A stretch of 64,000 nucleotides of DNA, taken from positions 24,102,822 to 24,166,821 of the forward strand of contig CAIIXF020000008.1 in assembly GCA_903813345.2 (NCBI GenBank), given 5' to 3'. Numbering within the stretch: position 1 is the first letter of the stretch; the number at the start of each line of letters is the position of its first letter. This DNA comes from Owenia fusiformis. Lineage: Eukaryota > Annelida > Polychaeta > Sabellida > Oweniidae. Below, in pieces: positions 1-64,000 of this stretch. A program made the position numbers and the translations under genes. The notes beneath the pieces are model-generated. The model was not told the origin of the DNA. It saw only the letters and a program-made list of their open reading frames with translations, and did not search any database.

Positions 1-180
1 AAATCCCCAGGAATGGATCGAGACAGGATCTGATATGTGATTTAGGCTGATACAGGATCCAATACGGGATCTGATATAGGAATCTAGCTAATATGGGATC
101 TTTTGAATATCAATTCTATTCCCTGTTTATTTCCCAGGGAAAACATGCTATCGGGAATAATGTTATAATTTTGTAATGAT
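1..180. repeat. Dispersed GGATC-rich repeat, copy 1
   Basis: Short degenerate words built on GGATCTGATA recur, followed by a TTCCCTG..TTTCCCAGGGAAAACATGCTA block. The same arrangement, including AAAACATGCTA followed by GGAATAAT, recurs at about 21140-21260. No coding potential is visible. The left border lies outside the window. 181-680 holds nothing recognisable apart from a 16-base C run near 580. Confidence 0.6.
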
Positions 181-684
181 CAACTGTTTTTTTAATTTTT
201 CTGTATGCCTTTGTTAGTCTAAAGGGTCATTTCTTCATGTTAAATTCTTGTTTTTATATTTTTCTTTTTCTAAAATTTATCAAGAATTTCTCTTTATAAG
301 TCAATGTCTTATGATTCTTATTCAGATGCATCAGTCTACATTTGTATGCTCATTATTTCATTTAATATATCCTTTAAAAGTACAATAATTTACTTCCCAA
401 TGATGCCTTGAAGCATGCGCTCTGTCTAGTCCAGCATAGCTTACCCAGGCAGGTACATGTGCATTTTATCAGCTAAGGGATTCCTTTGAGGGGGAACAGG
501 TAATTGCTATTGAGTCTATGCTGTCAATCTTAAAACTAAATATAGTTTGTTAGGGAGGAGCCATATCAGCATCTTCTATACCCCCCCCCCCCCCCTATAA
601 TCATTCAATAGGGACAATTGATGTAACATACTTATTCGCATAGCACTCCTAAATGCACTGTTTACCACTGAATACACCTTTCAC

Positions 685-1940
685 GATGCCTATGTCAAGC
701 AGCGTGCCTACTAGGCACGCAGTTTGAAACTCTGACAAACTGCGCGCATATTTCAAAATGGAAGACGGGGAGGACACGACTCCCAAAAAGAGCCAAAATA
801 CGAAAAATACAAGGTTAGACTCGTTCTAAAGATAGTACCATTCTGTGAAGATGAACTTAATTTACTCATAGCACTCGATGTTGTTCCCGATGTAAACCTA
901 GTTATCTCAATATAAGGGTCTTAAGTAACTTCTGTGTTCAAAATGTACAGTGTAAAGTTATATCTATGTCTTTTTATCGTCATTTGCCGTTTATTCAGCC
1001 ATTGTGTCTGTGTATGCTAGAATATATAGGATCACTCCATCTGATTAAAGCAGCATAGTTTGTGTTCAAAACGATAGTACGCCATAAACGTGATTTAAAC
1101 ATTTTTCTTGTCAAACTGCGCGCCTATATTCACATGTATTTCCCAAACTGCGTGCCTAATATTTCCAAACTGCTTACCTATCCAAGCTTGTTTTGTATAA
1201 TTAGAAAACGTAAGCGCCATATGTAAGGCACATATGGGTCTAATAGTAGAACCCCATAATTGAAACACTACGAGAGTCCATCAACCAAGATGGTGATCTG
1301 AAAATAAAAGTTTTTTCGTTCCCAACTTAATTGTCACACTATTATACATTTTGACTTTCAATATGAAAATCTCATAAAATCTGACGATAAAGCAAAATTT
1401 CCAAAGCTATATGAAAAACACCTACATGTGCCTCTGTAGAAATTCCAATGATAATATGTAGTTTTAATAGTGTATGGGCACAATTTGTAATTTCTGGCTA
1501 AAATAGGCGTGCAGTTTGTGCTTTATTTCTTTTTAATCTCCTGATTATCTGTTTTTTCTCGAAATATTTGAATTATACATGATAAATACTTAAGGAATTA
1601 AATATAAAACGAGTCTAAAGTATTTGTCATTTATGTTTAAAGTGCTAGATCGATTTACGTATAAATTCCCGTTAAATCAGTGACGAAAATTAATCTGCTT
1701 ATGTTTTAAAACTTAGATTCATTTGCACATAGTTTTTGCTAGTATTTGCAAGATTCGTATATTCGCCACAGAATGAACACATTGAACAAGAAAACAATGC
1801 AGGATAAATGTCTTTAAATTATGTTTCAAAATACAGACTCCAACTTAAATGATGCAATGTTGTTAGGCACGCAGTTTGTGATCGAAACAAACTGCGCGCC
1901 TAAGTAGGCTCGCAGCTTGACATGGGCACCGTGCCTTTAC
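685..1940. mobile_element. Non-autonomous DNA element with ~70-bp TIRs and AGGCACGCAGTTTG subterminal motifs
   Basis: The left end (about 685-750) and right end (about 1862-1940) are imperfect inverted repeats of about 70 bp that share the end word TGCCYATGTCAAGC. A 14-base word, AGGCACGCAGTTTG (or its complement CAAACTGCGCGCCT), occurs at least seven times: near 712, 738, 1113, 1146, 1507, 1864 and 1888. Several copies are arranged as inverted pairs close to the ends. Clustered subterminal words of this kind are typical of transposase-binding sites in hAT, CACTA and similar superfamilies, but no transposase ORF is present and no clear target-site duplication was found. Superfamily is therefore unassigned. 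Confidence 0.65.
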
Positions 1941-2039
1941 CCATGAAAGAATGCTCACTCGTAAAGTTTAGCTGCATCTTTGAGAATGCGGTGTAGAGCT
2001 GTAAGCTGTTTGTGCTTCCTGGAAAATTCTTATATGATT

Positions 2040-3060
2040 TATTCATGAAGGGATTATATATTTTGTTTGTTTACCCCCCTGTCCCACTCCATTCATAGCA
2101 CTCACTTACTCAAAAAATAGTTCATAAAGCAAACCTTTTAAACCCATGGCAGGATTCTACAATTGATACATCTCACCCATTTCTCTGAGGGTTAAGAAAC
2201 TGTATAATGTTTGTGGTTTGTGCTCCCAAGGAGAATTTTAACTATATTTTTACCTTAACCTCCCCTCACCCCATCCATTAACAAAAGGAGGAAAATTCTT
2301 ATATGACTTATCCCTCCCCCAATTCATCGATAGATGGTGGCTGATGGACATCACTCACATATTCAAGTATTTTTAAAACTCACCATTTATTCATGAAGGG
2401 ATTGTATAGTTTATTTGTTTTTGCTTCCAACAAATATTCTAAAATGACTTCCCCCCACTCCATTCATTATCAAATGTATAGCACTCACTTACTCCAACAG
2501 TAGTTCATAAAGCGAACCTTTTAAACCCATGGCAGGATTCTACAGTTGATACATTTCACCTGTTTCTCTGAGGGTGAAGAAACTGTATAACGTTTGTGGT
2601 TTGTGCTCCCAAGGAGAATTTTAATCTTCTTTAACCTCCCCCTCACCTCATTCATTAATAAAAGGAGATGTAAAATGTCTCCACCTGCCATTTGCTACAG
2701 ATGTCGACCATTGACTGCCGACTGCCAAATGTCAACCCTCTGACACCATCCACAAAATACTATAACAAAAGGAGATAGACAGCATTCACTTATTCCAAAG
2801 CCATAAAGGGATTCTACAGTAGATAAAGTTCACATATACATATGTACCTGTGAGTGCTGTGTGGATCATGTTTGGAACTGTAAACAGTTTTTGCTCCTAA
2901 GACAAATTTGAAGATGACTTAACCCCCTTATAATATTCCTTTTATATCTAAAAATGATTCTACAATAGATAAAGTTTGCATGTACCTCTGACTCTGAAGA
3001 AACTCCATATGACCCCCCCTCCCCTGATTTTCATTCAATAAATAAGGGAGAAGGACTGGA
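2040..3060. repeat. Tandemly duplicated block, ~383-bp spacing
   Basis: The stretch from TTCATAAAGC at 2121 to about 2240 (containing AAACCCATGGCAGGATTCTAC and TTTGTGGTTTGTGCTCCCAAGG) is repeated from 2504 to about 2625, an offset of 383 bp. More degenerate relatives follow to about 3060. Words such as GCTCCTAAGACAAATTTGAAGATGACTTAA also occur at 4040, so the block belongs to a dispersed repeat. No gene is visible here. 3061-3970 shows nothing recognisable. Confidence 0.7.
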
Positions 3061-3970
3061 CTTTCCTCACTTATTCCAAAATCATTTCTTCCCCTTTACC
3101 AATGAAGGAATTTTTCAGTTGATACAGATTACATGTGCATTTGAGCATAATTCAATGGTTTGTGTGAGACCCCCACATGGAAAGTGGTGGAGGTATTGAC
3201 AAAATAAAGCTTGGCCTGTCAAACTTAAATCATGGGAGTAACCTATTGAGTCAATTTTCCCACCCTGGAAGCAATAATAGAGAGTCAAATATAGTGAAAA
3301 TTCCTTTTATCCAAGGACTCTTTGAATGGTGCATAATATTTGAGAATGTATAATGTTCATGTTCACTAGGAAAATTCTAATTATGTCAAACTTTACTTGG
3401 CACCTTTTGAGATGGATCCCAGCTATGGCATTAATGGTTGAGAAATAGGGATCGAAACCAGCCATAGTTTTCTCCTGATGACCATTGTGAATTGTTGTGT
3501 TTTATGGATTATGATGACGGCTTTGCGAACGGATGTTGACCCTTTGAATTGCCTATGGACTTTGAGACTGGATTTTATCTATCCCACATCATTTGAGACT
3601 GAATACTCTATCTTTTATGAGTACTAGTATCTACAACTATGATGTTATGAGTATTGGCTATCAATTTTTTCAATTTTTCTTCAACATGTATATCTCTCTA
3701 TGATTTCAGTATGAATGAAAAGTCCCTTGGTGTTCTGGTCCTAGATTGTGATATTGGTTCTCTATTGGAGGGGGATGTTAGACATTGTTTCTTTTCACGT
3801 TAGATTATGGTTTTGGGATATATAGGGTCTACTTTTCTTATGACAGATTTACACTACAGTTTGCTTTTCTAATTGGGTTTCTTTAAAGTTTTTATTCACC
3901 ATTCCCTTTGGCATTTGTCCTTATATATTTACATTGTGCACTCTATATTCATAGGCATTTTTAGCATGTA

Positions 3971-4085
3971 CATTATTGGCTCACACAGTGAGCCTATGGG
4001 ATCGACCAGGTGTCCGTCCGTCTGTTGGTCCATCCGTTTTTGCTCCCAAGACAAATTTGAAGATGACTTAACCCCCTTCTGCTCC
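3971..4085. repeat. Hairpin-headed repeat with GTCC microsatellite (copy a)
   Basis: A perfect 7-bp stem with a 3-base loop (GGCTCAC ACA GTGAGCC, 3978-3994) is followed after about 20 bases by GTGTCCGTCCGTCTG-type microsatellite. This is the layout seen at 26486, 33528, 42734, 56138 and 57418 with different stem sequences. It directly precedes the Penelope-like fragment. Confidence 0.6.
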
Positions 4086-4312
4086 ACTTTATCCATTAGC
4101 AAAAGCAGAAAGACAGAAATGAAACAAATCACAACAAAACTATACGAGGGGTGATCCAAAAGTCTTGGACGCCCCGCTCTAACTTTGCTATTTTCTAATG
4201 TAATTACATGAAACTTCCAGATAATAAAGATCAACATCTTAACAACTTTGTGTATAAATTTCAACAGAAACTAATAAAATTTAGCTACTTTTCTGAATAT
4301 CTTTTAATACCG

Positions 4313-5068
4313 GGTCCCTGCCACCCGGAACGGTATTTAAATATAGCAAATCACGTCACAACTGTTTTAATATGGGAAATACTTCAGGTGCAGCTGCACA
4401 ACCTAACACCAGTCATGATATGAGAGAATTTCCGATTTTCAGTCTGAGAGTCATCTGCCATTATCATCTTCACATATTAAGACCTACTTTTCAACATATT
4501 TTCCATGAATTTGAACACATTTTTCACACCGCTTTACCAATGAATGAAAGACATTTATGAAACCGCCATTGCTTATGTGATACAAATGCTGCTGGAGTGC
4601 CACTCTATTCTCATCCGATGAGTCAAAAAACATTTTCTTCCAACCCTCCTTTCAACTTGGAGAAAAGAAAGAAAATCACACAGAGCCATATCTAGACTGT
4701 ATCGTGCATATGGAAGCTGCTCAAGGTCAATAATAGTGACAATATATTGTAGAATTCTTTGTTCCACTTTGATTTATTTCATGTTCTGCATCTCAGGAGC
4801 CACCTTAGAGCGAAAATGATACCAGAATGAGGGTTGATTGGCTGATGTCATTTTCTTAGTACTTTACATATACGGCCATTGTCATATGTGACATTAAATT
4901 AAAACACAATTAATTGGTTGCCTAGTAACAAAGGAAGTAAACTAACATGGTTAGACATTCAAATTTTAAGGAAAGATAGTGGTCAAGACTTGCAAAACAA
5001 GTCAAATAGAGGCAACATTTAAGGCTGAAAGTTGCCATATGTGAATACCGTTCCGGGTGGCAGGGTCC
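4313..5068. mobile_element. Inner TIR element nested in the mariner-type element
   Basis: The word GGGTCCCTGCCACCCGGAAC followed by GGTAT at 4313-4337 is repeated in inverse orientation at 5045-5068. The interior holds the decayed mariner transposase remnant (4573-4767, minus strand). Either this is the true mariner copy sitting in a foldback relative, or it is a distinct element that carries a mariner fragment. The sequence alone does not decide. Confidence 0.6.
4573..4767 (-). pseudogene. Mariner transposase C-terminal remnant
   Basis: The 64-residue minus-strand frame contains LEQLPYARYSLDMALCDF. This is recognisably the mariner signature around the last catalytic aspartate (family pattern LPHPPYSPDLAPCDFFLF), followed by a VERR..GRKCF stretch in place of KKHLRGRRF. 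Two prolines of the signature are replaced by leucine. The N-terminal HTH domains and the first catalytic residues are absent, so no activity is possible. Confidence 0.6.
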
Positions 5069-5769
5069 CTATATTGATAACTATCTAGAAAACTACGTAA
5101 AATATATCATTTCACCATGAAATTGATACACAAAGTAGTTAAGTTGTTGGTCTTTATTATTGGAAAGTTTAAAGTAATTTTGTCAAAAACAAACAAAATT
5201 AGAGCAGGGCGTCCAAGACTTTTGGATCACCCCTCGTACGATAAAAGGGAAAACTTCAATTTCCAAATAGTCTCATATCCAGATTTATCTGGAAATATCC
5301 CTAGAAACCAGTCTTATGGAATATTTTTATCACAAATAATAAGGATTTCAAGAATTTGCAGTCAACTGGAAGATGCAACAAACAGAGTTACCAGCCTGGG
5401 AAATAAACTACAATGTCAAGGCTACAGAAGCAACATACTAAATTCGTATACTAAGAAAGCTATAACAATAAATAAATGGATATGTATTAAATACAATATG
5501 CAAGAGAATATCATCATGAAGCACTGGAAAATTAATGAGAAGAGAACATTAACAAACAAATATGAAACAGTATATTCTCCGCAAAGAGGGTAAACTAAGA
5601 AGACAAATCAACATAAGAACATCAGTAAGGGGAAGGGGAGAGTTTTCCGGCCACATCAAAACGTTTAACCCACCTATGCGCAGTCTCAAGTCTGTGGACC
5701 CTGAAGAAAGATAACTAACATCATAATCAAATCAAGACAAAGAAAGAAGAAAATGAATGAAGAAACTAA

Positions 5770-7170
5770 TGCAGCAACAACAAATGACGTCCGTCCGTTG
5801 GTCCGTCCGTCAACATTGGCCGCACAAATTAAAACTGCTATTCGGATTGAGTCGTAACCACATTCATTTTAATGCATATCCATAATGTCTATTTGACCTA
5901 TCATCGCCATTTCCCAAGTTCGCCCGGTTTCCGAGAAATTGCCGATTTTGACGTCAAAAAGTCAAATTTTCTTTAAATATCAGACACTTTGTTGAAATAG
6001 AACTTTCAAATGAGTGGTAGTAGTTGCTGTGTGTGCAACATATGTCCTCTGAAGATTTCAAAGCTCTGGGAAATTAAGTTTTTGCTGTTTAGTCTATAAA
6101 ATTTGAAAAAAAGCAGGACTTAGTCATTTTCAGGGAACTTTCTCATGTATAAAGTCAATGGCAGGTTTTGTGATTGACAAGTTTCTCAAAGTTTGTCCCA
6201 ATACTTGATCATTTCTTGCAATGAATTACATCATTACTAGATCTAAGCATTCCCTACATATTGCTTAATATATGCCAGCATCAAATTTTTACCATTTTTG
6301 AGATATTTGACGTCAAAAACCAGTAAAAATAAGTTATTTTTCGACTTGCTTCAATTTGACCAATTTTTAGGGGAAAATCATCTACAAGTTGCCAGGAGTT
6401 CAAATCTGACCTTAGTTTTGAGATTTGACTTTTACTTGACCTTCAGTGACCTTCCAAAGGTCAAAAAAGTTGATTTTTCAAATTGATTTTTTTGGATGTA
6501 AATTTTGGTCACCTTAATCACAAAAAAACTACTGAGCTCTGAATAAGTAAAATGTTCAAGGTCAAAGGTCATCAAACTAGGTCACAAACTGTGCTATCAA
6601 TAATTTTGTTCTTGTATTTCTAAGGGGTAGGTGTCAACAAAGCCATATTAAAAAAACAAAATAGTACTTTATCATTACATTACTTACAATGTCACACATA
6701 GCTTGCCAATGATTTTTGAATACTACTTGGAGCACTATAACTGCCTATTATTTCTCTGCAGCTGCAACAATAAAATTGGTTAGACTAAAATGGGGTAAGG
6801 GGTAGGGGTCAACAAAGCCATATTAAAAATACAAAATAGTACTCGAATCATTACATTCCTTATATTACAATCTCACACATAGCCAGGAAATTTTTTTTGA
6901 TTACTACTTGGAGCACTATTACTGACTATTATTTCTCTGAAGCTGCAAAAATGAGATTGGTGAAACTAAAAAAACGAAAATATGCTTTTTATATCGATAA
7001 ATTATATTTTCTCCCAAACCAATCAACATATCTCTCTATAATTTCAGGATACACTGATCCACTGCACTGGTGACATATTATGTAGAAATCAGTACTATGG
7101 CAAATATTTAATTGATTTTATAGAATGATAATCTAATACCCCCCTCAAATATTATTCTAGGGGGTAAAAA
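5770..7170. repeat. Dispersed repeat with GTCC start, AGGTCA words and terminal hairpin
   Basis: It starts in GTCCGTCCGTTGGTCCGTCC (about 5788). About 6105-6620 is closely similar to 45585-45785 plus 46643-46910. It contains AGGTCAAAGGTCA near 6560 and several TGACCTT words. An internal ~185-bp duplication is visible (about 6600-6790 and 6790-6975). About 6860-7170 resembles 63480-63785, ending in a C5..G5 hairpin followed by TAAAAA. No coding sequence is supported. 7171-8020 holds a single mariner-like end word (TACAGGGTTGTCCATAAAAG at about 7570) and no gene. Confidence 0.65.
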
Positions 7171-8020
7171 GGCTCAGAATCCTTGGTCCACAAGCTAATA
7201 TGACCCAGACATATGTGAATTGATGCTACATAAAGTTATCTTTCAGAAAAATTATGTCTAACAAGTGGCCCTCTGATTTCCCAAAATGCTTGCTGTAGAC
7301 TGGCCTAAAACAAGTATTTAGTAAATATTAGATTATGATGATTTTTTATTTTGTTATTTTTGTATTACTACTGTACTAGTAAATAAGAAATTGAGTATTT
7401 CATGGTGGTTTAAACTGCATATCTGTTCGAAATATACATTTCTCACATATAATACTACATGTATATGAGTATATATTTGTCCTGTAGTAGAATGGGATAT
7501 TGATGAGTTGTAAGTTTGTCACTATTCTTCAATATCTTTTGCTCTCATCATTCCATTCCATACCTACAGGTACAGGGTTGTCCATAAAAGTGGATCATTT
7601 GGTAATCATACGCAGAACATTTATTTTTCCTGTGGAATATACCAAATATTTTTTAATTGTTTATCTGTTGTAATTTCCCTTTTTTATCACCTTGTATTTT
7701 CTACCGTTCTGAGAGAATGCCCCCTTTTTCAATTCTATTGAATTTGTACATTTCTGAATCTTAAATCTTCATTAACTTCTATATTTCATCAGATATCTTT
7801 ACTGAATTGATTTTTCAGAAATTAAAATGAGGATTGTAAGGAAAACATCGCCATACTTGAAAAGTTTGCTTCCAGGGTTTTGCGTTTTCTAGTCTTTGTT
7901 ATTTTTTCAAGGAAGGAGTTACCCAATGGGTTGCAAACCTACAGACAACAAACAGCAAAACTATTGGAAATGATAATTTTAATGATGAAGCAGTTGTAAA
8001 ATTGAGAAATATATTTCCAG

Positions 8021-8130
8021 GGGAATGGAAAGGAAGGAGTACCCAATGAATTGTGAACCTCCCATTGAACTTGTCAGTAAGATAGACATAGCCGAGAGAC
8101 CTACTCCAGTCAACAGTATAACATTCTTGG
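8021..8130 (+). CDS. WDR27: WDR27 exon (linker before a C-terminal-half WD repeat)
   Basis: The acceptor is ATATTTCCAG and the donor GTAAGA. The exon opens with one base completing a codon, then 36 codons, then one base (G). It reads ..RKEYPMNCEPPIELVSKI and ends ..PVNSITFL. The EYP..C..P pattern followed by a short linker into a WD-like strand is the arrangement I remember in vertebrate WDR27. The trailing G joins the GT at 11834 to give glycine, in phase with the next exon. WDR27 is a WD40-repeat scaffold protein of poorly defined role. The preceding exon, expected to end with two bases of a codon, was not found in 1-8020. Immediately upstream (7909-7942) is a decayed near-copy of the exon's first ~33 bases. 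Confidence 0.8.
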
Positions 8131-8335
8131 GTAAGATTCAATCTTCTTAATCTTTTAAAGGTTGAGATAACAGTGCAATGTTATGATAAGTTCATACACA
8201 TCATAGGTATCTGTTTAATTGTCCCACTGAACAACATTCGAAAGGGATATAGAGAAGCTGTCAATCCGTCCTTCTGTCTGTCCAGGTGATAACTCAAATA
8301 CTGGTTGACAGATTTGATTCGTTTATAGGCTTATG

Positions 8336-10007
8336 ATAAGATAAGATAAGATAGTACTTTATTGTTCCGTATCTCCTTCTGGAGTATTGGTAATTTACAA
8401 TAAAGAAACATGCATACATAAAATAAAGGTATAATATATATGGTTGTTTACAAAAACATGCATACAAAGACACAAAGGGTATAATAATATTTATGAGCAG
8501 TATATAAATGAGATAATCATATTGCTTGCTTACTTGGCATCACCTTTCTTTTGGAACCATTTCAGTAAATCATTTTTATTTCTCAGTATTTTATGAGTGT
8601 CAACAGTAAGGTTCATTTTGTTTAGGAATTCACCCCATGGATTCATTAGTTCATTATCGTGGCTCATAAGTAGATAACTAAATAGCTGTTTGTTATTAAA
8701 TTGTATAAATTGTTCTTTAATCTGTCTTATACCAGAAATAAAGTCTTTGCGTATATTTATAAGTTTTTCATAGTTGCATTCGAAAAGTACATGGTACTCA
8801 TCACCAATTTCTTTGGAGTCACATAAATAGCAATATCGCTTTTCTTTTGCAATTTTGAATCTCCTTCCCATTTCTATAGGAAAGTTATGACATGATATCC
8901 TAGTCCTTGTTATAGCCTTTCTGTGGGAATCATTATTAATATTAAGGTATTTCTCTTGTTTATACATTTTCTTTACTGTTCTATACACTCTGGTTTTAGA
9001 TGGTATATTTTCAGCTACATTGATTTTTTGAAAGAAAAGTTCTTGATATTTATTAAATAATTTGTTTTTCAAGGTTTTGATTAATATGCTTGCATCTGTT
9101 TGATCAAAAATATCTTTATCTTCTATAAAAGTTGATATTCCACAGAATTCACAGATAGCCTTTACAACAGTATAATAATTCGAGGTATTGTTGGCAATAT
9201 CTAGAGTTGTTACTTTCGAAATCAGTGAAGTTTTGGGAGCTTTCCTAGCGTGTACCCAATATTTTATGATCCCAATACAGATATTAATAAATAAGGGATA
9301 CCTTCCCAATTCAGATTTAGCTAGTATGTTTGTACATTTTGAATTAACTTGTAGTATGAATTTGCAAAATTTTGTATGCAGTTGTTCAAATGGGAGTTTG
9401 TCATTTAATAACATTTCTTCTATGGATTTAGATTTCCAATTAAATCCATATGCGCCCCATATCTCTGAGCCATATAATGATATTGGTTTTATGAGGGAAT
9501 CATAAAGCTTCATTTGTATCCTTACTGGCATTCTATAAAAACTTTGTTTAATGGCAAAATGAGCTTTCATTGCCTTACTATTTAGTAAATTCATGGCTGA
9601 TACAAAAGAACCATTTTTCTTGAAGGTGATGCCAAGGTATACATAACTTTTAGTTTCAATAATCTTATTATTACCAAAATAAAATACATGGTTCGTACTA
9701 GTGGTATTAAAGACCATAACTTTTGTTTTACTAAGATTAACCTGTAATTTCCAGTCAGAACAATACTTTCTAAATGCATTTAAGCAGTTCTGTAGGCCAG
9801 ACTCTGATGAACTCATAAGTACAATATCATCGGCAAAGGCCAGAAAGTTTGTGGATACATCATCTAATCGTACAGCTTTACATTTTTTCTTACATAAGTA
9901 TGATTCTAAATCATTTATAAATATATTCAGCATTGTGGGACTGAGACAGTCACCTTGCCTTGTACCAACCGTGGTTTCAAAATATTCTGTAAATACCTTG
10001 TTACCAT
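8336..10007 (-). mobile_element. 5'-truncated LINE with (TATCT)n tail
   Basis: On the minus strand it starts within RT motif B, runs through the RT end and C-terminal domain, and ends in a short UTR and a (TATCT)n tail (GATAA repeats at 8336-8355). A 6-bp word CTTATG lies at 8330-8335 and 10008-10013 and is a plausible target duplication. The target is an older dispersed repeat (AACTCAAATAC..GTTGA..GATTT and TCTGCTCGAG..) visible on both sides. Confidence 0.75.
8530..10006 (-). pseudogene. LINE reverse transcriptase, C-terminal ~490 residues
   Basis: The frame is open from about 10006 down to 8530. Motif B reads GTRQGDCLSP. It is followed by NIFINDLE, the catalytic motif C LAFADDIVLM (FADD in place of the usual YADD), and the thumb-type stretch WKLQVNLSKTKVMVFN. 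Near the C-terminus is CYLCDSKEIGDEYHVLFEC, a CCHC-like zinc cluster common in LINE ORF2 ends. The endonuclease and RT motifs 1 to A are missing because of 5' truncation, so it cannot be active. The surviving frame has no internal stop, which suggests a fairly young insertion. Clade is uncertain. Confidence 0.85.
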
Positions 10008-10013
10008 CTTATG

Positions 10014-10400
10014 CCTTATGGGTGTAGAACCTCTGCTCGAGAAGGAATTTTCAATATAGCCACTCTATTCAAAATGGCTGTCATTTTTCATAAAAAATGT
10101 AATCATTGATAACTCAAATACCAGTTGATGGATTTAGTTCAAATTTTATATACTGATACCTAGAGATAAAGAAGCTCTGCTCGAGGAAAAGAATTTTCAA
10201 GATGGCCATTATTAATCAAAATGTACGCTATTTCGTCATTAAAAATGTTATCTTTGATAATCCAAGTACCAGTCAATGGATTTGGATCAAATTTTATATG
10301 CTGATGAATTCCACAGGGACTCTGCTCAAGATGGTCACTATTTATTACAACATGTTTTGTTCAGTGGGATTTGTTACTCGGTGCAGTTGCTGTTTTTTTT
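10014..10400. repeat. Dispersed CTGCTCGAG / AACTCAAATACC repeat, two tandem units
   Basis: Units of the form 'AACTCAAATACCAGTTGA..GATTT..TTCAAATTTTATATGCTGATG..CTCTGCTCGAG..AATTTTCAAGATGGCC' occur at about 10105-10205 and 10255-10335. Relatives lie at 8265-8330, 29200-29385, 32440-32530 and 35140-35270. They are non-coding. 10400-11000 contains only a mariner-like end word (TACAGGGTGGTCC at about 10560). Confidence 0.6.
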
Positions 10401-11009
10401 CAATTTGTCAACAATGAAAATCAAATATGTGAACAAATGACAGTACATGTAAGTGCACTGCTGCTTTTAATAGAGGCTTATACCCTGAGTCAGAAATGAT
10501 AGTAGTAATTACTACCCAGGGGCTTATTTAACTGACGATTTAGGCAACTAGACGCCGATATACAGGGTGGTCCAAGAAAAATGGGACACTCTTATTTCAA
10601 AAATAAATATTGATTTTCTTGATGAAAACATGTCATATTATATACCAATGGATAGGGAATTTACTCATCTTTTATTTGGTATGTCATAAGTTCAAATTGA
10701 TTATAATGTCTGTCAACCAGCGTCCATAATATCAATGACGTCATTTTCGTTTCAAAACAGGTTTTCCAAAACTTGCAAAACCAAGTTGTATTGTCAACTT
10801 TATTTAGACGTTCAATATGTCCACCATTTTGATCAATTGTAGCCCTCAAATTTGGCCTAAATTGTCATAGCATCATAGATATGCTGTTGAGACAATGAAT
10901 TTTACTTCTCAACAATTCTATCCTTTGTAAGGGATTGAGTAGATGTAAGGGTTCATATTAGTGAACGCATAAAAACAAAAGTTGTGCACCATAGACCAAA
11001 TGCGACATA

Positions 11010-11400
11010 TTGATCTCGATTACGCCCAAGAGTATCTCGGATTAGCAATTAATGAGAACATGAATATGTCTAAGACCGCAACTATTCTTGCAAAATCTGC
11101 TTCAGCTATGATGTATATACCCACCTGTTTGATACCTTAGTCAAACCAGTTCTGCTCTATGGTGCTGCAATATGGGGTTTAACTAAATCGGCCAGAAACG
11201 CATCTACTATCGTACAGAACAAGGCGTGCCGATTCTTCCTAGGAGTAGGGCAACACGCTCCCAATAAGGCAACCCAAGGCGATATGTGCTGGGCATCAAT
11301 GACCACAAAAATCAAAGTTGAAATGATGCGATTCTGGTGCCATCTTAAGAATCTGCGAGACACCAGAGTGACAAAGAAAATGCCTTCAGCAAAGACCTTA
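11010..11400 (+). pseudogene. LINE RT thumb/C-terminal fragment
   Basis: Two plus-strand frames are joined by a frameshift. The first reads YLGLAINENMNMSKTATILA. The second reads LVKPVLLYGAAIWG followed by KACRFFLGVGQHAPNKATQG. KP.LLYG.EIWG and the following N..C.F.LG stretch are typical of the region after the RT core in many LINEs. It is a different family from the minus-strand LINE at 8.3-10 kb. No upstream catalytic motifs are present. Confidence 0.6.
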
Positions 11401-11833
11401 GTTATTTAACTTCTGGTGGCAAAGGGTTATTTGCATTAATCAAAGTATTAACCTATTACCTTGAAAATTGAACAATAGACTAAAGAACATGTGAAAGTCA
11501 ATCATTTCAATCATGAAAAAAGCATTTGTGCACCATCTTCAGAGAAGATGGAGGACCAGTTGATCAATTCTTCAAGTCTAACAAGGATTGACCTCATCTT
11601 GAAATTATCCGGGACATGCTTTTTTGATTTTGATCCCATTATCAGAAATTTTAAAGGATGAAACTTAAATTTCATTTTTATAATGGGAGATTACTACAGA
11701 TTACTGTAGTTTAACATGTGCAAATTTTTAGAAGTAGAGATGAGAGCGTTATGGCGATATCAGGTGCCGAAGTACAGCCCATTTTTTATGCCCGCCCAGT
11801 ACATACAAATTGCATCACTATTTTGTACTTTAG

Positions 11834-11926
11834 GTGATGGCTCCTGTGTAACTTGTGGTCTGGCTAATGAATCTGCCCAGGTGTTACGGTTACCCTTAAG
11901 TTCGGGGAAAGGTACCACATTCACAG
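11834..11926 (+). CDS. WDR27: WDR27 exon (..CGLAN.. strand and start of a WD repeat)
   Basis: The acceptor is TTTTGTACTTTAG and the donor GTTAGT. The exon is 93 bp, opening with two bases and closing with one. It encodes DGSCVTCGLANESAQVLRLP and ends SSGKGTTFT followed by G. Joined to 31295 it produces TFTGHNGAVNSVFWS, the canonical start of a WD40 blade. That join makes the exon call strong although the intron between is about 19.4 kb. The GxWLxCGLAN-type strand before a GH dipeptide is the pattern I recall at this position in WDR27. Confidence 0.82.
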
Positions 11927-12888
11927 GTTAGTACACTTTACATCCCCATGATCTGTTTCTGATATACCAATTAGGTTTTCCTTTGGTTGCCAAGATCGAT
12001 TTAAGCGGATTATGCATACACACAACTTTACCATAAAGTGTATATTTTTTTATTGCACTTTGAAAAATTGCTTTATTGTTGTCTTGTGCTGATGGTGGCT
12101 ATTTTTGAAATTAGTAACATAACATAACATAAATGTTGTCATCAGAATTCCATGAAAACCACCATCCGTTTAACTTGAATTTTTTACAAATGCAAAAGCA
12201 GAGTGCCAAAGATCTGATTAGGTTTTGAGTATGAAATTCTCCGGTGTCAGCTACTGTACTGGATTAACCAGTAAATATTGTTCATAAATTAACCCATCAT
12301 TTTGATTTAATGATTTAACGAACAACCAGTTAGTGATCGCATGAGTTTTTATGCCACTGTAACAATCATTTATTTATAATTAAGCGTAATTAAAGGTTGA
12401 ATTAGCAAATAGATTGTTACTTGCTGCTATTTAGGCAGGTTAACTCATTATTTAGGTCAACCACTAACCTGTTCAAACTGAAATTTTTACAGATGCAAAT
12501 TAACCAGACTAGTGCCAAGACCTGATTAGGTTCAGGGCATGAGTGTTCTTGGTTTGATTATTTTGTGATATCAGGGGCTCGAAACTCGCGTAGTTTTGGT
12601 AGTTATTCACTCCAAATGTTTCAGATTCTCTACCTAGTTTCATACTAAAATAGTGGTACCCAATAGATGTTAAACAGTTAACCTTCAGTATTTCATGTAA
12701 TGCAGTAATGCAGACAGAAGCCCAATTCCCACTAAATATGTAAATTAGACGTGAATGAATTCATGAATGAAATTCCCTACTATACATGTATATATCTTTT
12801 ATTGACATTTTAGATGTCATATCATGACATATTAGTCACTAAGGTAGAGCAGTTCTTCCCATTGTCGAGTTGAAGAACTGAGGCCTCA
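11927..12888. other. Intron stretch, no gene; weak internal duplication
   Basis: A degenerate duplication is visible between about 12170-12240 and 12475-12550 (both contain GTGCCAA..CCTGATTAGGTT). A short inverted repeat CAGTTCTTC / GAAGAACTG lies at about 12848-12888, directly before the Harbinger-type left end. Nothing else is recognised. Confidence 0.5.
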
Positions 12889-13215
12889 TTATCAGTTGGT
12901 CGCAAACTATGCGCTTGAGTTGCGTGTTATTTTCAGTTGAGCGCAATCGCAAACACAAAGCAAACGCAAAACAATAGAGACGCAAAGTAGCGAACGCAAG
13001 TCTCAAGTGAAATTTGGCGGGAAATACAAATCGACCTCCGCGCCAGTTCTTGACGTTGATTGATTGAAATTGAGAGGAAATCAGATTATTGATCAACAAA
13101 GTGTGATTTGATTGGTTGCTTTTTATACCAGAAAAATGTGCGAAAAATGCAAAATGTAAACCAATATTGAACGCTCACTCATTGCACAGTGCACACACAG
13201 AAGAAGAGTAGAACG

Positions 13216-13286
13216 ATGTCTTGAGCAAGAAAGTCATTCCAAGAGCAAGAGTTATTAATATGTCTCATTGAAAAAGAGGCACATAC
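13216..13286 (+). pseudogene. Myb/SANT-like N-terminal remnant of the Harbinger-type element
   Basis: ATG TCT is followed by an in-frame TGA and then ARKSFQEQELLICLIEKEA. The pattern F..EE..LL..LIEK is that of the N-terminal Myb/SANT (trihelix-like) domain of Harbinger accessory proteins. The frame is cut at about 13287 by a TIR of another element. The fragment is very short, so the identification rests partly on its position next to the TIR. Confidence 0.4.
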
Positions 13287-15803
13287 TTTATTGTATTCCA
13301 TACCTGATGAGGTTTCAGGGATATATCAACCGGGAATATATTCCATATCCGGGCAAATATTTTTCGTATGTCCCGCTCCAACAGATCTCCGGGACATATA
13401 AATCGTATGTCCCGCTCAAAAAAAATTTTGAAAAAAATGTTGAAAAAAAATTCTGATGCCATTAAGAGGCCATTCTCGGACTTAGTCATTTCTTCAAAAG
13501 TGTGAAAATAAAAAACCTCATGAAAAGTTCTTAAAATATCCTGAATAACAAGTTGAATATACATATTTAATGATGGCACAAGCAAAAGTCTGAAAATTAA
13601 CATGAAATGAGGGGTTTTGACAGATGCAAAATATGGTAGATTTGTGATGAAGAAATATAAGTTTTTGCAGTAACAACACAATTACCTCGAAGTTATCGAT
13701 CATGAGAGGCTGAGGACTAAACTTGACATATCAATCTCAGATTATCAGTAGTATCTAACTTAAGCTGGACAGCCACTCAAAATGTATATGGAGCCCATAA
13801 GATACATTTTTCTCAATTGAAGTCACTATTTCTGTTTTTAGCTTCAGAGGATAGAAAGTACATGAACATGCTAAGTTTACCTAGATCACAAGCCTTACCA
13901 CAAATATAAAGTAGATAGGAATAAAGTTGATATGTGTGAGAACCTTAAACTTCCCTTTTTATTGGGGATGGGACTTGTGATTCATGCGTATTTCTAACTT
14001 CTTCACATCTGCATGGATCTAAAATTGTGGCAGCCATCTTGGATTTGTCATATATGTGGATATGGTTTTGGTTGTGCTGAATTCGTTTCAAAATAACATT
14101 TCTTGTATGCTTTCGCTAAGTGAGATAGGCATTTGAAATTAAATACAGATAGTATACTTGACATTTAATGCAGTAAACAGTAATACAATTCAATCTTACA
14201 TAATAAGTGAGTCCAGACAAAAAGTTGTTATTGTGTTAGTTTAACTGAGCATAAATAACACTCATTGGCCTTGGTTTTCTTAATTGGCTTGGATAAAATG
14301 TTGTTCTATTTATTCAGAAAAGGAGTATAGTTCAATATACAAGTTCACATTCATTCCATCCTCTTGTAGAAATGAATCTCATATTATTTCATCTCAAATA
14401 TAGAACACAAAAATAAAATAAAAAACAAGTTTCTATTAATTGCGGAAGTTAGCTTCCATGTCATGACTGAGTTTGGGTTTCGCTTCTAGAGAAAAAAGAT
14501 ATTCCCTCTGGAAATATCGGATTGACCATTGCTATACACTCCATATTTAATCCTCCCTGTAAATAACATTGATATACAGTATATATATGACACCAAGGAT
14601 CTGGAGTTTGGGTAATGTGAGACATGAGTTCCTACTTTTTGAATCTCATATTCAATATTCTTTCTTTAAAACCTCATATTTAATATTTTTGGATTTTTGG
14701 AATTCAATTTACCTATTTGATATTCTTTATCCCATAGTTGGGCTCTGTTCCGCTCTGTTAGGTAACATGAAAACATATTTATGATATTTTGCAAATGCGT
14801 GGAAAAAGTGTTATCTGTGGAATACGGAAAATATTTCACAGATATCACCTATTGCCAGGGATTTGAAAACTACCACTAATATGATGTGTTTTGATACATA
14901 GTGATTTCATGACATCACGGGGATGAATAAATGAATGGATGTTGTTTTGATATGTTTTGTTTAGTTTTATAGGTGAACTATGGGATAAATAGAACATCCT
15001 ATAAATGTTCGTGATATCGTGTTAATCCACTCATTGATATCAATATCTGCGCTAATTCGCTATGCTAACTTGGAGATAAAGATAAAATCATTTAAAATCA
15101 TATGATACCCTATACATATCCTTTACTATGCCAGTACAACTTTCTTATATGTTATAATTTGGCACAGGCCATCATTTATTTTCCTTGAATTCAAGCTTTT
15201 GTTCCTCACTTTAGAAATGAGAGGAAATCGTTGATTTTCCTTGTATTTGAGTTGCTTAAATGTTGCCCTGTGATGTGAATCGTGATAAAAGTCAATAGTA
15301 TCCTGTACAGTCACAGTTGAAATGTACCCATTGCTAGCCCGGAACCTACCAAAATATCATTTGCATTTTGCCAATATTGCCTCATGTGCTTTTCCATGAA
15401 AATAATTTTAATTGTATCTTTTCTTCAGTATTTCATATATTACATTTTAATATATTTAAATTGGTTTATATTTATATATTATTTACTTAGACAACAATAA
15501 ATAAAGAATTTTTTGTAAAAACACCAAAAATGGTATATGATCTTTAAATGACTGTTGTGTGAACATCAAAGCTCAAAATTCGCTGAAATTGTTATTTTAT
15601 AAAGCACAAATGATCATTCTTCAATATGATATGCATTATTATCAGATATCTTTGGGGGCTAAAAAGGGCCTTTATTGACACCCGTCCTTTGGAAAAAAAA
15701 TTGAATTTTTTTTGAAAATGATAACATATTTTGCAAGTAAACACACCAGAGCATATGGGATACATGCTTATTATTTCAAACCTCATCAGGTATGGAATAC
15801 AAC
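13287..15803. mobile_element. TIR element of the TGTATTYCATACCT family (2.5 kb)
   Basis: TTGTATTCCATACCTGATGA followed by GGTTT at 13287-13311 is repeated inverted at about 15777-15803. The left subterminal part holds hairpin-like words (CGGGAATATATTCC) and two copies of GTATGTCCCGCTC near 13365-13410. The 2.5-kb interior has no supported gene; ORFs inside are short and unlike any family I know. Related smaller elements are at 15917-16330 and 52610-52970. Confidence 0.6.
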
Positions 15804-15804
15804 A

Positions 15805-16480
15805 GCTATGCACGGTCGGTTTGGATACAGGAATTATCCCATGGGATATACAATATATCTTCCCTCCCTCAGGGTATTCCCTGTATCCAAAACCTCCCAG
15901 TGCATAACCCCTATGTATTTCATACCTACTGAGGTTCTAGGTACATAACGAGCACTATATATATACTTTATCTAGCCAAGGCCCGGTCCCGCTCCTGAAA
16001 TTTTTTTTCACAATTTTTTCAAATTTTTTTTTTGAATTTTTTTCAAATGTTTTTTTTCTAAAAAATTTTTCCCATTTTTTCCCAAAATTTTTTTCACATT
16101 CTTTTTCAAAATTTTTTTGACATTTTTTTCAAAAAATGTTTTTCACATTTTTCACATTTTTTTTCAAAATTTTATTTTTCAAAATATGAGTTAAATGAGT
16201 TTGAAAATCTCAGAAATTTAAAAACCACTTTATAACACCAAGAAAATGAAAATCTTGAGTATATTTTTGAATTTTGGAACTTTATAAGGTATATGATGTA
16301 CCTAGAACATCAGTAGGTATGAAATACATCTGTTATGTACGGTCGGTTTTGGATACAGGGTTTATCCCTCGGGAAATATGTGTATATTCCTCAGTCCCTG
16401 CAGTCCCTCAGGATATACACATGTTTCCCTTGGGATAAAACATGTATCCAAAACCTCCCAGTACATAACCCTTATGTCTC
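15805..16480. mobile_element. Hairpin MITE (GGTTTTGGATACAGG family) with an inserted TIR element
   Basis: 16334-16470 is an imperfect palindrome, with ACGGTCGGTTTTGGATACAGG opposed to ATGTATCCAAAACCTCCCAG. 15812-15910 is a second copy of the same design. Between them, 15917-16330 is bounded by inverted TGTATTTCATACCTACTGA and TCAGTAGGTATGAAATACA, each next to the word CTAGGTAC / GTACCTAG. Its interior is mostly T-rich simple sequence. Further copies of the palindrome lie at about 52016-52120 and 52475-52605, and a diverged one at 53115-53215. Confidence 0.6.
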
Positions 16481-16710
16481 CGCTAGGTAGTTCTGTTAAT
16501 GTGTCAACAGCAATATGATATTTTCCGAGGCCAATATTGTATTTTCTCAAGAAAAAATTCTTATATCATCACAATCATCAATAACCTTATTTATGACATT
16601 CAATAATGTTTTTCTGAAACTTGTTTTGTATGTTGTGACGAAATGACGGTGACATAAAATGATACACTTCAATTTATCGAATGACATTTTCAACTTTTAC
16701 TAATAGTATG

Positions 16711-19700
16711 GGAGCAAAGGTAATTCCGTGTCCTTTTTAGAGGCGAGCTAAGCGACATATATTTTTATGAACTATACGTGATACTTACCAAGAAAAATGA
16801 TGTTGGCAATTCTGAATCCGCGACGGCGTTGCTATGGTAACCAAGTAAATAAGCCACGCCCACTTTTAGGGGCTCTTTTCAGTGTTTGGCCCTTATCTCC
16901 TTCATTATTGCTCAGATTTCGATGAAATTTGCACCAAATGGAAGGTAATAGATGATGCACTCAAAATATATTAAGTTGGCAATTCTGAATCCGCGGCAGC
17001 CTTACTATGGTAACAAAGTAAATATGCCACACCCACTTTTAGGGGCTCTTTTCGGTGTTTGGCCCATATCTTTGTCATTATTGCTCAGATTTCGATGAAA
17101 TTTGCACCACATGAAAGGTAATAGATGAAGCAATCATACAGTTCATAAAATATGCAAATAGGATGATTTGCATCTTAATTATGACGTCATAACTGTTTGT
17201 TTTTGTGCATTTTATTTTAATCATGATGTATAAATCTGCGAAGTGAGTATTTTCAAAATTGTCAGTAATGCTTTTAACTAGTTAATTAGTTTATTTATTT
17301 TAGTTGAGTTTATTAGTTTATTACATTGATACATGTATGGTCATAAAACATTGAATAAATGTAATGAAGTGTCCAATTCACGCTGTTGCTATGGTAACAG
17401 CAAGTAGCAAAACGATCCGCTGTAAACAAGAGAATTCTTTAGGAAATGTTACATTTTGACCATTGGACTGACATGTATTCTTTTTAAAATTTGGTGACAG
17501 AAAATAACCTAATAACTATAGAAAATTATTTAATATGGATTGTGTTATATTATGATGTCAATCGGGGGCGAAGCAGGCTCTCAGTCGGGGGGGGGGGGGG
17601 GTGGTTCAACACAAACTTTTTTTAAAGATTTTGTTTAATTTTACAAAAATTGATGCAACTTCCTTCAAAACTGAGCTAGAAGCTTCGAGTCAAATGCATT
17701 TTAAAACTCTTCTTCTATCTAATGGTTCTTTTTTTTTATTGGTTACAGGGAGGTGCACTCATCACACCCCCTGGCTATGCCTATGTTAGCTATGGTAACC
17801 AGGTGAATATGCCATCCCCATTTTTCACGACTTTTCCAAAGTTTTACGTCTATCTTTGTTATCATGATAGCTCTGGTGTATATGAAATCTTCATCAAATG
17901 GAAGCTAAAGTTTGCTTTTCTTGCTGGGTTTCTTTACAGTGTTAGGTCCTTTCTCTTTGGCATTTGCGCTTAGATATTCATACTTGTAAAGAAATGGAAT
18001 GAGAATCAATCATAGTTTTCACTTTGACCTCATTTTATGGTGAATGTCAAAGGACAAAGTACCAATTTGGAATCATTTTGAGCAATTCTACCTTATTTCA
18101 AGAAAATAATCACAAAAGCAGCTATGATACCATAACGAGTATTCCAGTCAGTTAATCTACATTATCCATGCATTTTCTGATTTACCTGGCATATTCACCT
18201 GGTTACCATAGCAACATCAAATTTGATTTAAATACCCCCCCCCCCTCCCATAAACAACAAGATAGAACCATTAGATAGGAGAAGAGCTTTAACCCATTAG
18301 TGTCTATGTCCCGAATATGGCACATTTTTGAGTATATTGGAAGATGTTTGCACTGTATCATTAGTACTTTATATTTCTTAGAAAAGAAGATACTAGAATA
18401 GTAGATTTCTCCAAAGTTCAAGGTCATTTTGTTTTTTTGCAGACATCTTTTGAATTTTTTCACAGGAAAGGGCCCAATGTCCCTCAAATTGATATATCAG
18501 TCCATAGGCCATAGGGGGCCACTACCATGCTATTGAGGGCCACTTGCATGTTTTGGATGCCATCGGGGCCACTTAAATTTCTTTTGGGACCACAGGGGTC
18601 TACTAGGATGCATTTGGGGGCCACGGGGTCCACTGGAATACGTTTGGGGCTTGGGGGCCACCGGGATGCTTTTAGGGGTCACAGGGGGCCACTAGGGTGC
18701 TTTTGATGGCCATGAGGAGCCATTTGCATGCTTCTGGCGGCCTCAGGGGGCCACTAGGATGGTTTTGGGGGCCACTGGGGGCCAATAGGATGCTTTCAAG
18801 GGCCACTTACATGCTTTTAGGGGGCATAATGGGGCCCTTGGATGTGTTTTGGGCCATTGGGTGTCACTAGTATGCTTTTTGGGGGCCACTAAAATGATTT
18901 TAGGGTCCACAGGGGCCCATTGGAGTGCTTTTAGAGGCCACTTGGGGCCACTAGGATGCTTTTAGGGGGCATAATGGGGCCACTTGGATGCTTTTTGGGC
19001 CACTGGGATGCTTTTTGGGCCACTGGGTGTCACTAGTATGCTTTTTGGGGGGCCACTGGGGCGGGAAATGGGAAGCTTTTTGGACCACTGGGGGCCATTA
19101 GAATGATTTTAGGGCCCATTGAAGTGCTTTTAGAGGCCACCTGGGGCCACTGAGATGCTTTTTGGGACCACGGGGGGCCAATTGGATGCTTTCGGGGGCC
19201 ACTAGGATGCTTTTATGGGGCATAGTGGGGCCACTTGGATGCTTTTTGGGCCACTGGGTGTCACTAGTATGCTTTTTGGGGGCCACTGGCAGGGGAAATG
19301 GGAAGCTTATGGGGCCACTGAGGGCAACTAGAATGATTTTGAGGTCCACAGGGGGCTTTTAGAGGCCACTGGAATGCTTTTTGGGGCCACAGGGGTCAAT
19401 AGGATGCTTTCGGGGGCCACTAGGATGCTTTTAAGGGGCATAATGGGGCCACTTGGATGCTTTTTTGGGCCACTGGGTGTCACTAGTATGCTTTTTGGGG
19501 GCCACTGGCAGGGGAAATGGGAAGCTTATGGGGCCACTGGGGGCAACTAGAATGATTTTAAGGTCCACAGGGGGCTTTTAGAGGCTGCTGGAATGCTTTT
19601 TGGGGCCACAGGGGTCAATAGAATGCTTTCGGGGCCACTAGAATGCTTTTAAGGGGCATAATGGGGCCACTTGGATGCTTTTTAGGGCCACTGGGTGTCA

Positions 19701-21075
19701 CTAGTATGCTTTTTGGGGGTCACTGGGGGGCAACTGGGAAGCTTTTGGGGCCTCTAGAATGAGTTTGGGGCCATTGGAGTGCTTTTAGAGGCCACTTGGG
19801 GCCACTGAGATGCTTTTCTGGGCAACATTTTGGGGCCACAGGGGGCCACTGGGTTGATGTCATTGGTCACAGAGGGGTACTAGGATACTTTTAAGGGCCT
19901 CATAGCAGCACTAATTTGTTTTTGGGGGCCACTGGGGACAACTAGGATGCTTTTGAGGACAAAAACTAATTTTAGTTATGCTACCCAGGTTAGAAAAAAA
20001 TACTAATGCATTCAATCTGTTGTCATTATTGGGTTAAAATGCTTTTGACTTGAAGCTTCTAGCTCAATTTTGAAGGAAGTTGCATCAATTTTTGTAAAAT
20101 TCATCTTAAAAACATTTTTGGGTTGCTTGTGCCACGATCACCCCCCCCCCCCCCCCCCAACTGAAAGCTGGCTGAACCCCTGATTAATAATTGCCCTTAT
20201 GCCATAATAATATAACACAATCCAAATTAAATAATTTTCTATAGTTATTAAATTATTTGTCATCAAATTTAAAAAAAAATACATGTCAGTCAACTGGTCA
20301 AAATGTAACATTTCCTAAATAATTCTTGTTTACAGCGGACAGTTTTGCTACATGATGTTACCATAGCAACAGTGTGAATTGAACATTTTTATTTGAATTA
20401 GACATCTCTCATTACATTCATTCAATTTTTCTATGACCATAAATGTATGAATGAAATAAACTTATAAACTCAACTAAAAGAAATAAACTAGTTGAAAGCA
20501 CCACTGATCATTGTGAAGACAGTAATTTCACAGAGTTATACATCATGATTAAGATAAAATATGCAAGAACAAACAGTTATGACGTCATAATTAAGATGCA
20601 AATCACCCTAATTGCATATTTTATAAAATATATGATTGTTTTATCTATTATCTTTCATTTGGTGTAAATTTCATCTTAAGCTGAGCAATAATGACGAAGA
20701 TATGGGCCAAACACTGAAAAGAGCCCCTAAAAGTGGGTGTGGCATATATACTTTGTTACCATAGTAACGCTGCATTAAGAATTGCCAACTTAATATATTT
20801 TGATTGCATCATCTATTACCTTTCATTTGGTGTGAATTTCATCGAAATCTGAGCAATAATGAAGGAGATAGGGGCCAAACACTGAAAAGAGCCCCTAAAA
20901 GTGGCCAAAAGTGGGCGTGGCTCATTCACTTGGTTACCATAGCAACGCCGTCGCGGATCCAGAATTGCCAACATCATTTTTCTTTGTAAGTATCACGTAT
21001 AGTTCATAAAAATGTATGTCGCTTAGCTCGCCTCTAAAAAGGACACGGAACCTCTTATTTGGACTTTTGCTCCAA
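16711..21075. mobile_element. Giant foldback element with ~1.05-kb inverted arms
   Basis: The left arm (about 16711-17760) and right arm (about 20030-21075) are inverted copies of each other. Shared landmarks in mirror order are CCGTGTCCTTTTTAGAGGCG, the CGACGGCGTTGCTATGGTAAC word, two tandem sub-blocks each containing CCCACTTTTAGGGGCTCTTT, a TTAATTATGACGTCATAA word, and a long G run (17587) opposed to a long C run (20142). The loop is about 2.2 kb and is mostly a G-rich minisatellite. No transposase ORF is present. Foldback elements of this size are non-autonomous; the superfamily cannot be named. Confidence 0.8.
18480..19965 (+). repeat. G-rich minisatellite GGGGCCACT(A/T)GGATGCTTTT
   Basis: The array has short (~25-45 bp) degenerate units of GGGGGCCACTAGGATGCTTTT type. 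They are organised into a longer repeat of about 220-250 bp marked by GGGGCATAATGGGGCCACTT at about 18818, 18966, 19214, 19434 and 19653. The G-rich strand is always the plus strand, with many GGGG runs. Open frames across it (such as 19098-19349) are by-products of the periodicity. It occupies the loop of the giant foldback. Confidence 0.85.
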
Positions 21076-21139
21076 ATAAGAGATCATATAAATGGATCAT
21101 AATATGACATGATACCACAATATTAAGACTCGTGAAATT

Positions 21140-21265
21140 TCCTGATAATTCTGATACAGGATTTTGGCTGATATGGGATCTGATACAGAATTTTTTGAAT
21201 ACCGCAGTTTTATTCCCAGTGCATTTCCCAGAGAAAACATGCTAGTGTGGAATAATATGGGTTAA
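21140..21265. repeat. Dispersed GGATC-rich repeat, copy 2
   Basis: It shares the GCTGATATGGGATCTGATACAG, TTTTTTGAATA and TTTCCCAGAGAAAACATGCTA words with bases 1-180 in the same orientation. Just before it is a perfect 12-bp hairpin, CTCTTATTTGGA / TCCAAATAAGAG (21052-21082), at the edge of the giant foldback. Confidence 0.55.
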
Positions 21266-21589
21266 TTAGACCAATACATAATCCCTAGGAAATATTCTGC
21301 ATACCCTATTGCTACTGAGATTATCCCCTAAGTGCCATTATTTTCTCTATTGCGACAGAGATGATCAAATGGCACAGTCTCATTAGCAAAACAGATTGGT
21401 ACATCACAATAACTAGCCAATCAGAGGGCTTCATTTTACAGATCATACGAAAATAATTAATGTTAAGGATTTTTCTTTTAAAACCTTAAAAATTCTGAAT
21501 GAATATGGGAGATGATAATCACATCTTTCCAGAATTTTATTTACGTACTTGGAACTTTCATTTCGAATTGTAAACTGCTATTCTTCACT

Positions 21590-22001
21590 TACCTTGCCAT
21601 GACTGATACAACTTCTGTAATCACATTTGAAATGGTTGACTGGCTCACTCCAAACATGTCATCACTTGACATCTGGAGCTGCCCAGTTGCAAGAAATTTT
21701 ATGGTTATCAATATTTAAGATACCCTGGTATGCAGTGCTCATTTCGTATTCTTGGCGAAAATTCTGGTTCAAACAAGTTTATCAACTTCATCACCAATGC
21801 TCTCGGCATTCTATACCTTTGCAACATCTCAGAAAAATCTAGTGTATCAATTGGATTGATTCTATCTTGAAATATTCTCAGTCCTATGCGATTGTGGTGT
21901 AGATTCAAAAAGAAGTGGAACATATTTAGCTTTATTCCCGCAGCTTCCGGAGTGCTATTTGCAGATGATATATGCGATGCGTTCGCATTGTTTGGAAACA
22001 A
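21590..22001 (-). pseudogene. PIF/Harbinger-type transposase, N-terminal part (frameshifted)
   Basis: A minus-strand frame starts at 22001 and contains DTLDFSEMLQRYRMPRALVM, the RYR..R....L pattern of HARBI1-like transposases. After a frameshift near 21705 it continues ITIKFLATGQLQMSSDDMFG then VSQSTISNVITEVVSVMA, the helix-turn-helix that precedes the DDE domain. It then meets GTAAGT, a good splice donor, at about 21592. No DDE catalytic domain follows before the foldback element. The gene is therefore broken. It sits just inside the right TIR of the composite element. Confidence 0.65.
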
Positions 22002-22378
22002 ACATGATATTCTTGAAGGATTTACAAGCTTGACAAAATGTATGTTTCAATGATATAATATAGATATGATTGAATTATATATTCCTTCGATTTAGCTATT
22101 GTTAACTTAATAGGTAATGAGATGATTCACAAAAAACACCGGAAGAAACCGTTAAAATATAAGAAATAGTATTTAAAGATGCACTTCATTTGCGTTTTGA
22201 TTTGCGGCAGGGTAAAAAGAATCGCAAATATGAGTTCATTTGCGTTCAGAAAATTTATAATCTTGCGTCAGAACTGCGTTGCGTCAAAGTGGTAATATGT
22301 TTTTTATGAAATATATGCGATGCGTTGCGTGGCGCAACGCATGCAATTCTGCGTTGCGACCAACTGATAATGAGGCCT

Positions 22379-22545
22379 CTGGTATCTTTATCCTGGCTAG
22401 AACCATAGACAATTCTAGCCAGCGCCAGCCTTTTATCGAGTTAGCAGCACTCTAGTAATCAACTTCTCTGGTGTACTAGTTAGCATGAGCTGGCTCCTGT
22501 GCTGGCTTGAACTGTCTATGGTTCTAGCCAGGATAAAGATACCAG
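22379..22545. mobile_element. Foldback MITE, ~42-bp arms
   Basis: Arms at 22379-22420 and 22502-22545 are inverted copies with two mismatches, starting TGGTATCTTTATCCTGGCTA. The loop is about 80 bp and non-coding. It abuts the right end of the Harbinger-type element and precedes the DDE element by 12-17 bp. Confidence 0.75.
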
Positions 22546-22562
22546 CTCCTGTCAGATTAATA

Positions 22563-24396
22563 GGGATGTTTCAGCTATTCGGAATCTGAAAGTGAAAGTC
22601 AGATTTCAGGGGTCATGTCATAAGTTCAGTTGCATTAAACGTTTATTATAACTGATAAATCAATAGTTTCAAAGTTAAAAACATCAATGTGCTTTTTAGC
22701 GAATATAGCAACATAAAATAATTTCAAGATGCTTTTATTTGTTATTCGCTGCGGATTACATTTATTAGAAATATGACACAAAGTATATTCTCTTGTACTG
22801 AATATTACATGTATTGATAGAACAGTTGATTGAGCAGTTTAAGCAGTTTCAAAGAGATTAACCCTCCTTATACTAAGACCGGCACACAATTCTGTGAGCT
22901 TTGCCAGATGTTGTTGTGGGTGGCGAAAAAGTGTACCTATAACCTTAAAAACCTTGATGTGACCAATCACATGCTCTACATAACTCCGCCTACTCCCAAT
23001 TTTTCTGTTTAGCCGCTTACATTTTTTACGTAAATTTAGGGGTTTTATGCGTATTTCAGAACTTTTATACTTCCTAAGGAGTGGATATCGACATGGATAT
23101 ATTTTATCAGCTAAAAGTCTACAGTCTTCAGGGAATACTAAAGGTCCCCCGGGCCCAATATTTGCCATATAGCCAAATGTTTGTGCATCATTCATATGAC
23201 CTAAAAAGCCACTATGGACATAACGAAGGTCATTGTTATTATCTACTATTAGTTGGGTATGCATACAATGGCATCCTCTATTTCCAGAGTAAAAAAGTGC
23301 TTGGGGTTCATTTTCTGGCCTGTTAATTTCATGGGATGTTCCATCAATAGAGCCAATTGCAAATGGGAGATCATTCCAATTATTCCTCATTGCATTCCAT
23401 TCTTCAAGAGATGGCCAGCGTACATTGGATGCATATACATGTAGTTCCCATAATATTGGCCAAATGTCATTAATGACTCGTGACACAGTTGTAATGCTAA
23501 CATCGAACATCAGGGAGAGTAGAGGATAACAAGGGTACGATCTCAGCCAGATCAATGTCAGGAGTAGTCTATTGTGAGGTGACATGTTATGTCGCATACC
23601 AAAAGTTCTAGGCAGAAAATTACCAACCATCTCATGAAACGTATTAACTGTTTTACCAACAGTTTCAAAAAACTCATATGGGTGTTTTTCAAATAATCCA
23701 AGGACATCTCGTCCTTGCCAATTGTTGTTATCTGCGCCCAATCTGTTACGAAAATTTAACAACGGATCTGGAGGAGGCGCCAATAAAAACAATAGGGTTG
23801 GAATTATCTCACCTTAAAGGCCTTCTGGTGGTGGTGCAGCTAGAAACATAAGCAATGCAACTAATGCATGCTTCTCTCTTAGGCTCAAAGTGCGCATTCT
23901 ACTGAAAATACAATCATAAAAATACTTCACTATTTTTGACATTCTCCCTGAACAAATTGCCTAAACAACTCAGGATCTATTTCAAAAGCTTCAATGGGTA
24001 TATAGTATGAGAGTAGACTATATATAGTATTTGTATGTATACAATACATTCATTGAAGTATTTAATACTATTCATATAAATCAAACACTTATTGCCTTCT
24101 TCATTGATGTTCACTCTCCACAGGAATTGACTGTAAAATGTCGGAACAGAAAGGTATGTATTCATTATTGTTTATGATTCTCTTGATAATAATTGAGTCT
24201 AGATAAGTAAATATGTATTTGTTTACCTGATTATTGTAGAGTTTACATGAAAATATGGAACTGATGACCGTATACAGGAAGAATCAAACCATATCGTCCA
24301 AAATCTAAACCCTTATATTATGACACGACCCCTGAAATCTGACTTTCACTTTCCCTGTAAAGCTCACTTTCAGATTCCGAATAGCTGAAACATCCC
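22563..24396. mobile_element. DDE_Tnp_4-type DNA transposon, 1.83 kb, TAATA flanks
   Basis: Inverted termini start GGGATGTTTCAGCTATTCGG and continue for about 65 bp into AAGTCAGATTTCAGGGGTC. The right copy has 14 additional bases inside. Direct flanks TAATA (22558-22562 and 24397-24401) look like a target duplication; classical Harbinger elements duplicate TWA, so five bases would be unusual. One transposase gene lies on the minus strand. A small plus-strand exon-like stretch (CAG acceptor near 24123, ATGTCGGAACAGAAAG, then GTATGT) may be the start of a second gene, but this is weak. Confidence 0.75.
22839..23792 (-). CDS. DDE superfamily endonuclease (Harbinger/ISL2EU-like transposase)
   Basis: The frame is 317 residues with no internal stop. 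A helix-turn-helix lies at about 88-115 (LSLMFDVSITTVSRVINDIW). The RNase-H-like catalytic fold follows, with D150 (AIGSIDGTSHE), an YSGNRG..H..Q block at 168-180, D202 (GFLGHMNDAQTF), D229 in a LADKIYP block, and the catalytic E273 (RSYVEHVIGHIK). These match the DDE_Tnp_4 pattern, so all three metal-binding residues appear present. It would cut and join DNA at the TIRs of 22563-24396. Upstream on the same strand (about 23815-23900) is a second open piece MRTLSLREKHALVALLMFLA ending in APPPEGL and a stop. It resembles the start of the main frame (LLAPPPDP), so the true N-terminus may be longer and interrupted by a stop or intron. Typical family members are 330-420 residues, so 317 may be short by the N-terminal part. 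Confidence 0.85.
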   Translation of the reverse strand: MFLLAPPPDPLLNFRNRLGADNNNWQGRDVLGLFEKHPYEFFETVGKTVNTFHEMVGNFLPRTFGMRHNMSPHNRLLLTLIWLRSYPCYPLLSLMFDVSITTVSRVINDIWPILWELHVYASNVRWPSLEEWNAMRNNWNDLPFAIGSIDGTSHEINRPENEPQALFYSGNRGCHCMHTQLIVDNNNDLRYVHSGFLGHMNDAQTFGYMANIGPGGPLVFPEDCRLLADKIYPCRYPLLRKYKSSEIRIKPLNLRKKCKRLNRKIGSRRSYVEHVIGHIKVFKVIGTLFRHPQQHLAKLTELCAGLSIRRVNLFETA

Positions 24397-24401
24397 TAAT
24401 A

Positions 24402-26470
24402 TGGGGAGCTGTTTCTACCTTAGGATATCAAGTTACATTATCCTACCACACATATATGCCCTATGGTGTCTGTGTGAGATATGTGACTCAAATGAAAATG
24501 AAAATGAAGTAAATGATCACTAATTTGTAATGAATCTGTATAAGAATTATGCATGTTATATTCCAATATAAAGATTTGCATTTTCTCTAAAGCTTCATAA
24601 TCAAAGAAGAATCAAAGGTGCTTTACCAAGGTTTTTAAAAGTACCAAACTCAAATTTCAATATGTTCCCATACCAACCAATTTGTACAATATAATTATGA
24701 ATGTATATATTACCCCAAAGCCATACAAAATGTCAAAATAGTGGCCCAATGCCATACCAAATGTCCGAATATAACATAGCCGTAAGCACCGGGGGTTCGG
24801 TGGGTTCGAACTCCCGGTCAGGATTTCCCAAAATGTTATTTTTTGGAAAAATTCATAGCAATAACCAGAAACATTAAATTACTGTGGTATTCGAAAACTA
24901 CATATATGACCAGTAAATGAATTGATATTTGTTATGGTGAACAAGAGAGCCTTATTTTATTAAAAACATGTCATAGTTAAGTTACACTTCCCTCAAAACG
25001 TTTGAACCTTAGGCACGGGGTGAGATTTAATTTTGGGAAGACCACAGAAATAACAATAACTTCACACAATTAACTTAAAAGCTGCTTATTCTCAGACAAA
25101 ATAAGTAACCCATCTTGGGCAATGGCTAAATCAGCCCTTTGTAGGAATTTTGTTTTAAGCCAGTTCTGGTCCAATATACGAAGTTATTGAAATTTATTAA
25201 AAACAATGCAGACGTCCAATACTCCGAAATATTTTTCCAACATTTACACGAATGAATATCTGGAATAGTCCTAATATTGATGAAACACATGTTCTTTCAA
25301 ATATGTACATTTCTGATTTGTTTTATTTCAATTAAAATTTAAAATATTTCTTGGGACGTCCCTGAGTGTGGCAAGTCCCCCAAACCAATGGCGTTAAAAA
25401 ATTAAGAACGTTGTGAAATGAGTTATTTAAAAGCATAAATCATTTATAAACACAAGCATTTGTTCAAATTAGTATTTATTACCCATCACTTTTTCAAAGA
25501 AAAATCGATCATTGCAAAAAAAAATTTCTTTTTTCAGATACACTCCACCCATCTTAGAGATTGTATAGAATTCAAATTGTTATCATTACAGTTTACTTGC
25601 TCTCCATTTTCATGTTAATGTCATGATATGTTTAGCGAATAAATTACATAATAAAAAACACTAAAAAATCATATGGTATTTATCTTCAAATAATGAAGGC
25701 CTAATTTGTTATCAAGCTGTCGCTAGTTACAAGCTGTCGCTTGTATTTATATATGATTTATATCCACCAAAACGTTTTTATTATCAATTGCAGTAAATCT
25801 GCTCTGGGGATTTACCAGCTCCGGAGACGTCCAAAGAAATATATACTTTTTACCACAAAGCATAATTGAGACCCACTTATTTGAATAACAGATGTTTTCA
25901 TCAGTAATACGAATATCCCGTAGTTTAAAAAGCCTACGTGTAAACATTGTGAAAAGTTATCACAGAAGAACGATCTTTCGGAGTATAGGTTGTTTGCACC
26001 ATTTTCAATAACCTTGCATTTGATCCAAACTGGCTTCCAACAATATTCCTGCAAAATAATGATAAGCCATTGCATGAGGTGATTTATTTTGTCCTAGATG
26101 AAGTGGCCTAAGTTAAAGAAAAAAAATTGTACGAAATAGTTGATATTCCTTGATAACAAATCATGCTCTAGGGTCTTCCCAAAATCAGATGAGAGAATTG
26201 TGGATTCGGGGGAAATCAGATTTCAGTATATATATTCAGTAAAAGATTCAGATTTCAGTATATATATTCACCGAAAAATATCTTGATGCGGAAAATTAAT
26301 TATAAGTTGTCTGACTTTTTTTCAAGCTGCACGTTTATTTTACTTTGTGAACATTAATGTTACAAAGCTACAAGGTCATTTTCGAAAATCATTTTTACGT
26401 CCTGTGTTACAATGGGAGAGGTTTCTTGATAAAGTCTATTACTTTCAGACTTTCTTTAACGTAAATAAAG
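24402..26470. other. Intron stretch without gene
   Basis: No ORF, TIR or element family is recognised. 24640-24800 contains CCATACCAAATG-type words that recur at 28250-28520 (a dispersed repeat). At about 24800-24815 GGTTCGAACTCCCGG fits an RNA polymerase III B box, but no tRNA cloverleaf or A box was found. A 21-base direct repeat (AGATTTCAGTATATATATTC plus A) occurs at about 26218 and 26251. Confidence 0.5.
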
Positions 26471-26475
26471 ACATC

Positions 26476-27970
26476 CTTTTTATGTCCCCACCACATAGTG
26501 TGGGGCCATATTGTCGTCCTAGGCGCGTCCGTTCGTCCGTCCGTCTGGTTGTCTGTCTGTCCGTACGTCCTTTTTATGTCCCCACCACATAGTGTGGGGC
26601 CATATTGTCGTCCTAGGCGCGTCCGTCCGTCTGGTTGTCTGTCTGTCCGTCCGTCCGTACGTACGTCCAGCAGTTTTCTCCAAAATCCTTTTTATGTCCC
26701 CACCACATAGTGTTGGGCCATATTGTCGTCCTAGGCGCGTCCGTCCATCCGTCTGGTTGTCTGTCTGTCCGTACGTCCGGCAGTTTACTCCAAAACCGCT
26801 ACAGGTATCGCCTTCAAATTTTCAGGAATAACTTGTGAGTGCATACAGGCATACAGATGTGGATGAAAAAAATTAACTCGATAGCTACTTCCTGTCAGCC
26901 ATTTTGAGGTCAAATGCTAAAATCTTTGTCTGCAAACTTTAAGAAAAATGGCTACACAGTTGCTTTTAAAACTTTAAAATCTTGTTCAGCTCACTTCATT
27001 CTACATCTGATTAGGTTGTGGACCTGTTAGCTCAGTCATGTCAGCCATTTTGAATGTCTTCAGAAAAGTTAGCACGCGATAATACTTTGTATCACATTGA
27101 ATGGTGTTTTTGAGTTTTCATACTTTAACTATTTAGTAGCTTTATAAATAATTTCAGGTGTGCTTTGTTGTAAAAGCCTATGTTATTGTTAACAGTAGTT
27201 ATATGTGATAATTTTGTAAAAGGAAATCAGCAAAAACTCATAATCACTTTTTTATTGTCAAGTCTTGACAAGTCTTGTCAAGTCTGTAAAGTCTTGTCTA
27301 CGCGTTTTCAGGTGAACCGTTTGGTAGATCAATTTCAAATTTTCAGGGATGATTCCTAGTATGAAAATCTAGATCTGATTAGTTTTTTGGCTTTTTAGGT
27401 AAATGTCAAGGCAGCCATTTTGGATTTTGGGTGAACCGTTTGGTAGATCAATTTTGAAATTTCAGACATGATTCTTAGTATGAAAATCTGAATTTGATTA
27501 GTTTTTTGGCATTCTGGATAAATGTCAAGGCAGCCATTTTGGATTTTCTGTCCTAAAATCTTGTCTGTAAAGTCTTGTCTACGCGTTTTCAGGTGAACCG
27601 TTTGGTAGATCAATTTCAAATTTTCAGGGATGATTCTTAGTATGAAAATCTAGAACTGATTAGTTTTTTGACATTCTGGGTAAATGTCAAGGCAGCCATT
27701 TTGGATTTTCCATCCTTAAATCTTGTCTGTAAAGTCTTGTTGAACTGTTTGACGGATCAATTTCAAATTTCCAGGGGTGGTTCTTAGTATGAAAATCTAG
27801 AACTAACTAATTTTGGGGGATTCTGGGTAAATTTTAAGGTGGCCATTTTGGATTTCCATCCTCAAATTGTGTCAGTAAGTCTTGTCTACTCATTTTCAGG
27901 ATAACCATTTGACGGGATCACCCATTGGTGGGGACATTTTGTACACATTTGTGTTCTTGTTTGTTAAATA
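26476..27970. mobile_element. Hairpin-headed element (copy b) with triplicated head and 162-bp-type units
   Basis: The head CCCCACCACATAGTGTGGGG occurs three times (26486-26505, 26580-26599, 26698-26717, the last with one mismatch). Each is preceded by TTTTTATGT and followed by CCATATTGTCGTCCTAGGCG and a GTCCGTCC microsatellite. The body (26790-27240) is shared with 42790-43075 and 43440-43620. Four to five units of GGTGAACCGTTTGGTAGATC..GCAGCCATTTTGGATTTT follow (about 27290-27910). The far end has CACCCATTGGTGGGGACATT. Open frames full of PSV and RPS are translations of the microsatellite and are not genes. Confidence 0.75.
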
Positions 27971-29386
27971 AAATTCAAATTCAATTGTCTACTTAACTTT
28001 AATGAAGGTATTAAAATGAATTATATTTCCCCTCCCAAAATAGTTTTTTCATTTCAAATGATGCATATAAGAATTCAAACTTAAAGATGCTTTAATACAT
28101 AATCCAATGGGTTAATTAGGATTGCCAAACTTTTGGAGGGAGTGTCATTGTACAGATTGCACAAAAATGTTCTTATTTGAGGAACCCTAATGAAGGGGAG
28201 GGGGATTTGTGCATTACATAAAAATAGAACGCCTGGTCACCAAATCCTGGCTATGCCACTGTATAAGACCAATGCCATACCTAATTTTCAAGAAATGATC
28301 CAAAACAACCTCAAATTAAGGACATATGTAACTACTGGTTCAATGCCATACCACAACTGTGATGTATTATCTCCCACAACCATTCTCATACCAAAAAGTG
28401 GAAAAATCTTACCATTGCAATGCTTCAGACATGTCAGAAGTCATATATTTTGGGGAATTCTCATACCAGATCCTTAAATTTGGGTCCATCACCATACCAA
28501 ATGTTCAAAAAAGATAGATCATGTGCACTGAGGATCCCCGTCCAGGTTTTAGGATTTAAGCAATGTACTCAATCAGCATTCCTTGAAGGTGTTGCTTTCC
28601 AAAATGTGCACGAGATGCTTGCATCGAATCTTAATTTTAGGATACAATGCCTGAATCAACTTGCTTCAGATTTCATATATTTTTTGCTACTACATTTTAC
28701 AAATACATGTACCTGTAGCTTCTAGATTTTTTGGCAAGTAGCGAAATAGCTTAAATTTGGATAAAATACTCTCATTTGCAGACATACATGTATAGTATAG
28801 TGTACAGAATAACTTCAAGACATGTGATCATAACGGTGAACGTTTTGCCACTCAATCTTTACAAGAGAGCTAAAGTTTTGATTTTTGTGGGATATTTTTT
28901 TATATTTTTTGACAGGAAGGTAAGAAGTTCTTAGTTCAATTTAACATGCATCTCAATGGAACAAAAAAAAATAAGGAAATAACCACCTTCAGATTTGATT
29001 TAAGTTAACAAAGTCTGATGACCCCCATGGGTCAGAAGTATCCTATAAAATCAAAAGTGCTGGAGGGATTGGACTGAAACTTGGAAATCACTTCAGAAAA
29101 CCCCTCACATTCGAATGACCATTGAAAAGAATGCGTATTCAGTCAACCATGACCCTAATAGAGTGTACTATCCTTACTCAGTTTTTTTTCAATCTTTGAC
29201 AACTCTAATACCAGTGAACGGATTTGGTTCAAATTTTATACGCCTAGGGAAACAGTAGCTCTGTTTGAGAAAGAATATTCAAGATGGCTGCTGAATTTCA
29301 AAGTGGGCACCATTTTCATAGTCTTTGATTAATCAAGTACCAGTGAACGGATTCGGTTCAAATTTTATATGCTGATGCCTAGGAAC
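27971..29386. other. Intron stretch with degenerate repeats, no gene
   Basis: 28240-28520 shares ATGCCATACCAA words with 24640-24790. 29190-29385 is a copy of the CTGCTCGAG / 'AACTCTAATACCAGTGAACGGATT' repeat. The plus-strand frames at 28190-28725 show no domain and are not called. Confidence 0.5.
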
Positions 29387-30650
29387 CACACCCGGTGATC
29401 GTACAAAATGGATGGAGGAGGGATTAGGCGATTTCTGCAAGAAAACTCAACAAATTTGGAAGATTTATTTTTTCAAGAGAAAATGTACAACTGAATTGCC
29501 AAATGAATAGGCGCAGTGCATGGCAAAATATGTTAGGTGATCTAGAATTTTTTTGCACTGATACCCTTCTTAGATATGAGATCTATTGGTCTATGGTCTG
29601 ACAATGGTCTACATGATCTGTAATAAATAGGTATAAAGGGAAGTTATTATAACAATACTAATGCCATTGCTCACTTTTTAAAGTTAGTTTCCATGCGTTA
29701 TACAAAAAATAATCGAAATAAATTAATATTGGATGGATGGGGGATTTATATGTCTTTACGATGGAACAAATTCACAAGAACTCGTGTATTTGAAAAAACT
29801 AAACTCAGTACCCCAGTAAGAAACTGGATATTATATTTCTGGAGAATGAAAAATGGGAAAAAGACCACGTGCAGTATGGCAAGTGATTTTAGACAGTCAT
29901 ATCTTTCACCATGAGTACTTTCTTAGCATAAATACAGTGTTTTTTATTAAAACAATATGTTTTCTTTCAAGTGGTGTACCCGTGATGATACAAATATCAA
30001 TCGAACAATTCGAAAATTATGAATAGGGACCCCATGTCAACATTTTTTTCAAAATATTGAACCTATTTACTCAAAAGAGGATCTCCTTTTTCTGATTTTT
30101 ATTGCATGAAAAGATTATTCAACAAGGGATCTAAAACTTCTTCAAAAATATAATGGTATTGAAAGTCTAGTTTTGAAGATATCAATTTTTGATGACCAAA
30201 ATGATGCTGAAAACAACGGATAGCATGAGTTTTCCCGATGGGAAAATAACATGGGATATGTGGATTTTAACTTTAATGCATTTCAATACACACCCCCTTT
30301 TCAGAAATTGTTCATATAGTGTAGAAGAAACTTTCGATATGTTTAAATTGAGAAAAACAAGATCCTCTTTTTAGAAAAGCCTAACATTTTTAAAAAAGTG
30401 CCAGGATGGGGCCCCAATTCATAATTTTTCAGAGAGTTGGATTGATATTTTACCATCATGGGGACATCACTTGAAAGAAAACATATTGTTTTAATAAAAA
30501 CAATTGTTTTTATGGCCAGAAAGTACTCACGGTGAAAGATATGAAAATCTAAATCTGTCTAAAATCACTTGCCATACTGCACATGGAATTTTGGAGTCAT
30601 AAGAATAAATTCAAGTAGCATGTCTTATTATCATGTCTTATATACACGTA
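29387..30650. mobile_element. Long-TIR DNA element, copy A (right arm missing)
   Basis: It starts CACACCCGGTGATCGTACAA. 29387-29735 is the reverse complement of 40640-41033, the right arm of copy B. 29740-29870 matches 40470-40580 in direct orientation. The interior 29800-30140 and 30250-30600 form a large imperfect palindrome (for example TATGGCAAGTGATTTTAGAC against GTCTAAAATCACTTGCCATA). The end CATGTCTTATATACACGT is shared with copy B at about 40626, but the terminal right arm is absent here. No transposase is encoded. Confidence 0.75.
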
Positions 30651-30659
30651 TCCTTCGAA

Positions 30660-31060
30660 CAGCCAATCATAAACAAATAACTCACAAAAATGGCCATCAT
30701 TTTCAAAATGGTTGCTCAATATGGCCAAATTGTCATCAGAAAGTGTAATATGCTACTAATTAGGCAAATATAAAATTTCATCAAGATCGCATACACGTAC
30801 ATGTCAATGGTGGCCATTTTGCATAATGGCCGCTTACTTGCCAAAATCTCATAAGACAGTGGCGCATGCTTATACATGTAATATTCACATATCAAATATG
30901 AACAAAATTGCTCCACTGCTGTTCGAGTAATGGTAAAAAGGGTAAAAATGGCAGCCATTTTTCAATATGGGCGCCTTCTTCCAAAAGTGTAATTAGACAG
31001 TGTGCCATGCTTATAGTATTCACATACCAAATATGAACAAAATCGCTCAACTACTTTTCG
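30660..31060. repeat. ATGGCCGCC / AATATGAACAAAAT tandem-like repeat
   Basis: Three degenerate units contain 'AATGGCCGC', 'AGACAGTG..GCATGCTTATA' and 'CACATA(C/T)(C/A)AAATATGAACAAAAT(T/C)GCTC'. They are the inverse or diverged relatives of the array at 35370-36190. Non-coding. Confidence 0.6.
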
Positions 31061-31294
31061 AAGCTGGCTCCTTTTGCCACATGTCTCTTGAATTAAAACT
31101 ATATCTCAAGAAGTATTGTAAATTGATAACTGAATTTTCTGAGAATCTGAGATGGACTGGTGGGAGGCATTGGTTGAGTTCACATGCATTCCCCCATTAG
31201 AGCACCAACCACACAGATACTTTGTGAGCACACTGACTGTGAACTCCCATAGATCGTTTTAACCCTTTGTGTATAGTGTATTGTATTCCTCCAG

Positions 31295-31473
31295 GTCATA
31301 ATGGTGCAGTCAACTCGGTGTTCTGGAGTCATGACAACAAATACTTACTGACGTCATCAGAGGATAACAGTGCTGCCCTCTGGTGTCAGAACCAAACTGA
31401 TCCTATTATGACATTCACACAAGTCAAAAATAACTTTAGAGTTGACAAGGAGGGTGACAATAAGCTTGACAAG
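31295..31473 (+). CDS. WDR27: WDR27 exon encoding a WD40 blade
   Basis: The acceptor is TGTATTCCTCCAG and the donor GTATTA. The exon is 179 bp, beginning with two bases that complete glycine and ending on a codon border. It encodes GHNGAVNSVFWSHDNKYLLT then SSEDNSAALW. This has the GH at the start, the hydrophobic V.SV.W strand, the SxDN turn and the terminal LW of a WD40 repeat. A charged tail ending DNKLDK follows. It matches the best-conserved repeat of WDR27 and joins in phase to 33008. Confidence 0.9.
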
Positions 31474-31559
31474 GTATTATACATTTCAATGCCAGTAAAT
31501 TTTATCTGTAAATTCACAAAAGTGGTGACGTAGTATTGTTATGGTCTCCGTTTTTTGTG

Positions 31560-31995
31560 ATGGCGGTTGGTGGTTGGTGCCCAGCGTCTGTAACAAATTC
31601 TAAAAACTTCCAATAACCTAAGAAATACTGTTTAGACTGACTTCAAACCTTTTTAAAATCATCTACAAGGTCTCAGAAGTTCAAATCTGACTTTAGATTT
31701 TAGATTTGACCTTCAATGACCTTCTCAAGATCAAAAAGGTCAAAAATGTATTTTTTCAATTTGCTTCAAATTGACCCAATTTTTTATCAAATCGTCTACA
31801 AGTTTTCAAAAGTTGAAATCCGACTTTAGATTTGACCTTCGATGACCTTCTCAGGGTCAAAAAAGGTCAAAAATGTATTTTTCAACTTGCTTCAAATTGA
31901 TCAAATTTTTTTTTCTCAAAATCATCTGCAAGTTCTCAGAATTGAAATTTGGCATAAGATTTGAGATTTAAGCTTAAGCTTCAACGGCCTTAATT
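31560..31995. repeat. Tandem ~130-bp units with TTTGACCTTC..TGACCTTCTCA
   Basis: Three units contain GTTCAAATCTGACTTTAGATTT, TTTGACCTTCRATGACCTTC, AGGTCAAAAATGTATTTTT and TTGCTTCAAATTGA. Relatives occur inside the dispersed repeats at 6340-6480 and 46670-46800. Non-coding intron sequence. Confidence 0.7.
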
Positions 31996-32329
31996 CTCAT
32001 AATATTGTGAGCAACTAGGTGGTGACAAATTGTCATGTTAATGCCTTGTTAGTGCTTACCTGGATCTTTTACTCAAAACCCCTATTCTAAATCTCACAAC
32101 TTTTCATTCAAAACTCTTGATTTTTAAACTTTTGAAATTTTTTTCTCGCAAAACTCTTGGTTTTTATTTAATTTATTAATGAGACACCCGATTGTTCACT
32201 GAAACTCCCGATTTTATCTGTTTTTAACTTTCTTTATCCATTGTATGTGATGTGTGAATTAACATGATTAGACTTTCAAATAGATGCAACAAAATCTGTT
32301 CAATCAACACTCATGTTACAATAACAAAC

Positions 32330-32700
32330 CTGTCAAGTCCTGCTCAAATCGGAAGATAATGAAGTTTGGTAGGGATATAGTGAAGCCCTCTGTCCATCTT
32401 TCCATCTTTCAGTGACCATCAGTCAGTGCAAATGTCTGTCCAGAAAATGACTCATATACTAGTTAACAGATTTTTCATATTTAGTTGAAGGATCAACATC
32501 TGTAAATAGTTTTTAAAATGGCTGTCCATTTTGAAGATGGCGGGAATTTTTAGCAAAAATCTAAGTTTTTCATCTCTTACCACAGTAATGAGTATTACTC
32601 TTTGAAATTTTGGTAAGACCAAAAATCTACTGATTGTTTTTCTCATTCATGCCTAGGAAAATTCAAAATTGTGCCCAGAGCAGAAAGTCCTGTTAATGAG
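32330..32700. repeat. Degenerate GGGATATAG..CTCTGTCC repeat
   Basis: It carries GTTTGGTAGGGATATAGTGAAG, CTGTCCATC microsatellite remains, GACTCATATACTAGTTAACAG and AAATGGCTGTCCATTTTGAAG. These are the diverged parts seen at 8225-8330 and 35110-35270. Non-coding intron sequence. Confidence 0.5.
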
Positions 32701-33007
32701 AGATCTCTTGAAAGTATGGTTATATTATACTAATGTTAGATCTCAGATATCGTACATGTATTGTCTTTATGATTTGTGCCTTTGAAACTCTAAAATGGTA
32801 ATCCAAAAACTTAATCGATAGAAATGTTGATATGACCTTAATCTTATAGACTTTTACATATCTGCCAATTTAATCAACGGTGGAGTGGATGGTAAACATA
32901 CACCATGACACATATAGGTTCATGAAAATACAGTTTGGATTTAAATGCTACTCCGTTGAGTTGCAGATTTCTAGTTTTGTAATAAGTAAAAATGAATATT
33001 ATTCCAG

Positions 33008-33141
33008 GACAATCCCATATTCTCCAAGGCAATTAAACATGCTCAATTCTACTTCGTGGACAAGTTCATTATTCTTGTTTGTTCCAACACATTCTACATG
33101 TACAAGTACAATTTGGACACCAGCAAGTCAGATGTGAAGAG
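33008..33141 (+). CDS. WDR27: WDR27 exon (FSKAI..AQFYFVDKF block)
   Basis: The acceptor is ATTATTCCAG and the donor GTGAGA. The exon starts on a codon border and ends with two bases (AG). It encodes DNPIFSKAIKHAQFYFVDKF then IILVCSNTFYMYKYNLDTSK. The FSK.I..AQFYY.D.FI.L.....LYKY..DT pattern is the most diagnostic stretch of WDR27 that I recall and is the main basis for naming the gene. The following intron is only 261 bp, the shortest of the gene here. Confidence 0.92.
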
Positions 33142-33402
33142 GTGAGAGGTTTTCAGTTTATTCCATGCAGATGCATGCCATATCAAACTGTTTTATATGT
33201 CCAGAAAGAAATGAGCAGGGACTAGAAACTTAATTAACTGAATGTTACTGGAGTTGCCTTTTAAATGTGCATTGTTATAATTTTTGAATTATATATTTGA
33301 TGAAGGTGAATCGAAAATATATGTGTATCCTCCTTGTAAATATTGAGCTAAATCTTAAATTGGACAAAACTTAAATTAGTTGAATCTTGTATTGTATTTC
33401 AG

Positions 33403-33500
33403 GTATCTAACAAAGAGTCACTATAAGATTGTCAAGTCATTCCATTTATCTGGGTCACAGCAAATAACAGCATTTTCAGCTGTTAATCAGTTTCACTCAT
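33403..33500 (+). CDS. WDR27: WDR27 exon (KSHYKIVKSF..AVNQFHS)
   Basis: The acceptor is TTGTATTTCAG and the donor GTATCC. The exon is 98 bp, opening with one base that completes arginine and closing with one base (T). It encodes YLTKSHYKIVKSFHLSGSQQ then ITAFSAVNQFHS. The ITA.SAVN.F.S strand precedes the next blade in the family. The trailing T pairs with AT at 45319 to give tyrosine, keeping the frame across an 11.8-kb intron. Confidence 0.88.
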
Positions 33501-33520
33501 GTATCCTTCACAACAATTTT

Positions 33521-33560
33521 ACTTTTTATCGTACATAATAAAGGTACGATATTGTAGTCA
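33521..33560. repeat. Hairpin-headed repeat head (copy i)
   Basis: ATCGTAC at 33528-33534 and GTACGAT at 33544-33550 form a 7-bp stem. They are preceded by CTTTTT and followed by ATTGTAGTCAGCTTG. The right flank matches that at 56152 (ATATTGTAATCAGTTTG) although the stem there is GCACC/GGTGC. It lies only 27 bases after a WDR27 splice donor. Confidence 0.65.
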
Positions 33561-33876
33561 GCTTGACGATAAACCTTTTATTTCATTAACAAGATACTTT
33601 TTTAAAATCAACCAAAATTTCCTTTGTACAATTACAATATTGAGAGACCTAAATATGTTGTGTTTATGTCGTTTTGTTCCAATGAGGTTCGGAAACAAAA
33701 CAAGTGTTTGATGTGTTTTCTAACACAATACAGATAAAGGTATATATATATATTTTTTTTTAAAATTATATTGTTACCATTCAAAAGATCACCATTAAAT
33801 TGACGATGTGTTAAATTTTTAGATTTTTTTTATGAATGGTTTAAGAGAAACGTGTGTTCAAAAAGTTCTCCATATC

Positions 33877-35100
33877 GATACCACTCCTTTTATGAGCAAA
33901 TATGAGCAAATGTATAGAAATATCACCAAAAGGTGCGAAGCCAAAACGATGCTCCAAATGTGGAAATTTTGTCAAGGGACATCAAGGCCCAACAGGCGAA
34001 AAATATGATGTAAAAATGACAGAAACACTAAAAAAATACGGATTTGAAAAATGAAACAATACACAAGGAAACTGTTGAAGTGCAAAAATCACTGGAAGCT
34101 TCTGCTCAGGCGATAATACAACTGAACAGGCAGGTAAACGCATTAACTGTTTCCACCTCAAAATTACAAAAAGGACAGGAATTAATTCAACAAACATTAA
34201 AAGACATTCATATCAACGAAAAAATGAACGAAAAAGTTGAAAGTGGTACCACACCCAAATCAGTCTCCAGTCCAGTGAACATGCCACGTTCATTTGAAGG
34301 ATGCGCCATAGGGGTACCAGAGAAAACAACAAATAAAATAACATCTGGTGAGTATGTCAATCTCGTTGAATTGCTACCGTCTAATCTCTATGGTCAAGGT
34401 GTGGAAAACAATCAGAATACTGAACAAATTTTATGACACAATGGGGATCATCTAAAACTAAAGAAAAAAGAAAAACTAAGAAAAAATGTAAACAAACCCA
34501 GGTAATCAACTTTTTGTCCTGAATCACTGCTTGGAACATATACGAAATGACACTTACGGAACATTATCCTCAGTTATATACAGAATTACATAAATATCGA
34601 ATATACATACAAGAATGTGACAAAAAATATAAATGGACATCCATTTACGAGTACGACACAAAGTTCAGATTTAAATTGGGAAGCCAAAAATCTTTTAAAG
34701 GACGATTCTCGGTTTGGAGAACAGTCTCCTGGGCTAATAATTTTTTTCATGAAAAATATAGAAATATTACCCAAATTAAACTATGAATATTCAAAAGAGG
34801 ACATTTAAATCTACAAGATGTAAAAATAACAAATTGGTCTGAAGCAGGGATAATGCTCAATTTGACCGATTCAATAAAATACAAGTCTCGATTTGGGGAA
34901 AAAAGTTCATCAGTGTACTGCGCTAATATTTTTTTGCGAAAAATCTAGAAATATTACCCAAATTAAATTATGACTATTCAAAAGAAGACATTCAAATCTA
35001 TATTATGTAAAAAAATCAAATTTGTCCGAAGCAGGGATAATGCTCATTTAGATTGATGAAATTCGTTCTCCAAACCGAGAATTGTCCTTTGGATCATTGG
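33877..35100 (+). pseudogene. DIRS-like retrotransposon ORF1 remnant
   Basis: Frame 1 (about 33910-34050) holds a small zinc-cluster-like motif, RCSKCGNFVKGHQGPTGEKY. A second frame (34044-34436, 130 residues) has a coiled-coil-like stretch and ends near ITSGEYVNLVELLP. A third (34547-34786) contains LHKYRIYIQECDKKYKW, YEYDTKFRFK and WRTVSWANNF. CxxCG..xxGHxGPxG plus the later 'Y...I......W..YD..FR' block is the pattern I associate with ORF1/gag of DIRS-like tyrosine-recombinase elements. The tail 34790-35095 has two degenerate repeats (GAAGCAGGGATAATGCTCA) and an inverted copy of the ORF3 segment (CTCCAAACCGAGAATTGTCC at 35066 against 34703). Frames are broken and the element is dead. Confidence 0.55.
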
Positions 35101-35104
35101 ATAG

Positions 35105-36200
35105 TTATCCCATCGAACGAAGTTCGGAGGGATATAGGGAACGCCAATAACTCAAATACCGTTGGCCCGATTTTGTTCATATTTTGTACACATATACCCT
35201 ATGGGGCTAAAAGTTCTGCTCGAAAGCCGATTTTCAAAATGGCCGCTCATTTCAAAATGGCGGCCATTTTAGTGCCGATTTTACAGTTATTTAGGTGCAA
35301 TAAGTAAAAATGTAATAGCAATATGTTTTAAATGTAAAAAAATTATAAAGGACATTAATAATGCTACAAATGTAGATATTAAAGAAGCACATGGCAGCCA
35401 TCTTGAAAAATGGCGGCCTTTACTCATCATTTTACGATTTTTGCTGCAACTCAAAAAATAGTGGAGCGATTTTGTTCATATTTGGTATGTGAATACTATA
35501 AGCATTGCACACTGTCTAAAGACACTTTTCGTAGAAGGCGGCCATTTTGAAAATTTTTTTGAAAAATGGCCGCCATTTTAACGTATTTTACTATAACTTG
35601 AAAAGTCGTGGAGCGATTTTGTTCATATTTGGTATGTGACTACTATAAGCATGGCACACTGTCTAATGACACTTTTGGTAGAAGGCGGCCATTTTGAAAT
35701 TTTTTTTGAAAAATGGCCGCCATTTTAACATATTTTACTATAACTCGAAAAGTAGTAACGATTTTGTTCATATTTGGTATGTGAATACTTTAAGCATGGC
35801 ACACTGTCCTATGACACTTTTGGTAGAAGGCGGTCATTTTGAAAAAAAAATTGAAAAATGGCCGCCATTTTAATGTATTTTACTATAACTCGAAAGTCGT
35901 GGAGCGATTTTGTTCATATTTGGTATGTGACTACTATAAGCATGGCACACTGTCCTATGCCACTTTTGGTAGAAAGCGGCCATTTTGAAAAGAATTTTGA
36001 AAAATGGCCGCCTTTTTAACGTATGTTACTTTAACTCGAAAAGTAGTGGAGCGATTTTGTTCATATTTGATATGTGAATACTTTAAGCATGGCACATTGT
36101 CTAATAAAACTTTGGGGAGTAGTCGGCCATTTTGAAAAATGGCCACCATTTTTATGTGTGTTATTTTACAAGCATGTGTGCGATTTTTCAAAAAATTTAG
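35105..36200. repeat. Tandem array of ~120-125-bp GCGGCCATTTT / AAATGGCCGCC units
   Basis: A CGAAC GAA GTTCG hairpin (35114-35126), GGGATATAGGGAACGCC and the AACTCAAATACC repeat lead in. About six units follow, each with GAAGGCGGCCATTTTGAAA, a T/A-rich spacer, AAAAATGGCCGCCATTTTAA, ATTTTACTATAACTCGAAAA, GGAGCGATTTTGTTCATATT, and AGCATGGCACACTGTC. Each unit is itself partly palindromic around the A/T spacer. Non-coding. Confidence 0.8.
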
Positions 36201-36539
36201 AGGTGGCTACTTAAAAGCATATTATTTCTTCTGATGACAACTTGGCTAGTGAGCAACCATTTTAAAAATGGTGGCCTTTCTGGTGTGTTGTTTTATGATA
36301 TTTGCTATTCATTTGTAAAAATGCCAGCCATTTCTGTTCGATGGGATTCGCTACGCTTTGGCGTTGCTGTTGTTCTGGTTATCTATATACAACAAACTCG
36401 AACAACACAAACACACCACAAAGTGCTTCCTTTGTTGATAGGATACTCATGCCCAGTGATCGTACAAAACATCCAAGGTGTTGGTGGTGCCTGGGGAGGG
36501 GGCTTGGCTTGGGAAACAAGGAATAGGATAGATAGTATT

Positions 36540-37790
36540 ATGCAATGGAGGGCTGCTATTGGCTTATTTAACTATGGTAGCAAATCAATTAAAAAATACT
36601 TTAAAGTTACTTCTAAGGATGGAAGAACTATATACCCTTTTCCCATTTTAACCATTTTACTCATGGTCACAACCCTGATTTTCATGTACAAGATGAACTT
36701 TGGATTAGAACTCATATTTGCCTCCATCTTAGGATTTTTCCTAATCACATACTCGATAGTAACTATTGTTTTACTACCACTAGTTTGTTTATACATAATT
36801 AAACTCCAAGTGAAGTCACCTTTTAGCCCCTATACCACCATATTATTTCTAAAACTGCTGCTTAGCTCCTTAGTTATACCAGGGCTACTGACCCTTACAT
36901 TCACACCAAACGTGACATCAATTCTTCCTCTAATGTCAGGAGATGTGCATCCTAATCCAGGCCAAAATGAAAAACTAACACTTCTGCTTTCAAATATAAA
37001 TAGTATAACTGCAAATGAAGGTGCAAGGTTTGAATTATTGAAGCGACGAGCAAGGGAAATTAATCCAGCTGTAATCAGCCTCTGTGAGACTGGTATTTCT
37101 AAACTCAAAATGGAATCCGGAGACTTTGACATTGAGGACTATAATTCTATTAATAATGAATCAGGTAGAGGTTTAATTATGTATATACACAAAACTTTGG
37201 CATCTAAACCATTACATCTAGACTTTTATGTTAAAGGTACTGAAATACTTTTTTCTGAAATTAAGATACAGCAGAAAAGACTACTGCTAGGTGTATGTTA
37301 TAGATCACCCAGCCTAAATGCTAAAGAAACAAAAGAATATTTCTCATTATTTAAGCAACAATTATCCAAAATTGAAAATTCTGTTCCAAAATTTGACCAT
37401 GTAGTCATGATGAGAGATTTAAATGCCAAAAATTCTGAATGGTTTGACAACCAGGATGACAACTTAGCAGGAAAAATATTACTTGATTACCTTGATGAAT
37501 ATAATTATACCCAATTAGTGACCCAACCAACAAGAATCACTAAACAGTCTAAAACCTGCATTGACCATATAATAACTGATTCTCCTGATATATTTGACTC
37601 CTGGGAAGTAACTGACCCAATCGGTAAATCTGATCATTGTACTACTTCCTCTAATATAAATATCATAACACACAAAATCAAGCCAAGCAAAAGGACAATC
37701 TGGAAATATAATGAAACCAATATTGAACAATTAAACTCTGAAATCAGAAACTTTTACTGGATGACTATCATAGATGGTGACCTACAGTAA
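36540..37790 (+). pseudogene. LINE ORF: hydrophobic leader, 2A-like motif, APE endonuclease
   Basis: The first in-frame ATG inside the LINE is at 36540; the open frame reaches back to 36234 in host repeat and is not meaningful there. Residues from about 36640 to 36890 encode at least three strongly hydrophobic segments (such as LLMVTTLIFMYKM and IVTIVLLPLVCLYII). At 36939-36965 the protein reads GDVHPNPGQ, close to the 2A ribosome-skipping consensus D(V/I)ExNPGP that is known from CR1/L2-type LINEs, but with H for E and Q for the final P. The APE endonuclease follows, with ISLCETGIS (catalytic E), VCYRSPS, MMRDLNAKNSEW (GDFNA-type, G to R), and KSDHC (catalytic SDH). The frame ends early at a stop around 37788. 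Confidence 0.85.
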
Positions 37791-40193
37791 CCACAAATTT
37801 TGTTGATAAACTAATGTCCATTTACAAAAAACACATACCTCATAAAATCATCAAACCTAAATACAATGACCAACCCTGGTTTAATAACTTTCTTCAATTG
37901 GAAATGAAAAAGAAAAAAAGCTCTTCAATTCAATGAAAAAACATCCTACTTATCAAAATAAAATACTTTATGATCAGCAAGCAACAAAAGTTACAAATTT
38001 AATCAAAAAAAACAAACTTGACCATGACCAAAATCTAATCAAATCTATTGATAATATGACCAAGAATGATAAGAATTACTGGAAAATTATTAGATCTTTC
38101 CTTGGAAACAATTTTAAGAAATCAGAAATAGCATGCATTATAGATGACAGAACTGGTATCCCAATTAATAAAAACCTGGACATAGCCAATTCTTTTATGA
38201 AATATTTTTCTGGTAAAAATCACATGGAGATCAACAACAACGACACACTACCAAACTTTCCATCGAGAACAAATTCCTTCATTATATCTGCAATTACCAA
38301 CCAACATGAGATAATGAAACTTATACTTAACCTAGATACTTCAAAAACATGCGGTCCTGATAACATAACCAATAAAATGTTAAACTTAACAGCCCATACA
38401 CTTTCAAAACCACTCTCTAAATTATTCAATAAGCTTTTGACAAAAAATATTTTCCCGGAAACATGGAAAATTGGTAGTGTCTGTCCAATTTTTAAAAAAG
38501 ATGATAAGACAAATATAAAAAATTATAGACCAATTATGCTCCTAAATACCCTATCAAAGCTCTTTGAAAAAGTTCTTGCTGATCGAATTAAAAAACATCT
38601 TATACAAAATGATCTACTTTTTAAACATCAATCTGGTTTCCTGCCTGGCCACAGTACACACTCTCAACTTTTAGCTATTGAGCACTACCTGCAATGCACT
38701 TTCGAGGAAGGCAAAGCCTCTAAATCAATATTCCTTGATATTTCGGCCGCTTTTAATTCGTACCAAATAATCTTCTATTGCTTAAACTTAAATCTTACGG
38801 TATCCAAGGCCAACTGCTCAATGTACTCAAATCCTATCTGAATGACAGAAAATTCTTTGTTAATGTAGGTGGCGAATTTTCAAAACTTTCTGATACTAAT
38901 TTTATTAACTGTGGCGTCCCACAGGGGTCTATTCTAGGGCCTATTCTATTTATCTTGTACATTAATGATATTCCTGACAACCTGGGTGGCCAGTGCTACA
39001 TCTATGCTGATGATACCTCTTTACATTTTAATCTTGATCCAAAAGACCCCACTAATGTTGATGATTCTGTTAAGTCAAGCCTAGAAAGCATTGAACAATG
39101 GTCAACTACTTGGAAACTACAGTTTAAACCAGAAAAAAGTCATGAACTGATATTTCATAAACCTAGAACACGTATTAATGATATCAGTCCATCTAATCTT
39201 AATAATATGGAAATAGTTAGAGCTGATTCCCATAAACACCTCGGTTTCACGTTTGATCCCTGCTTAACACACAAGCACCATATAAGTAACATCTATGATA
39301 ACGTAACAAAAATGTTGAATCCATTTAAAAAACTCAAAAACAAAATAGGATCTAGTCATTTGGAGACAATCTTCAACTCCTTCATATTGCCCCATTTTGA
39401 TTATGGTACCATCATTTACAATAGTTCTTCCAAATATCTACTTCAAAGGCTCGATAGATTATATTATAAAGCTGCTATCTACTGCTCAGGTTGTATTCAC
39501 GGGAGCAGCACAGATAAAGTACTAACGCTACTTCAATGGCCATCTCTTGACACTAGAAGAAAAATGTTTATAAACAACTTCATGTACAAAATAGTACATG
39601 GTCCTAACCCTAAATTTCTTGATGACATATTTGATAAGTTCAAAAAACCAGAAACTCGAAACTTGCATAACACTGATGAGTTCATTATACCAAAATGCTC
39701 TGAACGGTACAGAAATTCAGCGGTACCCTCTGCAATCTCCAACTGGTTAGCCCTGCCAAATACATTAAAGAGTAAAGCTACTATCCAGAATTTCAAGAAA
39801 CATCAAAAACTGCTTTTCAAAAATCCAATAAATGTCATCACAACCAGCAAACTGAACCTCACAAGGAGCCATGAGATAATAGTAAATAAATTCAGGGCCG
39901 ACTTTTTATTTAAGGCCCAACTATATGCTCATAACTTTAGCAATATTGACAACCCAAAGTGTTCATGTGGACATCCACAAACAGTTAAACACTTTTTCCA
40001 CTGTGCTCATTTGACACATGCCAGGGATGAATTTAATCAATACCTGAAAAACCTGATCCCTGAAATTTTTGACAGGCAAATCTCTCAGCATAAATATCTT
40101 GAAGTTCTGAAATATGGCTCAACTGAAATCTCTATCGAACTTAATTCGAAAATGATGACCAGGCTAGCTTCCTTTATAAAAGCCAATATATGA
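37791..40193 (+). pseudogene. LINE reverse transcriptase region, frameshifted
   Basis: 37791-37932 continues the protein in another frame (IPHKIIKPKYNDQPWFNN). 37933-38790 carries TCGPDNITNKML, FPETWKIGSVCPIFKK, NYRPIMLLNTLSKLFEK, QSGFLPGHST and motif A FLDISAAFN (first Asp kept). A frameshift near 38785 moves to the frame of 38778-40193, with LKLKSYGIQGQLLNVL, motif B GVPQGSILGPILF, motif C CYIYADDTSLHF, and the C-terminal CSCGHPQTVKHFFHC zinc cluster. All RT motifs are present, but in broken frames. Confidence 0.9.
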
Positions 40194-41679
40194 TTTTCCC
40201 TCCTTAAACATCTTTTATCTCCATTAACTGTTTCCCACGCCAAGCACCCCCCACAACCCCAAAACTACTGTTAACATTGCTCCTTATATTATATTTCATT
40301 AAGTTCCATCAATTCTTCTATAATGCCATGCACGTATTTGGCGATTGAAGATTTTGTAAATGTTATGTAATGAATGAGAATAATTAATAAATAAATAAAT
40401 AAAAAAAAAATAAAAAAATTGTACAAAAATGATGGAGGGGGATTAGGCGTTTTCTGCAGGAGGGGGACTTATATATCTTTACGATGGAAAGAACTCAAGT
40501 ATTTGAAAAAACTAAACTCAGTACTAAGAAACAGGATATTATATCTCTTGAGATTGAAAAATGGGAAACTGGAGTCATAAGAATAAATTCAAGTAGCATG
40601 TCTTATCATGTCTTATATACACGTGATCCCCCCCCCCCTCCATCCCAAATTAATTTATTTCGATTATTTTTTGTATAACGCATGGAAACTAACTTTAAAA
40701 AGTGAGCAATGTCATTAGTATTGTGATAATAACGTCCCTTATACCTATTTATTACAGGTCGTGTAAACCATTGTTGCCCGATTTATAGCAAAAACATTGA
40801 CTTTTGCACATTGGTGATGATGCGCCTTTTTTAATAGATCTCATATCTTAGAAGGGTATCACTTCAAAAAAATACTAGATGACCTAACATATTTTGCCAT
40901 GCACTGCGCCTATTCATTTGGCAATTCAGTTGTAAATTTTCTCTTGAAAAAATAAATCTTCCAAATTTGTTGAGTTTTCTTGCAGAAATCGCCAAATCCC
41001 CCCTCCATCATTTTTGTACGATCACCGGGCGTGATACTGTAAGGAGCTGAACACGGTGTTAAACTAGGATACACTGGTCCTCAAGAATTACGAATTCATA
41101 GCAATTGGAAGTCGACAGACAAATATAGTGAGGCATTTGAAAATGTGATGCTAAAGATGTTAACATAGGTCGAAAAGTTGGACCATTTACATCAATTCCA
41201 ATAGATAATTTTGTCTGTTCGCCGATGGGTGTTTACCAAAAAAAAACACTCGATGAATATTTAGTATAGGTTAATACATGATTTGACTTGGCCACCAGGT
41301 GCCTCGGTTAATGATCACATCAACAAGGAAGAATATGCTCGTCACTATGTGTCTATGGACGATGCTCTAAACAGAGTCAAGAGACATGTGGTTGTTTAAT
41401 GTTCAAGTTGGATTTAGCTGACCATTTTAGATAAAATTAAAAAACTGGAAATTCTGACAAAGCTTGTAGGGGTGAAATTCTACTCTGATCGGTAAGCTGA
41501 GTTTCATCTGCCGAGTGGTTAAATCAGGAAGAACATTCCTCAGGAGACTGATAGACACGTCCAGCAAAGTTTAACATCTTAATCACAAATTCAAACTAAA
41601 CAAGTCGTTCAGAGGAGACATAAACTGGTGGCTATCATGGGTATTGATCCAGCTCCATTTATGGCGAATTGATACCTAT

Positions 41680-42150
41680 ACAGTTATGAGTTCCAAACTA
41701 TAGAAAAGATGCATAAAGAACTTGGAACAAGGTTTATAGATGACTTATGCAGCATCAACAATGATGGAGAAATGGAGAGAGACATGAAAGAAATATATCC
41801 CAAAGAACTTATATTAAACAAGGAAAATGAACATCGAAATGAAAATTGTAATAAGATATATACGGACATAAATATAAACGTGAGGATTTAAACTTTAATA
41901 TTGTGTCATACCCTGATTTATCCTGTAGTATTCCTAGGCGACAATCACATGGATTACACATTTCACAAATCATAAGAATATCAAGAGTATGCAGCCACGT
42001 AGAAGATGCTACACAAAGAGTAATCAATCTACATAAAATACTAGAAAGGATTTCGAAAACACATATTGAATGATAACATGGAAAAAGCAATAACAAAAAA
42101 ATAAGTGGGTCTGCGAAAAATTCAAGAGACAAGAAATCAAAAAACATTGG
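41680..42150 (+). pseudogene. Penelope-like RT fragment with FIDD motif
   Basis: 41700-41890 reads KELGTRFIDDLCSINNDGEM then KEIYPKELILNKEN. FIDD is the catalytic motif C (Y/F-x-D-D), and the 'DIYP.EL.L..' that follows is the family's next block. After a frameshift near 41885, 41890-42110 continues DLNFNIVSYPDLSCSIPRRQ and ISQIIRISRVCSHVEDATQR, very similar to the fragment at 5242-5400. Stops and frameshifts make it dead. It begins directly after the DIRS-like fragment, so one may have inserted next to the other. Confidence 0.65.
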
Positions 42151-42657
42151 AAAGTAAAATAAAATGATGGGAATATTACTAAACAGTTTAACTGAGTATA
42201 CAACAAAAGGAAAAAGAATGATTTTAATGGAGCAAAGACAATGAAAGATAAAGACAAATAAAGAATAAGAATTGCCATGTTGCTAAAGAAAGCTTAAGAA
42301 AGCATAACAAACCATTTTCCTTTAGTTAAATGTAAGCTCTTCGGAGCCTGGAGGCCATATCCCAGGGAAGCAAGTTTCACTTAATTGGCCAAACACGGGA
42401 CACAGTGGTTTGATATGGCACATTGGTGAGGTATACCACATGGCTAAGAATGAAATAAATACAAAAAAAAGAAGAACAAAAGTTAAAAGAATAAAGATAT
42501 TCTTAAGCTAACAATACAAGCAGCAACCTAAAGTATTGGGTATTGGTTTATAGTTTTACACCAAAAAAATGTCAAGGTGACTGCCGTTTTTAAAAGCACA
42601 GGAATTTTTTCGCAAAAATCTTATGTTTTTCATTTTAAACCAAAGTAATAAATATTA
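42151..42657. other. Intron stretch, no gene
   Basis: No motif, TIR or open frame of interest. A possible weak hairpin AGCTC TTCG GAGCC lies at about 42331. Otherwise nothing is seen. Confidence 0.4.
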
Positions 42658-45130
42658 TTAGACTCCAGATGAAATCTGGAGTCTATTGTTTTTGTCAGTT
42701 TTCTTATTGTTATTATTCTTATTATTTTTATGTCCCAACCACATAGTGTGGGGCCATATTGTCGGCCTAGGCGCGTCTGTCCATCCGTCTGTCCGTCCGG
42801 GAGTTTTCTACAAAACCTCTACAGATATCACTTTCAAATTTTCATGGATAACTTATGAGTGCATATAGATGTGGATGAAAAAAATTTAACTCGAAACCTA
42901 CTTCCTGTCGGCCATTTTGAAGTCAAATGCTGAAATCCTTGTCTGCAAACTTTAAGAAAAAACGGCTTCACGGTTGCTTTTAAAACTTTAACATCTTGTT
43001 CAGCTCACTTCATTCTACATCTGATTAGGTTTTGGACCTGTTAGCTCATTCATGTCAGCCATTTTGAATGTCTTTTCTAACTTTTTATTCCATAGGATAA
43101 CATGTAAAAAAAACGGTATTTTTGTAATCAGTGGTAAAATATGATATTTTTGACAAATTTTCACTTAACCATAGCATCAATGTGTTTAAGCCATGACATA
43201 CGGCGCCGTATGCTATGAATTATGGATTTTTGCTACTTCAGACTCAAAACAAGGCTAAGTGTCAACATCGCCGGATCGTTTGGAAAATTAGAATTAAATC
43301 ACTTAATTTCCGACGGTTCTGATGATGACTTTAACTATGCAATAAAAAGAACATCCTATCCACTCATGGATATTGATATCTGCACTCTCTCGCTACTCTC
43401 ACTCGTGCAGATATAGTATCCATTAGTGGATAAATCACCGGATATCCTCTATGTATCATATTGAATGGTGTTTTCAGTTTTCATACTTTAACTATAGTAG
43501 CTTTATAAATAATTTCAGATGGACTTTGTTGTAAAAGCCTATGTTATTGTTAACAGTAGTTATATGTGATAATTTTGTAAAAAGAAATCAGCAAAAACTC
43601 ATAATCACTTTTTTATTGTTGGCCATTTTGGATTTTTCCGTCCTAAAATCTTGTCTGTGAAGTCTGTGTAAAATATGATATTTTTGACAAATTTTCACTT
43701 AACCATAGCATCAATGTGTTTAAGCCATGACATACGGCGCCGTATGCTATGAATTATGGATTTTTGCTACTTCAGACTCAAAACAAGGCTAAGTGTCAAC
43801 ATCGCCGGATCGTTTGGAAAATTAGAATTAAATCACTTAATTTCCGACGGTTCTGATGATGACTTTAACTATGCAATAAAAAGAACATCCTATCCACTCA
43901 TGGATATTGATATCTGCACTCTCTCGCTACTCTCACTCGTGCAGATATAGTATCCATTAGTGGATAAATCACCGGATATCCTCTATGTATCATATTGAAT
44001 GGTGTTTTTCAGTTTTCATACTTTAACTATAGTAGCTTTATAAATAATTTCAGATGGACTTTGTTGTAAAAGCCTATGTTATTGTTAACAGTAGTTATAT
44101 GTGATAATTTTGTAAAAAGAAATCAGCAAAAACTCATAATCACTTTTTTATTGTTGGCCATTTTGGATTTTTCCGTCCTAAAATCTTGTCTGTGAAGTCT
44201 GTGTAAAATATGATATTTTTGACAAATTTTCACTTAACCATAGCATCAATGTGTTTAAGCCATGACATACGGCGCCGTATGCTATGAATTATGGATTTTT
44301 GCTACTTCAGACTCAAAACAAGGCTAAGTGTCAACATCGCCGGATCGTTTGGAAAATTAGAATTAAATCACTTAATTTCCGACGGTTCTGATGATGACTT
44401 TAACTATGCAATAAAAAGAACATCCTATCCACTCATGGATATTGATATCTGCACTCTCTCGCTACTCTCACTCGTGCAGATATAGTATCCATTAGTGGAT
44501 AAATCACCGGATATCCTCTATGTATCATATTGAATGGTGTTTTTCAGTTTTCATACTTTAACTATAGTAGCTTTATAAATAATTTCAGATGGACTTTGTT
44601 GTAAAAGCCTATGTTATTGTTAACAGTAGTTATATGTGATAATTTTGTAAAAAGAAATCAGCAAAAACTCATAATCACTTTTTTATTGTTGGCCATTTTG
44701 GATTTTTCCGTCCTAAAATCTTGTCTGTGAAGTCTTGTCTGCGCGTTTTCAGGTGAACCGTTTGGTGGATCAATTTCAAATTTTCAGGGATGATTCTTAG
44801 TATAAAAATCTAGATCTGATTAGTTTTTTGGCATTCTGGGTAAATGTCAAGGCAGCCATTTTGGATTTTCCGTCCTAAAATCTTGTCTGTAAAGTCTTGT
44901 CTATGGGTTTTCAGGTGAACCGTTTGGTAGATCAATTTCAAATTTCCAGGGATGATTCTTAGTATGAAAATCTAGAACTGATTAGTTTTTTGGCATTCTG
45001 GATAAATGTCAAGACAGCCATTTTGGATTTTTCGTCTTAAAATCTTGCCTGTAAAGTCTTGTCTACGCGTTTTTTTGTGAACTGTTTGGTAGATCAATTT
45101 CAAATTTTCAGGGATGGTTCTTAGTATTAG
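42658..45130. mobile_element. Hairpin-headed element (copy c) carrying a 3x 534-bp tandem unit
   Basis: It opens with a perfect 10-bp hairpin, GACTCCAGAT GAA ATCTGGAGTC (42661-42683), followed by TATTGTTTTTGTCAG. 50 bases later a second head, CCCAACCACATAGTGTGGGG (42734-42753), is followed by CCATATTGTCGGCCTAGGCG. The body to 43075 and from 43445 matches copy b (26790-27240). 44690-45120 contains three 162-bp-type units (GGTGAACCGTTTGG..CAGCCATTTTGGATTTT). The middle is expanded by the tandem unit described separately. Confidence 0.75.
43134..44735. repeat. Three tandem ~534-bp near-identical units
   Basis: The units start at 43134, 43668 and 44203 with GTAAAATATGATATTTTTGA. Each encodes the same 64-residue open frame (MDFCYFRLKT.., starts 43222, 43756 and 44291), which has no recognised domain and is probably not a gene. 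Each contains the perfect 16-bp palindrome CATACGGCGCCGTATG (43197-43212 and its copies). Each also has an imperfect 28-bp hairpin, TATCCACTCATGG..ATATCTGCAC against GTGCAGATATAG..TAGTGGATA (43357-43432 and copies), with loop TCTCTCGCTACTCTCACTC. Near-identity implies recent amplification or gene conversion, or an assembly duplication. Confidence 0.9.
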
Positions 45131-45318
45131 TTATACCGTACTTCACAATTCCGAGTATGTAAAAATCAAATTCAACCAATTCCAAATAGTAAGTTTCCAA
45201 AACATGCATTTGTTACACAAATCTTTCATGATTTTTAATAAATACAAATTGATTTTCTCCTGGGTGCAAGGTGCAGCTGCTTATCATAAAACGTATGCTT
45301 TCCTTAACACATGTGTAG

Positions 45319-45440
45319 ATATATCCCTATGTGCAGGGTCCAACAGGGCATTAGAAGTGTTTGATCTCAATGTGGCTAAGAGTGTCCAGACCATAGAAGA
45401 TATCCATTCCAGACCTGCTCATGTAATATGTCAAAATCAA
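45319..45440 (+). CDS. WDR27: WDR27 exon (AGSNRALEVFDLN..HSRPAHVICQN)
   Basis: The acceptor is CACATGTGTAG and the donor GTAAGT. The exon starts with two bases that join the T at 33500 to give tyrosine, then 40 codons to a codon border. It encodes ISLCAGSNRALEVFDLNVAK and ends IEDIHSRPAHVICQNQ. The AG.NR.LEVFDLN strand and the HSRP.H.ICQN stretch are highly characteristic of WDR27. An alternative AG at 45334 would give a shorter exon but breaks the phase with 33500, so 45319 is preferred. Confidence 0.92.
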
Positions 45441-45584
45441 GTAAGTGGCTAGCACTGCAGTTCCCTTATAAAAAAATGGTTTCATTGCACATCATGTAAC
45501 CATTATTTTTACCTTGAAGATCAAAGGAAAGGGATCAAAGGATCTTGGAATTACAGTTTTTTGGTGTCATACTCTATAATATTT

Positions 45585-46910
45585 GACAAAAAGTAGGACT
45601 TAGTCATTTTCAGGAAACTTACTCATGTATAAAGTCAATGGCAGGTTTTGTGATTGACAAGTTTCTCAAAGTTTGCCCTATACTTTTTCATTTCTTGCAA
45701 TGAATTACATCATTACTAGATTTAAGCATTCCCTACATATTGCTTAGTATATGTCAGCATCAAATTTTTACCGTTTTTGAGATACAGTAGAACCTGTGTA
45801 AGTGGAACACCCTCCGTTCTGCCAAAAAGCGTTCCACTTAGGAGGTGTTCCACTTACGGAGGTTTTGGGTTCGCGGAGATTTAAAGAACATACAAGATCA
45901 AATATAGGGTTTATATGTATCACCGGAAATCTGATTCTCTGTTCATTGCACTGTTGCAGGGCAGCTATATACCATTAACTATCCATTTGTTTTACTCAAA
46001 AAGGTATCTGACATTCGAAATCCTCCTCAATCTGCCAAAAATGTTTCTGACATTCTTAATCCTCCTCATTCTGCCAGTCTCAGGCACAAAGATTTGGCAA
46101 TTAAGTTTTAAAGACTTGTTCCTACTGCTAATAATTCATTTATTTTTATCTGACATTCTTAATCTTACTTATAAAGTTTGACACAAACAGCAAGGGGTAT
46201 TAATTAGAGGTAGCATCACGGGTCCATCTCTACAGGAGGTTAATCCAATTTGATGAATGATAATCTTAATTTGCTAATTATCAAATTAATTAGTGGCAGC
46301 ATCACATGTTGATCTCTACAGGGGGTTAATCCAATTTGCTATATGGTGATCTTAATTTGCCAATTATCATGTCATTACCTGTTTTCATACCCAGATATCA
46401 CTGTAGAAGGTTAATTCTTTTTACATAAGTATCAATATTGAAATTTATGAAAAATTGACTGTTCCACTTAGCAGGTTAATTTTTCAATATGGGGTGTTCA
46501 CTGTTCAAGTTTGGAGGTGTTCCACTTACAGAGGTTCAATTAACATTAAGTCAATGGGTTTTTAAAACGGGACTTTGAAAAAGTGTTCCACTTGCGAGGT
46601 GTTCCACTTATAGAGGTGTTCCACTTAGCAGGTTCTACTGTAGTTGACGTAAAAAAACAGTAAAAATAACAATTTTTTTGAAATCATCTACAAGTTGCCA
46701 GGAGTTCAAATCTGACATAAGTTTTAGGATTTGGCCTTTACTTGACCTTCAGTGACCTTCGAAAGCTCAAAAAAATTGATTTATTAAATTGATTTTTTGA
46801 TGTAAATTTTGGTCAGCTTAATCACAAAAGACCTTACTGAGCTCTGAATAAGTAAAATTTTCAAGGTCAAAGGTCATCAAACTAGGTCACACAACTGTGC
46901 TATCTAAGTT
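45585..46910. repeat. Dispersed AGGTCA-bearing repeat, copy 2, interrupted by a pogo-like MITE
   Basis: 45585-45784 and 46643-46910 are together closely similar to about 6105-6620. Shared words include GACTTAGTCATTTTCAGG, CAATGGCAGGTTTTGTGATT, TCATCTACAAGTTGCCAGG and CAAGGTCAAAGGTCATCAAA. The other copy lacks the MITE and serves as the empty site. Confidence 0.85.
45785..46640. mobile_element. pogo/Tigger-like MITE, 856 bp, TA target duplication
   Basis: The left end CAGTAGAACCTGTGTAAGTG and right end ..TTAGCAGGTTCTACTG are inverted and flanked by TA (45783-45784, 46641-46642). TACAGTAGAACCT-type ends are characteristic of the pogo group of Tc1/mariner elements. GTGTTCCACTTA-type words occur about ten times, mostly near the ends. 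The 88-residue plus-strand frame inside shows no transposase motif. Confidence 0.85.
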
Positions 46911-48825
46911 TCTCAAAGTTCGATACTACACATCCAAATCAATATTTTTGTTTGAAAGTCAGGATATACATTCCTCTGAAGGTTCCAAACTGTGTGAGCA
47001 CAGGACCATTGGTCCTTCATTACAAGTTCATTACAAGTTTCGATGGTTACACAAACATTTTTAAGAAACCATTGCAAACCATAACCCATTGAAATAAACA
47101 GTTACAATTGATTGCAACCATTGATGGGTAACTGCAACTATTGCCACCATTATTTTAGTTAAACAGTAAATATTATGTGGAATATTTTTCAAAGATTATA
47201 AAATGATCACTACACTGTTGCTTTAGCTCATCCACTAAAGTCAAATTTCTTAAGTCAAAGATAACTACAGTATCCCGCACCCCTATATAGGAAATTTAAT
47301 CAGTACAAATGGTAATTGGCTAGATTGTTGATGAGTAGCCTTTGAAACTCCCTTCTCATTAATAGGCCCACTGGGTTGTTATTTGAAAGAACTCAAGATA
47401 AACACCCATGGGCCATTTTAAGAGGTAAAAATATTCCAAGGGGATTGCGTATATTTAGAGGGAAAAATAGCTTTTCCAACATCGGGGATTTATTTCGAGG
47501 GTTATTATCAATTTTAAAGTTGACTTATAGTCTCCTACTCATGCAATAGTATCATGAATGCGGGCATGTCTGTTGACCAATATGTGACCTTTTGTCATAT
47601 TTTTGCTACATCATGTCAAGTCCACCCCCGGGAGTCCACCCAAATTTTATGTTCTGTTTGCCACTTCTGTTTTCTCCCGGGCTGTTTTTTATTCAATAGC
47701 CATCTCTTGAATGTTTTCACCCACTGGGCATTAATTAAAAGTCCTCGAAATGAACGCTCATTGGGCAGCCCTGTAGACAGCTTTGGCACTCTTAAAAAAT
47801 TTCCAGTGGGGGTTCACATTTGATGGCCCAAAATGGCCAAAATCACTTGAAAAGTGCTCAGTATGGTGAAATATTGCATGAATTTGAAATAATTTTTGGC
47901 TGGGGGCTTGATTTATCATGAGCCCTCTCAGTTGTAGAGCCCTCTCATTTTCAGAACCCAATGACATTAAAATCTTACTCAAAAATATTTAAGAAGCATT
48001 TCAAATCTGATCTCTCAATACATTATTATTTAGCGTCAACTCAAATATACTTCATTATGTCTCTTTATTTCCCATTTTGATAGCATCTTTAGACAATTCA
48101 TGTATTAAACAATTGCTACTACATGTATGTACATAATTTATTAGGAAGTCTAATCTGTTAGTATGATATTATAAGTATGTTTATAAGTTAGTATGTCTAA
48201 AGTCTGCAGTCTATCACACTATTCTCTCATTAAAGAATTTGGACTTTGTGTGTCTCAGATCTTGTTCCCAATGATAAGTCTGACATCACTTCCAGAACAA
48301 CAAAAAAACATTCACTTACTTGTTCCAAAAGTTCATTTTATCATGATATCGGGGATCTAAAGTCAGCACGTGTCAGTTTTCGCGACAAAACTGATTTCAT
48401 TTTCAGAGCAGAAATTTTACGTCACATGACATGACATGTATTGTTGAAACAATTTAACGCGAAATACGATTTTGTAGATAAAAATGAAACCCTGGCTTTC
48501 AAAAACTAGTTATTCACTCTTATGTCGAGCCAATTATTGCATGATTGAGGCTATTCTCATCAATTTTGCGAAGGGTATAATATCACTTGCAACTGAGTGT
48601 GGAATCAGTCGAGCTGAAATGTTATTGAAAGCATATAAGTTATATAACAGCAAACGTTGCCAGTGTTTGGGGATTAAAACTTTTTTACTCAAATGTAATG
48701 CTGTAAGGCCAAAATATAATTATTGGGTTAACATTTTCAGTTATCGATATACAGTTTCACAAATGCATTTCAATAAATTCCTTGTATATATACATGTAAT
48801 GAATTTCTTTTTGTGAAGTTCAATG
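46911..48825. other. Intron stretch, no gene
   Basis: Open frames up to 110 codons occur (47554-47823, 48484-48816), but none has a domain, splice-consistent borders or similarity to other parts of the window. No TIR or tandem structure was recognised. Confidence 0.45.
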
Positions 48826-49145
48826 GCTTTGTATAAAAAACCTCCTACCTCATACCCACCTACCCACGTACGTTGGACATGATACAGTCTTTGAAGGGTT
48901 CAATTGCAAAGATTTTAGTTTATTAAATCTTAGTTTATGATGAATTATAGATGCATTTGTAACGACCCTTGATAGCAAGTTGCTAATACATCCCAGCTTG
49001 GTTCGATTCCCACCAGGGGCATCGAATTTTGAGATTTGTAATCTTTAAAATGGAACCCTTCAGTGACTGTATCATGTTCCACGTAGGTTGGTAGTTGGGT
49101 ATGAGGTAGGAGGTTTTTATATACAAAGCCAAGTTCAATCAATTA
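48826..49145. mobile_element. Foldback element with ~100-bp arms and a tRNA T-arm-like loop
   Basis: 48826-48920 and 49030-49140 are inverted copies (GGCTTTGTATAAAAAACCTC, CTACCTCATACCCA, ACATGATACAGTC, GAAGGGTTC). The ~110-bp loop contains GGTTCGATTCCCACCAGGGG (about 48999-49018), a good match to a polymerase III B box / tRNA T-arm. The T-stem pairs poorly and no full cloverleaf was found, so it is at most a tRNA-derived remnant. Confidence 0.65.
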
Positions 49146-49977
49146 AAAATATTTATGTGGCTATTGGAATGCCTGCGAATGTGGAACTACTGTACAGCCC
49201 ATTTCACTATTTTTATTTCATTAGTAGAAACCCAACAATATGAAATCAGGGGATCATTGTGCAATAATATATGGAAAAGTATATTCATATTGTACATGAA
49301 TGATATTTGAGTATTAATATTAATATTTTTTGAGATTATTTAATTTTTTTGTTTTGCGTCCCCTTACTTGCACGATTTGGAGTAAATCAGAAAAAACAAA
49401 CACATCCAAATAGCAATCACAAGGGTCTGAAAGTACCATCGCATTTTGTTCAATCAGAATCAGAGGAAATGGCAGATAATTTGATGTGCGTCAAAATTGA
49501 CAGTGTATCGATTACTTTGCCATACATTGTGTATTTTCTTATGTTTTACCCTTGAAAAATAGCTATGTCATCCCTTTTAATGACCATAAAATGTACACAT
49601 TTCTCAGCAAACAAATTTGTGTTTTTTCTTGAGTTTATGTTTTTTTCCTTGTTCCCTTGCATGATTTGGATTTTGCCAGGACACAAAACAGAGAATCTAC
49701 TTCTTATTGCCTTATGTAAAATAGGAATATATTTTTCCAAATATTATTGCACAATGATATTTTGATTTCTTATTTTTTTGGTTTTACTGACGAAATAAAA
49801 CACTGAATGGGCTGTAATGTATATTTCTACTTTGGTTTAACCTTTGTAGTAGTTAGCAACAACAACTTTTCGATTTAGCACCAGAATAACACAGAACATC
49901 ATGGTCAGGTGACCTCAAAAAAGTGCGCAAAAATAAAAAAGTGCCTCCCGTGTTGAAGAGCTCACATTCCGGGAACA
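49146..49977. other. Intron stretch, no gene
   Basis: AT-rich sequence with short open frames lacking motifs. No repeats shared with other parts of the window were recognised. Confidence 0.4.
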
Positions 49978-49987
49978 GATTTTTTAC

Positions 49988-50140
49988 GGACGAGAGTAAA
50001 TCCTATACGGCATATGATATATTATTGATGTTTGACCAATCACAAAAATATTTCTCTGACAAGGGCTGAACTAAATGCTGAAATCTGATTGGTCAAACAC
50101 CAATAATATACCATATGCCGTATAGGATTTACTCTTGTCC
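49988..50140. mobile_element. 153-bp MITE with 55-bp TIRs and 10-bp target duplication
   Basis: The left arm starts GGACGAGAGTAAATCCTATA and the right arm ends inverted with GGATTTACTCTTGTCC. The arms pair for about 55 bp with four mismatches. GATTTTTTAC flanks it on both sides (49978-49987, 50141-50150). A 9-10-bp duplication is typical of Mutator-like elements. Confidence 0.85.
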
Positions 50141-50539
50141 GATTTTTTACATCCGGATTTTTTCCCTATTGAAATATACAGGGTCTGATTTTGAATTTTG
50201 TTTGAAACTGACAATAATCATGAAATGTTCTACTGTGACATCACCAACTTTGTTCTGGAAGCTGAGACCCGATGACTCAATATGAAACAAGAAGCAAGTT
50301 CTCATGTATATAACGTTGGCTTGATTTCATGTTTATATATGTTTGACTTATATCAATTGTGAGGGTTGTAACTTGATACCAGTATGACCTTTATCGTCCC
50401 GACAATACGCAAAAACATGGTTTTAAGGTTGGGAGAATTTGGTTTAATCAACCAACCAATGAAAATTTGTCCCACTTGAAGTGATGCATTGCGGGAGTTA
50501 TTTATGTTAATAACCATGTTTTCGTCTATCGCGTATTAG

Positions 50540-51180
50540 TTTTTAATGCTGAAATGTTAGATATTCAAGATCCACACCAAGATGCATATAAACCTGGACA
50601 TCAAACAACAGATAATTTATATATTTTAAACACAATCTTAGCCTGTTATAAGCTCATGAAAAAGCCACTATTCTGTATCATGATAGATTTTAGAAAAGCA
50701 TAGTTTTTAACTCAAAAGTTGATGCGGTTTTCACATTCAATGATAGTGCTATAGAAAATGTTGAGCAGTACAAATATCTTGGATGTGTACTCAGTAAAAC
50801 AAAGAATTTTGACCAGCATGTATTTTACTTGAAAGAGCAAGCAAGAAAAGCTTTGTTTAAAGTTTTACAGCAATATAAAAACTTTTATGACATTCCAATT
50901 AATGTTGCATTGCACCTTTTGATTCTTTAGTTGAACCTATTTTAACTTATGCCTCAGAGGTGTGGATCAATGAAAAACATCTAAAGACAATAGAGACAAT
51001 GCACCTACATGTATCTTTTCTTAAATGTCTGTTGGGTGTTAAAAAATCAACTGCAACACCAGCAATTCATGGAGAATTGGGACGCTACCCGTTAAAAATA
51101 CGTTTTGAAATCAAATTAATTAAATATTGGCTCCCTTTACTTCATCTATCACCGGGAAATTATGAATATTAACACTATAC
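50540..51180 (+). pseudogene. LINE fragment with RT core deleted
   Basis: 50575-50700 reads AYKPGHQTTDNLYILNTILA then KPLFCIMIDFRKA, the finger region and motif A start (first catalytic Asp in MIDF). It then jumps directly to thumb-type sequence, YKYLGCVLSKTKNFDQHVFY, and after a frameshift LVEPILTYASEVWIN and ATPAIHGELGRYPLKIR. Motifs B and C are missing. The final part resembles the LINE at 8.5-10 kb (ELGRYPLFINI), so the two are probably related families. Confidence 0.65.
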
Positions 51181-51899
51181 TACTAGGAAATTCTAAGAAA
51201 GTACGAGGTATATATGATTACCGTTTATATGGTAATATAGAAGGTGTGGTAACTCAGTACTGGAGAGGTTAAGCTAACGATGTTTTTCACAACGTAACCG
51301 TGAACGCAAAGTACAAAAATTAACAAAGGAATGTATCGAGCGCTCATAGTTTTATGCACGCTTAGTCTACTTCAGATACTCTTTCAGCTTCAGAGTTTCG
51401 GGTTTAGAACGGGAGATTTGAATATTTGACGTTGGGTCAACGGGAACCATTTTACTCGTGTCTATTGAACACTATGCTGTCAATTTTGATTTCGATGCAC
51501 AGTTGAATTCTTGCTGAACACGATGATGTTTGTCATGCATGATTTAGCGCCAAAAATCTTACGAAACGAGCTCGTTTAAAATATGTATTAGAAAACCAGC
51601 TATAAAACCACATCAATGACATACTATAGAATCATTACACGCTATGGTGTAGTCTAAACAAACACTGGATTTGAACGGCTATTTATATGAGAAGGCTACA
51701 TGAATTTGTATATGGTCGAGTGATACGTACAGGTTCAGTTTCGATTATATATGCAAAGCTTAACCTCTCCATTATCTGGTAATTACAGTTTGAATTATTT
51801 GTGTGTATACGGAAAAAATTAATCTGCAAGTTTTAACATCTTATTCTAAATATGGTAGAAAATAATTGAATATACTGTAACCTTTTATTTTACTTGTAG

Positions 51900-51997
51900 G
51901 GCTCTGCCTATGCTAGTCATCCATCAAGTTCTTATGATCTGTTTCTAACCGCTGCGGTATCTGACAGTATAAAACTCTGGGACCTCCGCATGAACAG
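51900..51997 (+). CDS. WDR27: WDR27 exon (GSAYASHPSSSYDLFLTAAV..IKLWDLR)
   Basis: The acceptor is TTTACTTGTAG and the donor GTACAT. The exon is 98 bp, starting on a codon border and ending with two bases (AG). It encodes GSAYASHPSSSYDLFLTAAV then SDSIKLWDLRMN, the second half of a WD blade ending in LWDLR. YDLFLT.A..D...LWDLR is the family signature at this position. It joins in phase to 53423. Confidence 0.92.
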
Positions 51998-52009
51998 GTA
52001 CATACATGA

Positions 52010-53220
52010 GGGTTATGTTATGGGAGGTTTTGGATATGGGTTATATCCTGAGGGAAATATATCTTTAGGGTCCAAGGTAAGATATTATATTTCTTGAGGG
52101 ATATATCCCGTATTCAAAACTTAGCATTACACTACCAATTTATTCAATGACAAGTTAGGTTTCACCAGTGAGGATTTAAGGTCACCCAATCGTGTCCAGT
52201 TTTGTTTTCCTGGCCCAGGCTGGATTTTCCTGTTCTGTCAGATACTCATCCAAATTTATTTTCTTGAATCTTTGATTATAAACAGGGATACGTATGCTCC
52301 TTCCCTTCTTTAAACCATCAAACAGATCGCGATTGTATGCGTTTTTCTCCATTGTCGTTTACAGTAATCATGCAAACGTTACAAAAATGAACCGATATGC
52401 GAACAGCAATTATGAAGTAGCGGGTAGATATACTATATCTGCCTGCTCGAAGTGGGACGTAAATAAGGGTTATGTAGTGGGAGGTTTTGGATACAGGGTT
52501 TATCCCAAGGGAAATATGTGTATCTCACGAGGGACCGCAGGGACCGAGGGAGATACACATATTTCCCACGGGATAAACACTCTATCCAAAACCGACCGTA
52601 CATAACTGGTGTATCTCATACTTGAGTGGGTTTGGGGTAGATATAACCTTTACCACCTTTTTCAAAAGACAAGATAGGCCTATACGGTAAAAGCACAATT
52701 TATATTTAACATTTTCATAATATTCCTTCAGTTCAATACAATAGAATTGTAACATTTAAACTTTTTGAAAAATTTTAAACTTCTGAAATTTAAATTTTAA
52801 AATTTTTTAAACTTTTTTAAACTTTTGAAAAAATTCCCGGGAGCGGGATGGATATATTATATCTGCCCGCATTTGGCCTAGAGCGGGACATATACAATAT
52901 ATCCTGCCCGCTCCTCAGATATGATATATATTCCCAGGTAATATCTACCCCAAACCCACTCAAGTATGAAATACAGCTATATCTGCCACTGATGAAAATA
53001 TAAGTTTTTACAAACCTGCTTTATGTACTTGTAATACGTCCAAGTATGGGATAAAAGTTTTTACAAACTGGCTTTATGTACCTGTCCAAGTATGGTATAA
53101 ATAGAGGTTATCCTATATGAGGTTCAGGACATTGGCTGTAGATCCCGATTGAAGATTTATTATATTGTGGCCAAGGGATAATCCCAATATCCTGAACCGA
53201 CTATAGGATAATATGTTTAT
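52010..53220. mobile_element. Cluster of hairpin MITEs and a TIR element (GGTTTTGGATACAGG / TGTATTTCATAC families)
   Basis: Palindromes lie at about 52016-52120 and 52475-52605 (GTGGGAGGTTTTGGATACAG against CTATCCAAAACCGACCGTAC), with a diverged one at 53115-53215 (GGTTCAGGACATTGG against CAATATCCTGAACC). 52608-52972 is bounded by inverted GTATYTCATACTTGAGTGGG and continues inward GTTTGGGGTAGATAT. Its interior holds GAGCGGGA / CCCGCTCC inverted words. The families are those at 15805-16480 and 13287-15803. Confidence 0.65.
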
Positions 53221-53422
53221 CCCATACCAATCTTATTCATCTGGTTCACATTGTTTATCCGTTGGAAATATCTTAGAATATTCATGTCCAGTCTTGTTTT
53301 CTTGGCCGTGGCCGAATTTTTTGTCATAGGATAATTAAAAACAGCTACTGCATACTGTTTATCTACATCTACTGATGACATGTTGACACCTAAATGAGTT
53401 AATCTGTCCTTTGATAATGTAG

Positions 53423-53525
53423 GTGTGTACAGAGATATGAAGGTCACCAAAACAGGGTCTACCCATGTGGTCTTGCAATCAGCCCCTGCTCAAGGTACAT
53501 AGCAACAGGTTCAGAGGATAAAGCA
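53423..53525 (+). CDS. WDR27: WDR27 exon (GHQNRVYPCGLAISPCSRYIATGSEDKA)
   Basis: The acceptor is TTTGATAATGTAG and the donor GTAAGT. The exon opens with one base, then 34 codons to a codon border. It encodes CVQRYEGHQNRVYPCGLAIS then PCSRYIATGSEDKA. This is a WD blade with GH, a PCG..FSPCGR strand and the GSED turn. The blade's closing strand (an AYVYE-type stretch in the family) should come from the next exon. I do not find it in 53526-64000, so the gene continues beyond the window. Confidence 0.92.
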
Positions 53526-53644
53526 GTAAGTATTGGTATTGTGGGATTAGTTGCATGGATTAGGGTTTAAAAATATTTTTTTACTAATAATTTTATGTGG
53601 TAGATTCATATTGAGAAAGAAGAAGTAAGGCATATATGAATAAG

Positions 53645-56130
53645 ATTTTTATTTTTTTATTTTTTATATTTCCTTTATTTCATAATACATCATACAAACA
53701 GATACAAGGCCTACGCCGAAGCATTATTGGCCCTGTTAAAGTAGTTACAATATAGGTTAAAATAGGTCACAATGTAAAAATGATAGATGTAAAACATATT
53801 TATGAACATGAAATAATCGTGAAAACGTGAAGACAGGTCAGAGATATATGTACATATTAATGAATATTGGACTATTTAACTTCCTTGACAATAGAGTGTA
53901 AAAATTCGGCTGTTAATTCAATAGCCTTTTTATTTGTAATTGTGTCAAGAGAAGGATCTGCAAAAAGTAGAAAGTCTACCCTGTCTTCCTGTTTTCTATT
54001 ATTAAAAGAGTTTAAATTAAAGGATGGCAGTCCCCCTAGTTCTCTGTGAAAATTGAGTCTTTGAATGTTAAAAAGAGGGCAATGGAGCAATAGGTGTTTG
54101 GTTGATTCAGTAGAGTGACCACATTTACATTTGGCATTTGGAATATTTTTGAAGTTATGTGTAAAAAGATGCTGCCTAAAAATGAGATCACATCTCGTTT
54201 TATTTAAGACAGTTTCTTTATCTCTGGATAGGTTTAATCTTGGGGTTGTGAATTCTTTCTTTTCCCCATTCAAAAATGTTCTTATTTTATACTTAAATGA
54301 GTTGCGTGAGTGTGCTTGTTTCAGTTCATCAGGTAAATTATCCCATAATTTAATACTGGATAAAGCTGTAAACTTCCTAAGTTTAGCAGATGCTTTGAAT
54401 GGGATCTTAAAATCATTGCTACGTCGAAGTCTTTGGTGACTTACCTGATTCTTATACTGTTCAAAAACATTTGAAACATATGAAGGCATCTTATAATTAT
54501 TTACAAAGTCAAACATAAAAACTAGTTTTTTTTCTTTTCTTCGATTGGATAAGGATCTCCATCCAAGACATGCCATCACCTTCTCAGAGTTTGACCCTTT
54601 GATGCAACCACTTACAATAAGACCCGCTCTATATTGGACTCTATCTAAACTTGGTAAGAGGTTTAGATTTGCGCTGTCCAAAATAATATTGCCATATTCG
54701 AGATGTGGGAGAATGAATGCCATATAAATTGTCTGTAAGTGTTTTGATCTTACTGAAAATTTGAGTGCTTTTAATGGATTTAACATTTTATTACACCTAG
54801 TAATCACTGAGTTAATGTGTTCTTCAAAGCTAAGGTGTTTGTCTAAAATGATGCCTAAATGTTTATGGCTATTTACAAGAGGTATTTGCTCATTATTCAT
54901 TGTTACTGGAATTTGTTTCTTGACTTTTCGTGTGTGTTTAGACTGAAAGATAACCTCTTTACTCTTAGATGCCTTAAATTTGAGTTTCCATTTAGTGGAC
55001 CAATTAGCCATTTCATTGATATCTGATTGAATTTTTTGATTTGTTGCTTCAACTGATTCATTCTTTGGTACTGTCAAGAAGATGGAACTATCATGAGCAT
55101 ATAAGAAAAGTTTACAATTATGAACTGAGTCTGCTAAGTCATTAATATATAGCAAAAATAAGAGGGGGCCAAGAATTGATCCTTGGGGAACCCCACTATT
55201 TATTTAATAGGATCTGGAGTCTCGATTTTGAAGATTTTGAGGAATATTTGCACCAGCTTCAGCATTACATGAAATGTCTGAATAAGTATCATTGATCCTT
55301 ACTTTTAATTTCCTATCTGTTAGATATGAGGTCAATAACTCTATAATATTGTTGCCTAATCCATAAGATTTCATCAAAATTATCGGCTAACATATTTACA
55401 ATAGAAAATAGTTGCTTCTGTGTATCATGTCCTGGTAAGAACCCGGACTGATTTTCATAAATGAGGTTCTTCGAGGAAACATGGTCAAAAATAGCTGTAT
55501 AAATTATTCGTTCAAAAAGCTTTGAGAGATTATTGAGGAGGCAGATTGGTCTGTAGTTGGATGGGTCTGTTTTTGAATTTTTATTCTTATATATAGGAAC
55601 AATTATACCCAGTTTCCAGCAATCAGGAAATGTATTTGTCTCCAAGAAAATAGTGAATAGTTTAACTAGTTCAACATCGATAGAGTCAGCCACAAGTTTC
55701 AACATTTTGTTAGTGATATTGTCTTCTCCACCTTTTTTAGATGAATTAAGGTTCCGTAAGTTATCATTTATATTTTTTCGAGAAATATTTATGTAAGTCA
55801 AAGATTCATTTGTTTTCATAGGACAGGGGGGCAATGACTTATCAATTATATTATGGTGGAACTTAGTCATGAACTTATTTAAAAAAGCATTTGCTTTTCC
55901 AAAGTCATCATCAATAATTTTATCATTTATCTCAAGAAGAGGAATGCCTGTAGAAAACTTGCTTCCTATAAGTTTCTTTATAATTGTCCAGTAGTTTAGG
56001 CCATTTGCTGCTTCTTCATCCAAGTTATTACAAAGTTTATCTTGATAGTTGTTCTTTGAGTCAGTAATTAATTTGGTAAGATATGCGTTTTGCTTTTTAA
56101 ATTGGTTGATGTTTAAGTCATTGCTGTCCT
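53645..56130 (-). mobile_element. Decayed LINE (L2/CR1-like), 5' truncated
   Basis: On the minus strand it runs from RT finger region (56130) to an A-rich 3' end near 53645 (AAATATAAAAAATAAAAAAA on that strand). It abuts the hairpin head at 56138. Its 5' part is duplicated to the right at 56420-56825 and 57263-57410. Confidence 0.8.
53872..56023 (-). pseudogene. LINE reverse transcriptase, inactive
   Basis: The first open piece (56023-55313) has GGEDNITNKMLKLVADSID, FPDCWKLGIIVPIYKN, NYRPICLLNNLSKLFE and QSGFLPGHDT. Motif A (the first catalytic Asp) is deleted: the frame jumps from MLADNF to LMKSYGLGNNIIELL in another frame at about 55380. Motif B GVPQGSILGPLLF at about 55145-55190 is preceded by a stop. 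The second piece (55155-53872, 427 residues) begins at the motif B end. It has YAHDSSI where motif C should be YADD, so a metal-binding Asp is replaced by His. It ends with CKCGHSTESTKHLLLHC. Family resemblance to the LINE at 36.5-40.4 kb is clear, but the sequences are well diverged. Confidence 0.88.
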
Positions 56131-56137
56131 TTTTATC

Positions 56138-56151
56138 GCACCCTCAGGTGC
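56138..56151. repeat. Hairpin head (copy e)
   Basis: GCACC CTCA GGTGC with TTTTTATC before and TATATTGTAATCAGTTTGCC after. An identical stem is at 57418-57431 in the tandem duplicate. The satellite array lies directly to its right, so this is the head of the element whose body became the satellite. Confidence 0.7.
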
Positions 56152-56829
56152 TATATTGTAATCAGTTTGCCGGACAGGTGGGCGTCCCGAATAATCTTGT
56201 CTACAGGTTTCCAGCCAAACCGTTTGAGGAATTCATTTGAAATTCTCAGGGATGTGTCTACCTATGAAAGTTTAGAACTGACTAGTTTTTCGGCATTCTG
56301 GGTAAAAATTAAGGCGGCCATTTTGGATTTTCCATCCTAAAATCTTGTCTGTCAAGGCTTGTCTACAGGTTTCCAGCCAAACCGTTTGAGGGATTCATTT
56401 GAAATTTTCAGGGATGTTTCTTTCTTATATATAGGAACAATTATACCCAGTTTCCAGCAATCAGGAAATGTATTTGTCTCCAAGAAAATAGTGAATAGTT
56501 TAACTAGTTCAACATCGATAGAGTCAGCCACAAGTTTCAACATTTTGTTAGTGATATTGTCTTCTCCACCTTTTTTAGATGAATTAAGGTTCCGTAAGTT
56601 ATCATTTATATTTTTTCGAGAAATATTTAAGTAAGTCAAAGATTCATTTGTTTTCATAGGACAGGGCGGCAATGACTTATCAATTATATTATGGTGGAAC
56701 TTAGTCATGAACTTATTTAAACAAGCATTTGCTTTTCCAAAGTCATCATCAATAATTTTATCATTTACACTGTATCTCAAGAAGAGGAATGCCTGTAAAA
56801 AACTGGGTTCCTATAAGTTTCTTTATAAT

Positions 56830-57262
56830 AACGCAGATGCGAGTAAGTAGTTACCAGTTTCACCACCAGGTGGCTCGTTCGGGTCAGATAGCATGGCGAG
56901 TATAGTAGAATGTTCCCTTTAACTTAAATTACATCTGTTTTAGTGGTTCAATTTTCATATAACCCTTATGTATCTAATTGTTATGTGAATTAAAATATGT
57001 CCAGTAAAAGAAATTTTTATCTGTCCAATACAAGAAAAGATATTTCTCTTTTTGCGATTTTGTAACATGGGGTCTATGGGGAATCAACCCGAGCAAGAAG
57101 TCACATTTTCAAAAAAATTAAATTTTCAAAGTTAATAAACAATTTTCGAAATCATATTTGTAGATGTACTTTTACATGTAGATTTCAAATATGATATCAC
57201 TTTGACTGACTTTTGAATATTTAATGACGTAAATCAAGATTTTTTCTACTCGCATCTAGTCT
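56830..57262. mobile_element. 433-bp MITE with empty site in the sister duplicate
   Basis: It starts AACGCAGATGCGAGTA and ends TACTCGCATCTAGTCT, with GATGCGAGTA as short TIRs. The undivided sequence TTTATAATTGTCC is present at about 55975-55985. Compared with it, only AT is duplicated (56828-56829, 57263-57264). It is non-coding. The insertion happened after the 838-bp duplication. Confidence 0.8.
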
Positions 57263-57479
57263 ATTGTCCAGTAGTTTAGGCCATTTGCTGCTTCTTCATC
57301 CACGTTATTACAAAGTTTATCTTGATAGTTGTTCTTTGAGTCAGTAATTAATTTGGTAAGATATGCGTTTTGCTTTTTAAATTGGTTGATGTTTAAGTCA
57401 TTGCTGTCTTTTTTATCGCACCCTCAGGTGCTATTTTGTAATCAGTTTGCCGGGCGGTTGGGCAGGCAGGCGGGCGGGC

Positions 57480-60400
57480 GTCCCAAATAATCTTGTCTAC
57501 AGGTTTCCAGCCAAACCGTTTGAGGAATTCATTTGAAATTCTCAGGGATGTGTCTACCTATGAAAGTTGAGAACTGATTAGTTTTTCGGCATTCTGGGTA
57601 AATGTTAAGGCGGCCATTTCGGATTTTACGTCCTAAAATCTTGTCCGTCAAGGCTTGTCTACAGGTTTCCAGCCAAACCGTTTGAGGGATTCATTTGAAA
57701 TTTTCAGGGATGTTTCTACCTATGAAAGTTTAGAACTGATTAGTTTTTTTGAATTCTGGGTAAACAGTTGATAATAAGGCAGCCATTTTGGATTTTCCGT
57801 CCTAATATCTTGTCTGTCAAGGCTTGTCTACAGGTTTCCAGCCAAACCGTTTGAGGGATTCATTTGAAATTCTCAGGGATGTTTCTACCTATGAAAGTTT
57901 AGAACTGATCAGTTTTTTGGCATTCTGGGTAAATGTGAAGGCGGCCATTTTGGATTTTCTGTCCTAAAATCTTGTCTGTCAAGGCTTGTCTACAGGTTTC
58001 CAGCCAAACTGTTTGAGGGATTCATTTGAAATTCTCAGGGATGTTTTCACCTATGAAAGTTTAGAACTGATAAGTTTTTCCGTATTCTGGGTAAATGTTA
58101 AAGCGTCCATTTTGGATTTTCTGTCCTAAAATCTTGTCTGTCAAGGCTTGTCTACAGGTTTCCAGCCAAACCGTTTGAGGGATTCATTTGAAATTCTCAG
58201 GGATGTTTCTACCTATGAAAGTTTAGAACTGATTAGTTTTTCGGCATTCTGGGTAAATGTTAAGGTGGCCATTTTGGATTTTCCGCCCTAAAATCTTGTC
58301 TGTCAAGGTTTGTCTACAGGTTTCCAGCCAAACCGTTTGAGGGATTCATTTGAAATTCTCAGGGATGTTTGTACCTATGAAAGTTTAGAACTGATTAGTT
58401 TTTCGACATTCTGGGTAAATGTTAAGGCAGCCATTTTGGATTTTCCATCCTAAAATCTTGTCTGTCAAGGCTTGTCTACAGGTTTCCAGCCAAACTGTTT
58501 GAGGGATTCATTTGAAATTCTCAGGGATGTTTGTACCTATGAAAGTTTAGAACTGATTAGTTTTTCGACATTCTGGATAAATGTTAAGATGGCCATTTTG
58601 GATTTCCGTCCTTAAATCTTGTCTGTCGAGGCTTGTCTATAGGTTTCCAGCCAAACTGTTTGAGGGATTCATTTGAAATTCTCAGGGATGATTGTACCTA
58701 TGAAAGTTTAGAACCGATTAGTTTTTCAGCATTCTGGGTAAATGTTAAGGCGGCCATTTTGGATTTTCCGTCCCAAAATCTTGTCTGTCAACGCTTGTCT
58801 ACAGTTTATCAGCCAAACCGTTTGAGGGATTCATTTGAAATTCTCTGAGATGTTTCTACCTATGAAAGTTTAGAACTGATTAGTTTTTCGGCATTCTGGG
58901 TAAATGTTAAGGCGGCCATTTTTGATTTTCCGTCCTAATATCTTGTCTGTCAAGGCTTGTCTACAGGTTTCCAGCCAAACTGTTTGAGGGATTCATTTGA
59001 AATTCTCAGGGATGTTTCTACCTATGAAAGTTTAGAACTGATCAGTTTTTTGGCATTCTGGGTAAATGTTAAGGCGGCCATTTTGGATTTTCTGTCCTAA
59101 AATCTTGTCTGTCAAGGCTTGTCTACAGGTTTCCAGCCAAACCGTTTGAGGGATTCATTTGAAATTCTCAGGGATGTTTCTACCTATGAAAGTTTAGAAC
59201 TGATTAGTTTTTCGGCATTCTGGGTAAATGTTAAGGTGGACATTTTGGATTTTCCGTCCCAAAATCTTGTCTGTCAAGGCTTGTGTACAGGTTTCCAGCC
59301 AAACCGTTTGAGGGATTCATTTGAAATTCTCAGGGATGGTTTTACCTATGAAAGTTTAGAACTGATTAGTTTTTCGGCATTCTTGGTAAATGTTAAAGCG
59401 TCCATTTTGGATTTTACGTCCTAAAATCTTGTCTGTCAAGGCTTGTCTACAGGTTTCCAGCCAAACTGTTTGAGGGATTCATTTATTATTCTCAGGGATG
59501 TTTCTACCTATGAAAGTTTAGAACTGATTAGTTTTTCGGCATTCTGGGTAAATGTTAAGGTGGCCATTTTGGATTTTCCGCCCTAAAATCTTGTCTGTCA
59601 AGGTTTGTCTACAGGTTTCCAGCCAAACCGTTTGAGGGCTTCATTTGAAATTCTCAGGGATGTTTGTACCTATGAAAGTTTAGAACTGATTAGTTTTTCG
59701 ACATTCTGGATAAATGTTAAGATGGCCATTTTGGATTTCCGTCCTTAAATCTTGTCTGTCAAGGCTTGTCTATAGGTTTCCAGCCAAACCATTTGAGGGA
59801 TTCATTTGAAATTCTCAGGGATGTTTGTACCTATGAAAGTTTAGAACTGATTAGTTTTTCAGCATTCTGGGTAAATGTTAAGGCGGCCATTTTGGATTTT
59901 CCGTCCCAAAATCTTGTCTGTCAAGGCTTGTCTCCAGTTTTCCAGCCAAACCATTTGAGGGATTCATTTGAAATTCTCAGGGATGTTTCTACCTATGAAA
60001 GTTTAGAACTAGTTAGTTTTTTGGCATTCTGGGTAAATGTTAAGGCAGCCATTTTGGATTTTCCGTCCTAAAATCTTGTCTGTCAAGTCTTGTCTACAGG
60101 TTTCCAGCCAAATCGTTTGAGGGATTCATTTGAAATTCTCAGGGATGATTTTACCTGTGAAAGTATAGAACTGATCAGTTTTTTGGCATTCTGGGTAAAT
60201 GTTAAGGCGGCCATTTTGGATTTTCTGTCCTAAAATCTTGTCTGTCAAGGCTTGTCTACAGGTTTCCAGCCAAACCGTTTGAGGGATTCATTTGAAATTC
60301 TCAGGGATGTTTCTACCTATGAAAGTTTAGAACTGATTAGTTTTTCGGCATTCTGGGTAAATGTTAAGGTGGCCATTTTGGATTTTCCGCCCTAAAATCT

Positions 60401-62525
60401 TGTCTGTCAAGGTTTGTCTACAGGTTTCCAGCCAAACCGTTTGAGGGATTCATTTGAAATTCTCAGGGATGTTTGTACCTATGAAAGTTTAGAACTGATT
60501 AGTTTTTCGACATTCTGGGTAAATGTTAAGGCAGCCATTTTGGATTTTCCGTCCTAAAATCTTGTCTGTCAAGGCTTGTCTACAGGTTTCCAGCCAAACT
60601 GTTTGAGGGATTCATTTGAAATTCTCAGGGATGTTTGTACCTATGAAAGTTTAGAACTGATTAGTTTTTCGACATTCTGGATAAATGTTAAGATGGCCAT
60701 TTTGGATTTCCGTCCTTAAATCTTGTCTGTCAAGGCTTGTCTATAGGTTTCCAGCCAAACTGTTTGAGGGATTCATTTGAAATTCTCAGGGATGATTGTA
60801 CCTATGAAAGTTTAGAACCGATTAGTTTTTCAGCATTCTGGGTAAATGTTAAGGCGGCCATTTTGGATTTTCCGTCCCAAAATCTTGTCTGTCAACGCTT
60901 GTCTACAGTTTATCAGCCAAACCGTTTGAGGGATTCATTTGAAATTCTCTGAGATGTTTCTACCTATGAAAGTTTAGAACTGATTAGTTTTTCGGCATTC
61001 TGGGTAAATGTTAAGGCGGCCATTTTTGATTTTCCGTCCTAATATCTTGTCTGTCAAGGCTTGTCTACAGGTTTCCAGCCAAACTGTTTGAGGGATTCAT
61101 TTGAAATTCTCAGGGATGTTTCTACCTATGAAAGTTTAGAACTGATCAGTTTTTTGGCATTCTGGGTAAATGTTAAGGCGGCCATTTTGGATTTTCTGTC
61201 CTAAAATCTTGTCTGTCAAGGCTTGTCTACAGGTTTCCAGCCAAACCGTTTGAGGGATTCATTTGAAATTCTCAGGGATGTTTCTACCTATGAAAGTTTA
61301 GAACTGATTAGTTTTTCGGCATTCTGGGTAAATGTTAAGGTGGACATTTTGGATTTTCCGTCCCAAAATCTTGTCTGTCAAGGCTTGTGTACAGGTTTCC
61401 AGCCAAACCGTTTGAGGGATTCATTTGAAATTCTCAGGGATGGTTTTACCTATGAAAGTTTAGAACTGATTAGTTTTTCGGCATTCTTGGTAAATGTTAA
61501 AGCGTCCATTTTGGATTTTACGTCCTAAAATCTTGTCTGTCAAGGCTTGTCTACAGGTTTCCAGCCAGACCGTTTGAGGGATTCATTTATAATTCTCAGG
61601 GATGTTTCTACCTATGAAAGTTTAGAACTGATTAGTTTTTCGGCATTCTGGGTAAATGTTAAGGTGGCCATTTTGGATTTTCCGCCCTAAAATCTTGTCT
61701 GTCAAGGTTTGTCTACAGGTTTCCAGCCAAACCGTTTGAGGGATTCATTTGAAATTCTCAGGGATGTTTGTACCTATGAAAGTTTAGAACTGATTAGTTT
61801 TTCGACATTCTGGATAAATGTTAAGATGGCCATTTTGGATTTCCGTCCTTAAATCTTGTCTGTCAAGGCTTGTCTATAGGTTTCCAGCCAAATCATTTGA
61901 GGGATTCATTTGAAATTCTCAGGGATGTTTGTACCTATGAAATTTAGAACTGATTAGTTTTTCAGCATTCTGGGTAAATGTTAAGGCGGCCATTTTGGAT
62001 TTTCCGTCCCAAAATCTTGTCTGTCAAGGCTTGTCTACAGTTTTCCAGCCAAACCATTTGAGGGATTCATTTGAAATTCTCAGGGATGTTTCTACCTATG
62101 AAAGTTTAGAACTAGTTAGTTTTTTGGCATTCTGGGTAAATGTTAAGGCAGCCATTTTGGATTTTCCGTCCTAAAATCTTGTCTGTCAAGTCTTGTCTAC
62201 AGGTTTCCAGCCAAATCATTTGAGGGATTCATTTGAAATTCTCAGGGATGATTTTACCTGTGAAAGTATAGAACTGATTAGTTTTTTGGCATTCTGGGTA
62301 AATGTTAAGGCGGCCATTTTGGATTTTCCGTCCTAAAATCTTGTCTGTCAAGGCTTGTCTACAGGTTTCCAGCCAAACAGTTTGAGGGATTCATTTGAAA
62401 TTCTCAGGGATGTTTCTACCTATAAAAGTTTAGAACCGATTAGTTTTTCGGCATTCTTGGTAAATGTTAAGGTGGCCATTTTGGATTTTTCGTCCTAAGA
62501 TCGTGTCTGTGAAGGGTTGTTTAAA
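57480..62525. repeat. 162-bp satellite array with 13-unit higher-order repeat
   Basis: About 31 units of period 162 bp follow the pattern CTTGTCTACAGGTTTCCAGC, AAACCGTTTGAGGGATTCAT, CTCAGGGATGTTTCTACCTA, AGTTTAGAACTGATTAG, CATTCTGGGTAAATGTTAAG, GCGGCCATTTTGGATTTTCC. Since 162 is divisible by 3, long open frames arise but are not genes. From about 58130 the variants repeat with a period of 2104 bp (13 units): 58130-60233 and 60234-62337 are near-identical. The array ends at about 62525 in AAAAAAAAGAATTTCCC. Relatives of the unit are at 27290-27910 and 44690-45120. Confidence 0.92.
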
Positions 62526-64000
62526 AAAAAGAATTTCCCATTGAGAGCAATGTTAAATTAAAACATTATTTTTAGAAATAACTAAATGGTCAATCTTTCC
62601 ATTTTTCACATATTTTGTAATACATCAGTATATCTTTAGTTACAATAAAAGAAAAAATTAAGTTGGGGCAAAAATGACTGCACATTGTTTGCAGTACATA
62701 TGGATAATGAGACAAGAGTAGTGGCTGGGGAAAGTGGTTGGAAATTTTTGTACTATAATATAAATATAGTCATAATGACTGTGAAATCAGTGAAGATCTG
62801 TTTCTTAAATGTATCGATATCTCTAGGCTCCAGGGTGTAAGCTGAAATATCTGTGAATGAGACTTGGTAGCCAAGAAGCCATAGAGCCCTGATTGGTTAC
62901 TGGGTAGTTTCGGAAGTTTAAAAGGTTAAATATTGCATCGCCACACAAATCTCCTAACGAAGCATTAGGGTCATAATATTTCTACAGAATCAGTTTGTAG
63001 AGGAACACATTTGATCTTATCAAGTCATCTCCTAAATTTAAAATGTGTGTATACATGTACATTCTCCAATGATACATTGTGACAATGATACATCACACTG
63101 ATATTTTGAAATTCTGTCATGTTTTATTTGTATTTCACAACTATCTTGTATTTAAATTTTACGATGCTGCAATTGTATTTTACAACTACTTTGTATTTTT
63201 GAGATCAATTGATGATTATAATGTTAGACTTTATGTCAATGTCCAGACTGTATGCCAACCTCTCTAGTATGTGATTATACTAGATTTCATTAATGATACA
63301 TGTACTAAATTGAAAACTTACTTATATCTAAAGTCCTATATTTTAATAGTAATGAAATGTCACCTAACATTTGATGATGTTTTGAATGCATTGATTTGGT
63401 GTCTATCAATACATGTTTTTAACTTAATGCTGCAAAATGATAAAATTTACCACATCCACTTTATTAGTACTTCACCACTAAAATAAGTGTATTACAATAT
63501 AGCACATAGCTTTAAAATGTTGTTAGAATACTACTTTGAGCTGTTTTAAGCTGTCATATTTTGCCTGAAGCTGCAAAATAAAATTGGCAAGACAAAAATT
63601 CTGTATCTTTTTCCTATTCATTGTATTTTCTCTGAGACCAATAAGGGTATCAACCTATACCTTTAGGATAGTATTCATATTTGTACTAGCAATGTATGGT
63701 GTAGAAATCAGAACAATAGCTCATATATCCTTTGAGTTGTGAACTAACTTCATAGTACCCCCTAGAATATTTTCCTAGGGGGGTAAAAATGCCAAAATTC
63801 AGTGTCATGGCCATCCCATTGAGCACTTGTCTTTTGATATCTTTATCAGAATGAAAAACTGATCTAGTAGTAAAAATAGGTCTGTCACTTTTTCTAAAAA
63901 AAAATGCCTCAAAAACTTGAATTATTTAAATTGGAACCTGTCTTTCAAAAGTGATCATCAGAGTTTAGATTCAAGATTACCTTCAATCACTCTGTCAATG
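62526..64000. other. Intron stretch; 63480-63800 matches 6860-7170
   Basis: No exon of WDR27 was found here. 63480-63800 shares TACTACTT(T/G)GAGC, CTGAAGCTGCAAAA.., GTAGAAATCAG and a terminal hairpin CCCCCTAG..CTAGGGGG followed by GTAAAAA (63757-63787) with the repeat at 6860-7170. The remaining part is AT-rich and featureless. Confidence 0.55.

Follow-up and report, generated by a model that had tools for sequence, protein, structure and literature searches.

Within a stretch of 64,000 nucleotides from the annelid Owenia fusiformis (hereafter the window), short hairpins recur whose stems differ from place to place while their flanks look alike, raising the question of what kind of element carries them and which pairing those elements preserve. 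A preliminary description had proposed that the structure is selected or copied as such, and had compared the hairpins with the ends of Helitrons, IS200/IS605-type transposons or LINEs. We consider it very probable (roughly nine chances in ten) that the hairpin heads are the 5' ends of several non-autonomous Helentron-type rolling-circle families (HINEs, of the DINE-1/Pearl kind). With the same confidence, the left arm of the hairpin is read as a 5' subterminal inverted repeat (subTIR), the right arm as a partly complementary inverted repeat (IR), and the main partner of the left arm as a distant 3' subTIR, behind which a short palindrome follows. The hairpin is not the organising feature of the elements. 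Positions below are those of the window, and all parts of these elements are given on the + strand.

The flank pattern TTTTTAT-N(5,35)-ATATTGT has six matches in the window, at 26477, 26571, 26689, 33523, 42725 and 56130, compared to 0.31 expected from dinucleotide shuffles, and all six enclose a stem of 6–9 Watson-Crick pairs with at most one mismatch. A similar, longer pattern, TTTTTAT-N(10,36)-ATATTGTARTCAG, was run on IMG/VR as a control; its 12 matches (10 distinct sequences) held just 2–3 pairs, two of which are forced by the pattern itself. When exact TTTTT and ATTGT flanks around at least 7 pairs were required, the + strand had four sites, and neither the − strand nor any of 60 Markov sequences had one. 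If each flank may contain one mismatch, the + strand has eight sites and the − strand three, against a simulated strand mean of 1.0 and maximum of 4; six of the eight are heads named in the preliminary description or their copies, and two are others. As the flanks were taken from that description, these tests of flank and hairpin are post hoc. Fold z-scores, calculated as DNA for nine sequences representing the heads of elements A, B, C, D, E and F1, range from −1.99 to −5.92, and a stretch at 32371 with the same right-hand box has a z-score of about zero. Rfam gave no match at the gathering threshold, and pattern scans for the core repeat returned 0 matches in viral contigs and 0 in prokaryote genomes.

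An inverted repeat is indeed present at all eight places that had been named, and the pattern is real, but the cases are not independent. Self-comparison of the window places the heads at 26477, 26571, 26689 and 42725 in one family, A, and those at 56130 and 57410 are duplication twins, so the strict flank class reduces to three sequence groups (A, B and C). Strict flanks are confined to these groups; D (42659), E (3978) and F (35107) belong to the class more loosely. The flanks ascribed to most heads hold in A, B and C but deviate elsewhere: the head at 42661 has TTATTA on its left and CTATTG on its right, and those at 3978 and 35114 have in common only a weak TAT-(T/A/G)-G box. That most heads would be followed by a microsatellite and GCCATTTTGGATTTT units was an overstatement, as an own GTCY microsatellite lies behind three of the eight (26486, 42734 and 3978) and GCCATTTTGGATTTT units behind four (26486, 42734, 56138 and 57418), while the head at 33528 has neither in sequence read to 34050. 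A scan of both strands for GTCY, blind to hairpins, found seven clusters at five loci on the + strand and none on the − strand. Hairpin heads precede five of them (four in A, one in E), and the degenerate head of F2 precedes one more; no head was seen in the 100 nt upstream of the cluster at 5789. All listed heads and all seven clusters share the + strand, at too few independent loci to speak of an orientation bias.

For each head, we searched the next 8 kb for the longest exact reverse complement of its left arm. Exact inverted matches of 12–13 nt between the two ends were found in three elements, A (26482/27926), F2 (8222/10357) and F1 (35107/36336), with spacings of 1449, 2142 and 1236 nt, respectively, and each lies just behind the repeats of its own element. 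For a single head, a match this long occurs within 8 kb in 11–16 of 300 random placements, so that any one match is weak by itself. Inverted matches of 12 nt at a distance of 0.9–3 kb occupy 26 binned places in the window, against 2.2 in Markov sequences, many of them contributed by other transposons. For F1 and F2 the partner reading is supported by tails that are alike over a further block and by heads that share motifs. Because A, F1 and F2 have the partner of the left arm beyond their repeats, 1.2–2.1 kb further right, the hairpin marks the 5' (left) end, and the earlier suggestion of a retroposon 3' end read on the other strand does not fit these elements.

The anatomy of 5' subTIR, IR and distant 3' subTIR is seen in A, F1 and F2; the other elements are represented by heads alone, or by heads with microsatellite or repeats. 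The first head of A (26477–26514) comprises TTTTT and the 5' subTIR ATGTCCCCACCA (26482–26493), then the IR GTGGGGCCAT (26500–26509) and ATTGT, with 9 of 10 pairs formed. A second copy (26571–26608, 9/10 pairs) follows as part of a 94-bp tandem unit, and a third (26689–26726) has 8/10 pairs owing to an uncompensated G to T in its IR. GTCY-type microsatellites behind these heads (26527–26778) are interrupted by heads two and three. The region 26477–26778 thus holds three heads in tandem, in steps of 94 and 118 bp and each with its microsatellite, before one element body, and is a tandem array of 5' ends only. Central tandem repeats with 119- and 162-bp units and GCCATTTTGGATTTT extend over 27311–27911 and precede the 3' subTIR TGGTGGGGACAT (27926–27937), an exact reverse complement of the head arm (12/12) and the sole window match in that orientation within one mismatch; two others have two mismatches. 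Behind it stands the short palindrome ACACA-TT-TGTGT (27943–27954, 5/5 pairs), and the whole tail folds no better than shuffles (z +0.8).

A second A element (42725–45127) has the head, the microsatellite, a triplication and repeats, and its right end is missing: the copy is cut at 45127 and no 3' subTIR was found for it. Its head has one stem mismatch more than the first head of A. The stem at 42734 had been written as fully paired and in fact contains an A x G opposition, and the sequence folds best not as the named stem but with the hairpin shifted, as CCACA/TGTGG. We also observe that a unit of ~534 bp, which includes the palindrome CATACGGCGCCGTATG, stands three times at 43134–44735 with 99.8–99.9% identity, and is either a recent amplification or an assembly artefact.

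Elements F1 and F2 form a second pair of relatives. The head of F1 (35107–35133) has the 5' subTIR ATCCCATCGAAC (35107–35118), a loop and the IR GTTCGGAGGGAT (35122–35133), with 10 of 12 pairs. It is followed by 4.7 copies of a 147-bp central tandem repeat (35448–36138), the 3' subTIR GTTCGATGGGAT (36336–36347, 12/12) and the palindrome ACGC-TTTG-GCGT (36353–36364, 4/4 pairs). A repeat stretch at 30657–31061 is inverted relative to the F1 array. The head of F2 (8221–8248) has the 5' subTIR TCCCACTGAACAA (8222–8234) and a degenerate IR, ATTCGAAAGGGAT (8236–8248); its hairpin retains 6 of 12 pairs (fold z −0.06), and a GTCY cluster follows at 8260. Two diverged repeat units (10026–10305, 79% identical) come before the tail, in which the 3' subTIR TTGTTCAGTGGGA (10357–10369, 13/13) is followed by a palindrome with 3 of 4 pairs. 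Inside F2, on the opposite strand, is a non-LTR retrotransposon coding stretch with endonuclease and/or reverse transcriptase domains (8530–10008). The two heads have TT-R-TCCCA..GAAC and AGGGATATAG-N-GAA in common, and the tails are alike over a further block (23/30 nt identical). The block common to both tails ends at 36371 in F1 and 10394 in F2, with GTTGCTGTT as its last letters; as it stops 24–25 nt behind the 3' subTIR, that repeat is subterminal. A pattern built from both tails has no third match within four mismatches on either strand of the window.

Element B carries the largest repeat array. In its head (56130–56165), a T-run precedes the left arm ATCGCACC (56135–56142), and the complementary IR GGTGCTAT (56147–56154) is followed by ATTGTAATCAG; 7 of 8 pairs form, and the DNA fold has −4.9 kcal/mol (z −3.9). 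GGGC-like units take the place of the GTCY microsatellite behind it, and 56195–56421 contains the first 1.4 central repeat units within the first copy of a tandem duplication. This duplication, in which 55584–56421 was copied to 56422–57717 (96.8% and 93.2% identity), also produced the second head (57410–57445, 7/8 pairs), so that the heads at 56130 and 57410 are one insertion, duplicated in tandem. The array proper (57492–62520) has ~31 copies (31.0, 92% matches) of a 162-bp central repeat with GCCATTTTGGATTTT. No 3' subTIR is recognisable behind the array, which stops at ~62520, and the window has no match to the head arm within two mismatches. In the second duplication copy there is in addition an insertion of ~430 bp (56830–57262), with GATGCGAGTA near both of its inverted ends; the first copy lacks it and supplies the empty site, overlapping by 2 bp (AT). 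The insertion is a MITE-like element for which both the filled and the empty site are present in the window.

Head B adjoins a non-LTR retrotransposon coding stretch on the opposite strand (53872–56143), again with endonuclease and/or reverse transcriptase domains. A relative of this retrotransposon, the coding stretch at 36201–40193 (endonuclease and/or reverse transcriptase domains), matches 56101–55370 and 55383–54028 on the minus strand as well as the duplicated piece 56756–56397. An empty site of B was sought by way of this neighbour, but to the right of B no match to the endonuclease part turned up, and as the endonuclease frame of the relative matched only itself, the filled B site cannot be closed.

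Heads C, D and E are less complete. The stem of C (33523–33561), ATCGTAC/GTACGAT, is fully paired (7/7) and followed by ATATTGTAGTCAG; no microsatellite, repeats (in sequence read to 34050) or 3' subTIR were found for it. Head D (42659–42685) has a perfect stem of 12 pairs (z −5.92), and the second A element starts ~40 bp downstream, interrupting D. Head E, at 3978–4040, has the 7-pair stem GGCTCAC/GTGAGCC (7/7) and then a GTCC/GTCY cluster, without a 3' subTIR being found; we also see an element inserted behind it at 4143–5238, the terminal inverted repeats of which, ~207 bp long and 79% identical, start TACGAGGGGTGATCCAAAAGTC. The search for a 3' subTIR of heads B to E and of the second A copy gave best exact matches of 7–9 nt, a length common in random placements. 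A candidate partner for D at 55212 (12 nt with 1 mismatch) is 12.5 kb off and within retrotransposon sequence, and was not counted. The 2 kb around C and around E contain no listed tandem array. Elsewhere in the window, 18581–19752 is a complex minisatellite of GGGGCCACTAGGATG-type units with a higher-order period of ~219 bp.

Taken as a whole, the features are those of HINEs. SubTIRs of 11–15 bp at both ends are found in A (12/12 nt), F1 (12/12) and F2 (13/13), and an IR beside the 5' subTIR in A (9/10), B (7/8), C (7/7), D (12/12), E (7/7), F1 (10/12) and F2 (6/12). The GTCY microsatellite stands behind the head in A (four heads), E and F2, and is absent in C and F1. Central tandem repeats, which are common in this class without being required, have 162-bp units in A and B and 147-bp units in F1, with two units in F2, and the palindrome behind the 3' subTIR is short, with 5/5 (A), 4/4 (F1) and 3/4 (F2) pairs. 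Comparison of copies puts the left border at a T-run in A, B and C and at TT in F1 and F2; the borders of all five come from such comparison, not from empty sites. A canonical Helitron (Helitron1, with 5' TC, a 3' hairpin plus CTRR, A/T insertion and no inverted repeats at its ends) does not fit: A, F1 and F2 have inverted repeats at both ends, the left border by this comparison is a T-run or TT, and the block common to the F1 and F2 tails ends GTTGCTGTT rather than CTRR.

The preliminary description knew of no family defined in this way, but DINE-1/HINE elements have just such a head. As described in the available text on Cg_HINE of Crassostrea gigas, an 11–12-bp 5' subTIR has a 7–12-bp complementary IR 1–12 nt away, several families have a GTCY, GTCC or GTCK microsatellite, the centre holds satellite-like repeats, and the right module has the 3' subTIR and then a palindrome; insertion is T-rich, and some families within the one genome are unrelated in sequence (Vojvoda Zeljko 2020, PMC7492417). 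The present elements have similar left and central modules, a 3' subTIR with a putative palindrome on the right and T-rich left borders, a likeness judged on architecture, and differ in the three tandem heads of A, the 31-copy array of B and the lost hairpin of F2. The same source describes short arrays of ~160 bp central repeats in Pearl and a comparable architecture in DTC84 and MgE, all from bivalves; the resemblance of the Pearl repeats to ours is one by description.

DINE-1 of Drosophila is reported with a partial IR beside the 5' subTIR and a GTCY microsatellite (Yang and Barbash 2008, PMC2374699), and the HINEs of mites have palindromic subTIRs (mite and mosquito HINEs: Thomas 2014, PMC4067079). 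For both groups these accounts, as far as available, give 12–15-bp subTIRs, central repeats, a 3' stem-loop with a changing stem and TT or T-rich insertion (PMC2374699, PMC4067079), and the subTIRs, IR, GTCY microsatellite, repeats and putative T-rich left borders seen here resemble them. The sequences differ from the D. melanogaster subTIR, ATACCCGTTACTC (PMC2374699), and the mite 3' subTIR is placed 38–60 bp from the 3' end, against ~24–25 nt from the end of the common block here (PMC4067079). Helitron2-like FoHeli elements of Fusarium oxysporum are described with asymmetric terminal inverted repeats and a 5' hairpin whose stem varies by subgroup, and thus share end inverted repeats, 5' hairpin and group-specific stems with our elements; that fungal group includes coding (Rep-Hel) members, whereas no coding member was seen here (PMC5148889). 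The kind is therefore already described, and the present elements are further members of the DINE-1/HINE class known in flies, mites and oysters. The earlier comparison to Helitron-like ends was sound as regards a transposon class with family-specific stem sequence. No evidence was found for an IS200/IS605 or LINE origin, and no such protein is tied to the heads.

Open frames of at least 110 aa were scanned with Pfam for Helitron proteins (Rep, helicase), and no such domain was detected in 18 of the 22 window frames, namely those other than 3929–4270, 9683–10027, 56352–56810 and 59721–60071; seven of the 18 have non-LTR or DDE transposon domains and the remaining 11 had no match. For Helitron Rep, a rough H-x-H regular expression applied to stop-free stretches of at least 70 aa gave four matches that were unconvincing by eye. 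The literature suggests that the Rep/helicase/endonuclease of an autonomous Helentron would nick at the T-rich 5' border, recognise the subTIR at both ends and then peel off a single strand, that displacement would stop at the 3' palindrome, and that insertion would take place in a T-rich target without target duplication. The subTIRs may differ among families because each family tracks an autonomous partner of its own. If a protein has to recognise one word at both ends, the 5' and 3' subTIRs should change together as families diverge.

Related copies allow a comparison of which pairing is kept. Between the heads of B and C, five of seven pairs are equal, one has changed on both sides (C-G to T-A) and one on one side, costing B a pair. 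In family A, relative to the ten pairs of the head at 26477, the copy at 26571 is identical and those at 26689 and 42725 each have one one-sided, pair-breaking change, with none compensated. These two changes strike one stem pair from opposite sides (G to T in the IR of 26689–26726, C to A in the left arm of 42725–42762) and combined would give an A-T pair. For F1 and F2, the 12 pairs between 5' and 3' subTIR comprise nine equal pairs, two double Watson-Crick changes and one one-sided change at the edge. In the local hairpin, compared over 12 pairs in the same register, six pairs are equal, two have changed on both sides (one of them from Watson-Crick to Watson-Crick) and four on one side; four pairs switch between paired and unpaired. 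The palindrome behind the tail (four pairs) has two equal pairs, one double change and one broken pair. Each F element pairs better between its own ends (12/12 and 11/12) than with the end of the other (10/12 and 9/12). We also see that, in the same register, the IR matches the 5' subTIR at 9/10, 10/12 and 6/12 positions in A, F1 and F2, against 12/12, 12/12 and 11/12 for the 3' subTIR.

The pairing that is best kept is thus that between the two ends of an element, while the hairpin is lost in F2, in a sample of two elements. The earlier statement that stems differ and yet stay complementary applies between families, but not inside family A, where changes are uncompensated, nor to the F2 head at 8221. 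We tentatively suggest, as a possibility more likely to fail than to hold, that end-to-end complementarity and not the hairpin is conserved, with both ends drifting together, the IR lagging, and the ends read as a matched pair. A Rep protein might for example bind one word at both ends, in opposite orientations, and the 5' hairpin would then be a by-product that can be lost, or an earlier version of the signal. A literature search found no earlier report of end pairing kept without the hairpin in the text available to it.

The opposite emphasis, in which the local hairpin is itself selected and kept as structure (as at the ends of IS200/IS605 elements or in Helitron terminators), with only a secondary role for the 3' match, is compatible with the HINE reading and seems to us doubtful, slightly more so than the matched ends. 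A hairpin in six of six flank matches, the double change between B and C within seven pairs and the perfect 12-pair stem of D speak for it. Set against these are the uncompensated change that also separates B from C, the uncompensated nature of both stem differences in family A, and the weaker pairing of the IR than of the 3' subTIR with the 5' subTIR in A, F1 and F2. F2 in particular has lost its hairpin (6/12 pairs, z −0.06) and has an exact 5'/3' match over 13 nt.

It is very unlikely that the elements are instead MITEs mobilised by a DDE transposase and bounded by (sub)terminal inverted repeats. They do have inverted repeats at both ends and no coding capacity was seen in them, and the window contains a DDE transposon, with a DDE_Tnp_4 and HTH_Tnp_4 frame on the − strand (22839–23813, Pfam); this frame lies between inverted repeat arms at 22558–22623 and 24318–24401. 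The 3' repeat, though, is ~24–25 nt inside the common block of F1 and F2, and the available text of PMC2374699 regards a clearly subterminal repeat at the 3' end as unusual among MITEs; the GTCY microsatellite, the IR beside the 5' repeat and the tail palindrome are HINE features. Least probable of all is that the heads, taken on the minus strand, are 3' ends of retroposons (LINE/SINE). In its favour, ATAAAAA does stand behind the hairpin on that strand in A, B and C, and the window has many non-LTR coding stretches. Against it, the heads of A, F1 and F2 each have a matched inverted partner at the far end of the element, with GTCY microsatellite and/or tandem repeats making up the interior. 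No known reverse transcriptase frame falls within A or between the F1 head and tail, and those inside F2 and adjoining B are on the opposite strand.

For HINEs, which these elements very probably are, several unrelated families in one 64-kb stretch offer a small natural experiment on which pairing persists. The available text of PMC4067079, PMC7492417, PMC2374699 and PMC5148889 does not settle which feature of the ends is read by the Helentron protein, and end-to-end covariation without hairpin covariation, if it holds genome-wide, would show which one it is. Otherwise the result is one of annotation: this stretch of the Owenia fusiformis genome is rich in HINEs, and the satellite-like array is part of one.
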